64,000 nucleotides of DNA from Diplonema papillatum (lineage: Eukaryota; Euglenozoa; Diplonemea; Diplonemida; Diplonemidae): NCBI GenBank assembly GCA_030068145.1, contig JAPJBO010000219.1, forward strand, positions 62,001-126,000. Direction: 5' to 3'. Under the pieces are notes generated by a model. That model had not been told where the DNA came from and made no database searches. It was given only the letters and a program-made list of their open reading frames with translations. Both the position numbers and the translations under genes were made by a program. Positions 1-64,000 of this stretch are shown here, one piece after another (position 1 is the first letter of the stretch; each line of letters starts with the position of its first letter).

Positions 1-15
1 AGTCCAAACAGTTTA

Positions 16-52
16 GAAGTGAGGAGACCGGAAACTCCCCGGAGAGATGGTA
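16..52 (+). repeat. LINE 3'-terminal fragment
   Basis: About 35 bases (GTGAGGAGACCGG ... GGAGAGATGGT) match the extreme 3' end of the LINE copy that stops at 38395. Only the tail is present, as expected for a severely 5'-truncated insertion or for one cut by the window edge. Confidence 0.5.
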
Positions 53-438
53 AGGCAACCCTGGCTAGCCAAAGCTAGAAGCGGGCAAATATGTGTCTAC
101 ATCCCATCCACTACCAGACTCCCAGCCTACACGGGTAGGAGGGGGAGGAGATGTGATAGCGTACGTACGGGTTGGAAGAACAACAAAAAAACAACGTGGA
201 AAACTGTTGGGGGTGCCTTTGACCACCCAGCAAGGGTAGCTTAAGGAGAAGATTAAGGTGCATAACCCCCCTGGTTGGGTTGAAGGGGAATGAAAAAAGG
301 AGAAAGAGACCTGCCATTGAAGGAAACAACCACCCCCCCAGCTGTTCCAGAGGAACTCCACTCCACTCCTCCTCCCCTATCCTCTCTCGACCCAGGACCT
401 GCCAACGTTTCCGGGGGGCGGCGCAACCGCGTGTCGCA
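53..438. other. 5' flank of START gene, no gene seen
   Basis: Low-complexity AT- and G-rich sequence lies upstream of the START gene. Frames are open on both strands, but none has the GC-rich third codon positions of the exons in this window. No TATA-like box or shared leader motif was recognised. Confidence 0.4.
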
Positions 439-1578
439 ATGGACAAGTTCTGGGCGTTGTATCCGACGCCGAGCCCGTGGCCATCCCCGGGGCATGACGG
501 CCCGCCGCCGGCAGCGCTGGAGGCAATGATGGACGACTGCCTGCGCGAGGTCCAGACCTCGTTTTTCACCGACACGACCGTCGACGGCGTCGCTTGGAGC
601 AAGGACAAATCGGGCCCGATCACCGTCCTCGGGGCGAAGCACAAGAAAAGCTCGTCGAAGCGCTTCCGCATCGAAGCGGTGGTCGAAAACGTGTCGATCG
701 AGTCGGTGATGGGCGTCGAAGCGGACCGAAGGAACAAACTCGACTGGGACACCGCGATCACGTGGATCCACCCGATCCGCCGATACGCCACCGAAAACGG
801 AGACTGGCTGGACATCGAAGCCTACACGTCAGCCCCGGCGGGGGGCGGTGCGATATCGCCGCGATTATTCGCCGACGGCAGACTCACCCGGTTGATACGC
901 TCGGACACGGGGAAGCTGCAGAAGGTGTTCTCCGGCGTGGCAGGTGTGCGGAAATCAACGCCCTACGCTGACGCTGCAGGGATCACCGAGCTCGAGAAGA
1001 ACATGGAGGCCACCAAGCTCGTGCGGGCGCACAATTCGACAGGCAGCGGGTTGTACTTAGAGGCGGTCGGCCCCACGACAGTGCGCATCGTGGTCCTCTC
1101 GCACATGGAGATCGGAGGCTGGTTGCCGTCGTCCCTCGTCAACGGCGCGACTGCCGGCGCCCTGGCCCACATGGTGCACTTGATGGTCACCCACGCGCGA
1201 AAGCACCCAGACCTCCCGATACCTCCCCCACTCGGAACCGTCGGCGCGCCAGCGCTCGGAGGCCCCGAAGCACCCGTGGTGGAGGAGCAACCGGTTGCTG
1301 AGCCGCCGCCCGCGGTGCCGCCCACTTCGCCCTCCGAAGAGCGCAAGCCCGAGGCCGCTGGCAGCGGCGACGCGCCGGGCAGCGCCGCCGGCAGGGCGGC
1401 GTCGGTGCGGAGCGAAGGGTCGGTCGCGTCGCAGGACAAAGCTGCGGCGATGCCGCCGCAGTTCGCGCGGCACCTCGACCACAGACCGCGGTCTACGTCG
1501 CGGCCGACCGTCCGCATCCGGCCCCCGCATTGCGCGGATGAATCGTGGTATACGTGGAAGTACGCAGACGTGTGCTGA
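439..1578 (+). CDS. START-domain lipid-transfer protein
   Basis: The ORF is 379 aa from the ATG at 439. Residues about 20-250 read as a StAR-related lipid-transfer (START) domain, a hydrophobic-cavity fold that binds sterols, phospholipids or ceramides. Visible marks are a W preceding a D/K-rich strand near the start, NKLDWDTAI in the middle, and the C-terminal VVLSHMEIGGWLPSSLVN followed by a helix (AGALAHMVHLMV). No signal peptide or membrane segment is seen, so a cytosolic protein is likely. Residues about 260-330 are a Pro/Ala/Glu-rich linker. The last 50 residues come from a sequence repeated downstream. A GTGTGC, which fits the splice-donor pattern used elsewhere in the window, lies at 1570, nine bases before the stop, so the true gene may continue through another exon. 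The lipid ligand cannot be inferred. Confidence 0.75.
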   Translation: MDKFWALYPTPSPWPSPGHDGPPPAALEAMMDDCLREVQTSFFTDTTVDGVAWSKDKSGPITVLGAKHKKSSSKRFRIEAVVENVSIESVMGVEADRRNKLDWDTAITWIHPIRRYATENGDWLDIEAYTSAPAGGGAISPRLFADGRLTRLIRSDTGKLQKVFSGVAGVRKSTPYADAAGITELEKNMEATKLVRAHNSTGSGLYLEAVGPTTVRIVVLSHMEIGGWLPSSLVNGATAGALAHMVHLMVTHARKHPDLPIPPPLGTVGAPALGGPEAPVVEEQPVAEPPPAVPPTSPSEERKPEAAGSGDAPGSAAGRAASVRSEGSVASQDKAAAMPPQFARHLDHRPRSTSRPTVRIRPPHCADESWYTWKYADVC

Positions 1579-2310
1579 GCTTCTGGTCCGGCGAAGAAAG
1601 CGGCAAGTGCGCAGCGCGCCCTGTTCGCGAATCGAGAAGTCAACCTGCCGAGCTACGTGTTGTCATTCGATGCAGTTTCAAGAGATCGGACCGGCTCAAA
1701 GCTACCTCGCTGAACTGCCGGCTGCAACGCCCCTGGCGCGTGCAAGCCGAAAGCGATGGCGTGCTGAAGAGCACAAACAGGGTAGCCTCCGTCAGCGAAG
1801 GGTCGGTCGCGTCGCAGGACAAAGCTGCGGCGATGCCGCCGCAGTTCGCGCGGCACCTCGACCACAGACCGCGGTCTACGTCGCGGCCGACCGTCCGCAT
1901 CCGGCCCCCGCATTGCGCGGATGAATCGTGGTATACGTGGAAGTACGCAGACGTGTGCTGAGCTTCTGGTCCGGCGAAGAAAGCGGCAAGTGCGCAGCGG
2001 GCCCTGTTCGCGAATCGAGAAGTCAACCTGCCAAGCTACGTGTGTTGTCATTCGATGCAGTTTCAAAGAGATCGGACCGGCTCAAAGCTACCTCGCTGAA
2101 CTGCCGGCTGCAACGCCCCTGGCGCGTGCAAGCCGAAAGCGATGGCGTAGTGAAGAGCACAAACAGGGCAGCCTCCGTCAGCGAAGGGTCGGTCGCGTCG
2201 CAGGACAAAGCTGCGGCGATGCCGCCGCCTCGACAACAGGCCGCGGTCCACGTCGCGGCCGACCGTCCGCATCCGGCCCCCGCATTGCGTGGATCTTCTG
2301 TTCCGGTGAA
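1412..2310 (+). repeat. 383-386 bp tandem repeat of the START gene 3' end
   Basis: The segment starting GCGAAGGGTCGGTCGCGTCG occurs at 1412, 1795 and 2181. Copies 1 and 2 are nearly identical over the whole unit. Copy 3 diverges after about 50 bases, keeps another short patch near 2240-2290, then ends. The unit includes the last coding part, stop codon and 3' flank of the START gene, so the gene tail has been duplicated in place. Confidence 0.85.
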
Positions 2311-3312
2311 GCAACCGGGCCTCTTGCAAGTATCCCGGCGCTGATTCGAGCACAAGCGCGCATCGCGTTCCACTTGCAGCGGTGGTGGCTGTTCACCAGG
2401 CTAGGAAGATTAACACGGTACCTGTATTGGCATGCGCCGAACCACCGACCGCGACTCTCCAACGTCCCCCCCGATGCACACAAGCCGAAAGCCACTGCCG
2501 GCAGCGGGGGAGGTGCACCCGATCCTCCGATCCTGGTTACCAGCCTCTGAGAAACCACCAGCCGCTTGCACCTGCCAAACCCCTGCGGCCCCAGTATATG
2601 GCTAAAGTAGCATCTTCTGCGCCCCCCGATGCACACAAGCCGAAGGCTACCGCCTTGGTGTGGGGCCGTGCCGAAGATCCCGGGCTGGATCCAACTCCGA
2701 GCTTTTCGTAGCCTCGATACGGTCTGAGCTGGAAATAATCGAGCTCGTTTAGAAAAAAAAAAGTCCTCAGGAAGTGGTTTGGTGCCCCCGAAAAGACCCA
2801 GGAAAGGGTCGACATGATATAAGGCGATCCTTTTCGGTCGCAGGAAACAAATGCGACGATTTGCAGAGAGGTTGGAGGGAGGGGGCCTGACATCCCCTTT
2901 TTGCGATCTCGAGGGACTTCAGACTAATGTAACACCTTCGGACGCGATGTCAGAGCTAGCCGCACCTAAAAAGACGTTGAGAAAGAAGAAGAAGAAGAGC
3001 AAGACAAAAGGAAGTACACGGACAGAGCAACGGTCAACCACCGCGTGTAAAGCTTGCGTTGAAGTTTGCATAGTGTCACACTCACGCTACATTCGTCCTG
3101 AAATGGTCCCGGCTGTAAATTCCCGCCTGTTTATTACTTGTAAGCGGCGCCGTGAAAAGCCCATGGATCCGGTTTAGTCTCACTTAAACCGGCAGCCTCC
3201 CAGGGCGGTTATTGCCTACAAGGCATCTACCTACATGCGACCGAAGTTTACTGTGGGAACCGCCACGGACCGGCTTGGACATTCATTGCTTTACGGTTCA
3301 TAAAAGAACTCA
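2311..3312. other. no gene seen; short direct repeat
   Basis: No convincing coding frame. A short direct repeat (CCCCGATGCACACAAGCCGA) occurs at about 2468 and 2624. A purine-rich AAG tract lies near 2983-3000. Confidence 0.4.
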
Positions 3313-3372
3313 GTGCATGCTAATCCATGTGGTTCATGTACTTACAAAAGAACTCAATGCTTAACGGCTTAT
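3313..3372 (+). repeat. dispersed repeat R1 (CATGTGGTTCATGTAC)
   Basis: TGCATGCTAATCCATGTGG followed by TTCATGTACTT and AAAGAACTCAATGCTTAAC recurs at about 54362-54405 and 62498-62545, and in diverged form at 56700-56730. The class is unknown. No terminal inverted repeat or poly-A tail is clear. Confidence 0.6.
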
Positions 3373-4937
3373 CACATACTTCAACATTCTTTCCGCCGCA
3401 GTGCAAGTACTTTTCTGACTGTTGCCCCCGTAGAAAACGTTACCGAAAGCAGATACGTACCACTTGCCGAGGCCTCCACCCCGGCGACTCTGGGACCTCA
3501 GAGTTTCAAGCGAGGTTCACTCTGGAGACATGCCGACCGTTCGTTCAGCACCGACTTCTCGGTGCAATTTAACTGACTCGCAATATCTCTCACTCGTCCG
3601 CTGTTTTAATAGCGGGCGGGCGTACGAACCGCCCTTCTTTCCTCTCCCTTCCTCGACCGAGCGCGTGGTCGAGGTTAGCAGTCGTCCACTTCACGCCAGA
3701 GTCTTGGTTGGCCTTCGAGTACGAGAACCCCGGCACGCGGTGCGACCGACGATACCAAACAGGCTCGGGCCGACTAGTCCTGTTGTGGGTGTGTAAATGA
3801 AACACCTTGCACCGCATAGATGTTGGTACCAGGAGTTTTGCCCTGAAGATGTGTGCACAGTCGAGTTCTGAGCCCCTTCGGAGGAACTTCTTCTTGGTGT
3901 CGGTCGGCACCACTTACAAACTTGGCTAGCCGTAGTTAAAGTGTATAATCATACCCACTACCCTCATACTACCCGCCTCACAGCCTCAATGGTCAACCGG
4001 AGACCCTAAAACACCGAACCTCTAAACCACAACAAACGCTAGAAAGGCCCGTCCTCTATCCTGAGGGTGCGACTACGCTCAGTGCTGGATACCAAACCCC
4101 GAAGCACACACACACAAATGCTGCAGTGCCGGGCTTGGGTTTGGGTGGACAAACCGGTAGGAGGAGCAAGCCATAGGCGAGAGTAGAGAGGACGGGAGAA
4201 CAGAGCGCATAACCGACGAGCTGATTTCTCGTTCGGGGAGTGCCGCGGGAGCCGGAAAAACTTCCCTCGATTCTGAGACGGCATCGTTTACAGCAGCGGA
4301 CTACGACGAATATCTGATCATCCTAGATCCCGACGCTCCCGTTTAAAGAAATCTTTCTTCGAATACTCGTTTCTTAAAGGCACGCAGAAATCACCCGAAA
4401 CGAGCGGTACCCTCTCACTTTTCTCAACCCCCTCCATATCCAAGCCTCTACGGGTCAACCGGAGACTTTACAATACCGACCTTCTATTCCACAAATAGCG
4501 CTAGAAAGGCGCACGATGATGAATTTACAAATTATGTCAACACCGCAATCTGATTCTCATGAAGTCACATGACAAGCTGACAGTGTTCGCTTTCGGAAGC
4601 GAACCAAAGTACCCCAGCTGCCGTGCAGTTTTCGAAACCACGGCTCGGTGAAGCCGTAATCCAAAAAGCGTTGGGGTCTCTTGTCGGTTGCTCCTCTTCG
4701 TGTTTGTGTGCAAACCTCCGAGAACACGTCGAACAGATCTCCGATCGTCAAGCCGGCTTACCATCGCTATGAAAAAGTTGTCCTGCATCGTCTTCCAGCT
4801 CAACTGTCGTGCCTCGATGAACGGTGCCTGCCGGTTCTCGCAGTTGTCCGTGCCCTCTCGCAGCATAGGTCGTGTCAAGGCGTTCTTGGCACCTTCTTTT
4901 GGGAATCTAATCTGCTCTGCCTTCCCTACCACATCTT
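3373..4937. other. gene-poor region with GGTCAACCGGAGAC motifs
   Basis: The motif GGTCAACCGGAGAC, each time followed within about 30 bases by CACCGAACCTC or ACCGACCTTCT and then GCTAGAAAGGC, occurs at 3991 and 4453. No coding exon is recognised. Confidence 0.45.
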
Positions 4938-6060
4938 GACCCACGCCCACGTCCGTCGGTTCTCTCTCTCGTCGATACCCGAGTCGACCAATTCAAACCC
5001 AGTCTCCTCCCCTCTTCCGATGTGATTGTTGCTCGCGACTTCAACCTTTTCACCAACCCCATTGGGTAGCGGTCTTCAAACCACTCGTAGTCAGTCACTT
5101 GCTGACTGGATTCTGAGGTCTGACATTGCAGTCTGCAGTAACTCTGGAACGCCCCTCGTCCTTGGCTTGTAGTCGCCTTACATTCGTCTGGACCTGGTGG
5201 GGAGAGGCCGTGGGGCTGCTAAGGCACTACCCCAGCCCCTGTCCCCCACGTTCGTCGCTTCTCTCACTTGTCGATACCCGAGTCGACCATTTCAAACCCA
5301 GTCTCCTCTACCCTTCCGATGTGATTGTTGCTCGCGACTTCAACCTTTTCACCAACCCCATTGGGGGAGCGGTCGGTTCTAACCACTCGTAGTCAGTCAC
5401 TTGCTGACTGGATTCTGAGGTCTGACATTGCAGTCTGCAGTAACTCTGGAACGCCCCTCGTCCTTGGCTTGTAGTCGCCTTACGTTTTATTGCTGTCGTC
5501 TGGACCCGGTGGGGAGAGGCCGTGGGGCTGCTAAGGCACTAGTGCCCCCACGTATGTCGGTTCTCTCACTTGTCGATACCCGAGTCGACCATTTCAAACC
5601 CAGTCTCCTCTACCCTTCTGATGTGATTGTTGCTCGCGACTTCAACCTTTTCACCAACCCCATTGGGGGAGCGGTCGGTTCTAACCACTCGTAGTCAGTC
5701 ACTTGCTGACTGGATTCTGAGGTCTGACATTGCAGTCTGCAGTAACTCTGGAACGCCCCTCGTCCTTGGCTTGTAGTCGCCTTACGTTTTATTGCTGTCG
5801 TCTGGACCCGGTGGGGAGAGGCCGTGGGGCTGCTAAGGCACTACCCCAGCCCCTGTCCCCCACGTTCGTCGATTCTCTCACTTGTCGATACCCGGGTCGA
5901 CCATTTCAAACCCAGTCTCCTCTACCCTTCCGATGTGATTGTTGCTCGCGACTTCAACCTTCACCATTACAGTCTGCAGCAACTCCGAACTGGGCGGTCG
6001 GCTTGTAGTCGCCTTTCGTTTCATTGCTTGTCAAGCTGTCGTACTGGACCTGGTGGGAAT
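4938..6060 (+). pseudogene. 302-bp tandem array of a LINE endonuclease fragment
   Basis: Units starting at about 5126, 5428 and 5730, with a partial unit before and a decayed one after, repeat with a 302-bp period. Read across frames each unit encodes pieces of an apurinic-endonuclease-like (APE) domain as found in non-LTR retrotransposons: SDVIVARDFN, resembling the family's IVxGDFN, then LADWILRSDIAVCSNSG and TPLVLGL. Every unit carries stops and frameshifts, so none can make an enzyme. The array looks like local amplification of a dead LINE fragment. Confidence 0.7.
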
Positions 6061-6265
6061 AGGCCCTGGGACTGCTAAGGCGTGACTACCCCCGCCTATC
6101 CCTCCCAGGGAGCCGCCCCGAATCAGCCTGCCCATTTGACGGTGGGGGCCACACCTTTTGACTTGTTTCATGTGTTCTCCCTGTCTCTCGGTCGGAAAAG
6201 GTCGCGTGGCAGAAACAGTGAGGATAGCAACTGTCACAGGGTCGCTGAAACACGAGAGTTTTTTG

Positions 6266-6594
6266 TCGGTGAGAAAAAACACGCAGTCTTTTTTTTCTTT
6301 TTTTCGGATTTTCCTTCCGCGTGATTGGCACACGGAAGAGGGTACCCCGCAGAAGTGTTTCCTCCTCCTGCGAGTCAACGGGCCCTCATTTTCCGTAGCG
6401 GGAAGAGTTCAATTGACCGGCCCCCCTCGCAACCTCGCAAGGACAGGAGCAAGGTGGTCCTGTGTTTCTCCACGGGACCCACCCGACGCTCGCTGCGTCG
6501 TAATAAAAACCCAAACGAATAATCGTCTCTTCTTCCTTCTATCAGCGTCTCATTGTACTGCCGGCGGAAAAAATCAAAGGGATGGGAAATAAGA
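6266..6594 (+). mobile_element. internally deleted copy of the YR retroelement
   Basis: The first ~28 bases (TCGGTGAGAAAAAACACGCA and on) match the left end of the element at 26119. From about 6308 to 6594 the sequence matches that element's right end (30668-30964): GATTTTCCTTCCGCG, a GTACCCCGCAGAAGTG block, and finally GGGATGGGAAATAAGA. All ORFs are missing. The copy marks both ends of the element family independently of the full-length copy. Confidence 0.8.
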
Positions 6595-6804
6595 GGGGGG
6601 GGATAGGCCCTGTTTATTAGCTTCACGGTTAAACGAAGCTAGCGCACAAGGTTTGCCTGATCTCGTCGCACCGCACCTATCTCGCAAACCCGCAAACCAA
6701 ATCCGATACCAAATAGATGCTCTATTCCAACTCTCTCTGCCCTTGCAAGGTCCCCTCCCTACAGGTTTTGTATCGAAAGAAAAGTCGAACCCAGCGCAGG
6801 AACA

Positions 6805-6907
6805 ATGTTGGCTGACCATGAAAACGTCGTGTTCCCAAACCCTCAGGAGGTCTGGGTCAGGCCGCCGCCACCGAGGCCGACCCTGGCCGACATGCAAACA
6901 GCTCGTA
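6805..6907 (+). CDS. possible isolated first exon
   Basis: An ATG at 6805 opens a 34-codon stretch (MLADHENVV ... PPPPRPTLADMQTA) with exon-like composition. It ends at GTATGC, the donor form used by the introns placed elsewhere in this window. No partner exon was found and no family is recognised. It may be chance. Confidence 0.25.
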
Positions 6908-9440
6908 TGCATTCATTTCCCCTCCGCCCCCCTCTTTGGGTTTCTTTTCTACTACAATCTTGCGGGTTGCCCTTCAATATACTGTGCAGGCTAAAAAGAC
7001 GCAGCGTGTTTTGGAGTTGATCAGAATTCCTGAAAATGCCACAGAGTAAATACAAGTGAAAAACGATCGACCGCACGCACAAACATACCGGAGCGCCTGC
7101 TCCTTTTTTTAAGCCACATGCAACGTCTATCGCTAGCAGTACCCTTTTTTGCGAAGAAGAAAACCCTCTCACTTTTTTCAACCCCTAGCCTCTACGGTCA
7201 ACCGGAGACTGTAAAATACCGACCTTCTAATCCGCAAGAAAAAGACTCAACTATTCCCAACAACCACCCTTGTACCAAAGGGAACATTCCCGGAGCAACG
7301 GTCTCACGGTGGAAAAGCTAAGCCAAGCCGACCCTCTTCGGCTCCTCTTTCTTTTGATGGCGGAAATTTTGCTTTGCTTGCTCTTGGGAAGTCCGGAGTT
7401 TGAAGTCCATCGTTGCTACCGGTATGGACCGCGGAAATGGCAAGACACATAGGAAATGAGAGCACGCTCTAAAACAAGTCGAAATATTCGGCAATAGGCA
7501 ACAAAGACACACGCACAAGCACCCGCACTGCTACTACCGCAGATACGAAACGCACACTAGTATACGACACCTTAAAGGACCTTTACCTTTAATGGTGGCG
7601 GAGACTATAAACTGAGCCGGTCCATCCCCTCTTGATAGACCGTGGTAGACCGAAGAATGCAGCACCGATGCAGCTCTAGGGACTAGGGATGGACCTGATA
7701 GACCGTGGTGGACCGTGATTCACTGTGTTATACAGCGGCAGGCACTTCGATGCAGTTTCAAGAGATGGGGACGGACCGGCTCACTATAAACCCCCGGATC
7801 TCAAAGCAAACTTACACTCCAAAACGGGCGCACCCTCCTCCCTTTTTCTTTGGGAGAGACGGCATGTGGAAAATTCAGTCTTCAACCGTCTAAAGTTTAA
7901 GCCTTTCGCCGCAGCCCCATTTTTCCAGGGGAAAAACCCTGAACGGAGTGCTCGCACGGAAAATGCCAGTACCTCTGCTCTAGAGAGCTGGGGATAAAAA
8001 AACTCCCCTCTCACACACTCTCTCTACCATTTTCCATCTCCTCAGATGTGGCGGCGGTGCTTGCCCGTAGCAACGGACTTGTCGCAAGCAATGGTGACAG
8101 CTTCCACGTGCGTGACTTCGAAGAGAGGTTCTGAGCAAGAATGCTTGCCCACCTATTGAGTACCTTGGGCCTTCCTCTGTCTGCTCGTCCCGAGATACGA
8201 GAAGGCACGGAAGGGCTTGTTGATGCATGCGAGTAGTTACGTGCGTAGCTTATGTCTGGTTGTCACGGTGAGCGCGGGGGCCGCAAAACGTTAGCTGGTT
8301 GACCCGTCTCCGTACCCGAGCATCGAAGGAATTGCGGTACTACACAGGATGGGTGATGTCTGTTGCGGGCGTGAGTTGCCTTGGTGAGAGCCGGCTTGGG
8401 GCCTTTTCGATCCTGCCCACTTGCTTCGCATATTCATCCGTATCTGAGCTTGCCTGATAGCCCTATCTTCCGGGTCTGTATTCATGGTCCTTCCTTTCCG
8501 TGTGGCCATTGTTTCGAGCTGCCGTGGGCGGCATGATCAAGAAAGACTTCTGTCCACACCGTCCAGTCGTTCACCGCGTCTAATGTGGATGATTGACGGA
8601 GGTCCGGGAGGAGACTTTGATTTAGTCAAGCCATATTTGTGGAGTTTCAAACAAACGTTGATTCTTATCTCGGTCATTTGTATCCCCACCTCGACCCCGC
8701 GGTTTTAAGGCCACAGGGTAGAATCGAGTTGGATCCTTCGGGAATGTAGTAGCAAGGGAGTTACTATTCCACTGGATCCAAAATGCACCTTCCCCGCGTA
8801 GATTGCCACATGGAAGTGACCGACACGCCTTCAGTTGTTTTAGCGCGACTGCAGGGCTCGCATTCATTCGGGAAACGTCTCTTCCAACCTGCGGGCTGTG
8901 GGTAGTCCTCTTTCTTCGACATCCGTTTTGTTCAATACTCCCGCGTTGGGAACCTAGCCAAGGGCCCCGCCGGCAAACCACACTAATCAGTTTTTGACAG
9001 CCATATCCAGCGGAGGGGCAGTTCTTGAGTATGAGATGATCGCCACATTGGAATTCGTCTCTTGTTGAAAGCGGAAAGCCTCGCACGCGCAAGCGGCTTG
9101 GCCCTGGCCACGCGCCGGAGGGTCGGACCACCTCCTTCGCATTTGTTTGTATCACCGCCCCCCCCCCCCCCACCCCCCCCCCGGCTGGACCCCTTCCCAT
9201 TTGCTGAAGGCGTTTTTGTTCAAACCTTCTGAAACCTCCTTTTCCCCTGGCGAAAATTTGTTTGCTCGCGCTCGTGGTAGTCGAACGACAGGCGGTGACG
9301 AAATAGCAGCACGCGCAGCCATATACATGTTCGCTTAGGTACCGAGGGCTAGTGAGGATCTTGTTCGGCGAAATGTGACATACGGTATCGGCGAGAACTC
9401 GTACGTAAGCAAGTCCGACTAAACCTGGGCTCAGAGCTTG
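6908..9440. other. no gene seen
   Basis: Mostly low-complexity and decayed repeat sequence. One GGTCAACCGGAGAC motif lies at 7196. A patch at about 7747-7785 (GATGCAGTTTCAAGAGAT ... GACCGGCTCA) resembles part of the START-gene 3' repeat (about 1670-1700). A double run of C sits at about 9157-9182. Confidence 0.4.
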
Positions 9441-10323
9441 TCCACCGACACCCGGGTTTCACGTTGAGGCTCGCCACCAGGTTTTACGCCCCGCGAGGAG
9501 GGCGGGAATTCTCCTCATCCCCAAAATCCAGAGCATGTTTCACTGGCGATCCACGCGCGTGCGAGAGCAACGGTAACGCGCCCGGAAGCAGCAGGGGAAC
9601 GAATCCAACGGCAACCCTCCCCGCCCATTTCGCGAACCTCGCAAAATGCGACAAGGAAGACTCCGGGAACGGTAGAGACCGCGCGGCTGGTAGGAACAGA
9701 CCGTTGGGCTGGTCAAGAAAACTAAAACAAAATCGTGCCAGAGAAGTGCCTCATGCCATTGACTCCTGTGTGGCATGTCTGGATGGAACCCGCCAGCAGC
9801 GCCAGGTAAAGAAGCCGCGAACTTTCGTGGATGATGGTATAGGTTGTATGACCACCAAGGCGAGGTCTCATCCCGAGAGGCTGCTCTCGGTTCACCCCGC
9901 GTGTGCCAGTCCACTCACAGAAGCGCCCACATAGAACAGGGTCCGCTTTACTCCTCGCCTGCCCAGACACGGTAGCATTAGCACACGCCCAGTTCTGTAC
10001 GCTGGAGCCTACGCGCGTTACTGCAACGGAGGTTTCCCCTCCCCACCAGGGTAAAGAAGGAACTTGTCGACAACGAAACAACAGTGGATTATGGAACACC
10101 CCTGCATTTCTTGATGCTAGTGTCGAACCTACGTACGAAAGGCTCGATTCTGTCTGTCGAAGCACGCAACTAGGATCTTCTCCTCAACGACTACCAACAG
10201 ACCCGGGGTTGAGGGCCTAGGAGCCCTGCTCCCTTACCCTGGGCCTCTACGCCCCCGCTCACGCGGGCGGTGTCTTCCGACAGCAGCTCGTGAGTGTTCA
10301 CATCACAAAATAAAGAAGACGGA
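9441..10323. other. no gene recognised
   Basis: A 156-codon open frame (9464-9934, +) is present but has no recognisable motif or exon-like codon bias. Nothing else is supported before the foldback element. Confidence 0.35.
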
Positions 10324-10440
10324 TAAGGGACAGCGGATTATTACCCGGGCGGGCCAACTGCCCACTACTTTCGCCAAAATTTGGTGGGTGGGTCCCCCCC
10401 CCCCCTCTGGTGGGAATATTTTTTCCCAAAACTGCATGAA

Positions 10441-11207
10441 GATTTTCCGACGGAAACCCACTGTTGCATCAATGTAATGGCCCAAATCTGACCGAAAACC
10501 GCTGTTACATCGATGTAATGGGCCAATCTGGGCGGGAAACCACTGTTACATCACTGTAATGGGCCGAATTTCACAGAAACCACTGTTACATCAATGTAAT
10601 GGCCCAAATTTGACGGAAAACCACTGTTACATTGATGTGATGGGCAGAATCTGACGGAAAACCACTGTTACATCAATGTAATGGCCCAAGTTTGACGGAA
10701 AACCACTGTTACATTGATGTAATGGGCAGAATCTGACCGAAAACCACTGTTACATCAAATGTAATGACCCAAATTTGACCGAAAACCACTGTTACATCGA
10801 TGTAATGGGCAGAATCTGACGGAAAACCACTGTTACATCGATGTAATGGGCAAATTTGACCGAAAACCACTGTTACATCGATGTAATGGGCAGAATTTGA
10901 CGGAAAACACTGTTACATCGATGTAATGGGCAGAATTTGACGGAAAACCGCTGTTACATCGATGTAATGGGCAGAATCTGACGGAAAACCACTGTTACAT
11001 CAATGTCATGGCAGAATCTGACGGAAAACCACTGTTACATCAATGTAATGGGCAGAATCTTGACGGAAACCGCTGTTACATCAATGTAATGGGCAGAATC
11101 TGACGAAAACCACTGTTACATCAATGTAATGGGCAGAATTTGACGGAAAACCACTATTACACCAATGTAACGGGCCGAATTTCACAGAAAACCACTGTTA
11201 CATCAAA
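10441..11207 (+). repeat. 41-bp satellite, left arm of PAL-1 (about 19 units)
   Basis: The unit contains GGAAAACCACTGTTACAT, then CGATGTAATGGGCAGAAT. Each unit holds the palindrome TTACATCGATGTAA or a one-base variant, so units can self-pair as well as pair with the opposite arm. Confidence 0.9.
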
Positions 11208-11269
11208 GGCGCAAAAACTGAAAAAGACAGTTTTTTGAACAGTCGGCCAACGAATGAAAGGTTTTTTTT

Positions 11270-11362
11270 TTTTTTTGCCAGAGCTCCTGTGGTTGATGCA
11301 GTAGTACCTTGGGTACCAAGCTCTGACGACCGGGTTCGAACCCCGCAAGTAGACTTTTTTCG
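11270..11362 (+). promoter_or_regulatory. possible Pol III internal promoter and terminator
   Basis: In the loop between the two satellite arms a GGTTCGAACCCCG box (11332) matches the Pol III B-box/T-arm consensus. A loose A-box-like TGGTTGATGCAG lies about 40 bases upstream, and a T6 run follows at about 11354. No seven-base acceptor stem can be formed, so this is not a normal tRNA gene. A tRNA-derived transcription unit is the best guess. Confidence 0.35.
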
Positions 11363-11420
11363 GTTTTCGTGCCACTTTTCGAAAAATCCGGATTTTGGTC
11401 ATTTTAGCCGATTTGGCCCA

Positions 11421-12400
11421 CTACATTGATGCAAGTTGCAACAGTGGTTTTCGGTCAAATTTGGCCCATTACATTGATGTAACAGTGGGTTTCCGTCAAA
11501 TTTGGGCCATTACATTGATGTAACAGCGGTTTTCCGTCAGATTCTGCCCATTACATCAATGTAACTGTGGTTTTCCGTCAGATTCTGCCCATTACATTCA
11601 TGTAACAGTGGTTTTCGGTCAAATTTGGCCCATTACATTGATGTAACAGTGGTTTTCGGTCAAATTTGCCATTACACTGATGTAACAGTGGTTTTCCGTC
11701 AGATTCTGCCCATTACATTGATGTAACAGTGGTTTTCCGTCAAATTTGGGCCATTACATTGATGTAACAGTGGCTTTGCGTCAAATTTGGGCCATTACAT
11801 TGATGTAACAGTGGTTTTCCGTCAAATTTGGGCCATTACATTGATGTAACAGTGGTTTGTCAAATTTGGGCCATTACATTGATGTAACAGTGGTTTTCGG
11901 TCAAATTCGGGCCATTACATTGATGTAACAGTGGTTTTCCGTCAGATTCTGGCCATTACATTGATGTAACAGTGGTTTTCCGTCAGATTTGGGCCATTAC
12001 ATTGATGTAACAGTGGTTTTCCGTCAGATTTGGGCCATTACATCGATGTAACAGTGGTTTTCTGTCAAATTTGGGCCATTACATTGATGTAACAGTGGTT
12101 TTCGGTCAAATTCGGCCCATTACATTGATGTAACAGTGGTTTTCGGTCAAATTTGCCCATTACATTGATGTAACAGTGGTTTTCCGTCAAATTCTGCCCA
12201 TTACATTGATGTAACAGTGGTTTTCCGTCAAATTTGGGCCATTACATCGATGTAACAGCGGTTTTCCGTCAGATTCTGGCCATTACATCGATGTAACAGT
12301 GGTTTTCGGTCAAATTTGGGCCATTACATTGATGTAACAGTGGTTTTCCGTCAAATTCTGCCCGTTACATTGATGTAATGGCCCAAGTTTGGGCCATTGC
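11421..12400 (-). repeat. 41-bp satellite, right arm of PAL-1 (about 24 units)
   Basis: Same unit as the left arm in opposite orientation (TTACATTGATGTAACAGTGG, then TTTTCCGTCAAATTTGGGCC). Unit variants differ between arms, so the arms are not one recent copy-flip. The arrays appear to have evolved by local duplication. Confidence 0.9.
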
Positions 12401-12907
12401 GTTGATGTTTTTGGGGAGGGCCAGTGCAACTTGGACCTGATAGAGCCGTACCGTTCGGCCGGGGGGCAAAGCCCCCCGAACCCCCCCTTATTTCGACTTT
12501 CCAGAACAAACCAAACCCGTACATTTCAGCGGTGTCGGAAGCCAAGAAGGCAGGTGGTGAAAATGGAAACTGAAAAAAAAAAAAAAAATCCCGCGGGCTC
12601 GGGAGATTTGGGGGTGGGTGGGTCCCCCCCCCCCCTTTGGGCGGGCAGTTGGCCCGCCCGGGTAATAATCCGGCGTCCCTAAGTGGTCGTTACCTTTGTT
12701 GCGGTTTCGCTCACGATGAACAATCTTTCAATGAACCCCGCGGTTACAAATACCTGGCCTCGTGTAGTAGTGGACGCACCACGCGCGCTTTATACCCAGA
12801 TGATTATACCTCCCCCCCCCCCCCCCCCCCACGCGGTCGCATTATAATTAGTGGCCAATATGCACAGGGAAGATAAAAGAGGGGTACCCGGTACCATGCC
12901 CTCCACG

Positions 12908-12978
12908 CGTCGCGTGTTAAATAACCTGGCCTCGGTGGTGCAAGCACCACGCGCTCTTCAAACCCAAGAAGCATTTCC
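12908..12978 (+). repeat. tRNA-like short repeat (copy 1)
   Basis: TTAAATAACCTGGCCTCGGT, then GGTGCAAGCACCACGCGCTC and TTCAAACCCAAGAA, recurs almost exactly at 52250-52310 and in degraded form at about 12745-12800. TGGCCTCAGTGG resembles a Pol III A box and CTTCAAACCC a B box, but the spacing is short. A SINE-type origin is only a suggestion. Confidence 0.45.
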
Positions 12979-13029
12979 CCCGTAACGCGTTCCCTCCAAG
13001 CTAGACCATTATACAACGACCCCCGTAGC

Positions 13030-13345
13030 GCGCACGTTACAAGGACATCACGAACACCACGTAGGCGTCGCGAACGTACTTGCGAGACACGGCCGCATGA
13101 ACCACGCGTCCGGAGAAGACTTCTGCATCCCGGACTGCGAGGACCGGCTTCCTGAGTGGTCGCCCTCGTTCACGACGGGGCGAGTGCTGGCGAACTCGTG
13201 CGACCCCGCGCCCGGGTCGCCCAAGTACCTGACCGAAACGAAAGTCACCAAAATCCTGAAGGCGAGGCGGCGCGCGAGTCGGACCGGCTCTTCCTGAAGG
13301 GACGGGCTCCGGGGGTGCGCGGCTATCCACGGGAGCCACCGACGA
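13030..13345. other. GC-rich patch, possible decayed exon of uncertain strand
   Basis: Third codon positions are GC-rich as in the exons here. The plus strand reads SGEDFCIPDCEDRLPEWSP ... YLTETKVTKILKARRR. The minus strand is also open, ending VSRKYVRDAYVVFVMSL before a TAA near 13037. Neither gives a recognisable family, and a G-run of about 20 follows at about 13359. It may be a captured or degraded exon. Confidence 0.3.
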
Positions 13346-13439
13346 ACACACAACACGGGGGGGGGGGGGGGGGGGGGGCGTGCACGACCGGTCGGCGGCA
13401 CCAGCAGAGCTACGCGCAATTCAGGAAAAGCGAGGTATG

Positions 13440-14425
13440 AAAAGGTTGACGGCGCGCCGGAAGCAAGTGACACTCGAGGCAAAAAGTCGGAAAAGGGCCC
13501 GAAAAGTCTTCCCCCTTTCCTCCCTTTCCTCACCGCTTGACTAGGTCAACCGGAGACTTCCAATATACCCGGAGTTTTGCACCTCAAGGTACTCAATGCC
13601 AAGCTAGTCTACCCCTTACCTATGTGCTACCCGATGGTTGCACACGAGTCTGCGCTTCATCGATCCGGCTCTGGAGCGACCATCGGAACCTGTACCGAAC
13701 CTTTGCTGGGTACGTATCCGGCAAGATCCTTTCAGCATCTTTTGCCCAGAGCTAATCTCGGAACACGCTGCCACGGGTAGAAGCCGACGCAGCAGAACTC
13801 GTTCCACGAGGGAGTCTTTGTCTCGTTTCGAATTGAAGAGGCAAAGGAGAGTTCAAAGAACCGCAGAGATATGAAAATTTTGCAAACCGAATCCCCACGC
13901 TCTCCCTTCAGTCCGCGCGGGGGTCGTGAAGCATTTGCCGGCGGTGGCCAAAATAAAAAAAAACATCGACCGCATCGCAAAACTGTATCGTGCAACCGCT
14001 TTGCCAAGAGGCAACAGCGTTAAGAGCACACACACGAGACCGGAAGATTGCCGGCCATCGTCAGCACACGAAACAAGCCAGGGACGCGGTTGCGCCCGGC
14101 CGTTTGTTCCGTTAATTCGGCAACAAGTACACCGGCCTCCGAAGATGCTCTGAAAACAGGAGTGTGTTTTCGGCAGTGTTCGGCAGTGCGAGCCGGCCTC
14201 GCGAAGTAGGCCGCAGGTTCCGCAGGCGAGGTTTGCCTGGCGGCAGAGGACGCTAAGCGGACGAGACCCGCGCCGCACACACCGCTCCCGAGCACTCTTG
14301 CAATCCCCTCCCCCCCCGGCTCTACACCCTACGAGGCAAAAAGAAGACAAGTCAGTGCTGCCTAGCGAGTCGCAGTCACAATCAGGGCGAGTGCCCTGAA
14401 TTTTTCAACTGATTGCTCAGACACG
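13440..14425. other. no gene seen
   Basis: A GGTCAACCGGAGAC motif occurs at 13544. The rest is unassigned repeat-like sequence. A CGAGACCGGAAGATTGCCGG patch near 14035 reappears diverged near 15131-15150 with its surroundings, indicating an old duplication of about 150 bp (13950-14160 and 15040-15245). Confidence 0.4.
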
Positions 14426-14700
14426 GTTGTAGGGGCCTGCTCCCCCGTGACGGATTCGCCTGAGCTCTAGTAGCACGGGTGGTCCTGGCTGTGACGAGCT
14501 ACGAACAGCCGCCTGACAAACCAGACTCACACCGCAGTCCTGTCTGCAGACACTCAGGTTTCGCGCTGATGATGGTCCGCCTCATGTGTCCGTGGCTTAA
14601 AGGACCGAAACACGGCGCAGACGGGACCAGTGCGGTGTTGAGCACATACCCATTCCAAGCACGTTCTTGCAATCCCCCGGCCCGACACCCTACGAGGCGA
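14426..14700 (+). repeat. dispersed repeat R2
   Basis: The core GATGATGGTCCGCCT, GTCCGTGGCTTAAAGGACC, GACCAGTGCGGTGTTGAGC and CAAGCACGTTCTTGCAATCC recurs near 23975-24030, 48640-48755 and 50805-50915. The 5' part (TTGTAGGGGCCT ... GTGACGAGCTACGAAC) recurs near 47967-48048. No ORF is shared. Several copies end in a C-run. Confidence 0.7.
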
Positions 14701-14920
14701 CGAGTTCATGCACGAGCGTGGACTCGGGACGCACTAAATTCCTTTCCCCGATTCGCGGGGGCGGCGCGGAGTAGGGGTATAGAAAGAGAAAGTGGAACTG
14801 GTGTTTCCGTGGCAGAAAGAAGACGGCACAGGATGATCAGCTGCGCGACGACAGTGTGCGTAGTGTACCCACAACAATGAGTTTGTGGCAGACTAGCATC
14901 CGTGTGCAGTGCATTAGCCG

Positions 14921-15055
14921 GTTTGTTGAACGCTTACGCCCGCCACTAAACCCAGATTCACCTGTGTTTCGTGCGAGCTACAACACATTTACCTCCTTTG
15001 ATCTTTTACAGCTGGCAGCCAGTATTTCCTACAAAGCAGGTGCTTGTCCAAAATA
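14921..15055 (+). repeat. SINE-A copy (3' half)
   Basis: GTTGAACGCTTACGCCCGCC, ACTAAACCCAGATT and CCTACAAAGCAGGTGCTTGT match the 3' half of SINE-A (full copy at 23354-23579). The A-rich end is present. The 5' half is missing. Confidence 0.7.
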
Positions 15056-15764
15056 AGAAAAACATCGACGGTAGCACACAACTGCATCGTGCAAACGCTT
15101 CGCCAAGAGACAACAGCGTTGAGAGCACACACGAGACCCGAAATCTTCCGGTCGTCAACCACGAAACAAAACCAGGATGAAAATGCGCCCGGCTGCTTGC
15201 TCCGTTAATTCGGCAACAAAATGCACCGGTCCTCAAAGATGCTTTAAAAATACGGAGGTTTTCGCCGTGTGACGCAAATGTTCGTAGCCTAGCGACAACA
15301 CTCAGCTGTGCAGTCCAGGTTACCCGACCTATTCTTGCTCGGAAGCACGCCTTGTGATGCGAAGTCCCCACGCTTCTTAGACAGAAGTTACAGAACCACA
15401 CCGGTAACCTCTTATTGCCATGGAACTCCTCTATCCCCCCTTTTTCACTTGCTCCCCTCCTCCTTTCCCGCTCCTCCTTTTGTTTTTCTCCTCCCTCCCA
15501 CTATGAAGCGTAAGCTGTCATTCAAATTGTATTGCACACGACTTCCCTTGCGTTGAACTGCCTCCTCGTCTTCCGCCTCCCCCTCAGTGTTGCCGACGAC
15601 CGGTCAAACCGAAGACGAATTACACGGCGAACTCATGGTCCACACCCACCTCCTGCTACTCCTGATAGCGGTATTCCACCGCGTAGCAGATACCACCACA
15701 CCACGTAGCATCTACAAGGGTGTATGGTAACACTACGGGTGTACGTATCCCCACATACTGTCCA

Positions 15765-15856
15765 CGGCGTAACGACTTACGCCCGCCGTAGTAGTACGGG
15801 ACAGTAGTGGGGCGACCGGATACTCCTCGGAGAGGGGGTCCCTGCACTCTAACTCG

Positions 15857-15889
<33 letters not shown>

Positions 15890-15890
15890 T
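15765..15890 (+). repeat. LINE 3' end followed by (TC)n
   Basis: CGCCCGCCGTAGTAGTACGG, GGGGCGACCGGATACTCC and GTCCCTGCACTCTA match the end of the LINE at 56826-58145. Here, as there, the end is followed by CTCGTCTCTCTCTC. Only the non-coding tail is kept. Confidence 0.75.
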
Positions 15891-16074
15891 ACTGTTAGTG
15901 GTGATACGGTCCCAATACCACCTTCGGGATGACCTCACAGGTCGAGATCACGAGCTCGTGGATGCAATCCCCAGGTCGTCGTGGAGCCACGGAAGACGGA
16001 GTGGAAAGGCGCTTTTCCGGTGTGTCGGTGGCGTATTTCCATAGCAACACCTCAAAAGCGGGTATATGAGCCAA

Positions 16075-17266
16075 CCCCCCCCCCCCCCTAGGGCTATGTA
16101 GGATGGAAACGTTGGAAACGTTTCCGTTTCCGTTTCCGTTTCCGTTTCCTTCTTTTTGGCGGTGGATGGAAACGCCGTTTCTTTTCAAAAGAAACGGCTG
16201 GTATGCCACTAGTATACTGGCTGAAGGTCCGACCGGAAATGTGTGTCGAACGGCGGACCCCGCAATCCAGTGGGAAACCATGGACAAGGTGGCTTTGAAA
16301 AAGAGGGAGGAAAGAAGCATAAGAGTTGCGACCGCGTGGAGCAGACGCAACCACACGCATCCGGTTGTGATGACTTTGAGGTCTGCAGCTCTTTATACCA
16401 ATGGCTGTTGTAGCGACGATGCTCTGTTATGCGAGGCCGTTGGCCAACGCGCTGAAGACGATCGGGAAAGCACATCCGCTTCCAATAATAGGCTATACAG
16501 ATACGGTCGTTCAGGACAGCGGGAGCACCGCCGCGCCACAGGCTACAAGACCGGGGTTTTTCGGCGGCGTAAGACAAAGAGGGAGTGCAATCAGCATCAG
16601 GAGGTGAGAAGGGCACACGTATGCCGGGGCAATGTTGAACCCGCCAGAAAAGCGATGGCCACGCAGTAACGTGTGCGCTAAACATCGCTTGCCACAGTGC
16701 ACCTTGCATACGACGACGGGTGGCAACCGTCACCGGAAGGGGCACCATCGGGCGGTGTTGTCGGAGCATAGACAGCGACGGCAGGAAGAACCCCACCGAC
16801 AATGCAGAAGAGGACGGCAGATTCAAAAAGCCCCACTCGGCACGGCTGCCGATACAAGTAAACATGAGAACGTGGGTTGGAAGCAGCAGAGGACGAAGTG
16901 GTAGGCACAGAAGAGTGGAATCTGGTGTCAGAAAACCTCAGCATCCGCATGTGACGACATTCTGCATCATTAGCTTGTGGTTACCTATTTGCTCGTGTCA
17001 GATCGCCGATGAAAGAAAGCGGTGAGCATCAGCGACTGCTCTGCACAAACGAGACCGCGACGACACACAAGAAGGGGCCGAGCCAAGTCGAAGAACAGCC
17101 CAGGAAGGACCCGCGAAGTGGTATCCTATAGGACCCCTCAGCATGACCTTCCGGCGTTTCTTTTAAAAGAAACGGAAACGTTTCCGTTTCCGTTTCCGTT
17201 TCCGTTTCCATATTTCGAAAAAACTAAAAGAAACGGCGTTTCCATCCAACTTAGCCCTAGGGGGGG
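16075..17266. mobile_element. palindromic G/C-run element PAL-2
   Basis: The left end is a C-run then TAGGGCTATGTAGGATGGAAACG. The right end, read inversely, is a C-run then TAGGGCTAAGTTGGATGGAAACG. Each end carries a short (TTTCCG)n hexamer array (about 16118-16150 and 17170-17210) and a GAAACGGCG/CGCCGTTTC inverted motif. A 188-codon frame (16103-16669) exists inside but half of its start is hexamer translation, so I do not call a gene. No transposase was recognised. Confidence 0.65.
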
Positions 17267-18475
17267 TCAAAAGGTCTTTTTTTGCGTCAAAATGGTGACA
17301 TTTTCAGCCTGTAGACTTAACGGCAGTTTAAGGCTAAAAAAACATGCAACCCGCCTCAGAAATGCCCGGAAACGTGTTTTTGGGGAAAGTTTCATGGAAA
17401 ATGGCCCAGGGGGGGGTGTATTAGGTGATGGTTTTAGGGTGGACACCGTTTGGTACCGGCTAGCTGCCTGTGTGTGTGCTTCACTGTTCATACCATGCAA
17501 AGATGAGGCTACAATCACGTGCAGGCAGCCACAAATGGAAGCAACAAAAGGGCAAACGACACCCAGGAGGAAGGCAGCTATGAACGTTGCTCGTCTGGAT
17601 GGTTAACAACGTCCCAAAAGGTTCTCTGGGTCTTGCGCAAGCTGAGGTGTTGTTGACACCGCAGGCAGCAGCTCTTCCCCGAACTGCTGCTGGGGCGATA
17701 TTCACAAAGTTCGATGTCTTTCCGAGAAAAACAATGAGATGCTCTCATCCGTAGTGGGATTTTCCAGATCCCAACGTTTTTGTTGAAGGGATGCACGCGA
17801 CAGTGTCTTTTATTCAAGTTCGCCTTTCGTACACCACCCCGAAAGGGTCGCATTGCACACGCACGGAAGACAATACTGGTCACCGGGGTGTATCTGGTAC
17901 CTAACCCCAACGCACGTTGAGCTTGAACAAAAATAGAAAACTGGACTTGAACGAAAAGGTTCGGCGGTGGATTCATAGGGCTGCCACGACATAGCAGCTC
18001 AGGGCAGGGTATCTGCAGCTTGCGGTAGCACGCTACACGACACAGGCCACTACGAAAGCTGGCGCTGACGTCAAGGACTCGAGGGGGCGGCACGTTACGA
18101 AGCCGTACCTCATTGAGTCGCTTGTCGATGCCTCCTACGAAGCCCCACCATCCCCAACTCTCAGGAAAGTCTTTTGAGTAAAAATACATAGGTTTGGGCA
18201 GTGTTGTTTTCCTTCTTCGGTTCATGCTGTCACTATTTTTGGGGTTGTCACCTAAAAAGAAGAACACCGGTACCAAACGGTGTCCACCCTGAGTCCAAAA
18301 ATTGGGCACTCGTAAAAAGGCCTTTTCGGGGCACTTCAGCAGCCAAAAAGCATGTTTTAGGCATTTCTATACGGTTCTGGGGTGGTTTACCAAATTGTAT
18401 TGCCTTTAGGAGCCCCTATGTGGTTCCCAAAAAAATGACCTATTTTGACAGCTTTTGGCCCCCCCCCCCCGTGAA
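17255..18475. mobile_element. G/C-run bounded inverted-repeat element PAL-3
   Basis: A 24-bp perfect inverted repeat (AGGGTGGACACCGTTTGGTA) lies at about 17443-17467 and 18272-18296. Outside it, weakly similar arms of about 200 bp run out to a G-run (17260) and a C-run (18460). The left G-run is the same one that ends PAL-2, so the two elements abut or are nested. Confidence 0.5.
17578..18231 (-). CDS. hypothetical ORF inside PAL-3
   Basis: An uninterrupted minus-strand frame of about 217 codons from an internal Met (MNRRRKTTLP) to a stop at 17578 lies between the inverted arms. It is Cys-, Arg- and Pro-rich with a CLRCQQHLSL near the C-terminus. No family is recognised and codon bias is weak. 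It could be a chance open frame or an element-encoded protein. Confidence 0.25.
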   Translation of the reverse strand, partial: DSMNRRRKTTLPKPMYFYSKDFPESWGWWGFVGGIDKRLNEVRLRNVPPPRVLDVSASFRSGLCRVACYRKLQIPCPELLCRGSPMNPPPNLFVQVQFSIFVQAQRALGLGTRYTPVTSIVFRACAMRPFRGGVRKANLNKRHCRVHPFNKNVGIWKIPLRMRASHCFSRKDIELCEYRPSSSSGKSCCLRCQQHLSLRKTQRTFWDVVNHPDEQRS

Positions 18476-18595
18476 TTACTTTTTACCCCCGACACGTACT
18501 TTCCACCCCCCGAAAAACGGGGGGTAAAGAGTATAAATCCGGGGGTATAGAGTATAAATCGGGGGGTATAGAGTATAAATCGGGGGGTATAAATC

Positions 18596-18790
18596 GATGT
18601 CGGGGGGTGGAAATTTTTGTCGGGGGGTGGAAAGTACTTTTCGGGGGGTGGAAAGTACTTTTCGGGGGGTGGAAATTTTTTGTCGGGGGGTGGAAAGTAT
18701 TTTTCGGGGGGTGGAAAGTACTTGTCGGGGGGTGGAAAGTTTCGTCGGGGGGTGGAAAGTACTTTTCGGGGGGTGGAAAGTACTTTTCGG
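18596..18790 (+). repeat. 21-bp G-rich satellite (block 1)
   Basis: Unit TCGGGGGGTGGAAAGTACTT with variants GTGGAAATTTTTTG. Each unit has a G6 tract, so four units could in principle form a G-quadruplex. The same unit fills block 2 at 19912-20300. Confidence 0.9.
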
Positions 18791-19460
18791 GATTTTCGGG
18801 CAAACCCGAAATCGCAAACCCGCATACCCGTTCCCGCAAACCCGCATACCCGTTCCCGCAAACCCGCAAACCCGTTCCCGCAAACCCGCATACCCGAACC
18901 TGCAAACCCGCAAACCCAAACCCGCATACCCAAACCCGCATACCCGCGTACCCAAACCCGCAAACCCGCATACCCGAACCCGCATACCCGTTCCCGCAAC
19001 CCCGAAATCGCAAACCCGCATACCCGTTCCCGCAAACCCGCATACCCGAACCTGCAAACCCGAAACCGCAAACCCGCATACCCAAACCCGCATACCCGCG
19101 TACCCAAACCCGCAACCCGCATACCCGAACCCGCATACCCGTTCTTGCAAACCCGCATACCCGTTCCCGCAAACCCGCATACCCGAACCCAAACCCGCAA
19201 ACCCAAACCCGCATACCCAAACCCGCATACCCGTTACCCAAACCCGCAAACCCGCATACCCGAACCCGCATACCCGCTCCCGCAAACCCGCATACCCGAA
19301 CCTGCAAACCCGCAAACCCAAACCCGCATACCCAAACCCGCATACCCGCGTACCCAAACCCGCATACCCGCATACCCGCATACCCGAACCCGCATACCCG
19401 TTCCCGCAAACCCGAAATCGCAAACCCCGCATACCCGCAAACCCGCAAGCCCGCAGACCT
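18791..19460 (+). repeat. C-rich tandem array (AAACCCGCATACCCG)
   Basis: About 670 bp of 10-11-bp subunits (CCCGCAAACC, CCCGCATACC, CCCGTTCC, CCCGAACC) in mixed higher-order patterns. Short pieces of the same sequence occur at about 6676 and 41771. Confidence 0.9.
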
Positions 19461-19911
19461 GCAGATTGTGGCTGGAACTGTTTTTGCAAATACACACAGC
19501 AAATCAAAGAAAGGGGGGAAAGGTGGAAAATGCAGATCAAACGGGAGTAAAACGTGTACACGCTTATCCGACTCTTGACTTACTATGCCGTGTTCTGAAA
19601 GCTGTCGAGGGGCCCCTCCATAGGTTCTCGCATGATTCGTTCGCCTTTGTAACACTATCCGTTTGTAGTACGCTTCGCAATTGTGTTCTTGCACTCTAGC
19701 CGAATGGCGGGTGGCGGATTTCCGCGCTCGGGCGCAAGACACAATTATGCTGCTTTTGCAGTGCAAGCCGAACCCGGTTCGCGACTTCGGTTGCGGTAAA
19801 GTGTTACAAAGTCTTCGGCTTTCAGATCCGGATACGCGTATGCAACAGATAGTTAGAGGTCACTTGAAGGATACCCGTGTGCAGCGTTCGAAAGAGTTTG
19901 CGTATCTGGTC

Positions 19912-20300
19912 GGGGGGTGTTCGAGGGGTGGAAAGTACTTTTCTGGGGGTGGAAGTTTTTTTGTCCGGGGGTGGAAAGTACTTTTTGGGGGGTGGAAAAT
20001 TTCCATCGGGGGGTGGAAAGTACATTTTGGGGGGTGGAAATTTTTTGTCCGGGGGTGGATAGTGTTTTTCGGGGGGTGGAAAGTACTTTTCGGGGGGTGG
20101 AAATTTTTCGTCGGGGGGTGGAAAGTACTTTTCGGGGGGTGGAAATTTTTTGTCGGGGGGTGGAAAGTACTTTTCGGGGGGTGGAAAGTACTTTTCGGGG
20201 GGTGGAAAGTACTTTTCGGGGGGTGGAAAGTACTTTTCGGGGGGTGGAAAGTACTTTTCGGGGGGTGGAAAGTACTTTCGGGGGGTGGAAAGTACGTGTC
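19912..20300 (+). repeat. 21-bp G-rich satellite (block 2)
   Basis: Same unit and strand as block 1. It is homogeneous over 20160-20290, suggesting recent expansion, and is followed by a C-run at about 20316. Confidence 0.9.
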
Positions 20301-20535
20301 GGGGGTGTTGAGTACATCCCCCCCCCCCCCCCCCTGGGCTCGATTACGCGGCGATGCAGATTATCGCCACGGATTCATTGCATCCTAACCCAAACGATTG
20401 CGCGCCGATTAGTGACTAGAGAAGAGAACGAGTGTAAATTACCGGAGGTAGCACAAACTTCCAGACCAGCGGAGGCCACCGCAAAAAGATTTCTCACCAA
20501 TAGCAACGACCCCGCCCACTGACCACATGTAGCTG

Positions 20536-20612
20536 AACCTCACAAAAACAAACAAAAGGTTAAACGACACCATTCTTACGTCCCACGGGATCGTCGGAAA
20601 CACAAAAAACGC
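20536..20612 (+). promoter_or_regulatory. conserved leader block before membrane-protein gene
   Basis: About 75 bp ending GGGATCGTCGGAAACACAAA is shared (about 75% by eye) with 63482-63560 and its last part with 44017-44035 (ATCGCCGGAAACACAAA). In all three places it lies just before a coding exon. It may be a promoter, a 5' leader or the tail of a mobile element. Confidence 0.45.
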
Positions 20613-20617
20613 CAAAA

Positions 20618-22285
20618 ATGCCTTACAGTTGGGAATATTGCCCGGATTGCGAGGACTTGTCCTGGTTCTGGAGAGTATGGTTGGTTGTGCGATTCGTTTC
20701 GTACTTGGTCCACCAATTTTGTTTTTGGAGCTGGGTACGCGAGGTCGACATTCTGACTTGCATAGAGTGCCGACCCACGTCTGACTCCGACATGCAGTAT
20801 AACATCAGCACGTTTTCCCTGAGTTTCAACAACGAGTCCGAGGAAGTCGGTGATTACGGAAACAGCGAACGCTTTCAGTACATGAGCGTGGTCGCGGTAG
20901 GCTTTGGCATTAGGATGTCGGTGTTGTGGGCCTTGGTCTTACTCGCATTGGCGGCTATTCCGTTTACCCGTATTAGTTCTGCCTTCGTGGCCGTTCTAAG
21001 CGTGCTGCATCTCGTGTTTATCCTGCCGTACATTGTGGCGACGGTCGGAGTGTACCGCACCATCCAAGAAATGCGCGCAACAGCAGAAGGCACTGTCGTG
21101 GCAGGTCCTGTCTTTGCCATATTCCTCGTAGCCACAATCACTTATTGGGCAATCGGGCCGTCGGCGGAGTGGTCCGTGTGCTCACTATGGCGGTGGGTGT
21201 TTGGCGAGCAAGATGAATCCGAGGGTGAGTGCCTGCTCTCAGCGGGTTGCGAAGAGGGCATGGAGGAGGTGGAGATGGACGACGGGAGATGGTCGCCTTA
21301 TGATGAGGACGTCCGGACCGATGCGCGGCCTGGCGCGGCGTGGGAGAAGGAGGACATGGACGACGGGAGATGGACGCATTATGGTGGGACCGGAGCACGA
21401 CCTGGCGCGGCGTGGGTGACAGAGGAGATGGACGACGGGCAATGGACGCGTCACGACGAGGACGTCCAGACCGATGCGCGACCTGGCGTGGAGTGGAATA
21501 AAGAGGAGATGGACGATGGGAGATGGACGCATTATGTTGGGACCGGGGCACGACCTGGCGCGGCGTGGGCGACGGAGGAGATGGACGACGGGCAATGGAC
21601 GCGTCACGACGAAGACGTCCAGACCGATGCTCGACCTGGCGTGGAGTGGAATAAAGAGGAGATGGACGATGGGAGATGGACGCATTATGTTGGAACCGGA
21701 GCACGACCTGGCGCGGCGTGGGCGACGGAGGAGATGGACGACGGGCAATGGACGCGTCATGATGAGGACGTCCGGACCAATGCGCGACCTGGCGCGGCGT
21801 GGGAGAAGGAGGAGATGGACGATGGGAGATGGACGCAGCATGGTGGGACCGGAGCACGACCTGGCGCACCATCGGAGAACGAGGAGATGGGCCACTCCCG
21901 ACGGTCCTTGCCCCCCTCTGCGGGGAACACCGCGGAAGTGTTGGGAGTTGGTGCCCATGCCCGCGCCGTCCGCCGCCGACGCCTTCTTTCCTGCTCCTCA
22001 ACTGGATCCCGCACCGTCGGCGCCGCCGATGCGACATCGCCACGGATTCAAGGCCAGAAGGAGTGCGAGGAGTTAGCGACCATGTCCGCGTTGTCGGTGC
22101 CGCAGATGCCTTCCCGCGCGGGGCCTCCCCAGCGGCTCATCAATTGGGGAGCCGGCAACGACGTGGCTCCTCAACTGGATCGACGACTCTTGCACCAAAT
22201 TACTGCAGGGCAGGCGAAGCAGCCCTTGTCCACTTCCGGAGCCAAGATCAGCCCGATTAAAGACCACGACCTCCCCGGCCGTTAA
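20618..22285 (+). CDS. multipass membrane protein with acidic tandem-repeat tail
   Basis: 555 aa from the ATG at 20618, right after the conserved leader block. The N-terminal ~200 residues hold a CPDC motif (residues 8-11), a Trp-rich hydrophobic stretch and three to four membrane segments (VWLVVRFVSYLVHQF, WALVLLALAAIPFT, AFVAVLSVLHLVFILPY, GPVFAIFLVATITYW). From about residue 217 it switches to a hydrophilic repeat of ~21-residue units with the core EEMDDGRWTHY ... ARPGAAW; two unit types alternate, giving a 42-residue higher-order period. The repeat tail is probably cytoplasmic or extracellular and may bind a partner. After residue ~430 the tail becomes Arg/Ser-rich and may include non-coding read-through. 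No family is recognised. Confidence 0.65.
   Translation: MPYSWEYCPDCEDLSWFWRVWLVVRFVSYLVHQFCFWSWVREVDILTCIECRPTSDSDMQYNISTFSLSFNNESEEVGDYGNSERFQYMSVVAVGFGIRMSVLWALVLLALAAIPFTRISSAFVAVLSVLHLVFILPYIVATVGVYRTIQEMRATAEGTVVAGPVFAIFLVATITYWAIGPSAEWSVCSLWRWVFGEQDESEGECLLSAGCEEGMEEVEMDDGRWSPYDEDVRTDARPGAAWEKEDMDDGRWTHYGGTGARPGAAWVTEEMDDGQWTRHDEDVQTDARPGVEWNKEEMDDGRWTHYVGTGARPGAAWATEEMDDGQWTRHDEDVQTDARPGVEWNKEEMDDGRWTHYVGTGARPGAAWATEEMDDGQWTRHDEDVRTNARPGAAWEKEEMDDGRWTQHGGTGARPGAPSENEEMGHSRRSLPPSAGNTAEVLGVGAHARAVRRRRLLSCSSTGSRTVGAADATSPRIQGQKECEELATMSALSVPQMPSRAGPPQRLINWGAGNDVAPQLDRRLLHQITAGQAKQPLSTSGAKISPIKDHDLPGR
21265..21890 (+). repeat. coding minisatellite in membrane-protein gene
   Basis: Units of ~63-66 bp (GAGATGGACGACGGGCAATG, GACGAGGACGTCC, GCGCGACCTGGCGCGGCGTG) repeat about nine times in frame, encoding the EEMDDG ... 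ARPGAAW repeat. Alternating unit types show expansion in pairs. Confidence 0.85.
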
Positions 22286-23187
22286 AAAGGTCGTATCGCC
22301 AGCACTCGTTTCAACCCGCTGGGTACATGCCGCCATCTGGGTACCCCTCGACCGCACCACCCCACGACTGGACTGCCCCGGTCCGCCTCGCCGCATACAC
22401 GCGCCCCACGACACCTCTCTCTCCCTCTCTCTCTTTCTCTCTCGACATCTCGACACACGTCCATTTCCGTTGCGTGCAGGACTCTGCATTTTGGCGGGCT
22501 TTTTACCCGGAAGTCTCTTCCGGCCGAACCTAGCATTGGTCACTGTGTTCATTCCCGTGTCGATCTCAGGAAGTATTGGATTGGTTCTTCGGAGCTATAT
22601 TGGATTGGTTCTTCGGAGCTACGCCAGCTGTGCGAGGCGGAAAGAAAGATTTTGTAACAATAGCGTAACATTAGCGTGGCCATGTCGGCAGTTGCTGATA
22701 CTGAAGGATGTCGACTTCGTGCATGTACCTGCGGACTGCGTGTCGCAGGAAACCGAGAGACTGCCTGTACAACAAGGCATACCAAACAACCCTGAGAGGG
22801 TACATGGCCTCAGGTACCACTGGGTGCACCCTCCTGTTACCCTACAGGGGGAATACAGGGCAGGTTCTCACCACGTGCTCCCCACAGGCCACCTCCTCTT
22901 ACCATACCCATGCCAGGGCCCTCCGTATAGGGTCCCCACAGGGGGTCATATGCAGCGGGCCCGGCATTTAGCCCCTCAGAAACACCCGTGTCCGCATGGG
23001 ACCTCTCCTATGTAGGCAAAACCCCAAGTCCTGGAGCAAAAAAAGAAAAAAGAAAACAGCAAACAACAGCAAACAACAGCAAACAACTAGTGATTTATGA
23101 GGGGTTTGCGCGATACAATCTCTGGTATTGGGGAATCTCTGATTCGTCAGATTTTCCTCGGGTCCAGTCTGGTTTGAGTGACAAGAA
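22286..23187. other. no gene seen; (TC)n and short duplication
   Basis: A TC-rich microsatellite lies at 22410-22445 and a 25-bp tandem duplication (TATTGGATTGGTTCTTCGGA) at 22574-22622. From 22780 to 22990 the sequence is rich in GGTAC/CCACAGG motifs similar to tracts at 45460-45540 and 51500-51720. (AACAGCAAAC)n lies near 23060-23085. Confidence 0.45.
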
Positions 23188-23245
23188 ACCTGGTTGATCC
23201 CAGTAGTCATATGCTTGCTTCAAGGATTCAGCCATGAGAGTAAAT
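23184..23245 (+). rRNA. fragment resembling the 5' end of SSU rRNA
   Basis: AACCTGGTTGATCC, CAGTAGTCATATGCTTG and the following TCAAGGATTCAGCCATG match the universally conserved first ~55 bases of eukaryotic 18S rRNA with a missing TGC and several substitutions. The match stops after that, so this is a dead fragment and not an rRNA gene. It lies about 110 bases upstream of a SINE-A copy. Confidence 0.6.
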
Positions 23246-23353
23246 GGATTAACGGTGGGTCTGCAGACGTGGGGGTCACCCCCACCAGGGCATTAGCTTC
23301 CTGTTACCAGATTCCGTCCGGGGCCGGCGCAAAAGACCAAAGGATAAAGTGCA

Positions 23354-23579
23354 AATTACTCGAGGGACTGCCTTGTGCTCATTTCGAAGGAGGCTAGAGG
23401 GGGAGAAAACAATACAACTAAAGTGGGTCTTTGTTGTTGAACGCTTACGCCCGCCACTAAACCCAGATTTACCTGTGTTTCGTGTGGGCTATTATTTACC
23501 TCCTTTGATCTATCGCAACTGGCAGTCTTCTCAAGCATTTCCTACAAAGCAGGTGCTTATACAAAAAAAAAAAAAAAAC
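23354..23579 (+). repeat. SINE-A, near full-length copy
   Basis: Begins ATTACTCGAGGGACTGCC, passes CTCATTTCGAAGGAGGCTAG and GTTGAACGCTTACGCCCGCC, and ends GCAGGTGCTTATAC plus a run of A, the poly-A end expected of a retroposon. Other copies: 14921-15055, 26040-26118 with 30965-31013 (split), 46715-46945, 55440-56335 (split) and 58663-58800. No clear tRNA, 5S or 7SL head was identified. Confidence 0.8.
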
Positions 23580-23939
23580 GGGCTTGAAGGATAAAAAGTC
23601 TTAGGGGTCCGGGCAGAAGTGGGCGGCTGGGCAAGGCTTACGCTCAGCATGCTGAACGTAAGTGCAACTGATTTCAGCACGCTCGTCTTTTTGTTTCCTT
23701 TTGTACACATGCTGACTCAGTACGTGTATCCGTGATGAAATCAGTACGCCATCATCGACGAGACACACCGGTACACACAAGAAGAACCATGGAGAGTGGC
23801 AAGTGTATACTGTTACGACAGGTGAGCCCCCTATGCTCTATTTTTTTTAATAGTACATCTGTACTGACGGGAACATTTCCGGAACAACGGTTGCACATGA
23901 AAGAGAAAACGAAGCCAACGAAAATGTGCTAATACAGGA

Positions 23940-24040
23940 AACCCCCCCCCCCCCCCCCCCCCCCCCCCCAACCCACCAGTGCGGTGTTGAGCACATACCC
24001 ATTCCAAGCACGTTCTTGCAATCCCCCCCCCCCCAAACAT
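23940..24040 (+). repeat. R2 fragment between C-runs
   Basis: A C-run of ~27 is followed by ACCAGTGCGGTGTTGAGCAC and CAAGCACGTTCTTGCAATC, then another C-run. Only the R2 core survives. Confidence 0.6.
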
Positions 24041-24748
24041 TAAAAGATTTTCCCCCCAGAGAGGTTTATACCCTGTACACGCGAAGAACAAGAATCTTTT
24101 GCCTTATCATTTTCATCACCTTTGGTCAGTTGATGCTGATCGTCCTCGTTTATCAGTGCAAGCCCCAACTCCGGAAATGTTCGCCTGGGGGCAGCTACGT
24201 ACTGATTTTCAGTTGGTACCTAGCTCCAAAACAAAAGGACTGCGTAAGCCCTGGGCTCCGGTGCAGGGCAGCCATGTTGGGCTGGACCGAGTGTGCTGGG
24301 AGCAGGATCGAGGCTGAACTGGGACTGCTCATGGGGTCGGGCGTTCCACGCGCACACTGCCTCCCCTGGACATGAGATAGCGCACGGATCGCACGCGATC
24401 TCAAAGTATCCGAAAACATTTCCCCGCTGCGCGGGGGATTCTTTTCTCGTAGTGTTTTTCGGGTTCGTTTCCAGTTCTCAGGAAAACAATCCTTCATTCG
24501 GGCGGTTTGGTCCACTGAACGATTCACGGACCATGCAATGTTGCAGAACAATTCGCTTGTTCGATAGGCCTACAACTGCAGGCGGCTGACGACGTCACAA
24601 CAGGCAGATTGATGGATGTCGCATAAACGAATCGAACCGCGGTGCGTGTTCTGCAAGGTGTCGGGAGTTCAGAAAAGTAGCATATGGGACGGGATCTGAA
24701 AATCAGAAGCGAAACGAAGCTAATTCCACAGAAGCAGCACCAAAAGGA
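24041..24748. other. no gene seen
   Basis: A 149-codon frame (23926-24375) starts inside a C-run and has no exon-like bias or motif. Nothing else is supported. Confidence 0.35.
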
Positions 24749-24856
24749 AGGACCCCAGGGCTGGCTCCACCAGCTTTGGCACGACAGATTCTCTTGTTCT
24801 AGGAAGGACCCCAGGGCTGGCTCCACCAGCTTTGGCACGACAGATTCTCTTGTTCT
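24749..24856 (+). repeat. 53-bp tandem duplication
   Basis: GGACCCCAGGGCTGGCTCCA ... TTGGCACGACAGATTCTCTT occurs twice back to back with no visible difference, so the duplication is recent. Confidence 0.85.
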
Positions 24857-24990
24857 CTCTACTGGGGGCAGGACATTACGAAGTTGCACTCCAAAAAACC
24901 CCCCACGCAGCTCTAGCTGCCGAGTGCCCGGTCGTGAAGAAGATCCGCTACGACGGCTCCGCCGCGGTACCCGACCCGCTGAAGAATTGC

Positions 24991-25063
24991 GCCACGGACT
25001 GCCCAAGTCCGTGGCGTGGGGTAGCGCGGGGTGTCCACGGATTGACCGAGGACACCCCGCGCT
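24991..25063. repeat. two adjacent strong stem-loops
   Basis: GCCACGGACT-GCCCA-AGTCCGTGGC is a perfect 10-bp stem. AGCGCGGGGTGTCC pairs with GGACACCCCGCGCT across a 13-base loop, a perfect 14-bp stem. No run of T follows, so a terminator is unlikely. Confidence 0.75.
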
Positions 25064-25147
25064 AGTCGGCAATAGGCAACAAAGACACACGCACAAGCAC
25101 ACGTACTGCCACTATCGCAGATACCCAGGTTTCCATACCCGTATTGG

Positions 25148-25217
25148 TTAAAAAAAAGACGTACCGGAAAAAGTCACAAAACCTTCCACCACAGCCCGCA
25201 GGTACGTCTTTTTTTCG
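25148..25217. repeat. small inverted repeat
   Basis: AAAAAAGACGTACC and GGTACGTCTTTTTT flank about 40 bases. A second GGTACGTCTT follows at 25218. This may be a small MITE-like insertion. Confidence 0.55.
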
Positions 25218-25228
25218 GTACGTCTTAT

Positions 25229-26039
25229 TTCCGGTAAAGATCTCGGAGGGGTTATTTTCCCCCACTACTGATGCTCGGCTTCATACCGGAAAACCCCCAA
25301 ATAACAAAAATGAAACCCAAACTGTTTAACTTTCAAAAAAAAAAAAATGCAAAAACAAACAAGTCAACAAATCCCGGAGTTTCAAGCGAACTTTCACTCT
25401 AAAATACCGAAAAAATATATATATATATATCAAGCGGGCTTTGACTCTGAGCTCTCTCCTCTCTCAACCCTGGGGGTGTCGCGACTCGCCCCAGACTCGT
25501 CTTCACTCGCCCTGTCACTCGCCCTCACTCGCCCTTCACTCGCCCTCAGTATCATGCACGGCCATATTGTTGTGCCACTCAGGCGCCTTTAACCAAAAAT
25601 CTGGGCAAATACTCTTCAACCCCCAATAAAAATACTTTCAAGGAGAAACATGGTGTCATGGGGGGCGACACTGTTGACCGCACCTTAATTGAGTCGCGGT
25701 CGCCGATCCCCCAACCGCCAGCATCATGTACTTGATGCGACGCGGAACAAGTGCTGACAGCACCGCCCGGCGAATAGAGGGCCACAAAAGTGGCAAATCG
25801 ACCGGTCGGGGGGTCCTTAGCAGCCAATGGCCTGATGGCTGAGTGCACACCTAAGCAGGGCTGCATCCTCGCGTTGTAGCCGTGTTGTGTATCAGGCTTC
25901 GTGGGAGCCTGGTCAACTACCTCATCACAATAGGCGCAAACTTTTTCGACAGTGATTGGACAGTCGGGATGCCGGGGGCGTGTCTCCGTGAAGAAGAGAA
26001 AAGTAAAGCAAGAGGTGTACGGTTTTTTGTAATGCAAAG
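25229..26039. other. no gene seen; (AT)n
   Basis: GAGTTTCAAGCGAACTTT at about 25376 matches dispersed motifs at about 31198 (inverse), 37680 and 49205. An (AT)n stretch lies at 25414-25428 and CACTCGCCCT repeats at 25490-25545. No coding exon is recognised. Confidence 0.4.
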
Positions 26040-26118
26040 TAGCTTAGCGGTAAATCTAGGTTTAGTGGCGGGCGTAAGCGTTCAACAAAAAATACCCACT
26101 TTGTAGTTGTATTGTTTT
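26040..26118 (-). repeat. SINE-A copy, part left of YR element
   Basis: Minus-strand SINE-A sequence (GGTTTAGTGGCGGGCGTAAG ... TTGTAGTTGTATTGTTTT) stops at the YR element's left end. It resumes at 30965 with CTCCCCTCTAGCCTCC. No bases are visibly duplicated at the junction. Confidence 0.75.
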
Positions 26119-26256
26119 TCGGTGAGAAAAAACACGCAGTCTTTTTTCGCTTGGTCTTATTCTCCCAACAATATAGGTGAACACCCAAACACACACCTTC
26201 TCCCTTTCCGGTTTTTTGGCGCCACTGACCCGCAGGTCAGGGGAAAAAACTTCAAA

Positions 26257-27210
26257 ATGCCCCCGAAGGCGCAGGCGAGAAACGGGGATGAGCTTCTGGA
26301 ACGGGAGAAGAAGATGGAGGAGCTGGAGCGGTCTCTTAAAGAGCGCGAGGATAAGCTGAGGGAAGCTGAAGAGCGGCTGAGGGAGCAGCAGCAGCGGGGA
26401 AGAGCGCTGGAGGACCCAGAGGAACCGCGAGCGATACGAAGCAGGCCAGCACCCCTGCGTCCCGAAGCGTTGCTGCCGGGGCTGGGCGCTGATCGAGCGG
26501 GCACCATTTTCGACGCGTTTGAAGACGAGTATCCGGGTTTCTGGTCGAAGCTGGATCCGGATACGCTGCAGGAGCTGGCCCTAGTGAGCGACGAGAATGA
26601 GGCGTTGGATTTGCTGGACCAACAGGTGCCTCGCAGAAATAATGGAATGCCCGGCGAGGACGAAGACGAGGACGAAGACGATGACGACTTCCGGACGCTA
26701 GACGCGGCGTTTTGGAAGGACGCCCCGGTTGGGGTCAGAGGGTTTCTTCTCCTCGAAGGTGCGGTGTCGCGTCTATACCGTTTTCGCAGCAATCGAGAGC
26801 TGCAGGAAAGACGAGACGACGTCACGGCCAAAGTCCGAGAGCATTTGAGAATGCGGGGTCCGACGTCGGCCGCGCCGATGTGGATGCTGAAGTTGACGCG
26901 TCTGTTCAACGAATATGAACAACTACAAGCAATATACGACACGAGGAACCCGGCGGCGGGCCATGAGATGCGCGGCATCCAGGAGACGGCGCGACTCCCG
27001 AAACACGTTGCGGAGGCCCGTAGACGACTGAAGGCCGTTGTCAAGCAGCGCGGGAACGACCGGGTTGCGAACGCGAGGGGGCCGGCGGGGATCTGCCACA
27101 ATTTCCGCAATGGGCGTTGCGTTCGTGAGCGTTGTAGGTTCAGGCACGTGTCCGCTCCGCAAAGGACCTCCGGGCCAGCGTCGGCAAAGCGGAGCCCAAA
27201 AAACGATTGA
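26257..27210 (+). CDS. gag: Gag-like protein of YR retroelement
   Basis: 317 aa from the ATG at 26257. Residues about 10-55 are a charged coiled coil rich in E, K and R. Residues about 135-145 are a run of D/E. A CCCH-type zinc finger lies near the C-terminus (CHNFRNGRCVRERCRFRH, spacing CX7CX4CX3H), a likely RNA-binding element used in place of the usual CCHC knuckle. The stop is a UGA and the same frame stays open after it, straight into the recombinase ORF. The role as nucleocapsid is inferred from position and zinc finger. Confidence 0.75.
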   Translation: MPPKAQARNGDELLEREKKMEELERSLKEREDKLREAEERLREQQQRGRALEDPEEPRAIRSRPAPLRPEALLPGLGADRAGTIFDAFEDEYPGFWSKLDPDTLQELALVSDENEALDLLDQQVPRRNNGMPGEDEDEDEDDDDFRTLDAAFWKDAPVGVRGFLLLEGAVSRLYRFRSNRELQERRDDVTAKVREHLRMRGPTSAAPMWMLKLTRLFNEYEQLQAIYDTRNPAAGHEMRGIQETARLPKHVAEARRRLKAVVKQRGNDRVANARGPAGICHNFRNGRCVRERCRFRHVSAPQRTSGPASAKRSPKND

Positions 27211-27297
27211 CTCCCCTCCCAGGCGTCGTGGGAGGGAAGGATAGAGAAGTTCGAATCCGTTGCAATCGCAGCTTCGACGAGGAGGCAGAGGCTGTCG

Positions 27298-28134
27298 ATG
27301 GAGGGAACCCTGGAAAAGTTCTCACAAGTGGCAGGGCTTCGAGCGGCACCCGCTTCCCTACGGATCAGAGCGTTCGCGGCGGCTATGCTAGACGGAATGG
27401 GCGAGGCCCAGCTTGCTCGCTACACGACGCGAGAGGCAGGCAAGCGGGGCCGCCCAAGGACCGGGAAGATGCGCACTGTGTCGGTGGAACAGTACGTAAG
27501 CGTACTCGGATCGAGATGGGGTGTCCCACCGGCGGATCTGGCGACGACGAAGAGGGCCATCCTGAAACGCCGCTTGGAAAGGAGAGAGACGCCGAGTCAC
27601 GCACACCCACTGCGTTTGGAAGAAGCACGGAGCATCCTCGACGTCGTCTCGGGAGACGAGGAACTCGCGGCCGCGGCGATACTCCTTTGGAGTTGTGCGC
27701 TGAGGATGGCGGACCTCACTGCGCTGAGGCCGGGGGACGTTTCGATGCAGGCCCCGGGTGTAATCCGAATCACCTGGTGGACGTCGAAAGAGGCGAGTCT
27801 TCGGCTACACGAGTCGGAGGTAACGTACAAGCTCCCTCTGAACCTGGCGGCGAAGGTGAGGAGGTGGTTGGCGCACCGCGGGACGTTTGGCAAGGCAACC
27901 GCACCGACTTTGCTGCGGGCGGCAAAAAGCGTTGTTCCGGCTTGCTCCGGTCACAGCTGGAAGAGGGGTGCTCTACAGCACCTGGCGAGGGGCGGTGCCG
28001 ATTGGGAGGAGCTTCTGCTCCTTGCGAGACACGCATCGGTGACAACGCTGAGGCGTTATCTTTGGGGTTGCGTGACCCCAGACCACCGACGGACAGAAGG
28101 ACTGTCCGCGCATCTGCATGCGCCAGTGTTCTAG
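27298..28134 (+). CDS. tyrosine recombinase of YR retroelement
   Basis: 278 aa. The catalytic set is present: Arg in ALRMADLTALRPGDV, HSWKR (H-x-x-R), a second His in ARHASVTTLRRYLWG and the Tyr nucleophile in the same segment. The enzyme would cut and rejoin DNA to insert a circular cDNA. The first ATG is at 27298, but the frame is open back to the Gag UGA at 27208 (29 sense codons), so a Gag-stop-YR read-through product is possible. The whole ORF is overlapped by an open frame in the RT phase. Confidence 0.85.
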   Translation: MEGTLEKFSQVAGLRAAPASLRIRAFAAAMLDGMGEAQLARYTTREAGKRGRPRTGKMRTVSVEQYVSVLGSRWGVPPADLATTKRAILKRRLERRETPSHAHPLRLEEARSILDVVSGDEELAAAAILLWSCALRMADLTALRPGDVSMQAPGVIRITWWTSKEASLRLHESEVTYKLPLNLAAKVRRWLAHRGTFGKATAPTLLRAAKSVVPACSGHSWKRGALQHLARGGADWEELLLLARHASVTTLRRYLWGCVTPDHRRTEGLSAHLHAPVF

Positions 28135-28140
28135 CTTGTT

Positions 28141-28760
28141 CTGCAGAACGACCGCCTCCGCAGAGGCACCCTTTGTCAGAGGGAACGTGCTCCGCAGAGC
28201 AACCGCCTCCGCTGAGGTACCCCTTACCAGAGGGAAAACGCGCCAGAGAGCACCCGCCTCCGCAGAGGCACCCCTTGCCAGAGGGAAAACGCGCCACAGA
28301 GCGCCCGCCTCCGCAGAGGCACCCCTTGCCAGAGGGAATACGCGCCACAGAGCGCCCGCCTCCGCAGAGGCACCCCTTACCAGAGGGAACCAGCTCCGCA
28401 GAGCGACCGCCTCCGCAGAGGTACCCCTTGCCAGAGGGAAAACGCGCCACAGAGCGCCCGCCTCCGCAGAGGCACCCCTTGCCAGAGGGAATGCGTGCCA
28501 CAAAGCACCCGCTTCCGCAGAGGCAGCCCTTGCCAGAGGAAACCTGCTCCGCAGAGCAACCGCCTCCGCAGAGGTACCCCTTGTCAGAGGGAAAACGTGC
28601 CACAGAGCGCCCGCCTCCGCAGAGGCACCCCTTGCGAGAGGGAATGCGTGCCACAAAGCACCCGCCTCCGCAGAGGCACCCTTTTCGAGAGGAAACCTGC
28701 TCCGCTGAGCCACCGCCTCCGCAGAGGCAGCCGTTACCGAATGGAATCCGCTCCGCAGAG
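28141..28760 (+). repeat. 51-bp in-frame minisatellite between YR and RT
   Basis: About 12 units of GCCTCCGCAGAGGCACCCCT, TGCCAGAGGGAA and CGCGCCACAGAGC. The length is a multiple of three, so the RT frame stays open and would encode a 17-residue repeat with core PPPQRHPLPEG. This sits exactly between the recombinase stop and the first RT-phase ATG. Confidence 0.85.
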
Positions 28761-28790
28761 CGAGGCACAAATAGCCGTCCCTACACAGAG

Positions 28791-30611
28791 ATGTCTCGCT
28801 TGGAGAGTTCGCGGGACGACTCTGCACTGAAAATGAAAGGGTCACCAAAAGTTAGTTCATTCTGCCCTGCTTATGCTGAAGACCTGAGCGCGTTCCATCC
28901 TTTGAAGGAGTGGGTTGAGAGGTTTCACCCTGGGGCTCCAACAGCAACGTTAAGAGCGTTTGAATGGGCAGATGCTGCGATGCAGGGCGACCTCGGCGAG
29001 AAATCGGAAGAAGAGTACGATAGAGAGGAGCGCGTCGAGAGCCTCATCGTCGAAGCACGACCTGACGTCGTAGCCAAGGTGCGATCATCCGAATCCGTAC
29101 TGGGCGCGTTGGCTATGCGATCGTACGCGAGATCTTTGCCAAGACCGATTCTCCAGAAGGCCGACGGACCGCTGGACACGATGCCGAGCACAAGGGCAAA
29201 ATATGCGGTGATCGAACAAGGTCTGACGGACACCGAGGCATTCACGCTGCGCCAATGCACGCAGGAAGTGATGCTCACGACGACGGAAAGGTACCAGGCA
29301 TTACCTAGCCTGGATATAACGGAAGATGATCTCAACGTGATGTTGAAATGCGGTATTGTGAAACCCGCAGGGCGAAGGCCAAGGATCACTCTGCGAGTTT
29401 TCAAGGTTGGGGAAAAAGGCAAAAAGGAGACACGGTTGCTCATTGATGGTCGGCCTTTTGACCTCCGAACAGCACATGTTTTATCTCCGAAGACCCCGTC
29501 GCTGAGAGACATTGAATCTTTTGTGCTAGAGTTCTCTGTGTTCATGGTTCTCGATCTACTGGGTTACTTTTATCAGTTACCAGTGTCGGAGGCACTGTCG
29601 GAGTCTCTCGGATTCAGAGCAAGGGGGGGTAGGTACTACCTTTTTACTATCGCGGTACCGGGTATATCCCGTGCGCCCACCGCTGCGCAGCTATCAACCC
29701 TTGGGGTTCGGCGCATTGCGGGCGTATCACAAAGCAGTCTTGCCGTTTACGATGATATTGCACTGGGCGGCCCGACCGAAGAGGGAGTTCGCGTGAAAGA
29801 GCAGCGGTTACGAAATGCTCTAGAGGAGGCAAACATCCAAGTAAGGGAGGACAAGGTGACTACCCCGTCTCCAACGGGAGTCTTCGACGGAATCCAGTTA
29901 GACCTTGAAGGCAAGACACTCGCTATCCCGCGCCAGTGGGCAGATGCTGTATCAAGTCAGGAGACTCCGGGAAAGATCACTTCGTTCAGGGGTCTGGCCC
30001 AATTTGTGGGTTGTTTGCGGTGGGCGTTGTATGTCATGAGGAGTCCGGCGGCCGCATATCCGAAGTTGTTGAGGTTGAACCGGCAGATAAGCCGAAGATG
30101 CGTAACCAACAAGGATTGGGATACAGTAGTCGCGCCTTCGCAGGAGCTCTTGGTGGAAATTGGCAGGGGGAAAACGTGGTTGCGCGAATGCGTTCCCCGC
30201 CAGGTTGGACGCAACGAGAGGAACCTGCACGTCTGGACAGATGCTTCGGATCAGGGAGGTGCTTTTGCGGTGCTGGACCCGGCGAGAGGCACGATACTCG
30301 CTCGGGAACGGTGGACCTGGACGGAAAGATTGACGCAGTTGGCCCCACCAACACCCATACGGCGCCGAGAACTGGTGACAGCAGCTATCGGTCTTCGCGT
30401 CGCGAGAGAGATCTCTGCCGGGTGGGTCAGGATGGAGGCCTTCCACGACAACAGCACCGCAGAGACCCGGTGCAGGAAGTTGGCATCCCCCCATTTGGCT
30501 GAGAACCGTCTCCTTGTCGGACTGTGCGCGCATCTACAGAAGGCGGACGTCCGAACACACCTCGTTCCGAGTCAGAACATGGTTGCGGACATGGACACGA
30601 GGAGTGTATAA
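28791..30611 (+). CDS. reverse transcriptase / RNase H of YR retroelement
   Basis: 606 aa from the ATG at 28791. The frame is open much further upstream through the minisatellite and the YR region. RT motif A reads MVLDLLGYFYQLP and the catalytic motif C reads AVYDDIALGG. RNase H follows with all four acidic positions: VWTDASDQGG, RRELVTAAIGL, FHDNSTAET and NMVADMDTRSV. The N-terminal ~190 residues before the RT have no recognised domain. There is no endonuclease, integrase or protease, consistent with a YR-mobilised element. Uninterrupted reading suggests recent activity. Translation could need re-initiation, a shift or a spliced message. Confidence 0.9.
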   Translation: MSRLESSRDDSALKMKGSPKVSSFCPAYAEDLSAFHPLKEWVERFHPGAPTATLRAFEWADAAMQGDLGEKSEEEYDREERVESLIVEARPDVVAKVRSSESVLGALAMRSYARSLPRPILQKADGPLDTMPSTRAKYAVIEQGLTDTEAFTLRQCTQEVMLTTTERYQALPSLDITEDDLNVMLKCGIVKPAGRRPRITLRVFKVGEKGKKETRLLIDGRPFDLRTAHVLSPKTPSLRDIESFVLEFSVFMVLDLLGYFYQLPVSEALSESLGFRARGGRYYLFTIAVPGISRAPTAAQLSTLGVRRIAGVSQSSLAVYDDIALGGPTEEGVRVKEQRLRNALEEANIQVREDKVTTPSPTGVFDGIQLDLEGKTLAIPRQWADAVSSQETPGKITSFRGLAQFVGCLRWALYVMRSPAAAYPKLLRLNRQISRRCVTNKDWDTVVAPSQELLVEIGRGKTWLRECVPRQVGRNERNLHVWTDASDQGGAFAVLDPARGTILARERWTWTERLTQLAPPTPIRRRELVTAAIGLRVAREISAGWVRMEAFHDNSTAETRCRKLASPHLAENRLLVGLCAHLQKADVRTHLVPSQNMVADMDTRSV

Positions 30612-30964
30612 GCTAATGAATGCGGAGAGAAGAAAGGGGGGGGGGTGTTTTTGTTCTTAATACGGTTGGATTTCCTTCCGCGTGATTGGCACACGGAAGA
30701 GGGTACCCCGCAGAAGTGTTTCCTCCTGCGAGTCAACGGGCCCTCTTTTTCCGTAGCGGGAAGAATTCAATTGACCGGCCCCCCTCGCAACCTCGCAAGG
30801 ACGGGAGCAAGGTGGTCCTGTGTTTCTCCACGGGACCCCGACGCTCGCTACGTCGTAATAAAAACCCAAACGCAGAATAGTCTCTTCTTCCTCCTCTCGA
30901 ACGTCTTCCTCCAACGTCTCATTGTACTAGGCCGGCGCAAAAACCAAAGGGATGGGAAATAAGA

Positions 30965-31013
30965 CTCCCCTCTAGCCTCCTTCGAAATGAGCATAAGCCT
31001 CGAGTATTTCCAC
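30965..31013 (-). repeat. SINE-A copy, part right of YR element
   Basis: CTCCCCTCTAGCCTCCTTCG ... CTCGAGTATTTC continues the SINE-A interrupted at 26118. Confidence 0.75.
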
Positions 31014-31061
31014 TGAAAAAAGGAGATCACAAGCAACTTTGACATTGGTCATCACCTTGTC

Positions 31062-31136
31062 AGGCTTGCTTATTCACTGGGGTTTATGATTGAGACGTCT
31101 GGACCTACTCGGATCGTCCAAGCTTCTGTTGCGAGA
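31062..31136 (+). repeat. R4 repeat copy
   Basis: CACTGGGGTTTATGATTGAG ... GGATCGTCCAAGCTTCTGTT matches the tandem family at 47157-47830. Confidence 0.65.
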
Positions 31137-31298
31137 CTACCCCCTTTGGCCCTCCCGCCCTTGGCCCTCGTGCCTCATCTTCTCCCGCCTCCTTTTTAGA
31201 GTGAAAGTTCGCTTGAAACTCGGGGGTTGTGGTTACACGGGGTAAGAGAATTGGTGGGTACCTTGGTTGTTGGTGGTTTCGGCCATTACCTTACTTAA

Positions 31299-31946
31299 AG
31301 GGGGGGCCCGGCTATGATGGCAAGTAAACGGAAACGTTTCCCGTTTCCGTTTCTGTTTCCGTTTCCATACTTTCAAGGAAACGGCGTTTCCTTATTTGGG
31401 AAACGGCTGCTGCAGATTGCTGTGTGTAAGGTGACTACACCTCGGATGGGCGGGGGGAAAAAAAAAAATAGGGGTATTTCCCAACGGGCCAGCAAAGCAA
31501 ATTTATCTGTGCAAACGGTGCTGTCTCCGAAGTAGTCCCGAACTGCGCGGTCCTTCGTAGTGGTGGCAACCAAGCACTCAGAGAATTGGGCCTGGTGACC
31601 TCCCCGTTAATTTTCTCGACAAGCTTCGTATGTGCGACAGTCTTTTCGGTTTTGGCTGCAAGTTGACACACCCTGTCCGGGCTGCTGCGGGATGTGAGCA
31701 GCCTCAGAAGCTGGAGTTAAAGCTGGAGTTAAAAAGCGGGTGTCACACCCGCTTTTCGGGTGTGACTCGGGCACCCTCTTTAACTCCAACTTCTGGGGCT
31801 GGACCTCACCGTGTAGTATTCCCTGGTGGTGTAGCCTGCAAAAGCAAGGAGCCGTTTCCGTTTCCGTTTCCGTTTCCGTTTCCATGTTTTGGAAAAAACG
31901 GATGGAAATGCGTTTACTTGCCAACATAGCCCTAGGGGGGGGGGGG
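31299..31946. mobile_element. palindromic G-run element PAL-5
   Basis: The left end GGCTATGATGGCAAGTAAAC after a G/C-run is mirrored by the right end GTTTACTTGCCAACATAGCC before TAGGGGG. Like PAL-2 it carries (TTTCCG)n tracts inside each end (31335-31370, 31855-31885), and its outer bases CCCTAGGGCTATG match PAL-2. The middle has a tandem GCTGGAGTTAAA and an AAAGCGGGTGTCACACCCGCTTTT palindrome, which reappears at about 49284. No gene is seen. Confidence 0.65.
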
Positions 31947-32082
31947 TCGAATAATAACAGTTATCTGGCTCACGTCTGGTTGTCTAAAACGCTACCACTA
32001 TGATCCTGCTACTGTTCGGCTACCCTCAGTATTCGACAATTCGAATGTGTGTAACAGGTGTTATTATTCGACCCCCCCCCCC
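31935..32082. mobile_element. 148-bp MITE-like element PAL-6
   Basis: GGGGGGTCGAATAATAACA at the left is the exact inverse of TGTTATTATTCGACCCCCC at the right. The left G-run is also the end of PAL-5. The element has no coding capacity. Confidence 0.7.
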
Positions 32083-32255
32083 TTTACGGTAGGCCCTCCT
32101 CAGTATGGTTTTTACTCTTCCTGCCCCCATTCGCCCCTTGGCCCTCCTGCCTCGGCTCTCCCCTTCATCTGCCTTGGCTCACTCCTTGCCGCTGATCCCA
32201 TTGGTAGTGACCCGACCCTACTCCAACCCCAGCCCAAAAACAATTCAAATTGTTG

Positions 32256-32770
<515 letters not shown>

Positions 32771-32943
32771 CTAACTTCCACCCCCCAAAACAAAAACAGA
32801 ACTCTGAAGAAGACTTGATGTTGGCATCAAGCTTGCACGACTAAACTAAGTTTTTCTCCCCGGCACGCACAAACTTGGACCATTCTTTTGCAGCATGGAG
32901 GAGGCGGGTAGGCGTGGGGGGGGGGTGCGGGGGAAGCCGCGGA

Positions 32944-33937
32944 ATGATGTGGGCGCACGGCGGCGCGAGGCCCGCCCTCGGTGTATGCCGGCGCGGCAGC
33001 TCCGTGTGGGCCGCGATTGCGGCGAAGAAGGAGCCTGCCCAGTTGCAGCCGCAGCAGCAGCAGCAGCAGCCGTGGCGGCCGCCGCCGAAGGACACGTATA
33101 GCAAGGGGGGCGCCGAGGCGGCGGGGCTCCCGGAGCCGCAGGCAGGGATCCCGCTGTGGATCGCCAACGCGCTCGACAAGGGCCGCCGCCCGGACCGGAT
33201 GGGCGCGCGGAAGGCGGATCTGCCGTGGCCCGGCGTCGAAACCAGCAAGAGTATCCAGGTCGCCGAGGTCGAATCCGACACGGGCGTTACTTTCTGGTCC
33301 CCCAAGCGGGCCGAGCGCCCGGAAGACGCGCTCGTGCTCACCGACTTCACGTGGGAAGACGACATCAACCCGGTGCTGTCCCACGGCGACGATCGCCAGC
33401 CCGTATTTTACGACGGATCCTACGTCTTCACCGACGGCGGCAAGGTCGTGCAACGTACAACGAGGGACAAGTACAGCCTCGAAGGCGACTCCGAAGTGCG
33501 CTCCGCTCTGACCAACGAAATCTCGTTCCGAACCCGGGAGTTGATCGAGCCGAACACGGTCGCATACCTCGAAATGCACCTCCAATTCGCGTGCTTGCAC
33601 TTCGGTTACGGGATATGGGACGCCGAAGCGTTCAACCCAAGGCATTGGATTGGGTATGAGAAGGGGTCTGTCGGCACGTGGGAGGACGGCCGCCTTGGAA
33701 CACGCGAGGGGTACGAGTATGCTCGGGTGCTCAAGCCCTTCGACGATGCCGGAGTGCTGCTGTACTCTCCGCCGGGGGAGAAGACGGCGAAGGTGCTGTT
33801 CATGAACAACGGCAAGCCTTCCGGAAAGGTGATCACCATCCCGAAGGCGAAGTACGGCTGGTACTTCGGCGTCAGCATGATCAACTACCACACCGGCGGC
33901 GCCCGGGCCGCAATCACGCAACACCCGGTGCACACGG
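32944..33937 (+). CDS. SPRY-like protein, exon 1
   Basis: The ATG at 32944 gives a short leader, then a Gln-rich stretch, PWRPPPKDTYS and a ~250-residue domain. Residues about 205-330 (ACLHFGYGIWDAEAF ... HWIGYEKGSVGTWEDGR ... VLLYSPPGEKTAKVLFMNNG ... GWYFGVSM) fit a SPRY/B30.2-type beta-sandwich, a protein-interaction fold. The exon ends at 33937 before GTATGC with phase 1. The frame runs on into a SINE, which is why an unspliced reading ends in nonsense at 34053. The true 5' end is uncertain, since a TTTTGCAG acceptor-like site lies at 32893. Confidence 0.65.
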
Positions 33938-33945
33938 GTATGCTC

Positions 33946-34530
33946 TTTTTTTTACATATGCGCCAGCTTGACTTGAAAGGAAATGCTCGACGATGCTGCC
34001 CGACAAAGAACAGAAGGGATCCAAAGTGCTGTAGCTACCGAACCACGTGTTGAACGGACGTGAGGTCATGCGGGTCTACCCCTCCACGACAAATCACACA
34101 AACACAACAGGTCAAAAGTCCTGAGTGAGAAAACAACACACGGTGGTGTAAGCGAAGAACAAATCAGATTGTGTTTGTATTGTATTTGCCCCTTACCTCT
34201 ATATTTCAACCCTTCCATTCGGAGTCGAAGCAGCTACGTCGAGTATTTTTACAGAAGCGCCAGCTTGGAGAGACAAAGAACCTAAGGGATCCCAAGTTCT
34301 GTAACTATCGAACCACGTGTTGAACGGACGTGAGGTCATGCGGGTCTACCCCTACACGACAAACCACACAAACACAACAGGTCAAAGTCCTGAGTGAGAA
34401 AACAACACAAGGTGGTGTAAGCGAAGAACAAATCAGATTGTGTTTGTATTGTATGTGTCGTATAAGACGCTAGTAGATTAACTCCCTTCCATTTCGGAGT
34501 CAAAGCAGCTGCGTCGATGAGTATTTTTCC
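33946..34530 (-). repeat. two tandem SINE-B copies
   Basis: Each starts ATAAGCGCCAGCTTG or CAGAAGCGCCAGCTTGGAGA, contains ACCACGTGTTGAACGGACGT and GGTGGTGTAAGCGAAGAACA, and ends near GTCGAGTATTTTT. A third copy lies at 56330-56630. Read on the minus strand the family starts AAATACTCGAC and ends GCTTATGTAAAAA, almost the same head and tail as SINE-A with a different body. Confidence 0.75.
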
Positions 34531-35141
34531 GGAACGCCCGCCAAGTCCGACTTCATCCTTCATTCCGAGTCAGAACCAGAATCACAATAAGGCCCGAATC
34601 AGAGCCTGCCATCGAAGAGGGCATCGGTTCGGAGAGACAGAGTGAACCGAGGGACAAGTACCAGGAAAGCCTGCTACACGGGAGCCAAGCTTCACGTGTT
34701 CGGCTACTGCAGAGCCACGGGCCTACGGCTCAAGTGGCTACCGATTTCCCACTAAAGCATCAGGCGTGGCGCACCTGGCGCTTGCGCTGAACACAAGCTC
34801 GTCGAGACGGTCAGAGCGGGGTCGTAGCACTGTGCTGCCTCCGACTCAAACTTTGCAAGCTGTGGTTGACCGTCACGTTCCTGGACCCGGTGCGGCGTTT
34901 TTCCTTTTTTCTTTTTTCCTTTTTTTCCTCCATCGGTACTCGGGTTGCACGGCCTCACGCCGCTGCCGGGTTGCTGCTCGAAATGCGCGTGCACGCAACA
35001 GCGTCCCCTTGAACTACGTAGAGCAGAAGCTAGACCCTTAGCTCCTGCTCACGTGTCGCTCGTCTTTTCCCTGCACAGCAGGTTTCAGGGCCGGTTAGCA
35101 GGCTTCGCAAAGGGCTGAAGCTTTCTTTTTTTGGTGATACC

Positions 35142-35437
35142 TACCCCCCCCCGTGTTTAAGATCGCGTTTTTCCGTGTTTAAGATCGCCCCCCAAAAAAA
35201 CCGATCTTATACACGGGGGGGGGACGATCTTAAACACGGGGGGGGACAAAAAACACCCCAAATTTGTTTTTCCGCTGCGCGGGGCCCTGAACCCCCCACA
35301 GTAAAAACGCCCAAAAAAAAACTTTCCCGCTGCGCGGGACCCCACCCCACTCCCCCCCCGTGTATAAGATCGCCCTCATTTCTCAAAAAAACCGATCTTA
35401 TACACTGGGGGGGAGGGCGCGATCTTAAACACGGGTA
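35142..35437. repeat. nested C-run palindromes with GTGTTTAAGATCG (PAL-7)
   Basis: CCCCGTGTTTAAGATCG or CCCCGTGTATAAGATCG occurs three times forward and three times inverted (CGATCTTAAACACGGGG), together with CCGCTGCGCGG palindromes. The pattern suggests repeated insertion of one small C-run-ended palindromic element into itself. Confidence 0.65.
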
Positions 35438-35916
35438 TTAATAAAATTCCTCACTCCTATGCTTGCGTCTGTCACTCTTGTCCACCGCTCCTGCTCTGCT
35501 TGCCGCGTGCCGTATGGTTGGAGTAAAAGGTGAAGTCAGGAAGCTGCTGTTCTTGCTGCTGACCACATGAGAAGTGGAGCAGTGCTGTGCGAAGGGTAGC
35601 ACGTGACCAGCATCTTTGCCTGTCTCCGAAGGTTTTCCTTCTGCAGTTCTGAGGGCTGCACGTCCACCTGCAAACGCGCCTGCATCTGCGTTTTCAAAGT
35701 CTGCAGGCGCAGACGTCTGCACACGTCTGCAGAAGCAGGCGTGTAGGTGCGGGTCTTTTTGAGGTCTTTTTCTTCAATGTTCTTGGCATTTGCGTTCATC
35801 ACCTGTTGGCTAGCCAAGTTCGGGACCGTCCGGTGCGTCGCGAGTGAGATGCCACTCGTGGGGTATATTATGGAGCCATTGTCTGCACTGCGAGCTTCAC
35901 TATCCCACCAATGCAG

Positions 35917-36220
35917 GAGACGCAATGCGTTGGCTCGCGAAGCTTGAGTACGGTGATGACGAGGACTTCGACGATATCTTCGACATGGAGAACTTCAAGA
36001 GGGAAGAAGTGGTGCAGCCGTACTGCAGGAACAGGTGGAACCCGTACCACGTGTGCAGCGGCAAGTGCAAGGAGGCCTCGGAAAGGCTGTACGTCAACGA
36101 CGACGAGTTCGGCAAGCCGCAGCCTTCGTCAGACCTTCCGATGAAGCCGTCTTGGCTCCGCCGACCAGAAGACCCGCGGAACTTTGGACCGCATCGCAAG
36201 GGATCTTGGCGTCACGTCAG
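35917..36220 (+). CDS. SPRY-like protein, exon 2
   Basis: Starts after CCAATGCAG with phase 1, completing the codon left open by exon 1. It encodes DAMRWLAKLEYG, an acidic DDEDFDDIFDMENF and a Cys-rich motif YCRNRWNPYHVCSGKC (CX9CX3C), possibly metal-binding, then a Pro/Arg-rich stretch. It ends at 36220 before GTGTGT with phase 2. Codon use matches exon 1. I do not recognise the NPYHVC motif's family with certainty. Confidence 0.7.
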
Positions 36221-36594
36221 GTGTGTGTCTCTCCAGTCAACTGGTGGCTTACGTCTCCGAGCTACCGGACTCAGTTTGCGCAGCTTTGGTTCTGCCATAA
36301 TGAGCCAGCAAGAGCGAGTTAATTTACTTCGTAGTGAAGGTACATCTTTTTATGTAGAACGAGTAAAAGTAAAGTGCCATCATCTTTCGCGAACAAACGG
36401 AGAATGAATTGCTGGCCCTCTGTGTCCGAGCTGCCGGATATTGTCGGCCTCCCCGTCTTACGCAGGCGGCCAGCAGTTTGTGCCTGGCAGTGATCCCATT
36501 GGGAAACCCCCGACGTTCTAAACCACAACCAAACGCCCAAAAATGGGCCTCTTGCTTCGCTGCATCAAATGCACTAAATTCTCACCATCCGCAG

Positions 36595-36709
36595 GGGTGA
36601 ATTCGGCGAACGCTACTACAAAACGACGTCCGTCGACCGATTCAAGAACGGAAAGAGCATGCGGACGAAGAAGTCGTATTGGAACCTTGGCAACATGTCG
36701 TATTCTTGA
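36595..36709 (+). CDS. SPRY-like protein, last exon
   Basis: After CCATCCGCAG one base completes the Arg codon, then 37 codons (GEFGERYYKTTSVDRFKNGK ... SYWNLGNMSYS) run to a TGA. The 374-bp intron before it (36221-36594) has no recognised element. Together the three exons give about 470 aa. Confidence 0.7.
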
Positions 36710-37487
36710 GAACGCGGCCCGTACTGCTGCTGGTATTCAGAGGGCTGGGATAAACCCCTCGCATCAAGACCTGTGCTCTATGAACGGTGGTGAATGGTGC
36801 CCTGCAAGTAATCTCTTCATCGAGATGAAAGCGCCTGCGCGGGCGCCGAACGAGAGCGGTTGCCCCAAATCGTCCTGCCACGCGAGGTTTGCGCGACCTA
36901 GCTTACAAATTAAATGGCATGCCCTCGTCTGGACACTGGTTCACACTCCACTGAAAGAACCGTTCGCGATTCAGGAAGAGGGATGCAAACTAAAATGAGT
37001 ATGCACAACGTACCACATGCTCGAAAGACAAGGAGGGAATGCAGAATGAATCGGTAATGTGCCAACGAAAATGCAAAGCCGAGAGATCGTTCCTCCTCCA
37101 TGGACGCGTACCAGAGACATTGTTCGACTTCGGCGGGAACACGAGTTGCCCGCATGGTAAGTCTCTGTCAATAATGCTGATGGCCCCTGCCTCTGTTTGA
37201 TACCGGCAATATCCACCACGACTTATCTGGTCTCGACTGTTTCCCGCCTGTGACTCGTCGAATATGGGGTTCCCTCGTGTGCCAGTCATGGTCGAAGCCA
37301 CGAGCTGGCCCAGGGTCGGTATCTTCTGGAGACCACGTGTGGTTGCGTCGGGAGGCACCTGTACCAACGGTATCTCAACGACCACGGCTGCACGCGCGAA
37401 ACGTCACGCGCCCGGCACCGGCAGAGATATACCCACACAATGAGTGAGTCCTGTGCTGGGTGGACAGACCGCTTGTCGAAGGAAAAC
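36710..37487. other. no gene seen
   Basis: Overlapping open frames on both strands lack motifs and exon-like bias. Confidence 0.35.
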
Positions 37488-37690
37488 TTGTAGAACGTGG
37501 GGGGCCCAAGACTACACTCCACGAAGGAATGTACTTGGTGTCGGTCACAAACAGTCCCGGACATGGCTAGCCATAACCCAGAACGAAAGCGTGCACCAAA
37601 TATACAACCCGTAACTATTTCTTGCTCTAAGAGAACCCATTCATGAACGGTCACACGGAGACCCTAAACCCCGGAATCTCAAGCGAACTT
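37488..37690 (+). repeat. R5 repeat (copy 1)
   Basis: CTTGTAGAACGTGGGGGGCC to CTCAAGCGAACTTTAACTC matches 49006-49228 almost throughout; copy 2 has a few extra bases (AATATAGCCC). Both include the motif GGTC(A/C)(A/T)ACGGAGACCCTAAACC related to the GGTCAACCGGAGAC family. Confidence 0.75.
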
Positions 37691-37849
37691 TAACTCTGAA
37701 AACGTCTGCTGTTTGGCTTCGCTAAGTGCGCGACGGCATAGACGCACCGCCAAAAAAGTCATCCTCCCGCGCTTTCGATCCCTGGGCGTAGGCCCCCCAG
37801 GCCACGCCTAAAGAAAATGTGCAGAATTAGTAGATTCTGCGGGCGGCTG

Positions 37850-38395
37850 GGCTGCAAGCACTTGCCGCCGCTGGACGCCCGTTTTGCAGGCGTCCCGCGT
37901 CTCATTGTCTGTTGTCGATTTCCCCCCTTCTTCATCTCTTCTCGTTTTTCACGCAGCGAAAAAAAGTCGAGCCACCGGCGGAATGGGAGAAGAAAGGTGC
38001 CCAGAGCCAGGGCTTATGCAGCTCTTTTGTCTTGGACGGCATAGAAGCAGTATGCTCCAAAGACAGCTGGAACGACGCCAAACCCGTGTACCCTCGGGAC
38101 GTAGCTTTCGCTCAATGGAAGCTGAATTTTCCCATCAAGGTGTTAGCCGCCGCCGTAGGCCGCGCAGTCGTGAGGAAGAAGAGGGCCCGCAGCGCTACAA
38201 GGCGGTGACCCCCCGCGAGACGAGCTCACCCGCCGGCCAGAGCGCCCGCTGCAGCACCAACTCCGGTGCCGCCACTCACTGTAGCAGAGCCGCAACCTGC
38301 AGCGCGCCTCCGGAACGACTCACGCCCGCCGTAGCAGTGCGAAGAGAAGTGAGGAGACCGGAAACTCCCGGAGAGATGGTCCCTGCACTCTAAGA
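37850..38395 (+). pseudogene. LINE 3' end, decayed copy
   Basis: The frame SKDSWNDAKPVYPRDVAFAQ ... LAAAVGRAVVRKKRARSATRR parallels the C-terminus of the LINE at 57780-57930 (ARNSWNDAVPEYPHDV ... LAAAIGRAIAKRRRARE), then stops. The 3' untranslated end GGAGAGATGGTCCCTGCACTC is intact and abuts PAL-8. Confidence 0.7.
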
Positions 38396-39937
38396 TTAGC
38401 AGCATATATATAAGTATATATATGGTACCATGCCAAAACCCCCCCCCCCCCCCCTTTGCACTAATAAAAAAAATTTTGATGTCACCCCATACTGGTCCCG
38501 AAACCCCACTTGTGTGGCCCAAAACGGTTCCCGAACGGTTTTTGGTGGGCTGAGTCGAGGTAAAGGGGTCTCTGAAGGCCCACGAATAGGCCCAGGTGGG
38601 CCCATGTGGGCCCCGGAGCGGGCACTCAGTGCGAGGGGGGGTGCCCCCAAAATGGGGTCATTTTCAAAGCCTCGCCACTTCTCAAGCTAGTCAAACACCT
38701 TCTGGCCTCCACCGGGAAACCCAGACTACACAACGACAAGATCGGCTGTGTTCCGCTGTAGATAGCCACCAGCGGGTCCTCTTGAAGCCGAAGAATGTTC
38801 TCAGGGGTCTCAGATAGCCCTACTTGGCCACCCCGCCTGCAGCGCCTGCGGTGGGCAGGCACACCTTGTAAATAGAGTGGGTGCAGCAGGTGCACCCTGC
38901 CTAGAATCCGGCTTTACCAGCAATACGAATTAAGAATACAGGTTGACCCAGGAAAACGGAAACTAAGAGAGGGAAAATGCCAAAGATCACGGGTCTGGAG
39001 TTCGTGGAGTCATCGGTGAGAGCAATGCAGAAGTTGTCGCCGTTTCATGAGGAAACGAGACGTGGTCAGTCCATGCAGAGACGACTCGTAGCCAGCAGGA
39101 CCTTTTGCGAAAAGGTCTCTGGTGAGGACCTGATCGGTTTCTTTCTCGCCCTAATGACAGAGGAGGAGAACGTTGACATCTGGAAGCGCCTTTCTGGTAG
39201 GCTTTCAGAAGCCTTCAACAGCCTTGACGACGAGGCGAGCCGGCGACGCATCGTGAGCGGTTTGGACTGGGCACGTGCCCGGTACAGGGCTGTTGGAATG
39301 GTCGTGGGTGACAATCTCTGAAAGAACCGGGGAAAGGCTGCCGAGATTGGCGTTGGCGGGGGGGCCCACAGTCCTCATCTTGGTTCTTTTGAATTTTTCC
39401 ACCTTATATTCTGCGTTTTCCTTGTAAGCACTGTGTTCTCAAAAGCGGGTGAAGCCGGATTCTAGGCAGGGTGCACTTGCATACCACACATTCTGAGCGT
39501 GTGCCTGCCCACTGCTGGCGCTGCACACATGGGGCTAACTGTGACCCCCGAGAGCATTCTTCGGCTTCAAGAGGACCCGCTGGTGGCTATCTACGGCTGA
39601 ACACAGCCGATCTTGTCGTTTTGAAGTCTGGGTTTCCCGCTGGAGGCCAGAAAGTGTTTGACTAGCTTGAATAGTGGCGAGGCCCGAAAATGACCCCATT
39701 TTGGGGGGCTCTCCCCCTCGCGCTGAGTGCCCGCTCCGGGGCCCACCTGGGCCCACCTGGGCCCATTCGTGGACCTTCGGAGACCCCTTTACCTCGACTC
39801 AGCCCGTCAAAAACCGTTTGGGACCCGTTTTGGGCCACGCAGACGGGGGTTCGGGGCCAGTATGGGGTGACGTCAAAAAGATTTTTATTAGTGCAAAGGG
39901 GGGGGGGGGGGGGTGGCATCGTCTCATATGCTGCTAA
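38396..39937. mobile_element. palindromic element PAL-8 with one small gene
   Basis: The ends are TTAGCAGCATAT and its inverse, then GATGCC-like sequence, a C-run (38441) or G-run (39899), and long arms (38396-38917 and 39451-39937, ~85-90% similar by eye). Shared arm marks are TGGGCCCATGTGGGCCCCGG, AAAATGGGGTCATTTTC and AGAATCCGGCTT. The ~530-bp centre has one ORF. Outer ends match PAL-10. No transposase family is recognised. Confidence 0.8.
38977..39321 (+). CDS. small protein encoded in PAL-8
   Basis: 114 aa between the inverted arms with a purine-rich GAGGGAAAATGCC start context. It is predicted mainly helical: LEFVESSVRAMQKLSPF, then a basic RRGQSMQRRLVASRTF, LIGFFLALMTEEENVDIWKR and WARARYRAVGMVV. 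There is no signal peptide and no recognised motif. It could be a mobility factor, a regulator of an autonomous partner, or cargo. Confidence 0.5.
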   Translation: MPKITGLEFVESSVRAMQKLSPFHEETRRGQSMQRRLVASRTFCEKVSGEDLIGFFLALMTEEENVDIWKRLSGRLSEAFNSLDDEASRRRIVSGLDWARARYRAVGMVVGDNL

Positions 39938-40320
39938 GACACATCCACATCGACACGGGACAGAGATCTAGCTTGGTGTGCGTAGATCCACACCGCGAAG
40001 TGATTAGCGTGAGCCTCGATGGAGCATGGCTGTGCAGACCTGGGTCCCGTGTCAACAGCCATGGAACATGAGACAGTGCCAAGGCGAGTGCTCGAATGGA
40101 GCGTGGACGAATGAGTGCAGCAGGTTGTAGTGAATAATGGCAATTAGACATGGGTCAGTCGGCTCTAAGCAGGCTTCCGTGCTTGTTGGTTGTTGTTACT
40201 TTGTCGCAGTAATCGTGGGATCTATGGGGACCGGGAATTCGGCTTGCTTCCCGGCCCTTCATGCTCCCAGAATCCGATCCACGTAAAAGGACCCCACGGC
40301 CTTAGCAGTTAACCTGCGTT
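39938..40320. other. no gene seen
   Basis: Unassigned sequence between PAL-8 and the LINE remnant. There is no shared repeat apart from short AT-rich motifs. Confidence 0.35.
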
Positions 40321-42500
40321 GTGAAAACACAGGTTTCTCAAAAAAAAGGCAACAGCCTAGTTGCAGATAGCATTAAACGAGAGACTGACAGGCGACGCGA
40401 ACTTCCTGACCAGGCCCCCCGGCTGAACAGGGAACTACGGGATATCCGGAGGCGAATCGAGACGATCGTGCTTGGTGAGAACAGCAATCATGTGGTCCAA
40501 ATACGTCACCCGTACGAGCCCCCACTGATAGAAGACGTGCCCAAAGTGGAAACAGGATTCAAGGCCCGCTACGAGGCGGTGGACAGAGCCGAACGAAGCC
40601 AGCTCAAGGGTGACTCTGGGCCAGCCTTAATTACCACGCCTCAACAGGTCCGTGACGCAATATCCTTGATGAAGAAAGAAGCGAGAACGACTGATCTCTC
40701 AGCTGCCTTCCTGCCTACTCTACGAGAGAACGAGATACAAATTTTAGCGAACCAATTCTCATCGTGGTTAGCAGAAGGCATTCCAAGAGAACAGGCGCTC
40801 TCGTGGATCTTCCTGCTCCCCAAACCAGGGGTAACGCACAAGGGCACAGCAGCTGCGTACCGGCCAATCGCCATAATGCCCCTGTTCTTAAAGCTTCTAC
40901 ATGTGACGATCTATTCTCTCATCAGGGACCGATGTGCGCAAATTTTGAAGGAGGGGGACTTCGACTAAGGCAGTCACCACCCGCACGCCACGCTGGGGAT
41001 TGTAGCAAACGCGCAAGAATGGCTGGACAAATCTAGTGCGGAGACCCACATGCTATAATAATTGCCGATGTAGAAGCTGCGTTTGACACAACACCGCATC
41101 AACCCCTGGTCAGGGTCGTGAGGGACGAATTCGGGGACGAGATCGCGAATGCAGTGGAAGCACTGATAGGCTCACAGTGGTTCTCGCTAACGACGCGTGA
41201 GGGCTTTACCACACCCCTTTTACCGCGGAGGGGTTTGCTGCAAGGTTCCCCCCTGAGTGTAACCCTATTTCTCCTGTACAGGTCAGACCCGCCGAAGCCA
41301 GCCCGGGTGCCGCAATCGACACTACGTCACATACCAGGATGAGCAAGGCGGCAGAACATGTGCAAGGAGTAGTAGAGTGGATGAGAAAGACGGGACTGAA
41401 CGTAGCGAAGAGAAACTGATAGAAGTCGCTTCGGTTGAAGACACTCTCTGGATTCCCGAAGTTGGAAACCTCGAGACGGTCTCGAAGGCAAAGCTACCCG
41501 GAGGATGTTTACACGCATCGGGTCCCTCGGGATGCCCGAACAACGAAAAGAAGATCGAACGTTTCGCGAGGCTTTGCAGGCTGGTAAAACAGTCGTATCA
41601 GTGTTCGACTAGAGGTAAAGCTGAATTGTATTGTAGTTTCGTCCTGCCGGTGCTGGCGAGCCACTCAGTGTCACGCTGCTTCGACCCGAGACACCCTAAG
41701 CTGAATGCGGCCTACAATGACTGGCCACCCAAGCACAGACGAGGATTGGGCCTCGCAGAATTCGCAGCTAGCAAACCCGCAAACCCGTAGTACGGAATAC
41801 GGGTCAGCCGGCCATAGTAAGGTCAATCGTGAAGGCCCTCCGTAGCATCCAGCCCGGCACGGAAATAGTGATCGCCACGGACGGCAGCTACATTGAGGAG
41901 CTCTCCCAAGGCAAGGAGCGATCGGAGCGGTGGTGAATGAGCATTCCTTCGGAGCACGAATAAACGGGACGGTCACATCGAGTACGCAGGCGGAAGTATG
42001 CGCGATACTGGCATCAGAGGCAGCGTTGCGAATAGAAGCAAGCAGACAGCCGAGCCGTCGGTTCTGTGACAGCCAAAGCGCAATTGCCAGAGTGACCGGC
42101 AAGAAGAGCGCCGCTGACCCGTTGTCTACAGTGTTCCCAGTGGAGCCGAAGATAGAGTGGGTCAAGGGACACGCGGACAACAAATACATCAACGCAGCGG
42201 ACGAAGCAGCAGGGAGAGCGCAGCATCGGCGTAGCAAATTCGACGTCGAATGGGTCTACCGAGAGGCCGGTATGCGCTGACGACGCTGCCGGACTCGTGC
42301 AGATGGAAGAGATCGGAAGGTTCGTTCGGCGGTCCATTGGACACCAGAAACAGTCGCTTACGAGATCGTCTAAAAGCGCCACCGAGTAGTACGGACCCGA
42401 AGTCGCTGAAGCGACTGGGAAAAATCAGCGGTGCGGTGGACCTGCTGCAAGCACTGGTCAGGCGCGCCGTCTTGCAGGGCGGCACAGCGGACATCTGAGG
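40321..42500 (+). pseudogene. non-LTR retrotransposon (RT + RNase H), inactivated
   Basis: 40321-40968 encodes the N-terminal RT part: WIFLLPKPGV and AAYRPIAIMPLFLKLLH, typical of LINE RTs. After a frame break, 41053-41280 gives motif A IIADVEAAFDTTPH and motif B LLQGSPLSVTLF. The catalytic YxDD segment expected next is absent: the text jumps from FLLY to a region resembling MSKAAEHVQGVVEWMRKTG. 41860-42280 is an RNase H domain (IATDGSY, TQAEVCAI, FCDSQSAI, KGHADNKYINAADEAA) with one frameshift. RNase H after RT fits the I/Tad/R1-related LINE groups. Confidence 0.8.
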
Positions 42501-43324
42501 CTTGGGAGGTTGTGAAGAAAAAGCCGCCTCACACCACACCCTAACAACGTGCGACGCGGCGCATCTACAGTGGTTCCAGCAGACCTCAGATGTCCGCTGT
42601 GCCGCCCTGCAAGACGGCGCGCCTGACCAGTGCTTGCAGCAGGTCCACCGCACCGCTGATTTTTCCCAGTCGCTTCAGCGACTTCGGGTCCGTACTACTC
42701 GGTGGCGCTTTTAGACGATCTCGTAAGCGACTGTTTCTGGTGTCCAATGGACCGCCGAACGAACCTTCCGATCTCTTCCATCTGCACGAGTCCGGCAGCG
42801 TCGTCAGCGCATACCGGCCTCTCGGTAGACCCATTCGACGTCGAATTTGCTACGCCGATGCTGCGCTCTCCCTGCTGCTTCGTCCGCTGCGTTGATGTAT
42901 TTGTTGTCCGCGTGTCCCTTGACCCACTCTATCTTCGGCTCCACTGGGAACACTGTAGACAACGGGTCAGCGGCGCTCTTCTTGCCGGTCACTCTGGCAA
43001 TTGCGCTTTGGCTGTCACAGAACCGACGGCTCGGCTGTCTGCTTGCTTCTATTCGCAACGCTGCCTCTGATGCCAGTATCGCGCATACTTCCGCCTGCGT
43101 ACTCGATGTGACCGTCCCGTTTATTCGTGCTCCGAAGGAATGCTCATTCACCACCGCTCCGATCGCTCCTTGCCTTGGGAGAGCTCCTCAATGTAGCTGC
43201 CGTCCGTGGCGATCACTATTTCCGTGCCGGGCTGGATGCTACGGAGGGCCTTCACGATTGACCTTACTATGGCCGGCTGACCCGTATTCCGTACTACGGG
43301 TTTGCGGGTTTGCTAGCTGCGAAT
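41760..43324. repeat. 741-bp inverted duplication (PAL-9)
   Basis: 41760-42500 and 42584-43324 are inverted copies around an 83-bp spacer. Predicted peptides from the two arms are identical over more than 110 codons in several frames, so the arms are practically identical. The duplicated DNA is the RNase H and downstream part of the LINE. The arms end abruptly in LINE sequence on one side and in unrelated DNA on the other. Confidence 0.9.
42584..43324 (-). pseudogene. inverted copy of LINE RNase H region
   Basis: On the minus strand the same RNase H segment (FCDSQSAI, KGHADNKYINAADEAA) is found. It has no RT upstream and no promoter evident. Confidence 0.85.
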
Positions 43325-44015
43325 CCAGGAGGCGGATCTCAGGCCCAAATTCGGGGGTCGGGAGCCCACCAGGACCGAGGTCCTGGACGCCTACGCGAAG
43401 GGGAACCGGGTAGTGGTCAAGAGTGTTGCTCTGCGCGTGCGCTGCCAGCTGCCGGCGGACAAATGCGCAGAGTGGGCAACCTGGACCCTGCACGCGGTCG
43501 GAAGGATGGAGATGGCCGAAGACTGAGGTAGCAGTATGACAAGACAGTAACACGAGCACCGCCTTCAACTCTAACTGCAACAACAACAACAACAACAACA
43601 ACAACAAAGACGTCAACCCGAGCGAAACCGAGCACCCCGCGTTTCTAACCCAGTCAATCAACCTGTTGAGAGATAAAAGCTCAACACCGAAGCGACCCAT
43701 TTTCCCCTCCCGCACATCAACCCGAAGCATCATCCCGTCCGTCAGCAGATCGTCATCATCCGGTAGTTCAACAGAATAACATCAACGCCTTCTCAACCCT
43801 CCATTCCATCAGCACTACGCCAAGTGAGACATCCATCGCACCCACATTCCCGATCCCCGACACCTTACCATCACCACTTTATCAACCGCCAGCTCCGTCA
43901 TCACTGCACTCTACATGCAGAGCCAAGCAGCAGATCAGCAGCGAATCTAAGGAACCTTTTTGACTATTTAACAGCCATCAAAAAAGAACGCCGTCACAGG
44001 CAACTGACTGCGCGA
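43325..44015. other. (CAA)n and 5' flank of membrane-protein gene
   Basis: A (CAA)~9 tract lies at 43578-43608. The rest is A- and C-rich, pyrimidine-poor sequence with CATCA repeats, typical of an untranslated leader or promoter region. No exon is recognised. Confidence 0.4.
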
Positions 44016-44040
44016 TAATCGCCGGAAACACAAAAAAAAA
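44015..44040 (+). promoter_or_regulatory. leader motif ATCGCCGGAAACACAAA
   Basis: Matches the end of the conserved block at 20592-20608 and 63541-63557. It lies 130 bases upstream of the ATG at 44169. Confidence 0.4.
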
Positions 44041-44168
44041 GCAAAGAAAAAACTCACTCAACAACAAAAAAAGAACCCGGCCCGCTTCTTCGCCCACTCC
44101 GGACCTGTGTCTTGTTTTCTCGTCTTCGAGACACGCGTGCGCGGGAAGGGGGTGAGGGGGGCGAGGGA

Positions 44169-45401
44169 ATGCGCGTCAACGTGTGGGTCGCGGTGGCAAC
44201 CGCCATTGCCTGCGCCGCGGCGGGCTCGAAGAAGGAGAAGGTGTGCCTGCTGGCGTACGAGAGCTCGAGCTGCGCGGGGAAAGGCGTGATGCAAGGGTAC
44301 GTGAACGGGTCGAGGTATTTCCAGACGAACACCGAGGCTTGCAACATCGGCGTCCCTTTCGGACGATTCGGACAAGGCGGGCAGTGCGACGAACGCGTGT
44401 GCTCCGACCTCCCGTCGGCGTGCTCAGCGTCGACTTGCCTTGCGAAGGAGTGCGTGCTGTACAGCTGGTGCTGGAAGGACACGAAAGCTTGCAGCAAGCA
44501 GCCGACCACGATCCAAACACTTTCCCTCGACGTGAAGGTGTCCAACCAAGCGCAGGCCATCGAACAGTGCGGATACGCCGGCAGAGCAGGGAATGGCTTC
44601 CGCGTGCCGGTCACGGGGTCTCTCGCGAAAATCGACGTGGACGGCCTCGCGTCCAACATCGGGCTCATCATAGGAGACGGGATACGGCAGTACATGGTCG
44701 ACGGCAGACGCGACGCGAAGACTCAGCAATGGCTCGACTCCGACGGCGGCGTGCTCGCCATCGGCGTCCAGTGGTGGGCCCCCGGGCACCCAAAGCAGGG
44801 CAACACGTTGCTGGGCGTCGTGTACGACAAAAGCAAGCAAGACGCGCTGTTCATCTCGCTGGAAGACGGGCACGCCGACTCGTCGGTGCTCTGCTTCTTC
44901 GGCGAGGCGAGCGTCATCCCCCCGACGCCGGCTCCGACGGAACCTGTCGCGGGGGCGTGTGCGTATGACGAGTGGGAAGAAGGGACGTGGCTGGAAGCCT
45001 GCGGCGACGACGACTGCGCCAGTTATTCGTCTGAGCACGCTGCGAAAACAGCGTGCTGCGACATGGGCGGTGCGTGTCTCGGCGTCATCGAGGAGGCCAG
45101 CGGGCAGTCGTCGAAGTACCTTGTCGGCGTCTCCAACCGGACCACGGCCCTCTCCAGCGGCAAGACGTACCGGCGCACGTGGGCTTCGTTCGTGACGCCG
45201 CCGCCTCCCGTGATGCACGGGGGCATCCCGCTGGGGCTCCTGCTCATCCTCGGGCTGGTCGTCCTGATGACGTTCTACTGTACCATCGGCATGGCTCTCA
45301 AGATCCAGGCCGGCGCCGAGGGGTGCCCCGACGTCCTCCCGAACGACACCTTCTGGACGGCGTTGCCAGCGGCTATCGGCAACTGCTGCGCCTCGGTATG
45401 A
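44169..45401 (+). CDS. secreted/type I membrane protein with M6PR/ATG27-like tail
   Basis: 410 aa from the ATG at 44169. Residues 1-19 are a signal peptide (VWVAVATAIACAAAGS). A Cys-rich luminal part follows (CLLAYESSSCAGKG ... CSDLPSACSASTC), then a domain with WLDSDGGVLAIGVQWW, a PPTPAPTEPVAG linker and another Cys-rich module (CGDDDCASYSSEHAAKTACC). One membrane helix lies at about 356-378 (PLGLLLILGLVVLMTFYC). The tail VLPNDTFWTALPAAI resembles the IPNxxFWxxLP signature of cargo receptors such as mannose-6-phosphate receptor and ATG27-like proteins, which hints at endomembrane sorting. The match is to the tail only; the luminal part is not recognisably MRH. The stop overlaps a GTATGA, so a further exon cannot be excluded. 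Confidence 0.75.
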   Translation: MRVNVWVAVATAIACAAAGSKKEKVCLLAYESSSCAGKGVMQGYVNGSRYFQTNTEACNIGVPFGRFGQGGQCDERVCSDLPSACSASTCLAKECVLYSWCWKDTKACSKQPTTIQTLSLDVKVSNQAQAIEQCGYAGRAGNGFRVPVTGSLAKIDVDGLASNIGLIIGDGIRQYMVDGRRDAKTQQWLDSDGGVLAIGVQWWAPGHPKQGNTLLGVVYDKSKQDALFISLEDGHADSSVLCFFGEASVIPPTPAPTEPVAGACAYDEWEEGTWLEACGDDDCASYSSEHAAKTACCDMGGACLGVIEEASGQSSKYLVGVSNRTTALSSGKTYRRTWASFVTPPPPVMHGGIPLGLLLILGLVVLMTFYCTIGMALKIQAGAEGCPDVLPNDTFWTALPAAIGNCCASV

Positions 45402-46714
45402 TTGCAGTTTACGATGGGAATAATCGCCAGCAAATGGAGGCCCATTACGCACACACTACCTACCCCAGGTACGTGGGCGGCCCTGAGATTACCCCCTCAG
45501 GTGACACCACTTTATCTTTAGCCATACCTCAACGTACTTGTGGGTGGCCTGGGTGGGTGAAGTCTACTCAACATTCTCATGGATGGAAGGCGACGTCGTC
45601 GTTGCGGTGGATTCCTGTTCCCCAACTGTAGCCAACTGTAGCGAGTCTTTCTATCCCTTCCGCAAGTTGTACGCTGCAAAGTGCTGGTTTTATTTTATTT
45701 AAATTTAATAGCTTCCTCTTCCCTTCTTCTCGATCTACTTCGGTTCGGCAGAAGCGATCATGCAAGTTGTGCGAAAAAGGCCGAGGTGCTCAAGCGACTA
45801 TTCCCGCCTTTGACAGTTCGTGTCCTGCTTGCGGCCACGCATCACAACTTCAACAGCCACAAGTACAACTTGGCAGTCACAACCGAATGTTGTCTTGCGA
45901 CATAAAAGCTGGTGAAGTCGTAGGTTCAGGTGATGCAGGCTTCACCTGGCTGCTCCACCTTGTGTGAAAGCTGCACATGATCAAGAAGTTCTACGCTACT
46001 CACATTGCTGTAGTGTGTCTGGATAGATAAGAGAACGTCCTGTGCTTCACCTAAATACGTTCCGGCTCAAGACCCAGGGACAACATTTATCCCAACTTAC
46101 TGTCGCACTTTGCGGTACGACAATATACAGTCACAACTTTTTGTCACGATTTACAGCGCACCCTCACTCAACAGATTTGCACAAAGCCTGCAGGCTATTC
46201 ACACGTGACGATGGACACCGATGACATTGTATGTCCACTCCCTTCTTTTGCATTTCTATTTTCGGACGGCTACGTCTTTTACCGCCTTCCGCAAATACGT
46301 TGTTTGGCAGGGCAACCCGTAATGGTGTCCACGGGAACCAAACGCGTTTGTCATTGTCATCAAAAAAGCGACGGTTCGCATGCAAATCGTGTCGTAAGCA
46401 GCTTCGAGCAGCGACTACACACGTGTTGCACGAACAAAGAACAGTCTAAACAGAATGCTCATCATGTCGTTAATTTGTAGCTGTACTTCTCCGCCTCCAG
46501 CCTCAGCCCCTCGGGTATTTTCCCTTGAACTGTCCTCGGAGCCGAGTTGGAAGAGTTAAAACCGAGGGACGATAGTACTAATGCAATCCCTTACTAAACT
46601 GGTGGGGGCTTGATCTTTCACAGTTGCGACCTTCTTTGGAAGGCAACATTCGGAGTGAAATGCCCCGCGGTGGCGGCATGGGATTGTGAACGACGTGGGA
46701 ATTTTCACGTTCTT
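45402..46714. other. 3' flank, no firm gene
   Basis: A short frame after a CGGCAG at 45753 encodes a CKLCEKG ... CPACGH pair, and another near 46370-46420 encodes RFACKSCRKQLRA. These could be zinc-binding fragments of a decayed element. Neither has exon-like codon bias. Confidence 0.3.
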
Positions 46715-46945
46715 TTTTTGTATAAGCACCTGCTTTGTAGGAAATGCTTGGGGTGAGACTGCCAGTTGCGATAGATCAAAGGAGGTAAATGTGCTGTAGC
46801 CCACACGAAACACAGGTAACCCTGGGTTTAGTGGCGGGCGTAAGCGTTCAACAAAAAAGACCCACTTTGTAGTTGTATTGTTTTCTCCCCCTCTAGCCTC
46901 CTTCGAAATGAGCACAAGGCAGTCCCTCGAGTATTTCGCTGCCTC
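46715..46945 (-). repeat. SINE-A copy
   Basis: Full-length minus-strand copy from TTGTATAAGCACCTGCTTTG to CTCGAGTATTTC. Confidence 0.8.
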
Positions 46946-47089
46946 AAAAAAAGGGACTTGCGCCAGCCTTGGCGATGGCGCTCACGTTAAGTACCCACAC
47001 GCGCAGGACATGGACAATGACTCCGTCGACAAGTAGCCGCCGACCTCTCTCTTTCTCCCTCTGCACCATGCTGCGCCGGACGACTGGGG

Positions 47090-47890
47090 TTAGAAGTCCC
47101 TGCAACCGATGAGTGGTAAGAGTTGGAGATGCGTTTAAATCTTAATCACTGCTCCTTCACTGGGGTTTATGGTTGAGACGTCTGGACCTATTCGGATCGT
47201 CCAAGCTTCTGTTGCGAGACGGCTCGCCGGCTGCCTCAGTTTTGCTCGGATCGACCAGGATAGGAATGAGTTGCGAAGGGTAGGTGTCGGCGTCTTCGGA
47301 CAACGTCCTTGCTCTTCTACTGTTGTTACGGTCCTGCATAGGGTGTTCGTCGTACTCAAAAGGTTTATGGTTGTCTTCCCTGAACTTTGAAAAGAGGGTT
47401 AAAAGTCCCTGAAACCGATGAGTGGTAAGAGTTGGAGATGCGTTCAAATCTTAATCATTGCTCCTTCACTGGGGTTTATGGTTGAGGCGTCTGGACCAAT
47501 TCGGATCGTCCAAGCTTCTGTTGCGAGACGGCTTGCCGGCTGCCTCAGTTTTGCTCGGATCGACCAGGATAGGAATGAGTTGAGGAGGTGACCCGCAGCA
47601 TCGTCAGCGAAGGGTAGGTGTCGGCGTCTTCGGACAACGTCCTTGCTCTTCTACTGTTGTTACGGTCCTGCATAGGGTGTTCGTCGTACTCAAAAGGTTT
47701 ATGGTTGAGACGTCTGGACCTATTCGGATCGTCCAAACTTCTGTTTGCCGGCTGCCTCAGTTTTGCTCGGATCGACCAGGATAGGAATGAGATGAGGAGG
47801 CGACCCGCAGCATCGTCAGCAAAGGGTGGCGGAAGCAGTTGGCAAAACTTGCAACACCCCTGCGCGTTCCTGTGCACGGTGAGAACCAGC
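47090..47890 (+). repeat. R4 tandem repeat, three units
   Basis: GTTTATGGTTGAGACGTCTG and CTCAGTTTTGCTCGGATCGA occur three times (about 47165, 47475 and 47699). The first step is ~306 bp and the second ~230 bp because of internal deletion. The TCGTCGTACTCAAAAGG junction is conserved. Confidence 0.8.
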
Positions 47891-47939
47891 CTCAGAAGCT
47901 CGCATAAAGAAGATGCCCGAGGCACACCCGAAAAGCGCG

Positions 47940-48480
47940 TTTTAACTGATTGCTCAGACGCGCGCTTGTAGGGGCCTTCTCCCCGTGACGAACTTGCCTG
48001 TGCTCCAGACGCATGGGCGGGGGTCCTGGCTGCGACGAGCTACGAACCAGTGTGGGCCGCACCGACCTCCGCACCGGTGCGCACCGGTGCGCTGTTCGGT
48101 GCGCCGGTGCGCTACACAATTCCTTTGTTGGGGAGATTTTGTCGCTGGTCCACGTAGCAGACCTTTTTCGTCGATTTTATGCTCACGTTCACGACTACAC
48201 CGCGGTTTGACAAAAGTTTGCAACCACGTACCAACTCGATGGCCCCCAGGTCTATTTTCCACAGATCTCTTCATCGGAGCTGATCTCGAGCAAAACATCG
48301 TCGAAAAGATCTGCAACGGGGACCTGCGACTCTGAGCGAAAAACAGTCCAAAAAACGACAACCCAGGGCATCGAACCAGCGCACCGACCGCACCGGTGCG
48401 CCGCACCGCACCGGCCCCACACTGTACGAACTACCACCTGGCCGTATTGCCTGCAGCCAGCCATCACTGTTTAGGTCCGC
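47940..48480. repeat. R2-related segment with CCGCACCGGTGCG palindromes
   Basis: 47960-48060 matches the 5' half of R2 at 14428-14500. GCACCGGTGCGCACCGGTGC at 48075 and GACCGCACCGGTGCGCCGCA at 48385 form inverted GC-rich tracts ~300 bp apart. Confidence 0.55.
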
Positions 48481-48639
48481 TTGATGCGGCTGCACCTTGA
48501 ACACGGGACATGTGTGTTGAGCATGATACCAGTCCAGGCACGTCCTTGCATTCTTTCTTCCGTACCACCAATGTTGGCAATCGCCCTTGTATCGGTTCAC
48601 CATCTCCCCCCCCTCGCCCCGCAGACACTGAGGTTCCGC

Positions 48640-48775
48640 GCTGATGATGGTCCGCCTTATGCGTCCGTGGCTTAAAGGACCGAAACACGGCGCAGACGGG
48701 ACCAGTGCGGTGTTGAGCACATCCCCATTCCAAGCACGTTCTTGCAATCCCCCCCCTCGCCCCGCAGTCAGCACG
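48640..48775 (+). repeat. R2 core copy
   Basis: GATGATGGTCCGCCTTATGC to GTTCTTGCAATCCCCCC, very close to the copy at 14566. Confidence 0.7.
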
Positions 48776-49005
48776 TGACAGACTTCCTTGCGGACGATGT
48801 CGCATTCTTCGAATATTAGGCTCCACGCTGCGCAGTCTGTTCCCGAAAGGTGAGCAAGTCTGGGCATTTCAATCGCTTTTTCATATTCTCCGATTGATCT
48901 ACACGGTTGCGGTCCAGCCTCAGCAGCTCGAGTTAAAGAGGCGTGCCCGAGCACACTAAAAACGCGGACAACAGACCGGTACGGGCTACAAGGCAACTCC
49001 TGCTC

Positions 49006-49228
49006 AACTTGTAGAACGTGGGGGGCCCAAGACTACACTCCACGAAGGAATGTACTTGGGTGTCGGTCACAAGCAGTCCCGGACATGGCTAGCCATAACC
49101 CATAACGAAAGCGTGCACCAAATATACAACCCGTAACAATATAGCCCTTTCTTGCTCTAAGAGAACCCATTCATGAACGGTCATACGGAGACCCTAAACC
49201 CCCGGCATTTCAAGCGAACTTTAACTCT
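49006..49228 (+). repeat. R5 repeat (copy 2)
   Basis: See copy at 37488. The duplicated block includes GGACATGGCTAGCCATAACC and TCATGAACGGTCATACGGAG. Confidence 0.75.
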
Positions 49229-50040
49229 AAAATGCGGGTTCGCTACAACCACCAAAACGCGTGTAAAGGCACACCTGGGAAGCGGATGTGACACCCGCTT
49301 TTATAACTCCAGCTTTAACTCCCAATCCTTTAGTTCCGCCCTTTGACGCCAATCAGGCTCAGATACGAGTCAGTACGCGTGCACGCAGCACGGTGCTGGA
49401 TTCTGGAGTCTACGCTACGTCGCCGAACAAAAGCCACCACGACTGTGCCCGGCCCAGGGTTCCACCGAAGATTTGGGCGACCGTTCAGCCACTCCGACGA
49501 CTCAGACTGGTCGCCGGCCGCTGCGAAATCCACAAATAACACTAGAAATCGTCGGTCTCCAGCTTCTGAGGTGGACTTCACCGTGTACGGTCATCCGGAG
49601 ACTCTAAAACACCGAACCTTTTAAAGCCTCAAAAGAAAACGCTTGATCTTCCGAGGAGTCCTCTGCCCCTCCTTCCACACGAGACGCCCTTTCGGAGCAA
49701 AGAGGCGACGGTGGCTGATAACACGGCACGGGACTTGGTGATGCAACATTCTCTAGACAGGCTGAAAGCGCCGAAAACTCAAGGTGTCGGCACGACATGC
49801 ATACTGCAGCGTGAACAGGTCTGGAAAATCGACGTGTCGACCACCATCCCGGCACCTTCCTTCTAGCCCCTTAAATGCAGCACGGGGCAGAAAACTCTGC
49901 CTCTTCCTCGAAGAAGACGTGATGCTAGCATCAAACATACACGAGAAGCAGGTGCGGGCAGGCGCTGACCGTGAACCAAAAAGGTGGCTCTTCAAGAGGG
50001 TTGCCAGTAGTCTCGTCGCATGTTGACGAAGCCGTGATCA
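49229..50040. other. no gene seen
   Basis: A GGTCATCCGGAGACTCTAAA motif lies at 49589. No coding exon is recognised. Confidence 0.35.
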
Positions 50041-50930
50041 GCCGCCTGGCGAGCCTGAATCACGACGCCGCCCTGTGTGCCTGACACTCAGGACGACGAC
50101 TCGAAACGAACATGACGTGGGCTGGGTTTTTCGGGCACTCCTCTTGACACTGCAAAGTCGGTTCAGAAGCGGAGAAAGGCCCAGCAGCACCGAAACCAGA
50201 AATTGCACGCAAGAGAACGCCAGTCAATGCATAAACGTACGCGGGCCACACACCCGGTGGAGGCGGACGCCCCGTGCATAACCGAGCAACTGAGTCGCGG
50301 TGAACTGAACAGGAAAACCAAGTTCTCAGACACGATTGCCTTGCGGGGCCTCTTGAAGAGGGTTGCCTGTAGTCTGACGAAGCCGTGAACAGCCGCCTGG
50401 CGTACCTGACTCACGACGCCGCCCTGTCTGCCTGACACTCAGGACGCCCCCGACTCGGAACGAACACGACGTGGGCTGGGGTTTTCGGGCACTCCTCTTG
50501 ACACTGCAAAGTCGGTTCAGAAGCGGGGAAAGGCCCGGCAGGACCGAAACCAGAAATTGCACGCAAGAAAACGCCAGTCAATTCATAAACGTACGCGCAC
50601 CACACACCGTGGGGGAGAGCGGACGCCCCGTGCCGCCACACACTGTGGGGGCGGGCGGACGCCCTGAGTTCTTTGACCAATTTCTCAGACACGACTGCCC
50701 TGCGGCCTCTTGTAGAGGGTTGCCTCGCACGTGACGAAGCTATGAACAGCCGCCTGGCGAATTTGACGACACCGCCACCCTGTGTGCCTGACACTCAGCT
50801 TCCGCGCTGATGATGGTCCGCCTTAGGTGTCCGTGGCTTGAAGGACCAGAACCCGGTGCAGATGGTACCAGTGCGGAGCACACAACCATTTCAAGCACGT
50901 TCTTGCACTCCCACCCCATCCCCCCCTTCC
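50041..50930 (+). repeat. R2-family tandem block
   Basis: Two ~370-bp units (about 50025-50390 and 50391-50770) share GAACAGCCGCCTGGCG, CACTCCTCTTGACACTGCAA and CCAGAAATTGCACGCAAGA. The block ends in the R2 core at 50805-50915. Confidence 0.7.
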
Positions 50931-52230
50931 AATTAGCCTCGCAATTAACCCGTCTTCGATGCTGCGAACTTCCTGTCTTCGGCAGTGTGCCCTTATCCGT
51001 TCCACTTTTCCTGGACTTCGTCGTGCGGGGTCTCGTGTTTTCTTCTTCTTCCATCTACTCGCCCGCCTGACTTGACGTTCAGGTTTTCGTGCTTTAATGC
51101 CATACTACATTGCTTTCTCTCGCCGTTCTTGAAGGAGTACAACCGTGCCGGAGAGCCGACGAGTGTGTGTTTGATCCCACGCACTGAAATCAAGTGTCCC
51201 TATGCAGACGAATTTTGAGTGTTGAACGCTGAAATTGGCCATGATTAGGCTGAGCGTTCGTTCTTAATAGGACTCTCATATGCCGAGATTACCTACCGTT
51301 GAAAGTGGCGAATCGGGATTTTTCAGCAGACATCGTCCTTCCTCCTAACTGGCTTGGGGAGGCGACGTCACCCGACGTTCCAATAGGTGTCCGGCTCTGG
51401 TGGCAGCAGGGGGGTCCGAGTGCCTCAAGGGACAGAACGGGGAAACTCACTGCGGAGATAGTCGTTCAGTAACCCAACGTATAGGCCCTGGTATCCTCAG
51501 CATACCCTTAGGTAGTGCTGTAAGGTACATGTGGATGGTATCAGTAGCACTGTGGTATGCTATACAGCAACCACGTCGTACTGCTAGTACCAATACACCG
51601 CCCTGCATAGGATGACAGGTGCAGTAGCACTGTGGCATGCTCTACAGCATACTCCTGCTCCTCGTACACCGCATGTACCACCTCGTGGTGTAGGTATGCA
51701 TGCACGTAGCATCCCACCCCCAAGAAGGTCAAGGAACACTCTGCAACACCACCACAGGGCAAATAGCAGGGAGGGGGGCTGCAGCTGAAAAAGAAGCAAG
51801 AGCACAACAAAAAAACCGTCCCGCTGACGAGAGAACAAACACTAAAGATACCCGAAAACACCGAATTGCAGCCAAACACCCGAGAAAAGCAAAAGCACTG
51901 AATCACTGATACAAGAAATTGGTAGCCGTCTTGTCCCATGGCTGGATAAGGCGAGCCCAACAAGGCGCGTGCCAAAGCAAAGCTACGTGGTTTGTTTTCT
52001 CTCTTTTTGCCAACAAACGAGGTAGCACTGAATCCTTCTTTCTGGACGCAAAAAGCTACTACTCGGCGTTCTTTGCTGCTTGATAGCCGAGCCTTTGCTC
52101 GTGCCGTCTCCGTCTTCCGTTCTTTAATTGATTTGCTTTCTTCTGCCGTCTGGCCGTCGCGCCTCTCGCGGTATCTGAACCGGCACAGCAAAGAACACAA
52201 CGCCAATCTCCGCTCTCTCACTCGGAAAAG
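50931..52230. other. no gene seen; TAC-rich tract
   Basis: 51500-51720 is rich in GTAC, GCTGTA and CACTGTGG motifs resembling 61330-61470 and 15660-15740. No exon is recognised. Confidence 0.35.
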
Positions 52231-52249
52231 ACGACCCCCCCCCCCCGCG

Positions 52250-52320
52250 GTTAAATAACCTGGCCTCAGTGGTGCAAGCACCACGCGCTCTTCAAACCCA
52301 AGAAACATTTTCCCCCCCCC
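52250..52320 (+). repeat. tRNA-like short repeat (copy 2)
   Basis: TTAAATAACCTGGCCTCAGT ... TTCAAACCCAAGAAACATTT between two C-runs; the same unit as at 12908. Confidence 0.45.
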
Positions 52321-53000
52321 GTCTTGCGAGATTGTCAGAAGAAGGTGAAAAAGGACCCTGCACCACGAAAAAAAAACAAAAGAAAAGAAACATCCGCAGA
52401 CAAAGAAAAAAAAGAAAGAAGAAAAAGCGTTATCACGAAAACCTTTCCGCAAACCGCCGCAAGCGGTATCCGCAGGCTTCCTATTCATTGCGTATCTGGT
52501 TTGTCATCTGTTGTGTGCGCGCGCTGGAACTGGCGCCGGTCGCTGACCCCGCACGCAAAAAAAAAGGTCGAAAAGGCAAGGGTTACCGTCGGTAACACAA
52601 AAAGCGAACTTTTCACTCTAAAAAAAAGAAAGCACATTCCCCAAACCAACCATTCTTGAACCTTTGGGCATTGGGGTTTTTGGGGAACAGATCAGCGTTA
52701 CCGTCAAGAAGACAAGGAGGTCCACCCCGGTGGGAGTGAAAGCTGCGTTGAGGCAGTCTTTCCTCCGCTGTTTTGTTGTTTCGCTCTCGTCCTCGCGCCG
52801 CGCAAGCTTTGGCAAGCTGTGGTTGACCGTCGCGTGTCCTGGACCCGGAGCGGCGTCTTCTTCTTTTTTTTGCGATAACCAGTAAACTCCTTAGTGAGCA
52901 TACTTGTTACAGCTAAAAAGGAACGTTGGCAGCGGTTTAACCTAGGTCAAATCGCGCAAACAAAAAAAATCTGTCGCCGGTTTTGTTTGTGCGCACTTCC
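52321..53000. other. A-rich and repeat sequence, no gene
   Basis: A-rich low-complexity at 52360-52430. A GCAAGCTGTGGTTGACCGTC block (52810) is shared with 34856. Confidence 0.4.
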
Positions 53001-53003
53001 TTC

Positions 53004-53128
53004 AAACCCGTTTGGTTCATCTAACGGGAGTGAGGATCGTACGCTGCCATCGATCTGTTTTTGTCCCTTCAAACCTGTTTTGTTCATCCAACGGGAGTGA
53101 GGATCGTACGCCGCCATCGACCTGTTTT
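53004..53128 (+). repeat. ~61-bp tandem duplication upstream of receptor gene
   Basis: TTCATCTAACGGGAGTGAGG ... CCATCGATCTGTTTTTGT and its copy (TTCATCCAACGGGAGTGAGG ... CCATCGACCTGTTTTTGT) are adjacent, ending about 100 bp before the ATG at 53230. This is a possible 5' leader or promoter duplication. Confidence 0.7.
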
Positions 53129-53229
53129 TGTTCTTGACAAATATTGCATTCGCCGGGCACAAAGAACCCCCCCCGAACTGGCGGCAAAGCGGTGCCATAG
53201 CGTTCGCCGCGGTCGGCGGGGGCATCGAG

Positions 53230-54166
53230 ATGATGCCGGCCGGTCGGAGCGTAGCGCCGCTGATCTGGCTGCTGCTGGCGGCCTGGGGCCCGCCGCCGGG
53301 CGTGCGGGCCCAGGACACGCCCGTCTTCGTGGCGCCAGAGGAGCTGGAGGGCGGGTGCCAATATTCGGAGACGGCGACGTCCACCTGCGCCGCCGCTGGG
53401 CTGGTGGCCATCTTCGACCCGGAAGATTGCGGGCGGGCTGTCGCGTACCTGGACGCGGGCCCTGATTTCCACCCCACCGTTGAAGACTCATCGCTCAGCA
53501 CGGACTCTTATCCCCCAGGTTGCTACGTCTGGACGCAGAACAACAACAAGCTGTACATAAACGTGGGCACCACGAACATCCGTTCCTGCAGCACCGAGTA
53601 CACCTGCGTGTGCATGACGTCCGCGTGTGTGGACAGCGCGGCTCCGCAGACGGCCGCGCCCGCAACGAGCGAACCGACCGTCGCGCCCACGACGCTGGCG
53701 CCGACGGCTGCACCCGATACGATCGGCCCCACAGCGGTGCCCGCAACGATCGCCCCGACGGTCGTGCCCACGACGCTGGCACCGACAGGCGCTCCCGCAA
53801 CGCTCGCACCCACAGATGTGCCCAAGACGATCGCACCCACAGATGTGCCCAAGACGATCGCACCCACAGATGTGCCCAAGACGATCGCACCCACAGATGT
53901 GCCCAAGACGATCGCACCCACAGATGTGCCCAAGACGATCGCACCCACAGATGTGCCCAAGACGATCGCGCCCACAGATGTGCCCAAGACGGTCGCACCC
54001 ACAGATGTGCCCAAGACGATCGCACCCACAGATGTGCCGAAGACGATTGCACCCACAGATGTGCCCAAGACGATCGCACCCACAGATGTGCCCAAGACGA
54101 TCGCACCCACAGATGTGCCCAAGACGATGGCACCCACAGATGTACCCAAGACGATCGCACCCACAG
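53230..54166 (+). CDS. large membrane receptor-like protein, exon 1
   Basis: The ATG at 53230 gives a signal peptide (MMPAGRSVAPLIWLLLAAWG, likely cleaved near VRA-QD). A ~110-residue Cys-containing domain follows, with SYPPGCYVWTQNNNKLYINV, a pattern (PPGCY ... LYxN) seen in many secreted algal and protist proteins. From residue ~145 the chain is APT-type Thr/Pro linker, about fourteen copies of the nonapeptide APTDVPKTI. The exon ends at 54166 before GTGTGC with phase 1. Unspliced reading runs into a stop about 70 bases later. Confidence 0.75.
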
Positions 54167-54180
54167 GTGTGCCCAAGACG
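53815..54180 (+). repeat. 27-bp coding minisatellite (APTDVPKTI)
   Basis: Unit CCCACAGATGTGCCCAAGAC plus GATCGCA, about 14 copies, very homogeneous. Some copies read CCCACAGGTGTGCCC, which contains an AG|GT junction. Confidence 0.9.
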
Positions 54181-54562
54181 ATCGCACTCACAGTTTTCAC
54201 TGAGGGATTTGATGCACCACGAAAGTCGATTAGGTAAACTCTACACACAGCTTTCAGGGTGGTTGATTCAAAGAAACACGCCCAAGCTCGTTTCCCCGGG
54301 TCAAAGCAAATACTTTGATCATAGGTGTCACGGCAAACTTTGGCAGCCGCTGCTTAGCTAAATCCATGTGGTTCATGTACTTAAAAGAACTCAATGCTTA
54401 ACTAAATTTGACGTGGGCGGCTTTAGATTTACATCTGAATGACACCTCAAACACAAAAAAAAACAAGTTGTCGACAACTAACAAGTAAAAGAATGAAACA
54501 AAGCTACGCATTTCTTCTAGGCAGTTCTCGTCAGACAATACGAAGGGCAGAAATTCCCACAG
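54167..54562 (+). other. 396-bp intron inserted in the minisatellite
   Basis: Donor CCACAG|GTGTGC, acceptor TTCCCACAG|GTGTCC; both are versions of the repeat unit itself. Removing it restores the APTGVPETIAPTG reading frame. The insert carries TTTGGCAGCCGCTGCTTAGC and the R1 repeat (54362-54405), so a mobile sequence appears to have become an intron using splice sites supplied by the repeat. Confidence 0.65.
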
Positions 54563-55412
54563 GTGTCCCCGAGACGATCGCGCCCACAGGTGTACCCACG
54601 ACGCTGGAGCCGACGGGCGGACCGCAAACGATGGCCCCCACGGGCGTGCCCGCCACACACGCGCCCACCACCGTCCCCGCGGCGGCAGTAACGGCCGCGC
54701 CGTCCGCCTCCCCCGCAACGGACGCGCCCGAGACGGCGGGCCCGGGGCCGACGAACGGCACCTCGCCGCCGCGCGCTCCGGACGACCGCACGGGGGCTCC
54801 GGACACGCAGCTGCCGACGAACCCGGCCGTGACAGGCGCGCCGCAGAGCGCCGCGCCAGCCACGACGAGCACGCGGGCTCCCGACAGCGACTCGCCCGGC
54901 GTGGGTGCGCCGCCGACGAAGCCGCCGCCGGTTGCAGGGGCGCGGTTGGTGTGGACGTACGCAGACGACGTGAAGTCGGAGACGGTGGCGGCGGTGGGCA
55001 TCCGGGTCCGGATAGCCGCGAGCCTGGCCACCTTCGACGCGAACAACTGGCGCGCCGAACCTCGGTCGATCCTGCGCTTTTCGACGAACAACCCGATGCT
55101 GTCGCGCGGGCTGCAGGCGGCGCTCGGCAGGCACGAACTCACGCTGGCGGTCGACCGCAACAACCGCACCTTCGTCGACTTCTCGATCCGGTTTGCCGAG
55201 TACAGGGCCGACATGGACGAAACCATCACTTTCACCCTCGCCGACGACGCGGTTACCGGCGGCACCGACATCCTCCGCGCGCAAGGATACATGCAGGCAA
55301 AGGTCACCGTGCACCACGTGGAACCTCCCGTTTCCGAAAACGTCGTCGCCGTCAGCGCGGTCATGAGCGCCGCAGCCTCCGCTCAACAGCTCGCGCTTCT
55401 GATGGACGTCGA
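54563..55412 (+). CDS. large membrane receptor-like protein, exon 2
   Basis: Continues the APT linker (about 110 residues), then a ~150-residue ectodomain from ARLVWTYADDVKSETV to AAASAQQLALLMDVE. It includes RSILRFSTNNPMLSRGLQAA and NRTFVDFSIRFAEY, probably beta-rich. The AAASAQQLALLMD helix is of the kind that precedes polytopic tails in related protist proteins. The exon ends at 55412 before GTATGC with phase 2. An unspliced reading would stop at 55431. Confidence 0.7.
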
Positions 55413-55439
55413 GTATGCAGGGCTTCCTTAGTAAAGGGG

Positions 55440-56335
55440 GGGGCTTTTTTTTTTGTATAAGCACCCAGGGGTTATTCTAATCCCCGAAATTCTGGAAAAT
55501 CCCGGTTAAAAAATCTTTGATATGGCCAGAATTTTTTTTTTCCCACGCTGCGCGTGGAAAGCATGGATTGCTGAAGCAAGCAGTGTCCCACACAGTAGCG
55601 TCATTACGTTAGCACAGTGTCGACAGCGGCAGCACCACTAAAACCAAATGCGGCGAGCGACATCTCTTTAGTTTCAAAATCCTTTCGGGCTTGCGAGCTT
55701 CAGGATAGCAAACGATCCTCCAGTGACTGATTACTGGGTGTGATGGAAAACACAATCTGGCTGCTGCTTCTCCACTTTGTTGTAGCCTTCACTTGTCAGT
55801 CCCAGTGGGCACTACAGCGATGGCCTCAACGCCTTTCAACGCATCAGGGCGAAGCTGCTCACGACAGGCGCCCCACAACACGCTAACCCCAACGCCCCTC
55901 ATGCCCCATAGATATTTCTGGACCAAATTGCTGGCAGGCTGTGTCACACAAAACAGCAACTACGACTCCAGGATCTGAGCCTGTAGCCTGGGTCCCTTGC
56001 CAAAAAGTTCTCACCAGAAATCCCCATGGTTAAAAAATATTTTTTCACCGGCCTGTTTTCAGATTTTTTTTTTTTTGGTGAAAAAATTTTTTTTTAACCA
56101 TACAGGATAATCCCTGTAAGCACCTGCTTTGTAGGAAATACTTGAGGAGGCTGCCAGCTGCAAAAGATCAAAGGAGGTAAACGTGCTGTAGCCCACACGA
56201 AACACAGGTGAATCTGGGTTCAGTGCAGGCGGGCGTAAGCGTTCAACAAAAAAGACCCATTTTGTAGTTGTATTGTTTCTCCCCCTCTAGCCTCCTTCGA
56301 AGTAAGCACAAGGCAGCCCCTCGAGTATTTTTTTT
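55440..56335 (-). repeat. SINE-A copy split by a hAT-like element
   Basis: Poly-T then GTATAAGCACC (55451-55465) is interrupted and resumes at 56117 (TAAGCACCTGCTTTGTAGGA) down to CTCGAGTATTT. It lies in intron 2 of the receptor-like gene, antisense to it. Confidence 0.8.
55466..56116. mobile_element. non-autonomous hAT-like element (651 bp)
   Basis: Flanked by the 8-bp direct repeat TAAGCACC (55458-55465 and 56117-56124). Ends are CAGGGGTTATTCT and, inverted, CAGGGATTATCCT. An 8-bp duplication and CAGGG-type ends are hAT hallmarks. The interior has AT-rich inverted tracts (GGTTAAAAAAT) and no transposase. Confidence 0.85.
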
Positions 56336-56640
56336 TACATAAGCGCCAGCTTGAAAGGAAATGCTCGACGATGCTGCCCGACAAAGAACAGAAGGGATCC
56401 CAAGTGCTGTAACTACCGAACCACGTGTTGAACGGACGTGAGGTCATGCGGGTCTACCCCTACACGACAAATCACACAAACACAACAGGTCAAAGTCCTG
56501 AGTGAGAAAACAACACACGGTGGTGTAAGCGAAGAACAAATCAGATTGTGTTTGTATTGTATTTGCCCCTTACCTCTATATTTCCCCCCTTTCATTCGGA
56601 GTCGAAGCAGCTACGTCGAGTATTTTTCCCCAGCCACATA
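56330..56640 (-). repeat. SINE-B copy
   Basis: Joined directly to the 5' end of the SINE-A copy: poly-T, ACATAAGCGCCAGCTTG ... GTCGAGTATTTTTC. Nearly identical to 33946-34252. Confidence 0.8.
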
Positions 56641-56751
56641 TAAAAGGTGACGCGGGACAAGCCGGCAGCCGCTGCTTAACCGCTTTTTATCGCTATTAGT
56701 GCATGCTGATCCATGTGGTCCATGTACTTTCTTGAATCAACGACCACTACA

Positions 56752-56875
56752 TGGACCCAAAATTTGGACCCAAAATTTGACCCAAAGTTTGACCCAAAGT
56801 TTGACCCAAAATTTGGACCCAAAATTTGGACCCAAAGTTTGGACCCAAAGTTTGGAACCCAAAAATTTTGGGCCC
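56752..56875 (+). repeat. 13-bp minisatellite (TTTGGACCCAAAA)
   Basis: About nine units of TTTGACCCAAAG / TTTGGACCCAAAA directly before the LINE fragment. Its frame encodes a meaningless DPKFGPK repeat. Confidence 0.8.
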
Positions 56876-56984
56876 AAATTTGCACCTGCCCTATAATCCC
56901 GTTTCAAAACAAATTTTGCGCCCACATCCCGAACCGGGATACAAGGGCACAAATTTGTTTCGGCCGGGACATAAGGGCATTCCA

Positions 56985-58145
56985 CCTATCTTTAACCACA
57001 AATTGAGTTCCGCGATCAGTCGATGTCTTGGGGGAGCGGTGTACTCACGGGAATGGTGCCGCAGGAAGTGGGGTTCGGGGAGCGGCGACTGCGAGTTCTG
57101 CGACAGCGGTGCGACGGGGACCCTGTGGCATTACTACTGGCAATGTCCGGGCCCAGGTTGTAGATGGAACGAGCTGCGATCCCGGTTTTGCATTGCTGAG
57201 GCGATGGTCCGGGACATGCCCCAGTGCTTGTGCATTAGAGGGATACCCCCCTACGGGACCCCTCCTGACCTCCTGGAGAAGATCCAGAGGCTGATCGGTA
57301 CGATCTCAATCGAGATGGCGCAGGCGCAGCGGAGCCTTGCGGCAACACGCCCTTGGGAACTCGCCTCAGGTGCGTCGACGAAATACGACGTACACTTAGC
57401 AACGGACAGTCGTAAGTTGCTTACGACCAACATCGGAACCCGCTTCGCAGCGACGTTGGTCTTCTGGCTGCGGAGTCTATCGTGGGTCAGCTCCAACCCT
57501 CTCCCGACGACAGGCGTGGAACTCGCGCTTGATTTTGAGGCATTTACGCGTTCGAAGCTCCCAGGGAGAACCTTCGCCGAGAAGGGGCTGCAAATTGGGT
57601 ACCTTATGCGAGCTATCAACGACCTGTGCTGCGCCGACTCAGGAGTCGCCTCCTTCCCTGGGAAGTGGCGGCAGGGGGTCTGTTCCCTCCGCTGTTTTGG
57701 TGCGCCGGCTATGCCGGGTTGTACCCACCGCCCACGCTTTGCGGCTGGACGGAAGACCGAGTGGATGTTGGGCAAGCTGGAAACAATTTGCGCCCGTAAC
57801 AGCTGGAACGATGCCGTGCCTGAATATCCGCACGACGTACCCTATGTTCAGTGGGAGTTGAGATTCTCTGTCAAGATGCTAGCCGCCGCCATAGGGCGGG
57901 CTATTGCCAAAAGGAGGAGAGCCCGCGAAACAACGTGTCAACACACGCCTGCCAGGCGGTCTCGTCCGCCAGTCAGAACGCCCCCGGCTGCGCCACCATC
58001 GGTGCAACAATCATCTTTGACAGGGCCACGGCTCGCTCCGCGCCCACGGCGCAACGACTTGCGCCCGCCGTAGAAGTACGGGATAGTAGTGGGGCGACCG
58101 GATACTCCTCGGAGAGATGGTCCCTGCACTCTATCTCGTCTCTCT
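56985..58145 (+). mobile_element. 5'-truncated LINE copy (3' end)
   Basis: An open frame to 58073 encodes the LINE C-terminal region. A zinc motif CEFCDSGATGTLWHYYWQC (CX2CX9HX4C), typical after LINE RT domains, is followed by ~270 residues with LATDSRKLLTTNIGTRFAAT and a basic, Pro-rich end (RRSRPPVRTPPAAPP). The 3' UTR ends GTCCCTGCACTCTA and is followed by a TC-repeat. It lies in intron 2 of the receptor-like gene in sense orientation. The intact frame suggests a young insertion. Confidence 0.8.
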
Positions 58146-58312
58146 CTCTCTCTTTAACCATCCTTCAACGTTCTTCCGCTCGGGCCTTTTGTTTGCGCAA
58201 TGCGGGGCGGCTTCCACAATTTTGTTGGTCGCTTCCATTCGGAGTTCACGGCAAGTTTCTTTGCGCTTCTAGCTTCCTCATCGAATACGATCTAACACAC
58301 AATCCACTGCAG

Positions 58313-58472
58313 GTGCGGAAATGGCTCGAGGACTAAAGTGCCGCGTTCTATGCATCCGCTGGGCGTATCGATTGACCACTCCGACTGCTTTGGGGCGCTG
58401 GTATGGGATACCACGATTGTCACGTCGGCCGCAATCATTCAGTTCTTGATGGCCCTGCTGGCTGGTTATGTG
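58313..58472 (+). CDS. large membrane receptor-like protein, exon 3
   Basis: After CACTGCAG one base completes the Glu codon left by exon 2, then 53 codons without a stop: CGNGSRTKVPRSMHPLGVS ... ALVWDTTIVTSAAIIQFLM ... LLAGYV. The HPLGVSIDHS and the following hydrophobic helix suit the junction between ectodomain and first membrane segment. It ends before GTATGT in phase 0. Confidence 0.7.
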
Positions 58473-58662
58473 GTATGTTTAGCGCTCTCCTAGCGTCGCA
58501 ACCGGATCCTCTAAAAGGCGGGTGCTTTTTTATGGTAACAACCGCGGTTGTCATTATCAAGAAGTGACGGTTGGCAGCGTACTGTAGAAATTACCATACA
58601 GGTGATAGCACACTACGCACAAACAACCGGATACTAGATGAAAGAAAGTCTGCTTTGGGAAG

Positions 58663-58800
58663 TTGTATTGTATAAGCACCCGCTTTGTGGGAAATGCTGC
58701 CAGTTGCGATAGATTAAAGGAGGTACATGTGCTGTAGCCACACGAAACACAGGTAAATCTGGGTTTAGTGGCGGGCGTAAGCGTTCAACTTTTTTCGTTT
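58663..58800 (-). repeat. SINE-A copy in intron 3
   Basis: TTGTATAAGCACCCGCTTTG ... GGGCGTAAGCGTTCAAC, a 3' half copy within the 501-bp intron 58473-58973. Confidence 0.75.
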
Positions 58801-58973
58801 CAGTTTTCTGCATCCTCTTCAAGTAAAGTAGCCATCGATGCATGTGATACGCCGCGAACTACCAACCACTAAATATGCATGCGAATGAGTATCGTTCGCA
58901 TGTGATACGCTGCCAACTGCTGCCGTCTACAGCTTTTAGAACCAACGACGCATTGCCACCGCAAACCATACAG

Positions 58974-59657
58974 GTGAAGTTCAACTCCTTCCTGGTACCC
59001 ACGCACTGGCTCCCCGTGCGGACCGTCCGCGCCGCGCACGGCCTCGTCCGCTTCCCGGGCGGCCTGCTCTTCGTGTTCTACTTCCTGTACCAAGGCCAGG
59101 CGAAGTGCGCGTGGATCCTCACCTTCGACGGCGGCGTGCACACCGTCGTCGGCCTCTTTTTCATGTCCCTGCTCATCGCGCTGCCCTTGTGGATATCGTG
59201 GTTTCTGTACAATGAGTTGAAGACCCGACAAGCGAGGTACCGGGAGGTGGACGAAAGGCACGGCAAAGTGTTCGAGTTCATCATGGGGAAGGGTGAGTGG
59301 GTGAGCAGGCGTAGGAAGAACCCGGTGACCTTTCGGTTCAGCTTGCAGCTGCGCGCGTTCACCGCGCGGTGCGGGTGGTTTCTGCTGCTGGACTTCGCCC
59401 TGATGATGGTGATCGGCCTCGGGAGCGCGATTCCAGCCACGTCGTACCAGCAGTGCGGCCACGTACGCCTTGCCCTGGGGCTTGCGACGGTGATCTGCTT
59501 GGGCGTCGAGCTCTATTTCCAGCCGCACATCCGGCCCAGAGACAACGTGTTCGACTGCATACGGTTCATGCTTCAGGCCACCGGCCTCTTCTGCCAAGGT
59601 CGGGCGTACTACGCAGAAAACATCACGCACCCGGCGATGATAGCCGCCGCCATGATC
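58974..59657 (+). CDS. large membrane receptor-like protein, exon 4
   Basis: Starts in phase 0 after ACCATACAG. It encodes 228 residues with about four to five membrane helices (FPGGLLFVFYFLYQG, VVGLFFMSLLIALPLWISWFL, WFLLLDFALMMVIGLGS, LALGLATVICLGVELYF) and the motif FQPHIRPRDNVFDCIRF, resembling the QPyxxxxdN signature of TRP-like polytopic tails in protist surface proteins. It ends in a helix (MIAAAMI) at GTATGT, phase 0. An unspliced reading would run to a TGA at 59697 inside PAL-10. Confidence 0.75.
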
Positions 59658-59687
59658 GTATGTGCCTTATTACACACCTACACTACG

Positions 59688-61332
59688 TACTGCATATGAG
59701 TCGATGCCAAAAGGGGGGGGGGGGGGTTTGGGCGGAAAAATCCCCGCATAGTTCACCAGGGTCTGACGGGTACTGAGGCCCCATACCCTTCCTAAAACAT
59801 CATTCTGCGTTCAAATACGCCCTCAGAAGCCTCCGGAGAGCCTTCTATGATGTCCCAAATGCGATTTTGTGGGTTTTTAGGGGGTCCCCCCGTCTGCTGG
59901 CCGTAAACCGCCATAGAAGACACATATGCAACCTGATGCTGGGTCGCTCCTCGGAGCAAAATCTCGGCCTAAACACACGTTTTCGGCGTTCTCTATCATT
60001 CTCCAGGTGCATTCGACCCTCGGACTTCATAAATTATCTCGCTTACAGGTGTTCCGGGGTGTGCAAAAACAAGGCGAATGGACCCTACAGACCGTACCAC
60101 GCCCTGCCTGTCTATACAGGCTTTGGGGTCAAATTGCGCCGCCTTGGCGCCATGTGCACCGTTTTGGTCTCGTTCGTGCTGCTTTGGGATCCACTAAGAA
60201 CTCTGGTCTGATTTGCGGGACGCTTTGCTCGGTTTTGGTGCCCACTTTCACCGTTCAAAGTGCATCCAGTGGTGAAGACTTTGCGCCGAAGCAGGAGAGG
60301 AAGCGACCCAGTAGGCGCCACTTCACCGTGAGCGGGTCTCGGAACAGAACTCAAACTGTCCCAGGTGATACTGCCGACCATGGCGGGTGTGTGCGCCACA
60401 CAGTTTGTCTGACCAAGCTCACTGCACAGGAGCTTGCCACACATCCCTCGGGTCATGTGCCGCCTCTGCAAAGTCATCCAGCGAGAAGCACTTTGCAGCC
60501 ATGGGTGAGAAAGGTGCCAGAAGGGAAGACATTGCCAGGAAAGCTCTGAAAGCCTGCCCTGAAAGCGGTGAAGCCTGCTTCAAAATCATGAAGTGAACGC
60601 GTCGTAGTCAACCGCTTCGACGACGTTTGAGAACGGCTGATGATCGCCTGTTACTTAACGCTTGTCCTACTTCGTTCACCAAGCCTTGCAGAATCACCAG
60701 AGTAGCATAACATGATGCAGGTAGAAGCCTAAACAGGCCTTAGAACAGTGAAAGTGGGCGCCAAAACCGAGGAAAGCGTCCCGCAAATCAGACCAGAGTT
60801 CTTAATGGACCCCAAAGCAGCACAACCGAAGCCCGAAACGGTGGATGTGGCGCCAAAGCCGGTGCAATTTGACCCCAAAGCCTGTATAGACAGGCAGGGC
60901 GTAGTTCGGTCTGTCCCCAATGCAGGGGGCCATTCTCCTTATCTTTGCACGTCCCGGAACACCTGTGAGTGAAAGAAACCACGAAGCCCGAGGGTCGAAT
61001 GCGCCTGGAGAGTGCTAGAGAACGCCGAAAACGTGTGTTTGGGCTGGGATCTTGCACAGAGAAGCGACCCAGCTTCAGGTTGCATATGTTTCTACTATGG
61101 CGGTTTACGGCCAGCAGACGGGGGGACCCCCTAAAAACCCACAAAATCGCATTTGGGACATCATAGAAGGCTCTCCGGAGGCTTCTGAGGGCGTATTTGA
61201 ACGCAGAATGATGTTTTAGGAAGGGTATGGGGCCTCAGTACCCGTCAGACCCTGGTGAACTATGCGGGGATTTTTCCGCCCAAACCCCCCCCCCCCCCTT
61301 TTGGCATCGTACCATATCATAGTACTGCTAAC
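59688..61332. mobile_element. palindromic element PAL-10
   Basis: Ends TACTGCATATGAGTCGATGCC and, inverted, CAGTACTATGATATGGTACG-ATGCC, then CAAAAGGGGG runs. Arms 59688-60258 and 60745-61332 are similar throughout (GAAAAATCCCCGCATAG, ACCCTTCCTAAAACATCATT, AAACACACGTTTTCGG). The ~490-bp centre has only a small ORF. Outer ends match PAL-8. Confidence 0.8.
60387..60596 (+). CDS. possible small ORF in PAL-10 centre
   Basis: A 69-codon frame; its last 32 codons (MGEKGARREDIARKALKACP ... ACFKIMK) from the ATG at 60501 look more protein-like and end at TGA 60594. It is unlike the PAL-8 protein. Weak support. Confidence 0.25.
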   Translation: MCAPHSLSDQAHCTGACHTSLGSCAASAKSSSEKHFAAMGEKGARREDIARKALKACPESGEACFKIMK

Positions 61333-62246
61333 GGTGTAGTGTATGCATACACACACGTAGCATGTACCATGGGTAACACAGTACGTATGCATAGTAGTAC
61401 TACGTACGTACCTATATGCAGTGCTGCTAGGTGGTAGCTGTGTAGAGCACTAGCACTAGGAGGTGGTGGGTAGCTGGGCTTACGCTCCACGTGCGGAGCG
61501 TGCGGATTTCCACACGTTAATTTCTTTTTTTTTCTTCTTTTGGACTTTTTTCCCCCACGTGTGCTTCCACGTGTGGATCGTACCACGTGTGGATTTTGAT
61601 ATAATTCTTCCCCACGCGTGCGTACCACAGGTTGGTCCACATGCAGGGGTGTAGGCCCACATGGGGCGCCCACACAAAAATGAGAGCGCTGCTCTGAGTA
61701 AGTCGAATCGTCGCAACATGCAACAAAAAAAATCTTGGATGAATTTGCAGCCCGTATCACAGCAGTCATACTGTCTGCTGGCGCACGAGTCCGCTATCAG
61801 GAGCCCAGCGGAAAAGCAACAGAATGGGCCACTTGGCTAATGCACGAGATCAAGTCTAGCTCGAAGATACGATAAAACAAAACATTTCTTTTGGGTACCC
61901 TACCGGGGACGAAGAAGACACGGTCCGATCAGGATGTTGATAAGACATCTCAAGGTAACGCTCAGCCACTGGAATGTTCCCACTGTGGGGCAACCGAAAA
62001 ACTGAGCGGCGGATCTTGCGCCAACGCACGGGGTGTCGAAATCCACGAGCGCACCTGTGCAAAAAACCCCGCATGCCAACAAAGTACCTAGCCCAGTCCT
62101 ATCTGGAGCGCTGGCCCGGCGAGCTACGAGGGCACAAACCTTTTCCTTTTCCCCCGTCTCTTTTCCATTCTTGCATATCAGGCCTGCATGCCCCAGCAAA
62201 AGCATTCGAAAAGAAAACAAACGAGCGTTTTACCACCTTGCGTGGT

Positions 62247-62287
62247 GTCACGGGATGTTTGGCAGCCGCTGCTAAACATCCCGTGAC
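62247..62287. repeat. 41-bp near-perfect palindrome
   Basis: GTCACGGGATGTTT pairs with AAACATCCCGTGAC, with inner GCAGC/GCTGC. The centre GGCAGCCGCTGC is also found at 54341 and 56663, each near an R1 repeat, so this may be the outer end of the R1 element. Confidence 0.75.
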
Positions 62288-63014
62288 CGAGGGCAAGCAG
62301 CCTCAGAAACGACCGGGGACCACGGGCACACCAATGCCCTCGAAAGTGAAAAACGGGCACACGTGCCCGCCCTCGTACTCGCCGACTCAGTCTCTGGAAT
62401 CGCAAGAAAGCCAAACCCCGCTAGCTCCACAAATGCTCGACCTTGACGACGCAATGGCAGGTGACGACGTCATCCGATAACCTGACTTTCAAGGCAGTGC
62501 ATGCTAATCCATGTGGTTCATGTACTTAAAAGAACTCAATGCTAAACAAACATAACGTGGGCGGCGCCGAAGCTTTACCAGCTCCGGCTGACACCATTTG
62601 CGCACTTAACCATGGTTAAGAAGACGACTGAAAGCACAGACACGAAGATAGCTCAAAGCATTTGCAAATAACACGAAAAGCCTCTAGGCAAAACCCCGTT
62701 TTCACATTTCTTTTGAATACCCTGGGGGCAAGGCTCCGGACGACGACAGAAGACGACAGGAACAGCTGCTGCAAGAAGACAACGACGCATTCTGGCCCTT
62801 CGCTGCATCGATGAACTGGTCTGCTCGGCGCCGCGGTGCCATGTCAAAGCCTGCGCAGAACACTGCATCAATTGTCATTTTCCGCTGACAGCCCGTAATC
62901 CGCTGTACCCCACACTGAGATGCCACCTTTGCGAAAGGTACACCTCATCCGAATGCTGTCACGGCTTGACAATTTCTGCTGCCACCGCACTTGATTCGTT
63001 TGAATGCAAACACT

Positions 63015-63075
63015 GCTCCGTTTTACTCCCGTGTCTGCGGGGGTGAGACGACAACTACTGCTACTACTACTGAAA
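63015..63075 (+). repeat. CTA-tailed repeat (copy 1)
   Basis: GTTTTACTCCCGTGTCTGCG, GGGGTGAGACGACAACTA then a (CTA)n-like tail. The sequence before the tail can form a CTCCCG/CGGGGG hairpin. Confidence 0.6.
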
Positions 63076-63389
63076 AGCCGAAACCGGAAAACCCCGGTTT
63101 CTGAAACCGGGAAACCGTGTTTCCAAAGTCCCCTGCCTTTTGTAAAACCCCGACAAGAACCAGGCACGAATCCAGCGGGCAAAACTTGAATCTGATCACA
63201 CTATCCCGGACGCCTTTTGACGAGGCGGCAGCGTTGCTGTTGGGAGACGAAACGGGGCAGCGGCATACTTATATATATACCGGAGCATCTTTGGCTTTTT
63301 CGACAATGTGCGCGGCGCCGTCGAGGTCTTGTAGGAGGCAGTGGAGCCTGACAAGTGACACCGTGTCGCCGGCTTCCTTGTAGAAGTGC

Positions 63390-63453
63390 AGGGTTTTACT
63401 CCCGTATCTGCGGGGGTGAGACGGCAACTATACTACTACTACTACTACTACTG
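63390..63453 (+). repeat. CTA-tailed repeat (copy 2)
   Basis: GTTTTACTCCCGTATCTGCG, GGGGTGAGACGGCAACTA, then (CTA)~8. It shares hairpin and tail with copy 1 but not the upstream DNA. Confidence 0.6.
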
Positions 63454-63481
63454 GATACCCTATCACCACAAGCACGCACTA

Positions 63482-63560
63482 AGCTGAACTTCACAAACAC
63501 AAAAAAGGTCGAAAGACACCAATCTGCACGCCCGTTCGGGATCGTCGGAAACACAAAAAA
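63482..63560 (+). promoter_or_regulatory. leader block shared with 20536-20612
   Basis: CACAAACACAAAAAAGGTCG ... GGGATCGTCGGAAACACAAA, ending seven bases before the exon acceptor at 63567. Its position at the end of an intron argues against a simple promoter role at this copy. Confidence 0.4.
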
Positions 63561-63567
63561 ACGACAG

Positions 63568-64000
63568 TTCCTGATCGCGATCTTCCTGCTCATCGTGAAG
63601 CTGCTGATGGACATCGGCTGCGAAGTGTACATCTTCCTGAAGCGGAGGCGCACGATCCTGCAGAAGATGGAGTGGGCAGAGTTCGACTACAGCGACGACG
63701 AGGCGGACCAGCCGGGCGACGGCCAAGGGGGGCACAAGTGCTACGAGCTGCCGAGCCTCGGTGCAAAGGGTTCGTCTGTGTTGGAGGCCAGCGAGGTTCC
63801 TGAAACACGGTCGTGGAATGGGCTGAAGGACGAAATCGCGAATCCGCTTCTAGACTGGGACGCGTTGAAGGGGGAAGTCAATGCGGACGTCGTGAGCAGG
63901 CAGAAGTCCGAAGACCGGACATGGCTTGAGCTCGTCGCCGATGCCAACACCGAAGGATCGCCCTCCGTGGCCCCGGGTTTTCGGCGGCCCAGCGGGTTCA
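63568..64000 (+). CDS. large membrane receptor-like protein, exon 5 (runs off window)
   Basis: Opens in phase 0 with FLIAIFLLIVKLLMDIGCEV, completing the helix begun in exon 4. A basic KRRRTILQK (inside-positive) and a cytoplasmic acidic tail (EFDYSDDEADQPGDG ... RTWLELVADANTEG) follow without a stop to the window edge. No kinase or other enzymatic domain is seen yet. The gene thus exceeds 10.8 kb. Confidence 0.7.

Follow-up and report, generated by a model that had tools for sequence, protein, structure and literature searches.

The locus at the right-hand end of the window (the whole stretch of 64,000 nucleotides of Diplonema papillatum DNA analysed here) raises two questions: do five coding pieces that look like separate open reading frames (ORFs) belong to one gene, and where does the DNA between them come from? 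The origin of new introns is an old open question, and cases with both a readable empty site and a readable source are few. Judging from sequence comparison, we read the locus with considerable confidence as one nuclear diplonemid gene with ordinary GT-AG introns, a member of a paralogous membrane-protein family, in which intron 1 appears to have been gained in the minisatellite coding for the stalk.

Diplonemids are among the most abundant marine microeukaryotes (PMC10161547). In D. papillatum, introns are mostly canonical, occur in about 41% of genes and have a median below 1 kb, and some contain complete or partial mobile elements (PMC10161547). The species is reported to be amenable to genetic manipulation (PMC12621601), and strand-specific RNA-seq from it is described in PMC10161547. 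As to the genome at large, the diplonemid spliced-leader motif has 624 genomic copies, against 0 for the control, and the light-harvesting family PF00504 was not found in the genome search; both results fit a heterotrophic diplonemid.

Five exons in one reading frame

The initial annotation had joined the five pieces into a single reading frame, and translation of the joined exons confirms it: the frame is open from the ATG to a stop that ends at 64323, in the contig sequence beyond the window, which gives a gene of 11,094 bp, 1128 amino acids and 0 stops in 1128 joined codons. The phases agree at all four junctions (1, 2, 0 and 0), and the claimed splice signals are present at 4 of 4 introns, with the donors GTGTGC, GTATGC, GTATGT and GTATGT (all GTRTGY) and the acceptor CAG. 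Reading through introns 1, 2 and 4 leads to stops at 54237, 55431 and 59699. The agreement in phase says nothing about junction 1, because both sites are at the same place of the 27-bp coding unit; this join is supported by the domain architecture of paralogues and by the empty site. The five pieces are very probably one large surface-protein gene with four introns holding mobile DNA, and reading ORF by ORF splits the proteins of such genes, as this gene shows.

Table 1. Features of the gene and its introns (positions in the window)
Feature	Position	Strand	Content and evidence
Exon 1	53230..54166	+	Signal peptide (by eye), PPGCY-type cysteine domain, first part of APTDVPKT stalk (27-bp repeats); translation, paralogue comparison, repeat units
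Intron 1	54167..54562	+	396 nt: 21 nt of coding repeat on the donor side, insert of ~369 nt, 6 nt of coding repeat (CCACAG) on the acceptor side
Inserted repeat DNA in intron 1	54188..54556	+	Repeat comparison
Exon 2	54563..55412	+	End of stalk, ectodomain, lead-in to membrane core
Intron 2	55413..58312	+	2900 nt
Exon 3	58313..58472	+	Conserved Cys, HP motif, first core membrane helix; HMM 51-106, E 1.1e-8; paralogue alignment
Intron 3	58473..58973	+	501 nt
Exon 4	58974..59657	+	Main part of polytopic core, G(P/K)GEWVS and CGHV motifs; HMM 107-332, E 6e-61
Intron 4	59658..63567	+	3910 nt
Fold-back (palindromic) element in intron 4	59694..61317	.	Outer arms 392 nt, 92% complementary
Exon 5	63568..64000, on to stop at 64323	+	Last helix, RRxxxLQ motif, acidic then Ser/Pro-rich tail; HMM 328-377, E 6.5e-10

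Junctions 2-4 were compared with a family HMM made from 19 paralogues with an unbroken core, from which this gene was left out. The HMM matches exactly three ORF pieces at the locus, and these tile the profile (Table 1); the part in exon 2 (profile 1-50) gives no separate match. The joined exons score 305.8 bits. GT-AG pairs within 150-200 nt of the proposed sites were then ranked by the same HMM. The proposed pair ranks 1 of 180 at junction 2 (124 scored) and 1 of 315 at junction 4. At junction 3 it ranks 3 of 325, two other pairs being 1.0 and 0.9 bits higher, and this junction could lie a few residues away, with 58980 as another acceptor or 58469 as another donor.

Junctions 2, 3 and 4 are all crossed without a break by 71 of the 113 non-self family matches, and junctions 3 and 4 by 89. 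These are counts of rows, some of which come from duplicated contigs or from one gene split in two, and 116 of 174 candidates were scored. Moreover, the last membrane helix is complete only after exon 4 is joined to exon 5, as had been annotated, and paralogues align without gaps across the joint. By these comparisons, junctions 2-4 are more than chance, and we infer that the RNA is spliced there.

A paralogous family of stalked membrane proteins

By its conserved core motifs (CGHV, GPGEWVS and RRxxLQ), the gene belongs to a large family of paralogous membrane proteins. In most family matches the core lies in one unbroken frame; this member has three interruptions in the region of the core and a fourth in its stalk. 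For example, the L018 paralogue (on C132) carries signal peptide, PPGC domain, stalk, core and tail in one open frame of 1285 codons, and a second member on C132 has the PPGCY domain, a short stalk and the start of the core in one ORF. One spliced gene at our locus is strongly supported by these alignments, with the core uninterrupted in paralogues and the whole architecture in a single ORF in one of them. The N-terminal cysteine domain and APT stalk precede the core in some paralogues, not in all, and L010 is without the same N-terminal domain.

In the family tree, C564 and L010 group with the gene (98/94). Introns 2-4 are absent from both: in C564 one piece covers junctions 2 and 3 and a separate piece covers junction 4, and L010 has an open frame throughout.

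The annotated product layout largely stands. Cysteine domain, stalk, polytopic core and tail agree with paralogues and the signal peptide is recognised by eye, but the core has no Pfam TRP match, and the TRP-like label is weak. The cysteine domain of exon 1 is also present in three paralogues, and in each comparison 0 of 100 shuffles did as well; a genome search with the N-terminal domain matched one other place. The ectodomain of exon 2 resembles that of the C564 paralogue weakly (pairwise E 0.002), and a genome search at E 0.001 gave no further match. The whole protein gave no Pfam match at E below 1, PF06011 (TRP) included. In a minority of paralogues, the C-terminal part of the core, about half of it, weakly resembles PF06011: 4 members of the 14-sequence alignment match at E up to 1. 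All such matches stay below the curated cut-off; the gathering cut-off is 28.5 bits, and the best re-scanned paralogue reaches 19.1 bits. Solved structures gave nothing up to E 10 with the 14-member alignment and nothing up to E 1 with the N-terminal domain. Viral contigs searched with the core profile gave 6 pattern matches, 0 of them confirmed, and the AlphaFold model of exon 4 alone has a mean pLDDT of 57, too low for a fold search.

The protein would present a cysteine domain that is secreted and carried on a stalk rich in Pro, Thr and Ala, which is probably mucin-like; the conserved polytopic core would anchor it, with an intracellular tail. We infer a likely role as a cell-surface sensor or adhesin, whose core may be channel-like or receptor-like. 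The analysis opens up a large family that is not named in the main text of the genome paper, where TRP, kringle, mucin and surface protein are not mentioned either (PMC10161547); nothing relevant on the protein family was found among literature titles and abstract openings.

Intron 1 and the coding minisatellite

In intron 1, about 369 bp of repeat DNA sits in register inside the coding 27-bp APT minisatellite, and both splice sites fall within repeat codons. Removal of the insert restores the 27-bp array in register, which leaves a readable empty site. The left end of the insert (54188) also occurs at two other loci, its right-end tail has 1203 genomic copies (control 0), and a 206-bp repeat (54311-54516) lies inside it. 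The breakpoints can be shifted by up to about 7 nt because (C/T)CACAG is present at both ends, which may be chance, array sequence or a target-site duplication.

This arrangement argues that an intron was gained and that the target supplied both of its splice sites, which would be a new variation on known introner behaviour. The gain would have come after the stalk minisatellite existed, when repeat DNA entered one 27-bp coding unit; the spliceosome would then take its donor and acceptor from AG|GT sites of the repeat codons on either side, so that the insert is removed and the frame is kept automatically.

DNA repeated genome-wide is also found in intron 3 (58668-58789), whose final 33 nt are single-copy in the genome. 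DNA that recurs among the loci compared is present in introns 2 and 4 and makes up 45% of intron 2. In intron 4, one repeat has an A-rich end that falls at 63558-63562, leaving 5-9 nt to the end of the intron, and the palindromic element annotated in the introns is real, with complementary arms at 59694-60085 and 60926-61317. The repeats seen in introns 1 and 3 do not fit strict introners, whose element ends would be at the splice sites. Introns 2-4 are probably lineage-specific gains as well, and they hold mobile DNA.

Could the introns be old, and lost in single-frame relatives, for example through mRNA copied back, with intron 1 an old intron later filled by repeats? This genome does have introns laden with mobile elements (PMC10161547), and the unrooted family tree is compatible with loss of introns 2-4 in relatives. 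The intron-bearing members need 3 label changes on that tree, a number within the reach of chance: 72 of 500 shuffles gave one as low. However, no intron position was seen to be common to the four intron-bearing members compared (positions in the other three being approximate), and intron 1 breaks up one unit of a coding array with near-identical repeats, whose 27-bp register returns when the intron is taken out, which is unexpected for an older intron. We regard old introns as unlikely.

Less probable still is a decaying pseudogene cut by mobile-element insertions, its pieces not spliced together. Repeat DNA in all four interruptions and the read-through stops in introns 1, 2 and 4 would suit it, but the joined codons contain no stop, splice consensus is found at all intron ends, and the consensus pair fits best among all pairs tested at junctions 2 and 4. 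Neutral decay since the nested repeat predicts 2.6 stops downstream, and 0 are seen in 815 codons (chance 0.074), which is suggestive, weak evidence. Separate genes of a polycistronic unit, each capped by trans-splicing with a spliced leader, are hardly credible: D. papillatum does trans-splice and has unidirectional gene clusters (PMC10161547), but exons 3, 4 and 5 are each only a consecutive slice of one conserved domain, coded in one frame in the 71 matches mentioned above.

For the gain of intron 1 within a single spliced gene, a fuller account has perhaps an even chance of being right. A young spliceosomal intron would have a readable birth here: mobile DNA landed in a coding minisatellite whose D-to-G variant units carry AG|GT, the repeat codons supplied both splice sites, and frame and protein were kept whatever the insert, the family introns then being largely recent gains driven by mobile elements. 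If true, minisatellites that code for protein stalks would offer ready-made landing sites for new introns. Intron 1 itself is a case open to RT-PCR and strain comparison.

Comparison with known cases of intron gain

In the tandem-duplication intron of potato RdRp, AGGT reportedly supplies both splice sites. That intron was gained by tandem duplication of coding sequence (PMC4974935), whereas at our locus the array of units was there beforehand and the body of the intron would be repeat DNA that was inserted. Among literature titles and abstract openings, nothing equivalent was found on intron gain with minisatellites, and nothing relevant on intron gain in diplonemids.

Like the introns described for D. 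papillatum (PMC10161547, whose main text does not contain "intron gain"), those at our locus are GT-AG and hold mobile elements. In Hemistasiidae, noncanonical introns have been proposed to come from MITE-like insertions, and intron positions are not conserved between three diplonemids (PMC12621601). Our reading shares with that proposal mobile DNA as a source of diplonemid introns; it differs in that the introns here are GT-AG and the empty site is readable.

Some introners, such as those of Florenciella, co-opt both splice sites from the insertion site (PMC9860276, with no mention of Diplonema or "euglen-" in the main text). As in Florenciella, mobile DNA in coding sequence would become an intron with both splice sites from the target, here by sequence alone. 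Unlike in Florenciella, the target is a coding minisatellite, and the element is read as an intron at this locus.

Frame, splice sites and the conserved core

As far as sequence tells, the observation of the initial annotation and its five-exon gene model are right. The window covers positions 62001-126000 of a 278-kb contig (C219). On translation the joined exons read as a single open frame (phases 1, 2, 0 and 0). The donors, claimed as GTRTGY, read GTGTGC, GTATGC, GTATGT and GTATGT for introns 1-4, and the claimed CAG acceptor is found at 4 of 4 introns. The stop lies in the next contig stretch, and the gene measures 11,094 bp from ATG to stop, with a product of 1128 aa. Phase agreement at junction 1 (exons 1/2) is automatic, because both splice sites occupy the same place of the 27-bp coding unit.

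Coordinates of features (window coordinates unless a contig or locus is named)
Feature	Coordinates	Strand	Remark
START-domain ORF	223-1578	+	lipid-binding; Pfam E 2.1e-7, 31 bits, cut-off 22
41-bp satellite arrays	10449-11206; 11440-12378	opposite orientation	large inverted repeat
Retroelement ORF (by eye)	27138-30611	+	1157 aa; reverse transcriptase (YDD), RNase H (WTDASD); PPPQRHPLPEG repeats; no Pfam match at E 0.01
Exon 1	53230-54166
Exon 2	54563-55412
Exon 3	58313-58472
Exon 4	58974-59657
Exon 5	63568-64323
Stretch past the stop	L002:660-3600 (C219)
Uninterrupted paralogue L018	C132:296351-300364
Paralogue L010	C536:100872-104897
C564 paralogue	C564:78001-94000 (L033, L034)	reverse	second partial GPGEWVS segment copy behind the first

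Searching the whole genome (271 Mb, 2910 contigs) with a 348-aa query that covers the end of exon 2 and reaches into exon 5 gave 174 candidates; 116 were scored and all matched, 3 of them being the gene itself. Allowing a margin of 8 residues, 73 of the 113 non-self rows are uninterrupted at junction 2, 91 at junction 3 and 110 at junction 4 (71 at all three, 89 at both 3 and 4). These figures are not gene counts, as some rows come from duplicated contigs or represent one gene split in two. On C340, C162, C132, C382 and C38 there are several family matches per contig, all on one strand within each contig.

Of 24 paralogue loci, 19 went into a profile HMM, from which 3 near-copies, 2 interrupted-gene loci and the window gene were left out. 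With stop-giving donor-acceptor pairs retained (fully open pairs number only 11, 38 and 51 at junctions 2, 3 and 4), the annotated pair ranks first of 180 at junction 2 (124 scored), third of 325 at junction 3 and first of 315 at junction 4. The two pairs ahead at junction 3, by 1.0 and 0.9 bits, both take an acceptor 6 nt further on, and one takes a donor 3 nt earlier. In the paralogue alignment, junction 2 falls directly before a conserved cysteine, and several extra residues follow junction 3 in the window gene. Against all six-frame ORFs of at least 40 aa in the window and L002-L004, the HMM gave exactly three matches at E <=10, the ORFs of exons 3, 4 and 5 (HMM positions 51-106, 107-332 and 328-377), while the exon 2 part (1-50) had no match on its own. 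The membrane helix said to be completed by exons 4 and 5 is borne out, since this last helix (MIAAAMI/FLIAIFLL) aligns without gaps over junction 4 in every paralogue reaching that far.

Intron 1 as an insert in the coding array

Repeats found in the window and the compared loci cover 74, 45, 45 and 27% of introns 1-4. Intron 1 carries coding-repeat sequence in its first 21 nt and last 6 nt, and deleting 54188-54556 restores the array (...GATCGCAC/CCACAGGTG..., with the slash at the join). The left end of the insert, from 54188 on, is common to two other loci, and the right end, to 54557, is also present in one of these. Both ends carry (C/T)CACAG, which leaves the breakpoints uncertain by as much as ~7 nt and makes a target-site duplication indistinguishable from the array repeat. 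The right-end tail has 1203 genome copies against 0 in the control, in places arrayed as 42-bp tandem repeats, and a 206-bp repeat inside the insert gave 3127 first-look candidates in the genome (40 scored).

Thirteen units of the array contain ACAGATG and hence no GT there; the variant ACAGGTG, which provides AG/GT, is found in the three units that border the insert, one directly before it and two directly after. Judged from the unit sequences and the restored array, the insert, which may have arrived in one event or in several nested ones, is younger than the array, and both predicted splice sites come from codons.

The palindromic element claimed in the introns corresponds to a fold-back element in intron 4. 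The 3' end of this intron lies 5-9 nt beyond a repeat that has an A-rich terminus and is present in three other places, and the terminal DNA of intron 3 occurs once in the genome.

Domain architecture and probable intron gain in the family

That exon 1 belongs with the rest of the gene is supported by paralogues. In L018 a single open frame of 1285 codons encodes the signal peptide, PPGC domain, APT stalk, core and tail; another C132 member has the PPGCY domain, a short stalk and the beginning of the core within one 642-codon frame; in C372 the PPGC domain and stalk form one ORF and the core the next. Their N-terminal domains match that of the window gene at 48 (C372), 37 (C132) and 32 bits (L018); the best shuffles reach 23, 25 and 19 bits, respectively (0 of 100 as good, each). 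At a threshold of E 0.001, C372 was the only match besides self when the genome was searched with this domain, and the exon 2 ectodomain matched only itself. L010 has a different N-terminus, kringle-like by eye and without a Pfam match, which suggests that ectodomains are exchanged on a common stalk and core.

The description "TRP-like" is a lead rather than a membership. No Pfam family fits the window gene; PF06011 (TRP) matches 4 of 14 core regions of the alignment at E <=1 (best 7e-4). A second scan matched the C-terminal half of 2 of 7 cores at 19.1 and 17.8 bits, below the cut-off of 28.5, and six other cores scanned had no PF06011 match at E <=0.5. From composition, the stalk may be mucin-like and the protein may have a surface role.

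In an unrooted tree of 24 rows, the window gene groups with C564 and L010 (98/94). The core of L010 is unbroken, and C564 covers junctions 2 and 3 with a single piece and junction 4 with a separate one. C372, C132 and C564 have interruptions at other, approximately placed positions. Because no shared position was seen among the intron-bearing members compared, separate gains are favoured, in so far as an unrooted tree allows. The spread of these members over the tree takes 3 changes, not distinguishable from chance (72 of 500 shuffles as low). The alternative that the gene died when the nested repeat arrived (divergence 4.5%, a star estimate from the 18 copies most like the window's) predicts 2.6 stops in the 815 codons downstream, where there are none (chance 0.074); this absence speaks against it only suggestively.

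Genome background

A 20-nt motif of the diplonemid spliced leader has 624 genome copies and 0 in a reversed control. No chlorophyll a/b-binding family was found in the genome. The motif copies exceed the 110 spliced-leader RNA genes given for Diplonema papillatum (PMC10161547); retroposition of leader ends might, for example, account for the surplus.

The published D. papillatum assembly, larger than the one searched here, comprises 280 Mb in 6181 contigs; ~41% of genes have introns, mostly GT-AG, the introns contain mobile elements, and transcripts undergo spliced-leader trans-splicing (PMC10161547). Mobile elements in the introns of a gene are ordinary in this genome. Less ordinary are intron 1, whose origin can be read from the sequence, and the paralogous family, which a search by name did not turn up in the main text of the genome paper (PMC10161547). 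By eye, the 3' end of the gene recurs just past the stop as degenerate copies, followed by a long array of ~39-bp units, a layout like that of the repeat-bounded genes described for D. papillatum (PMC10161547).
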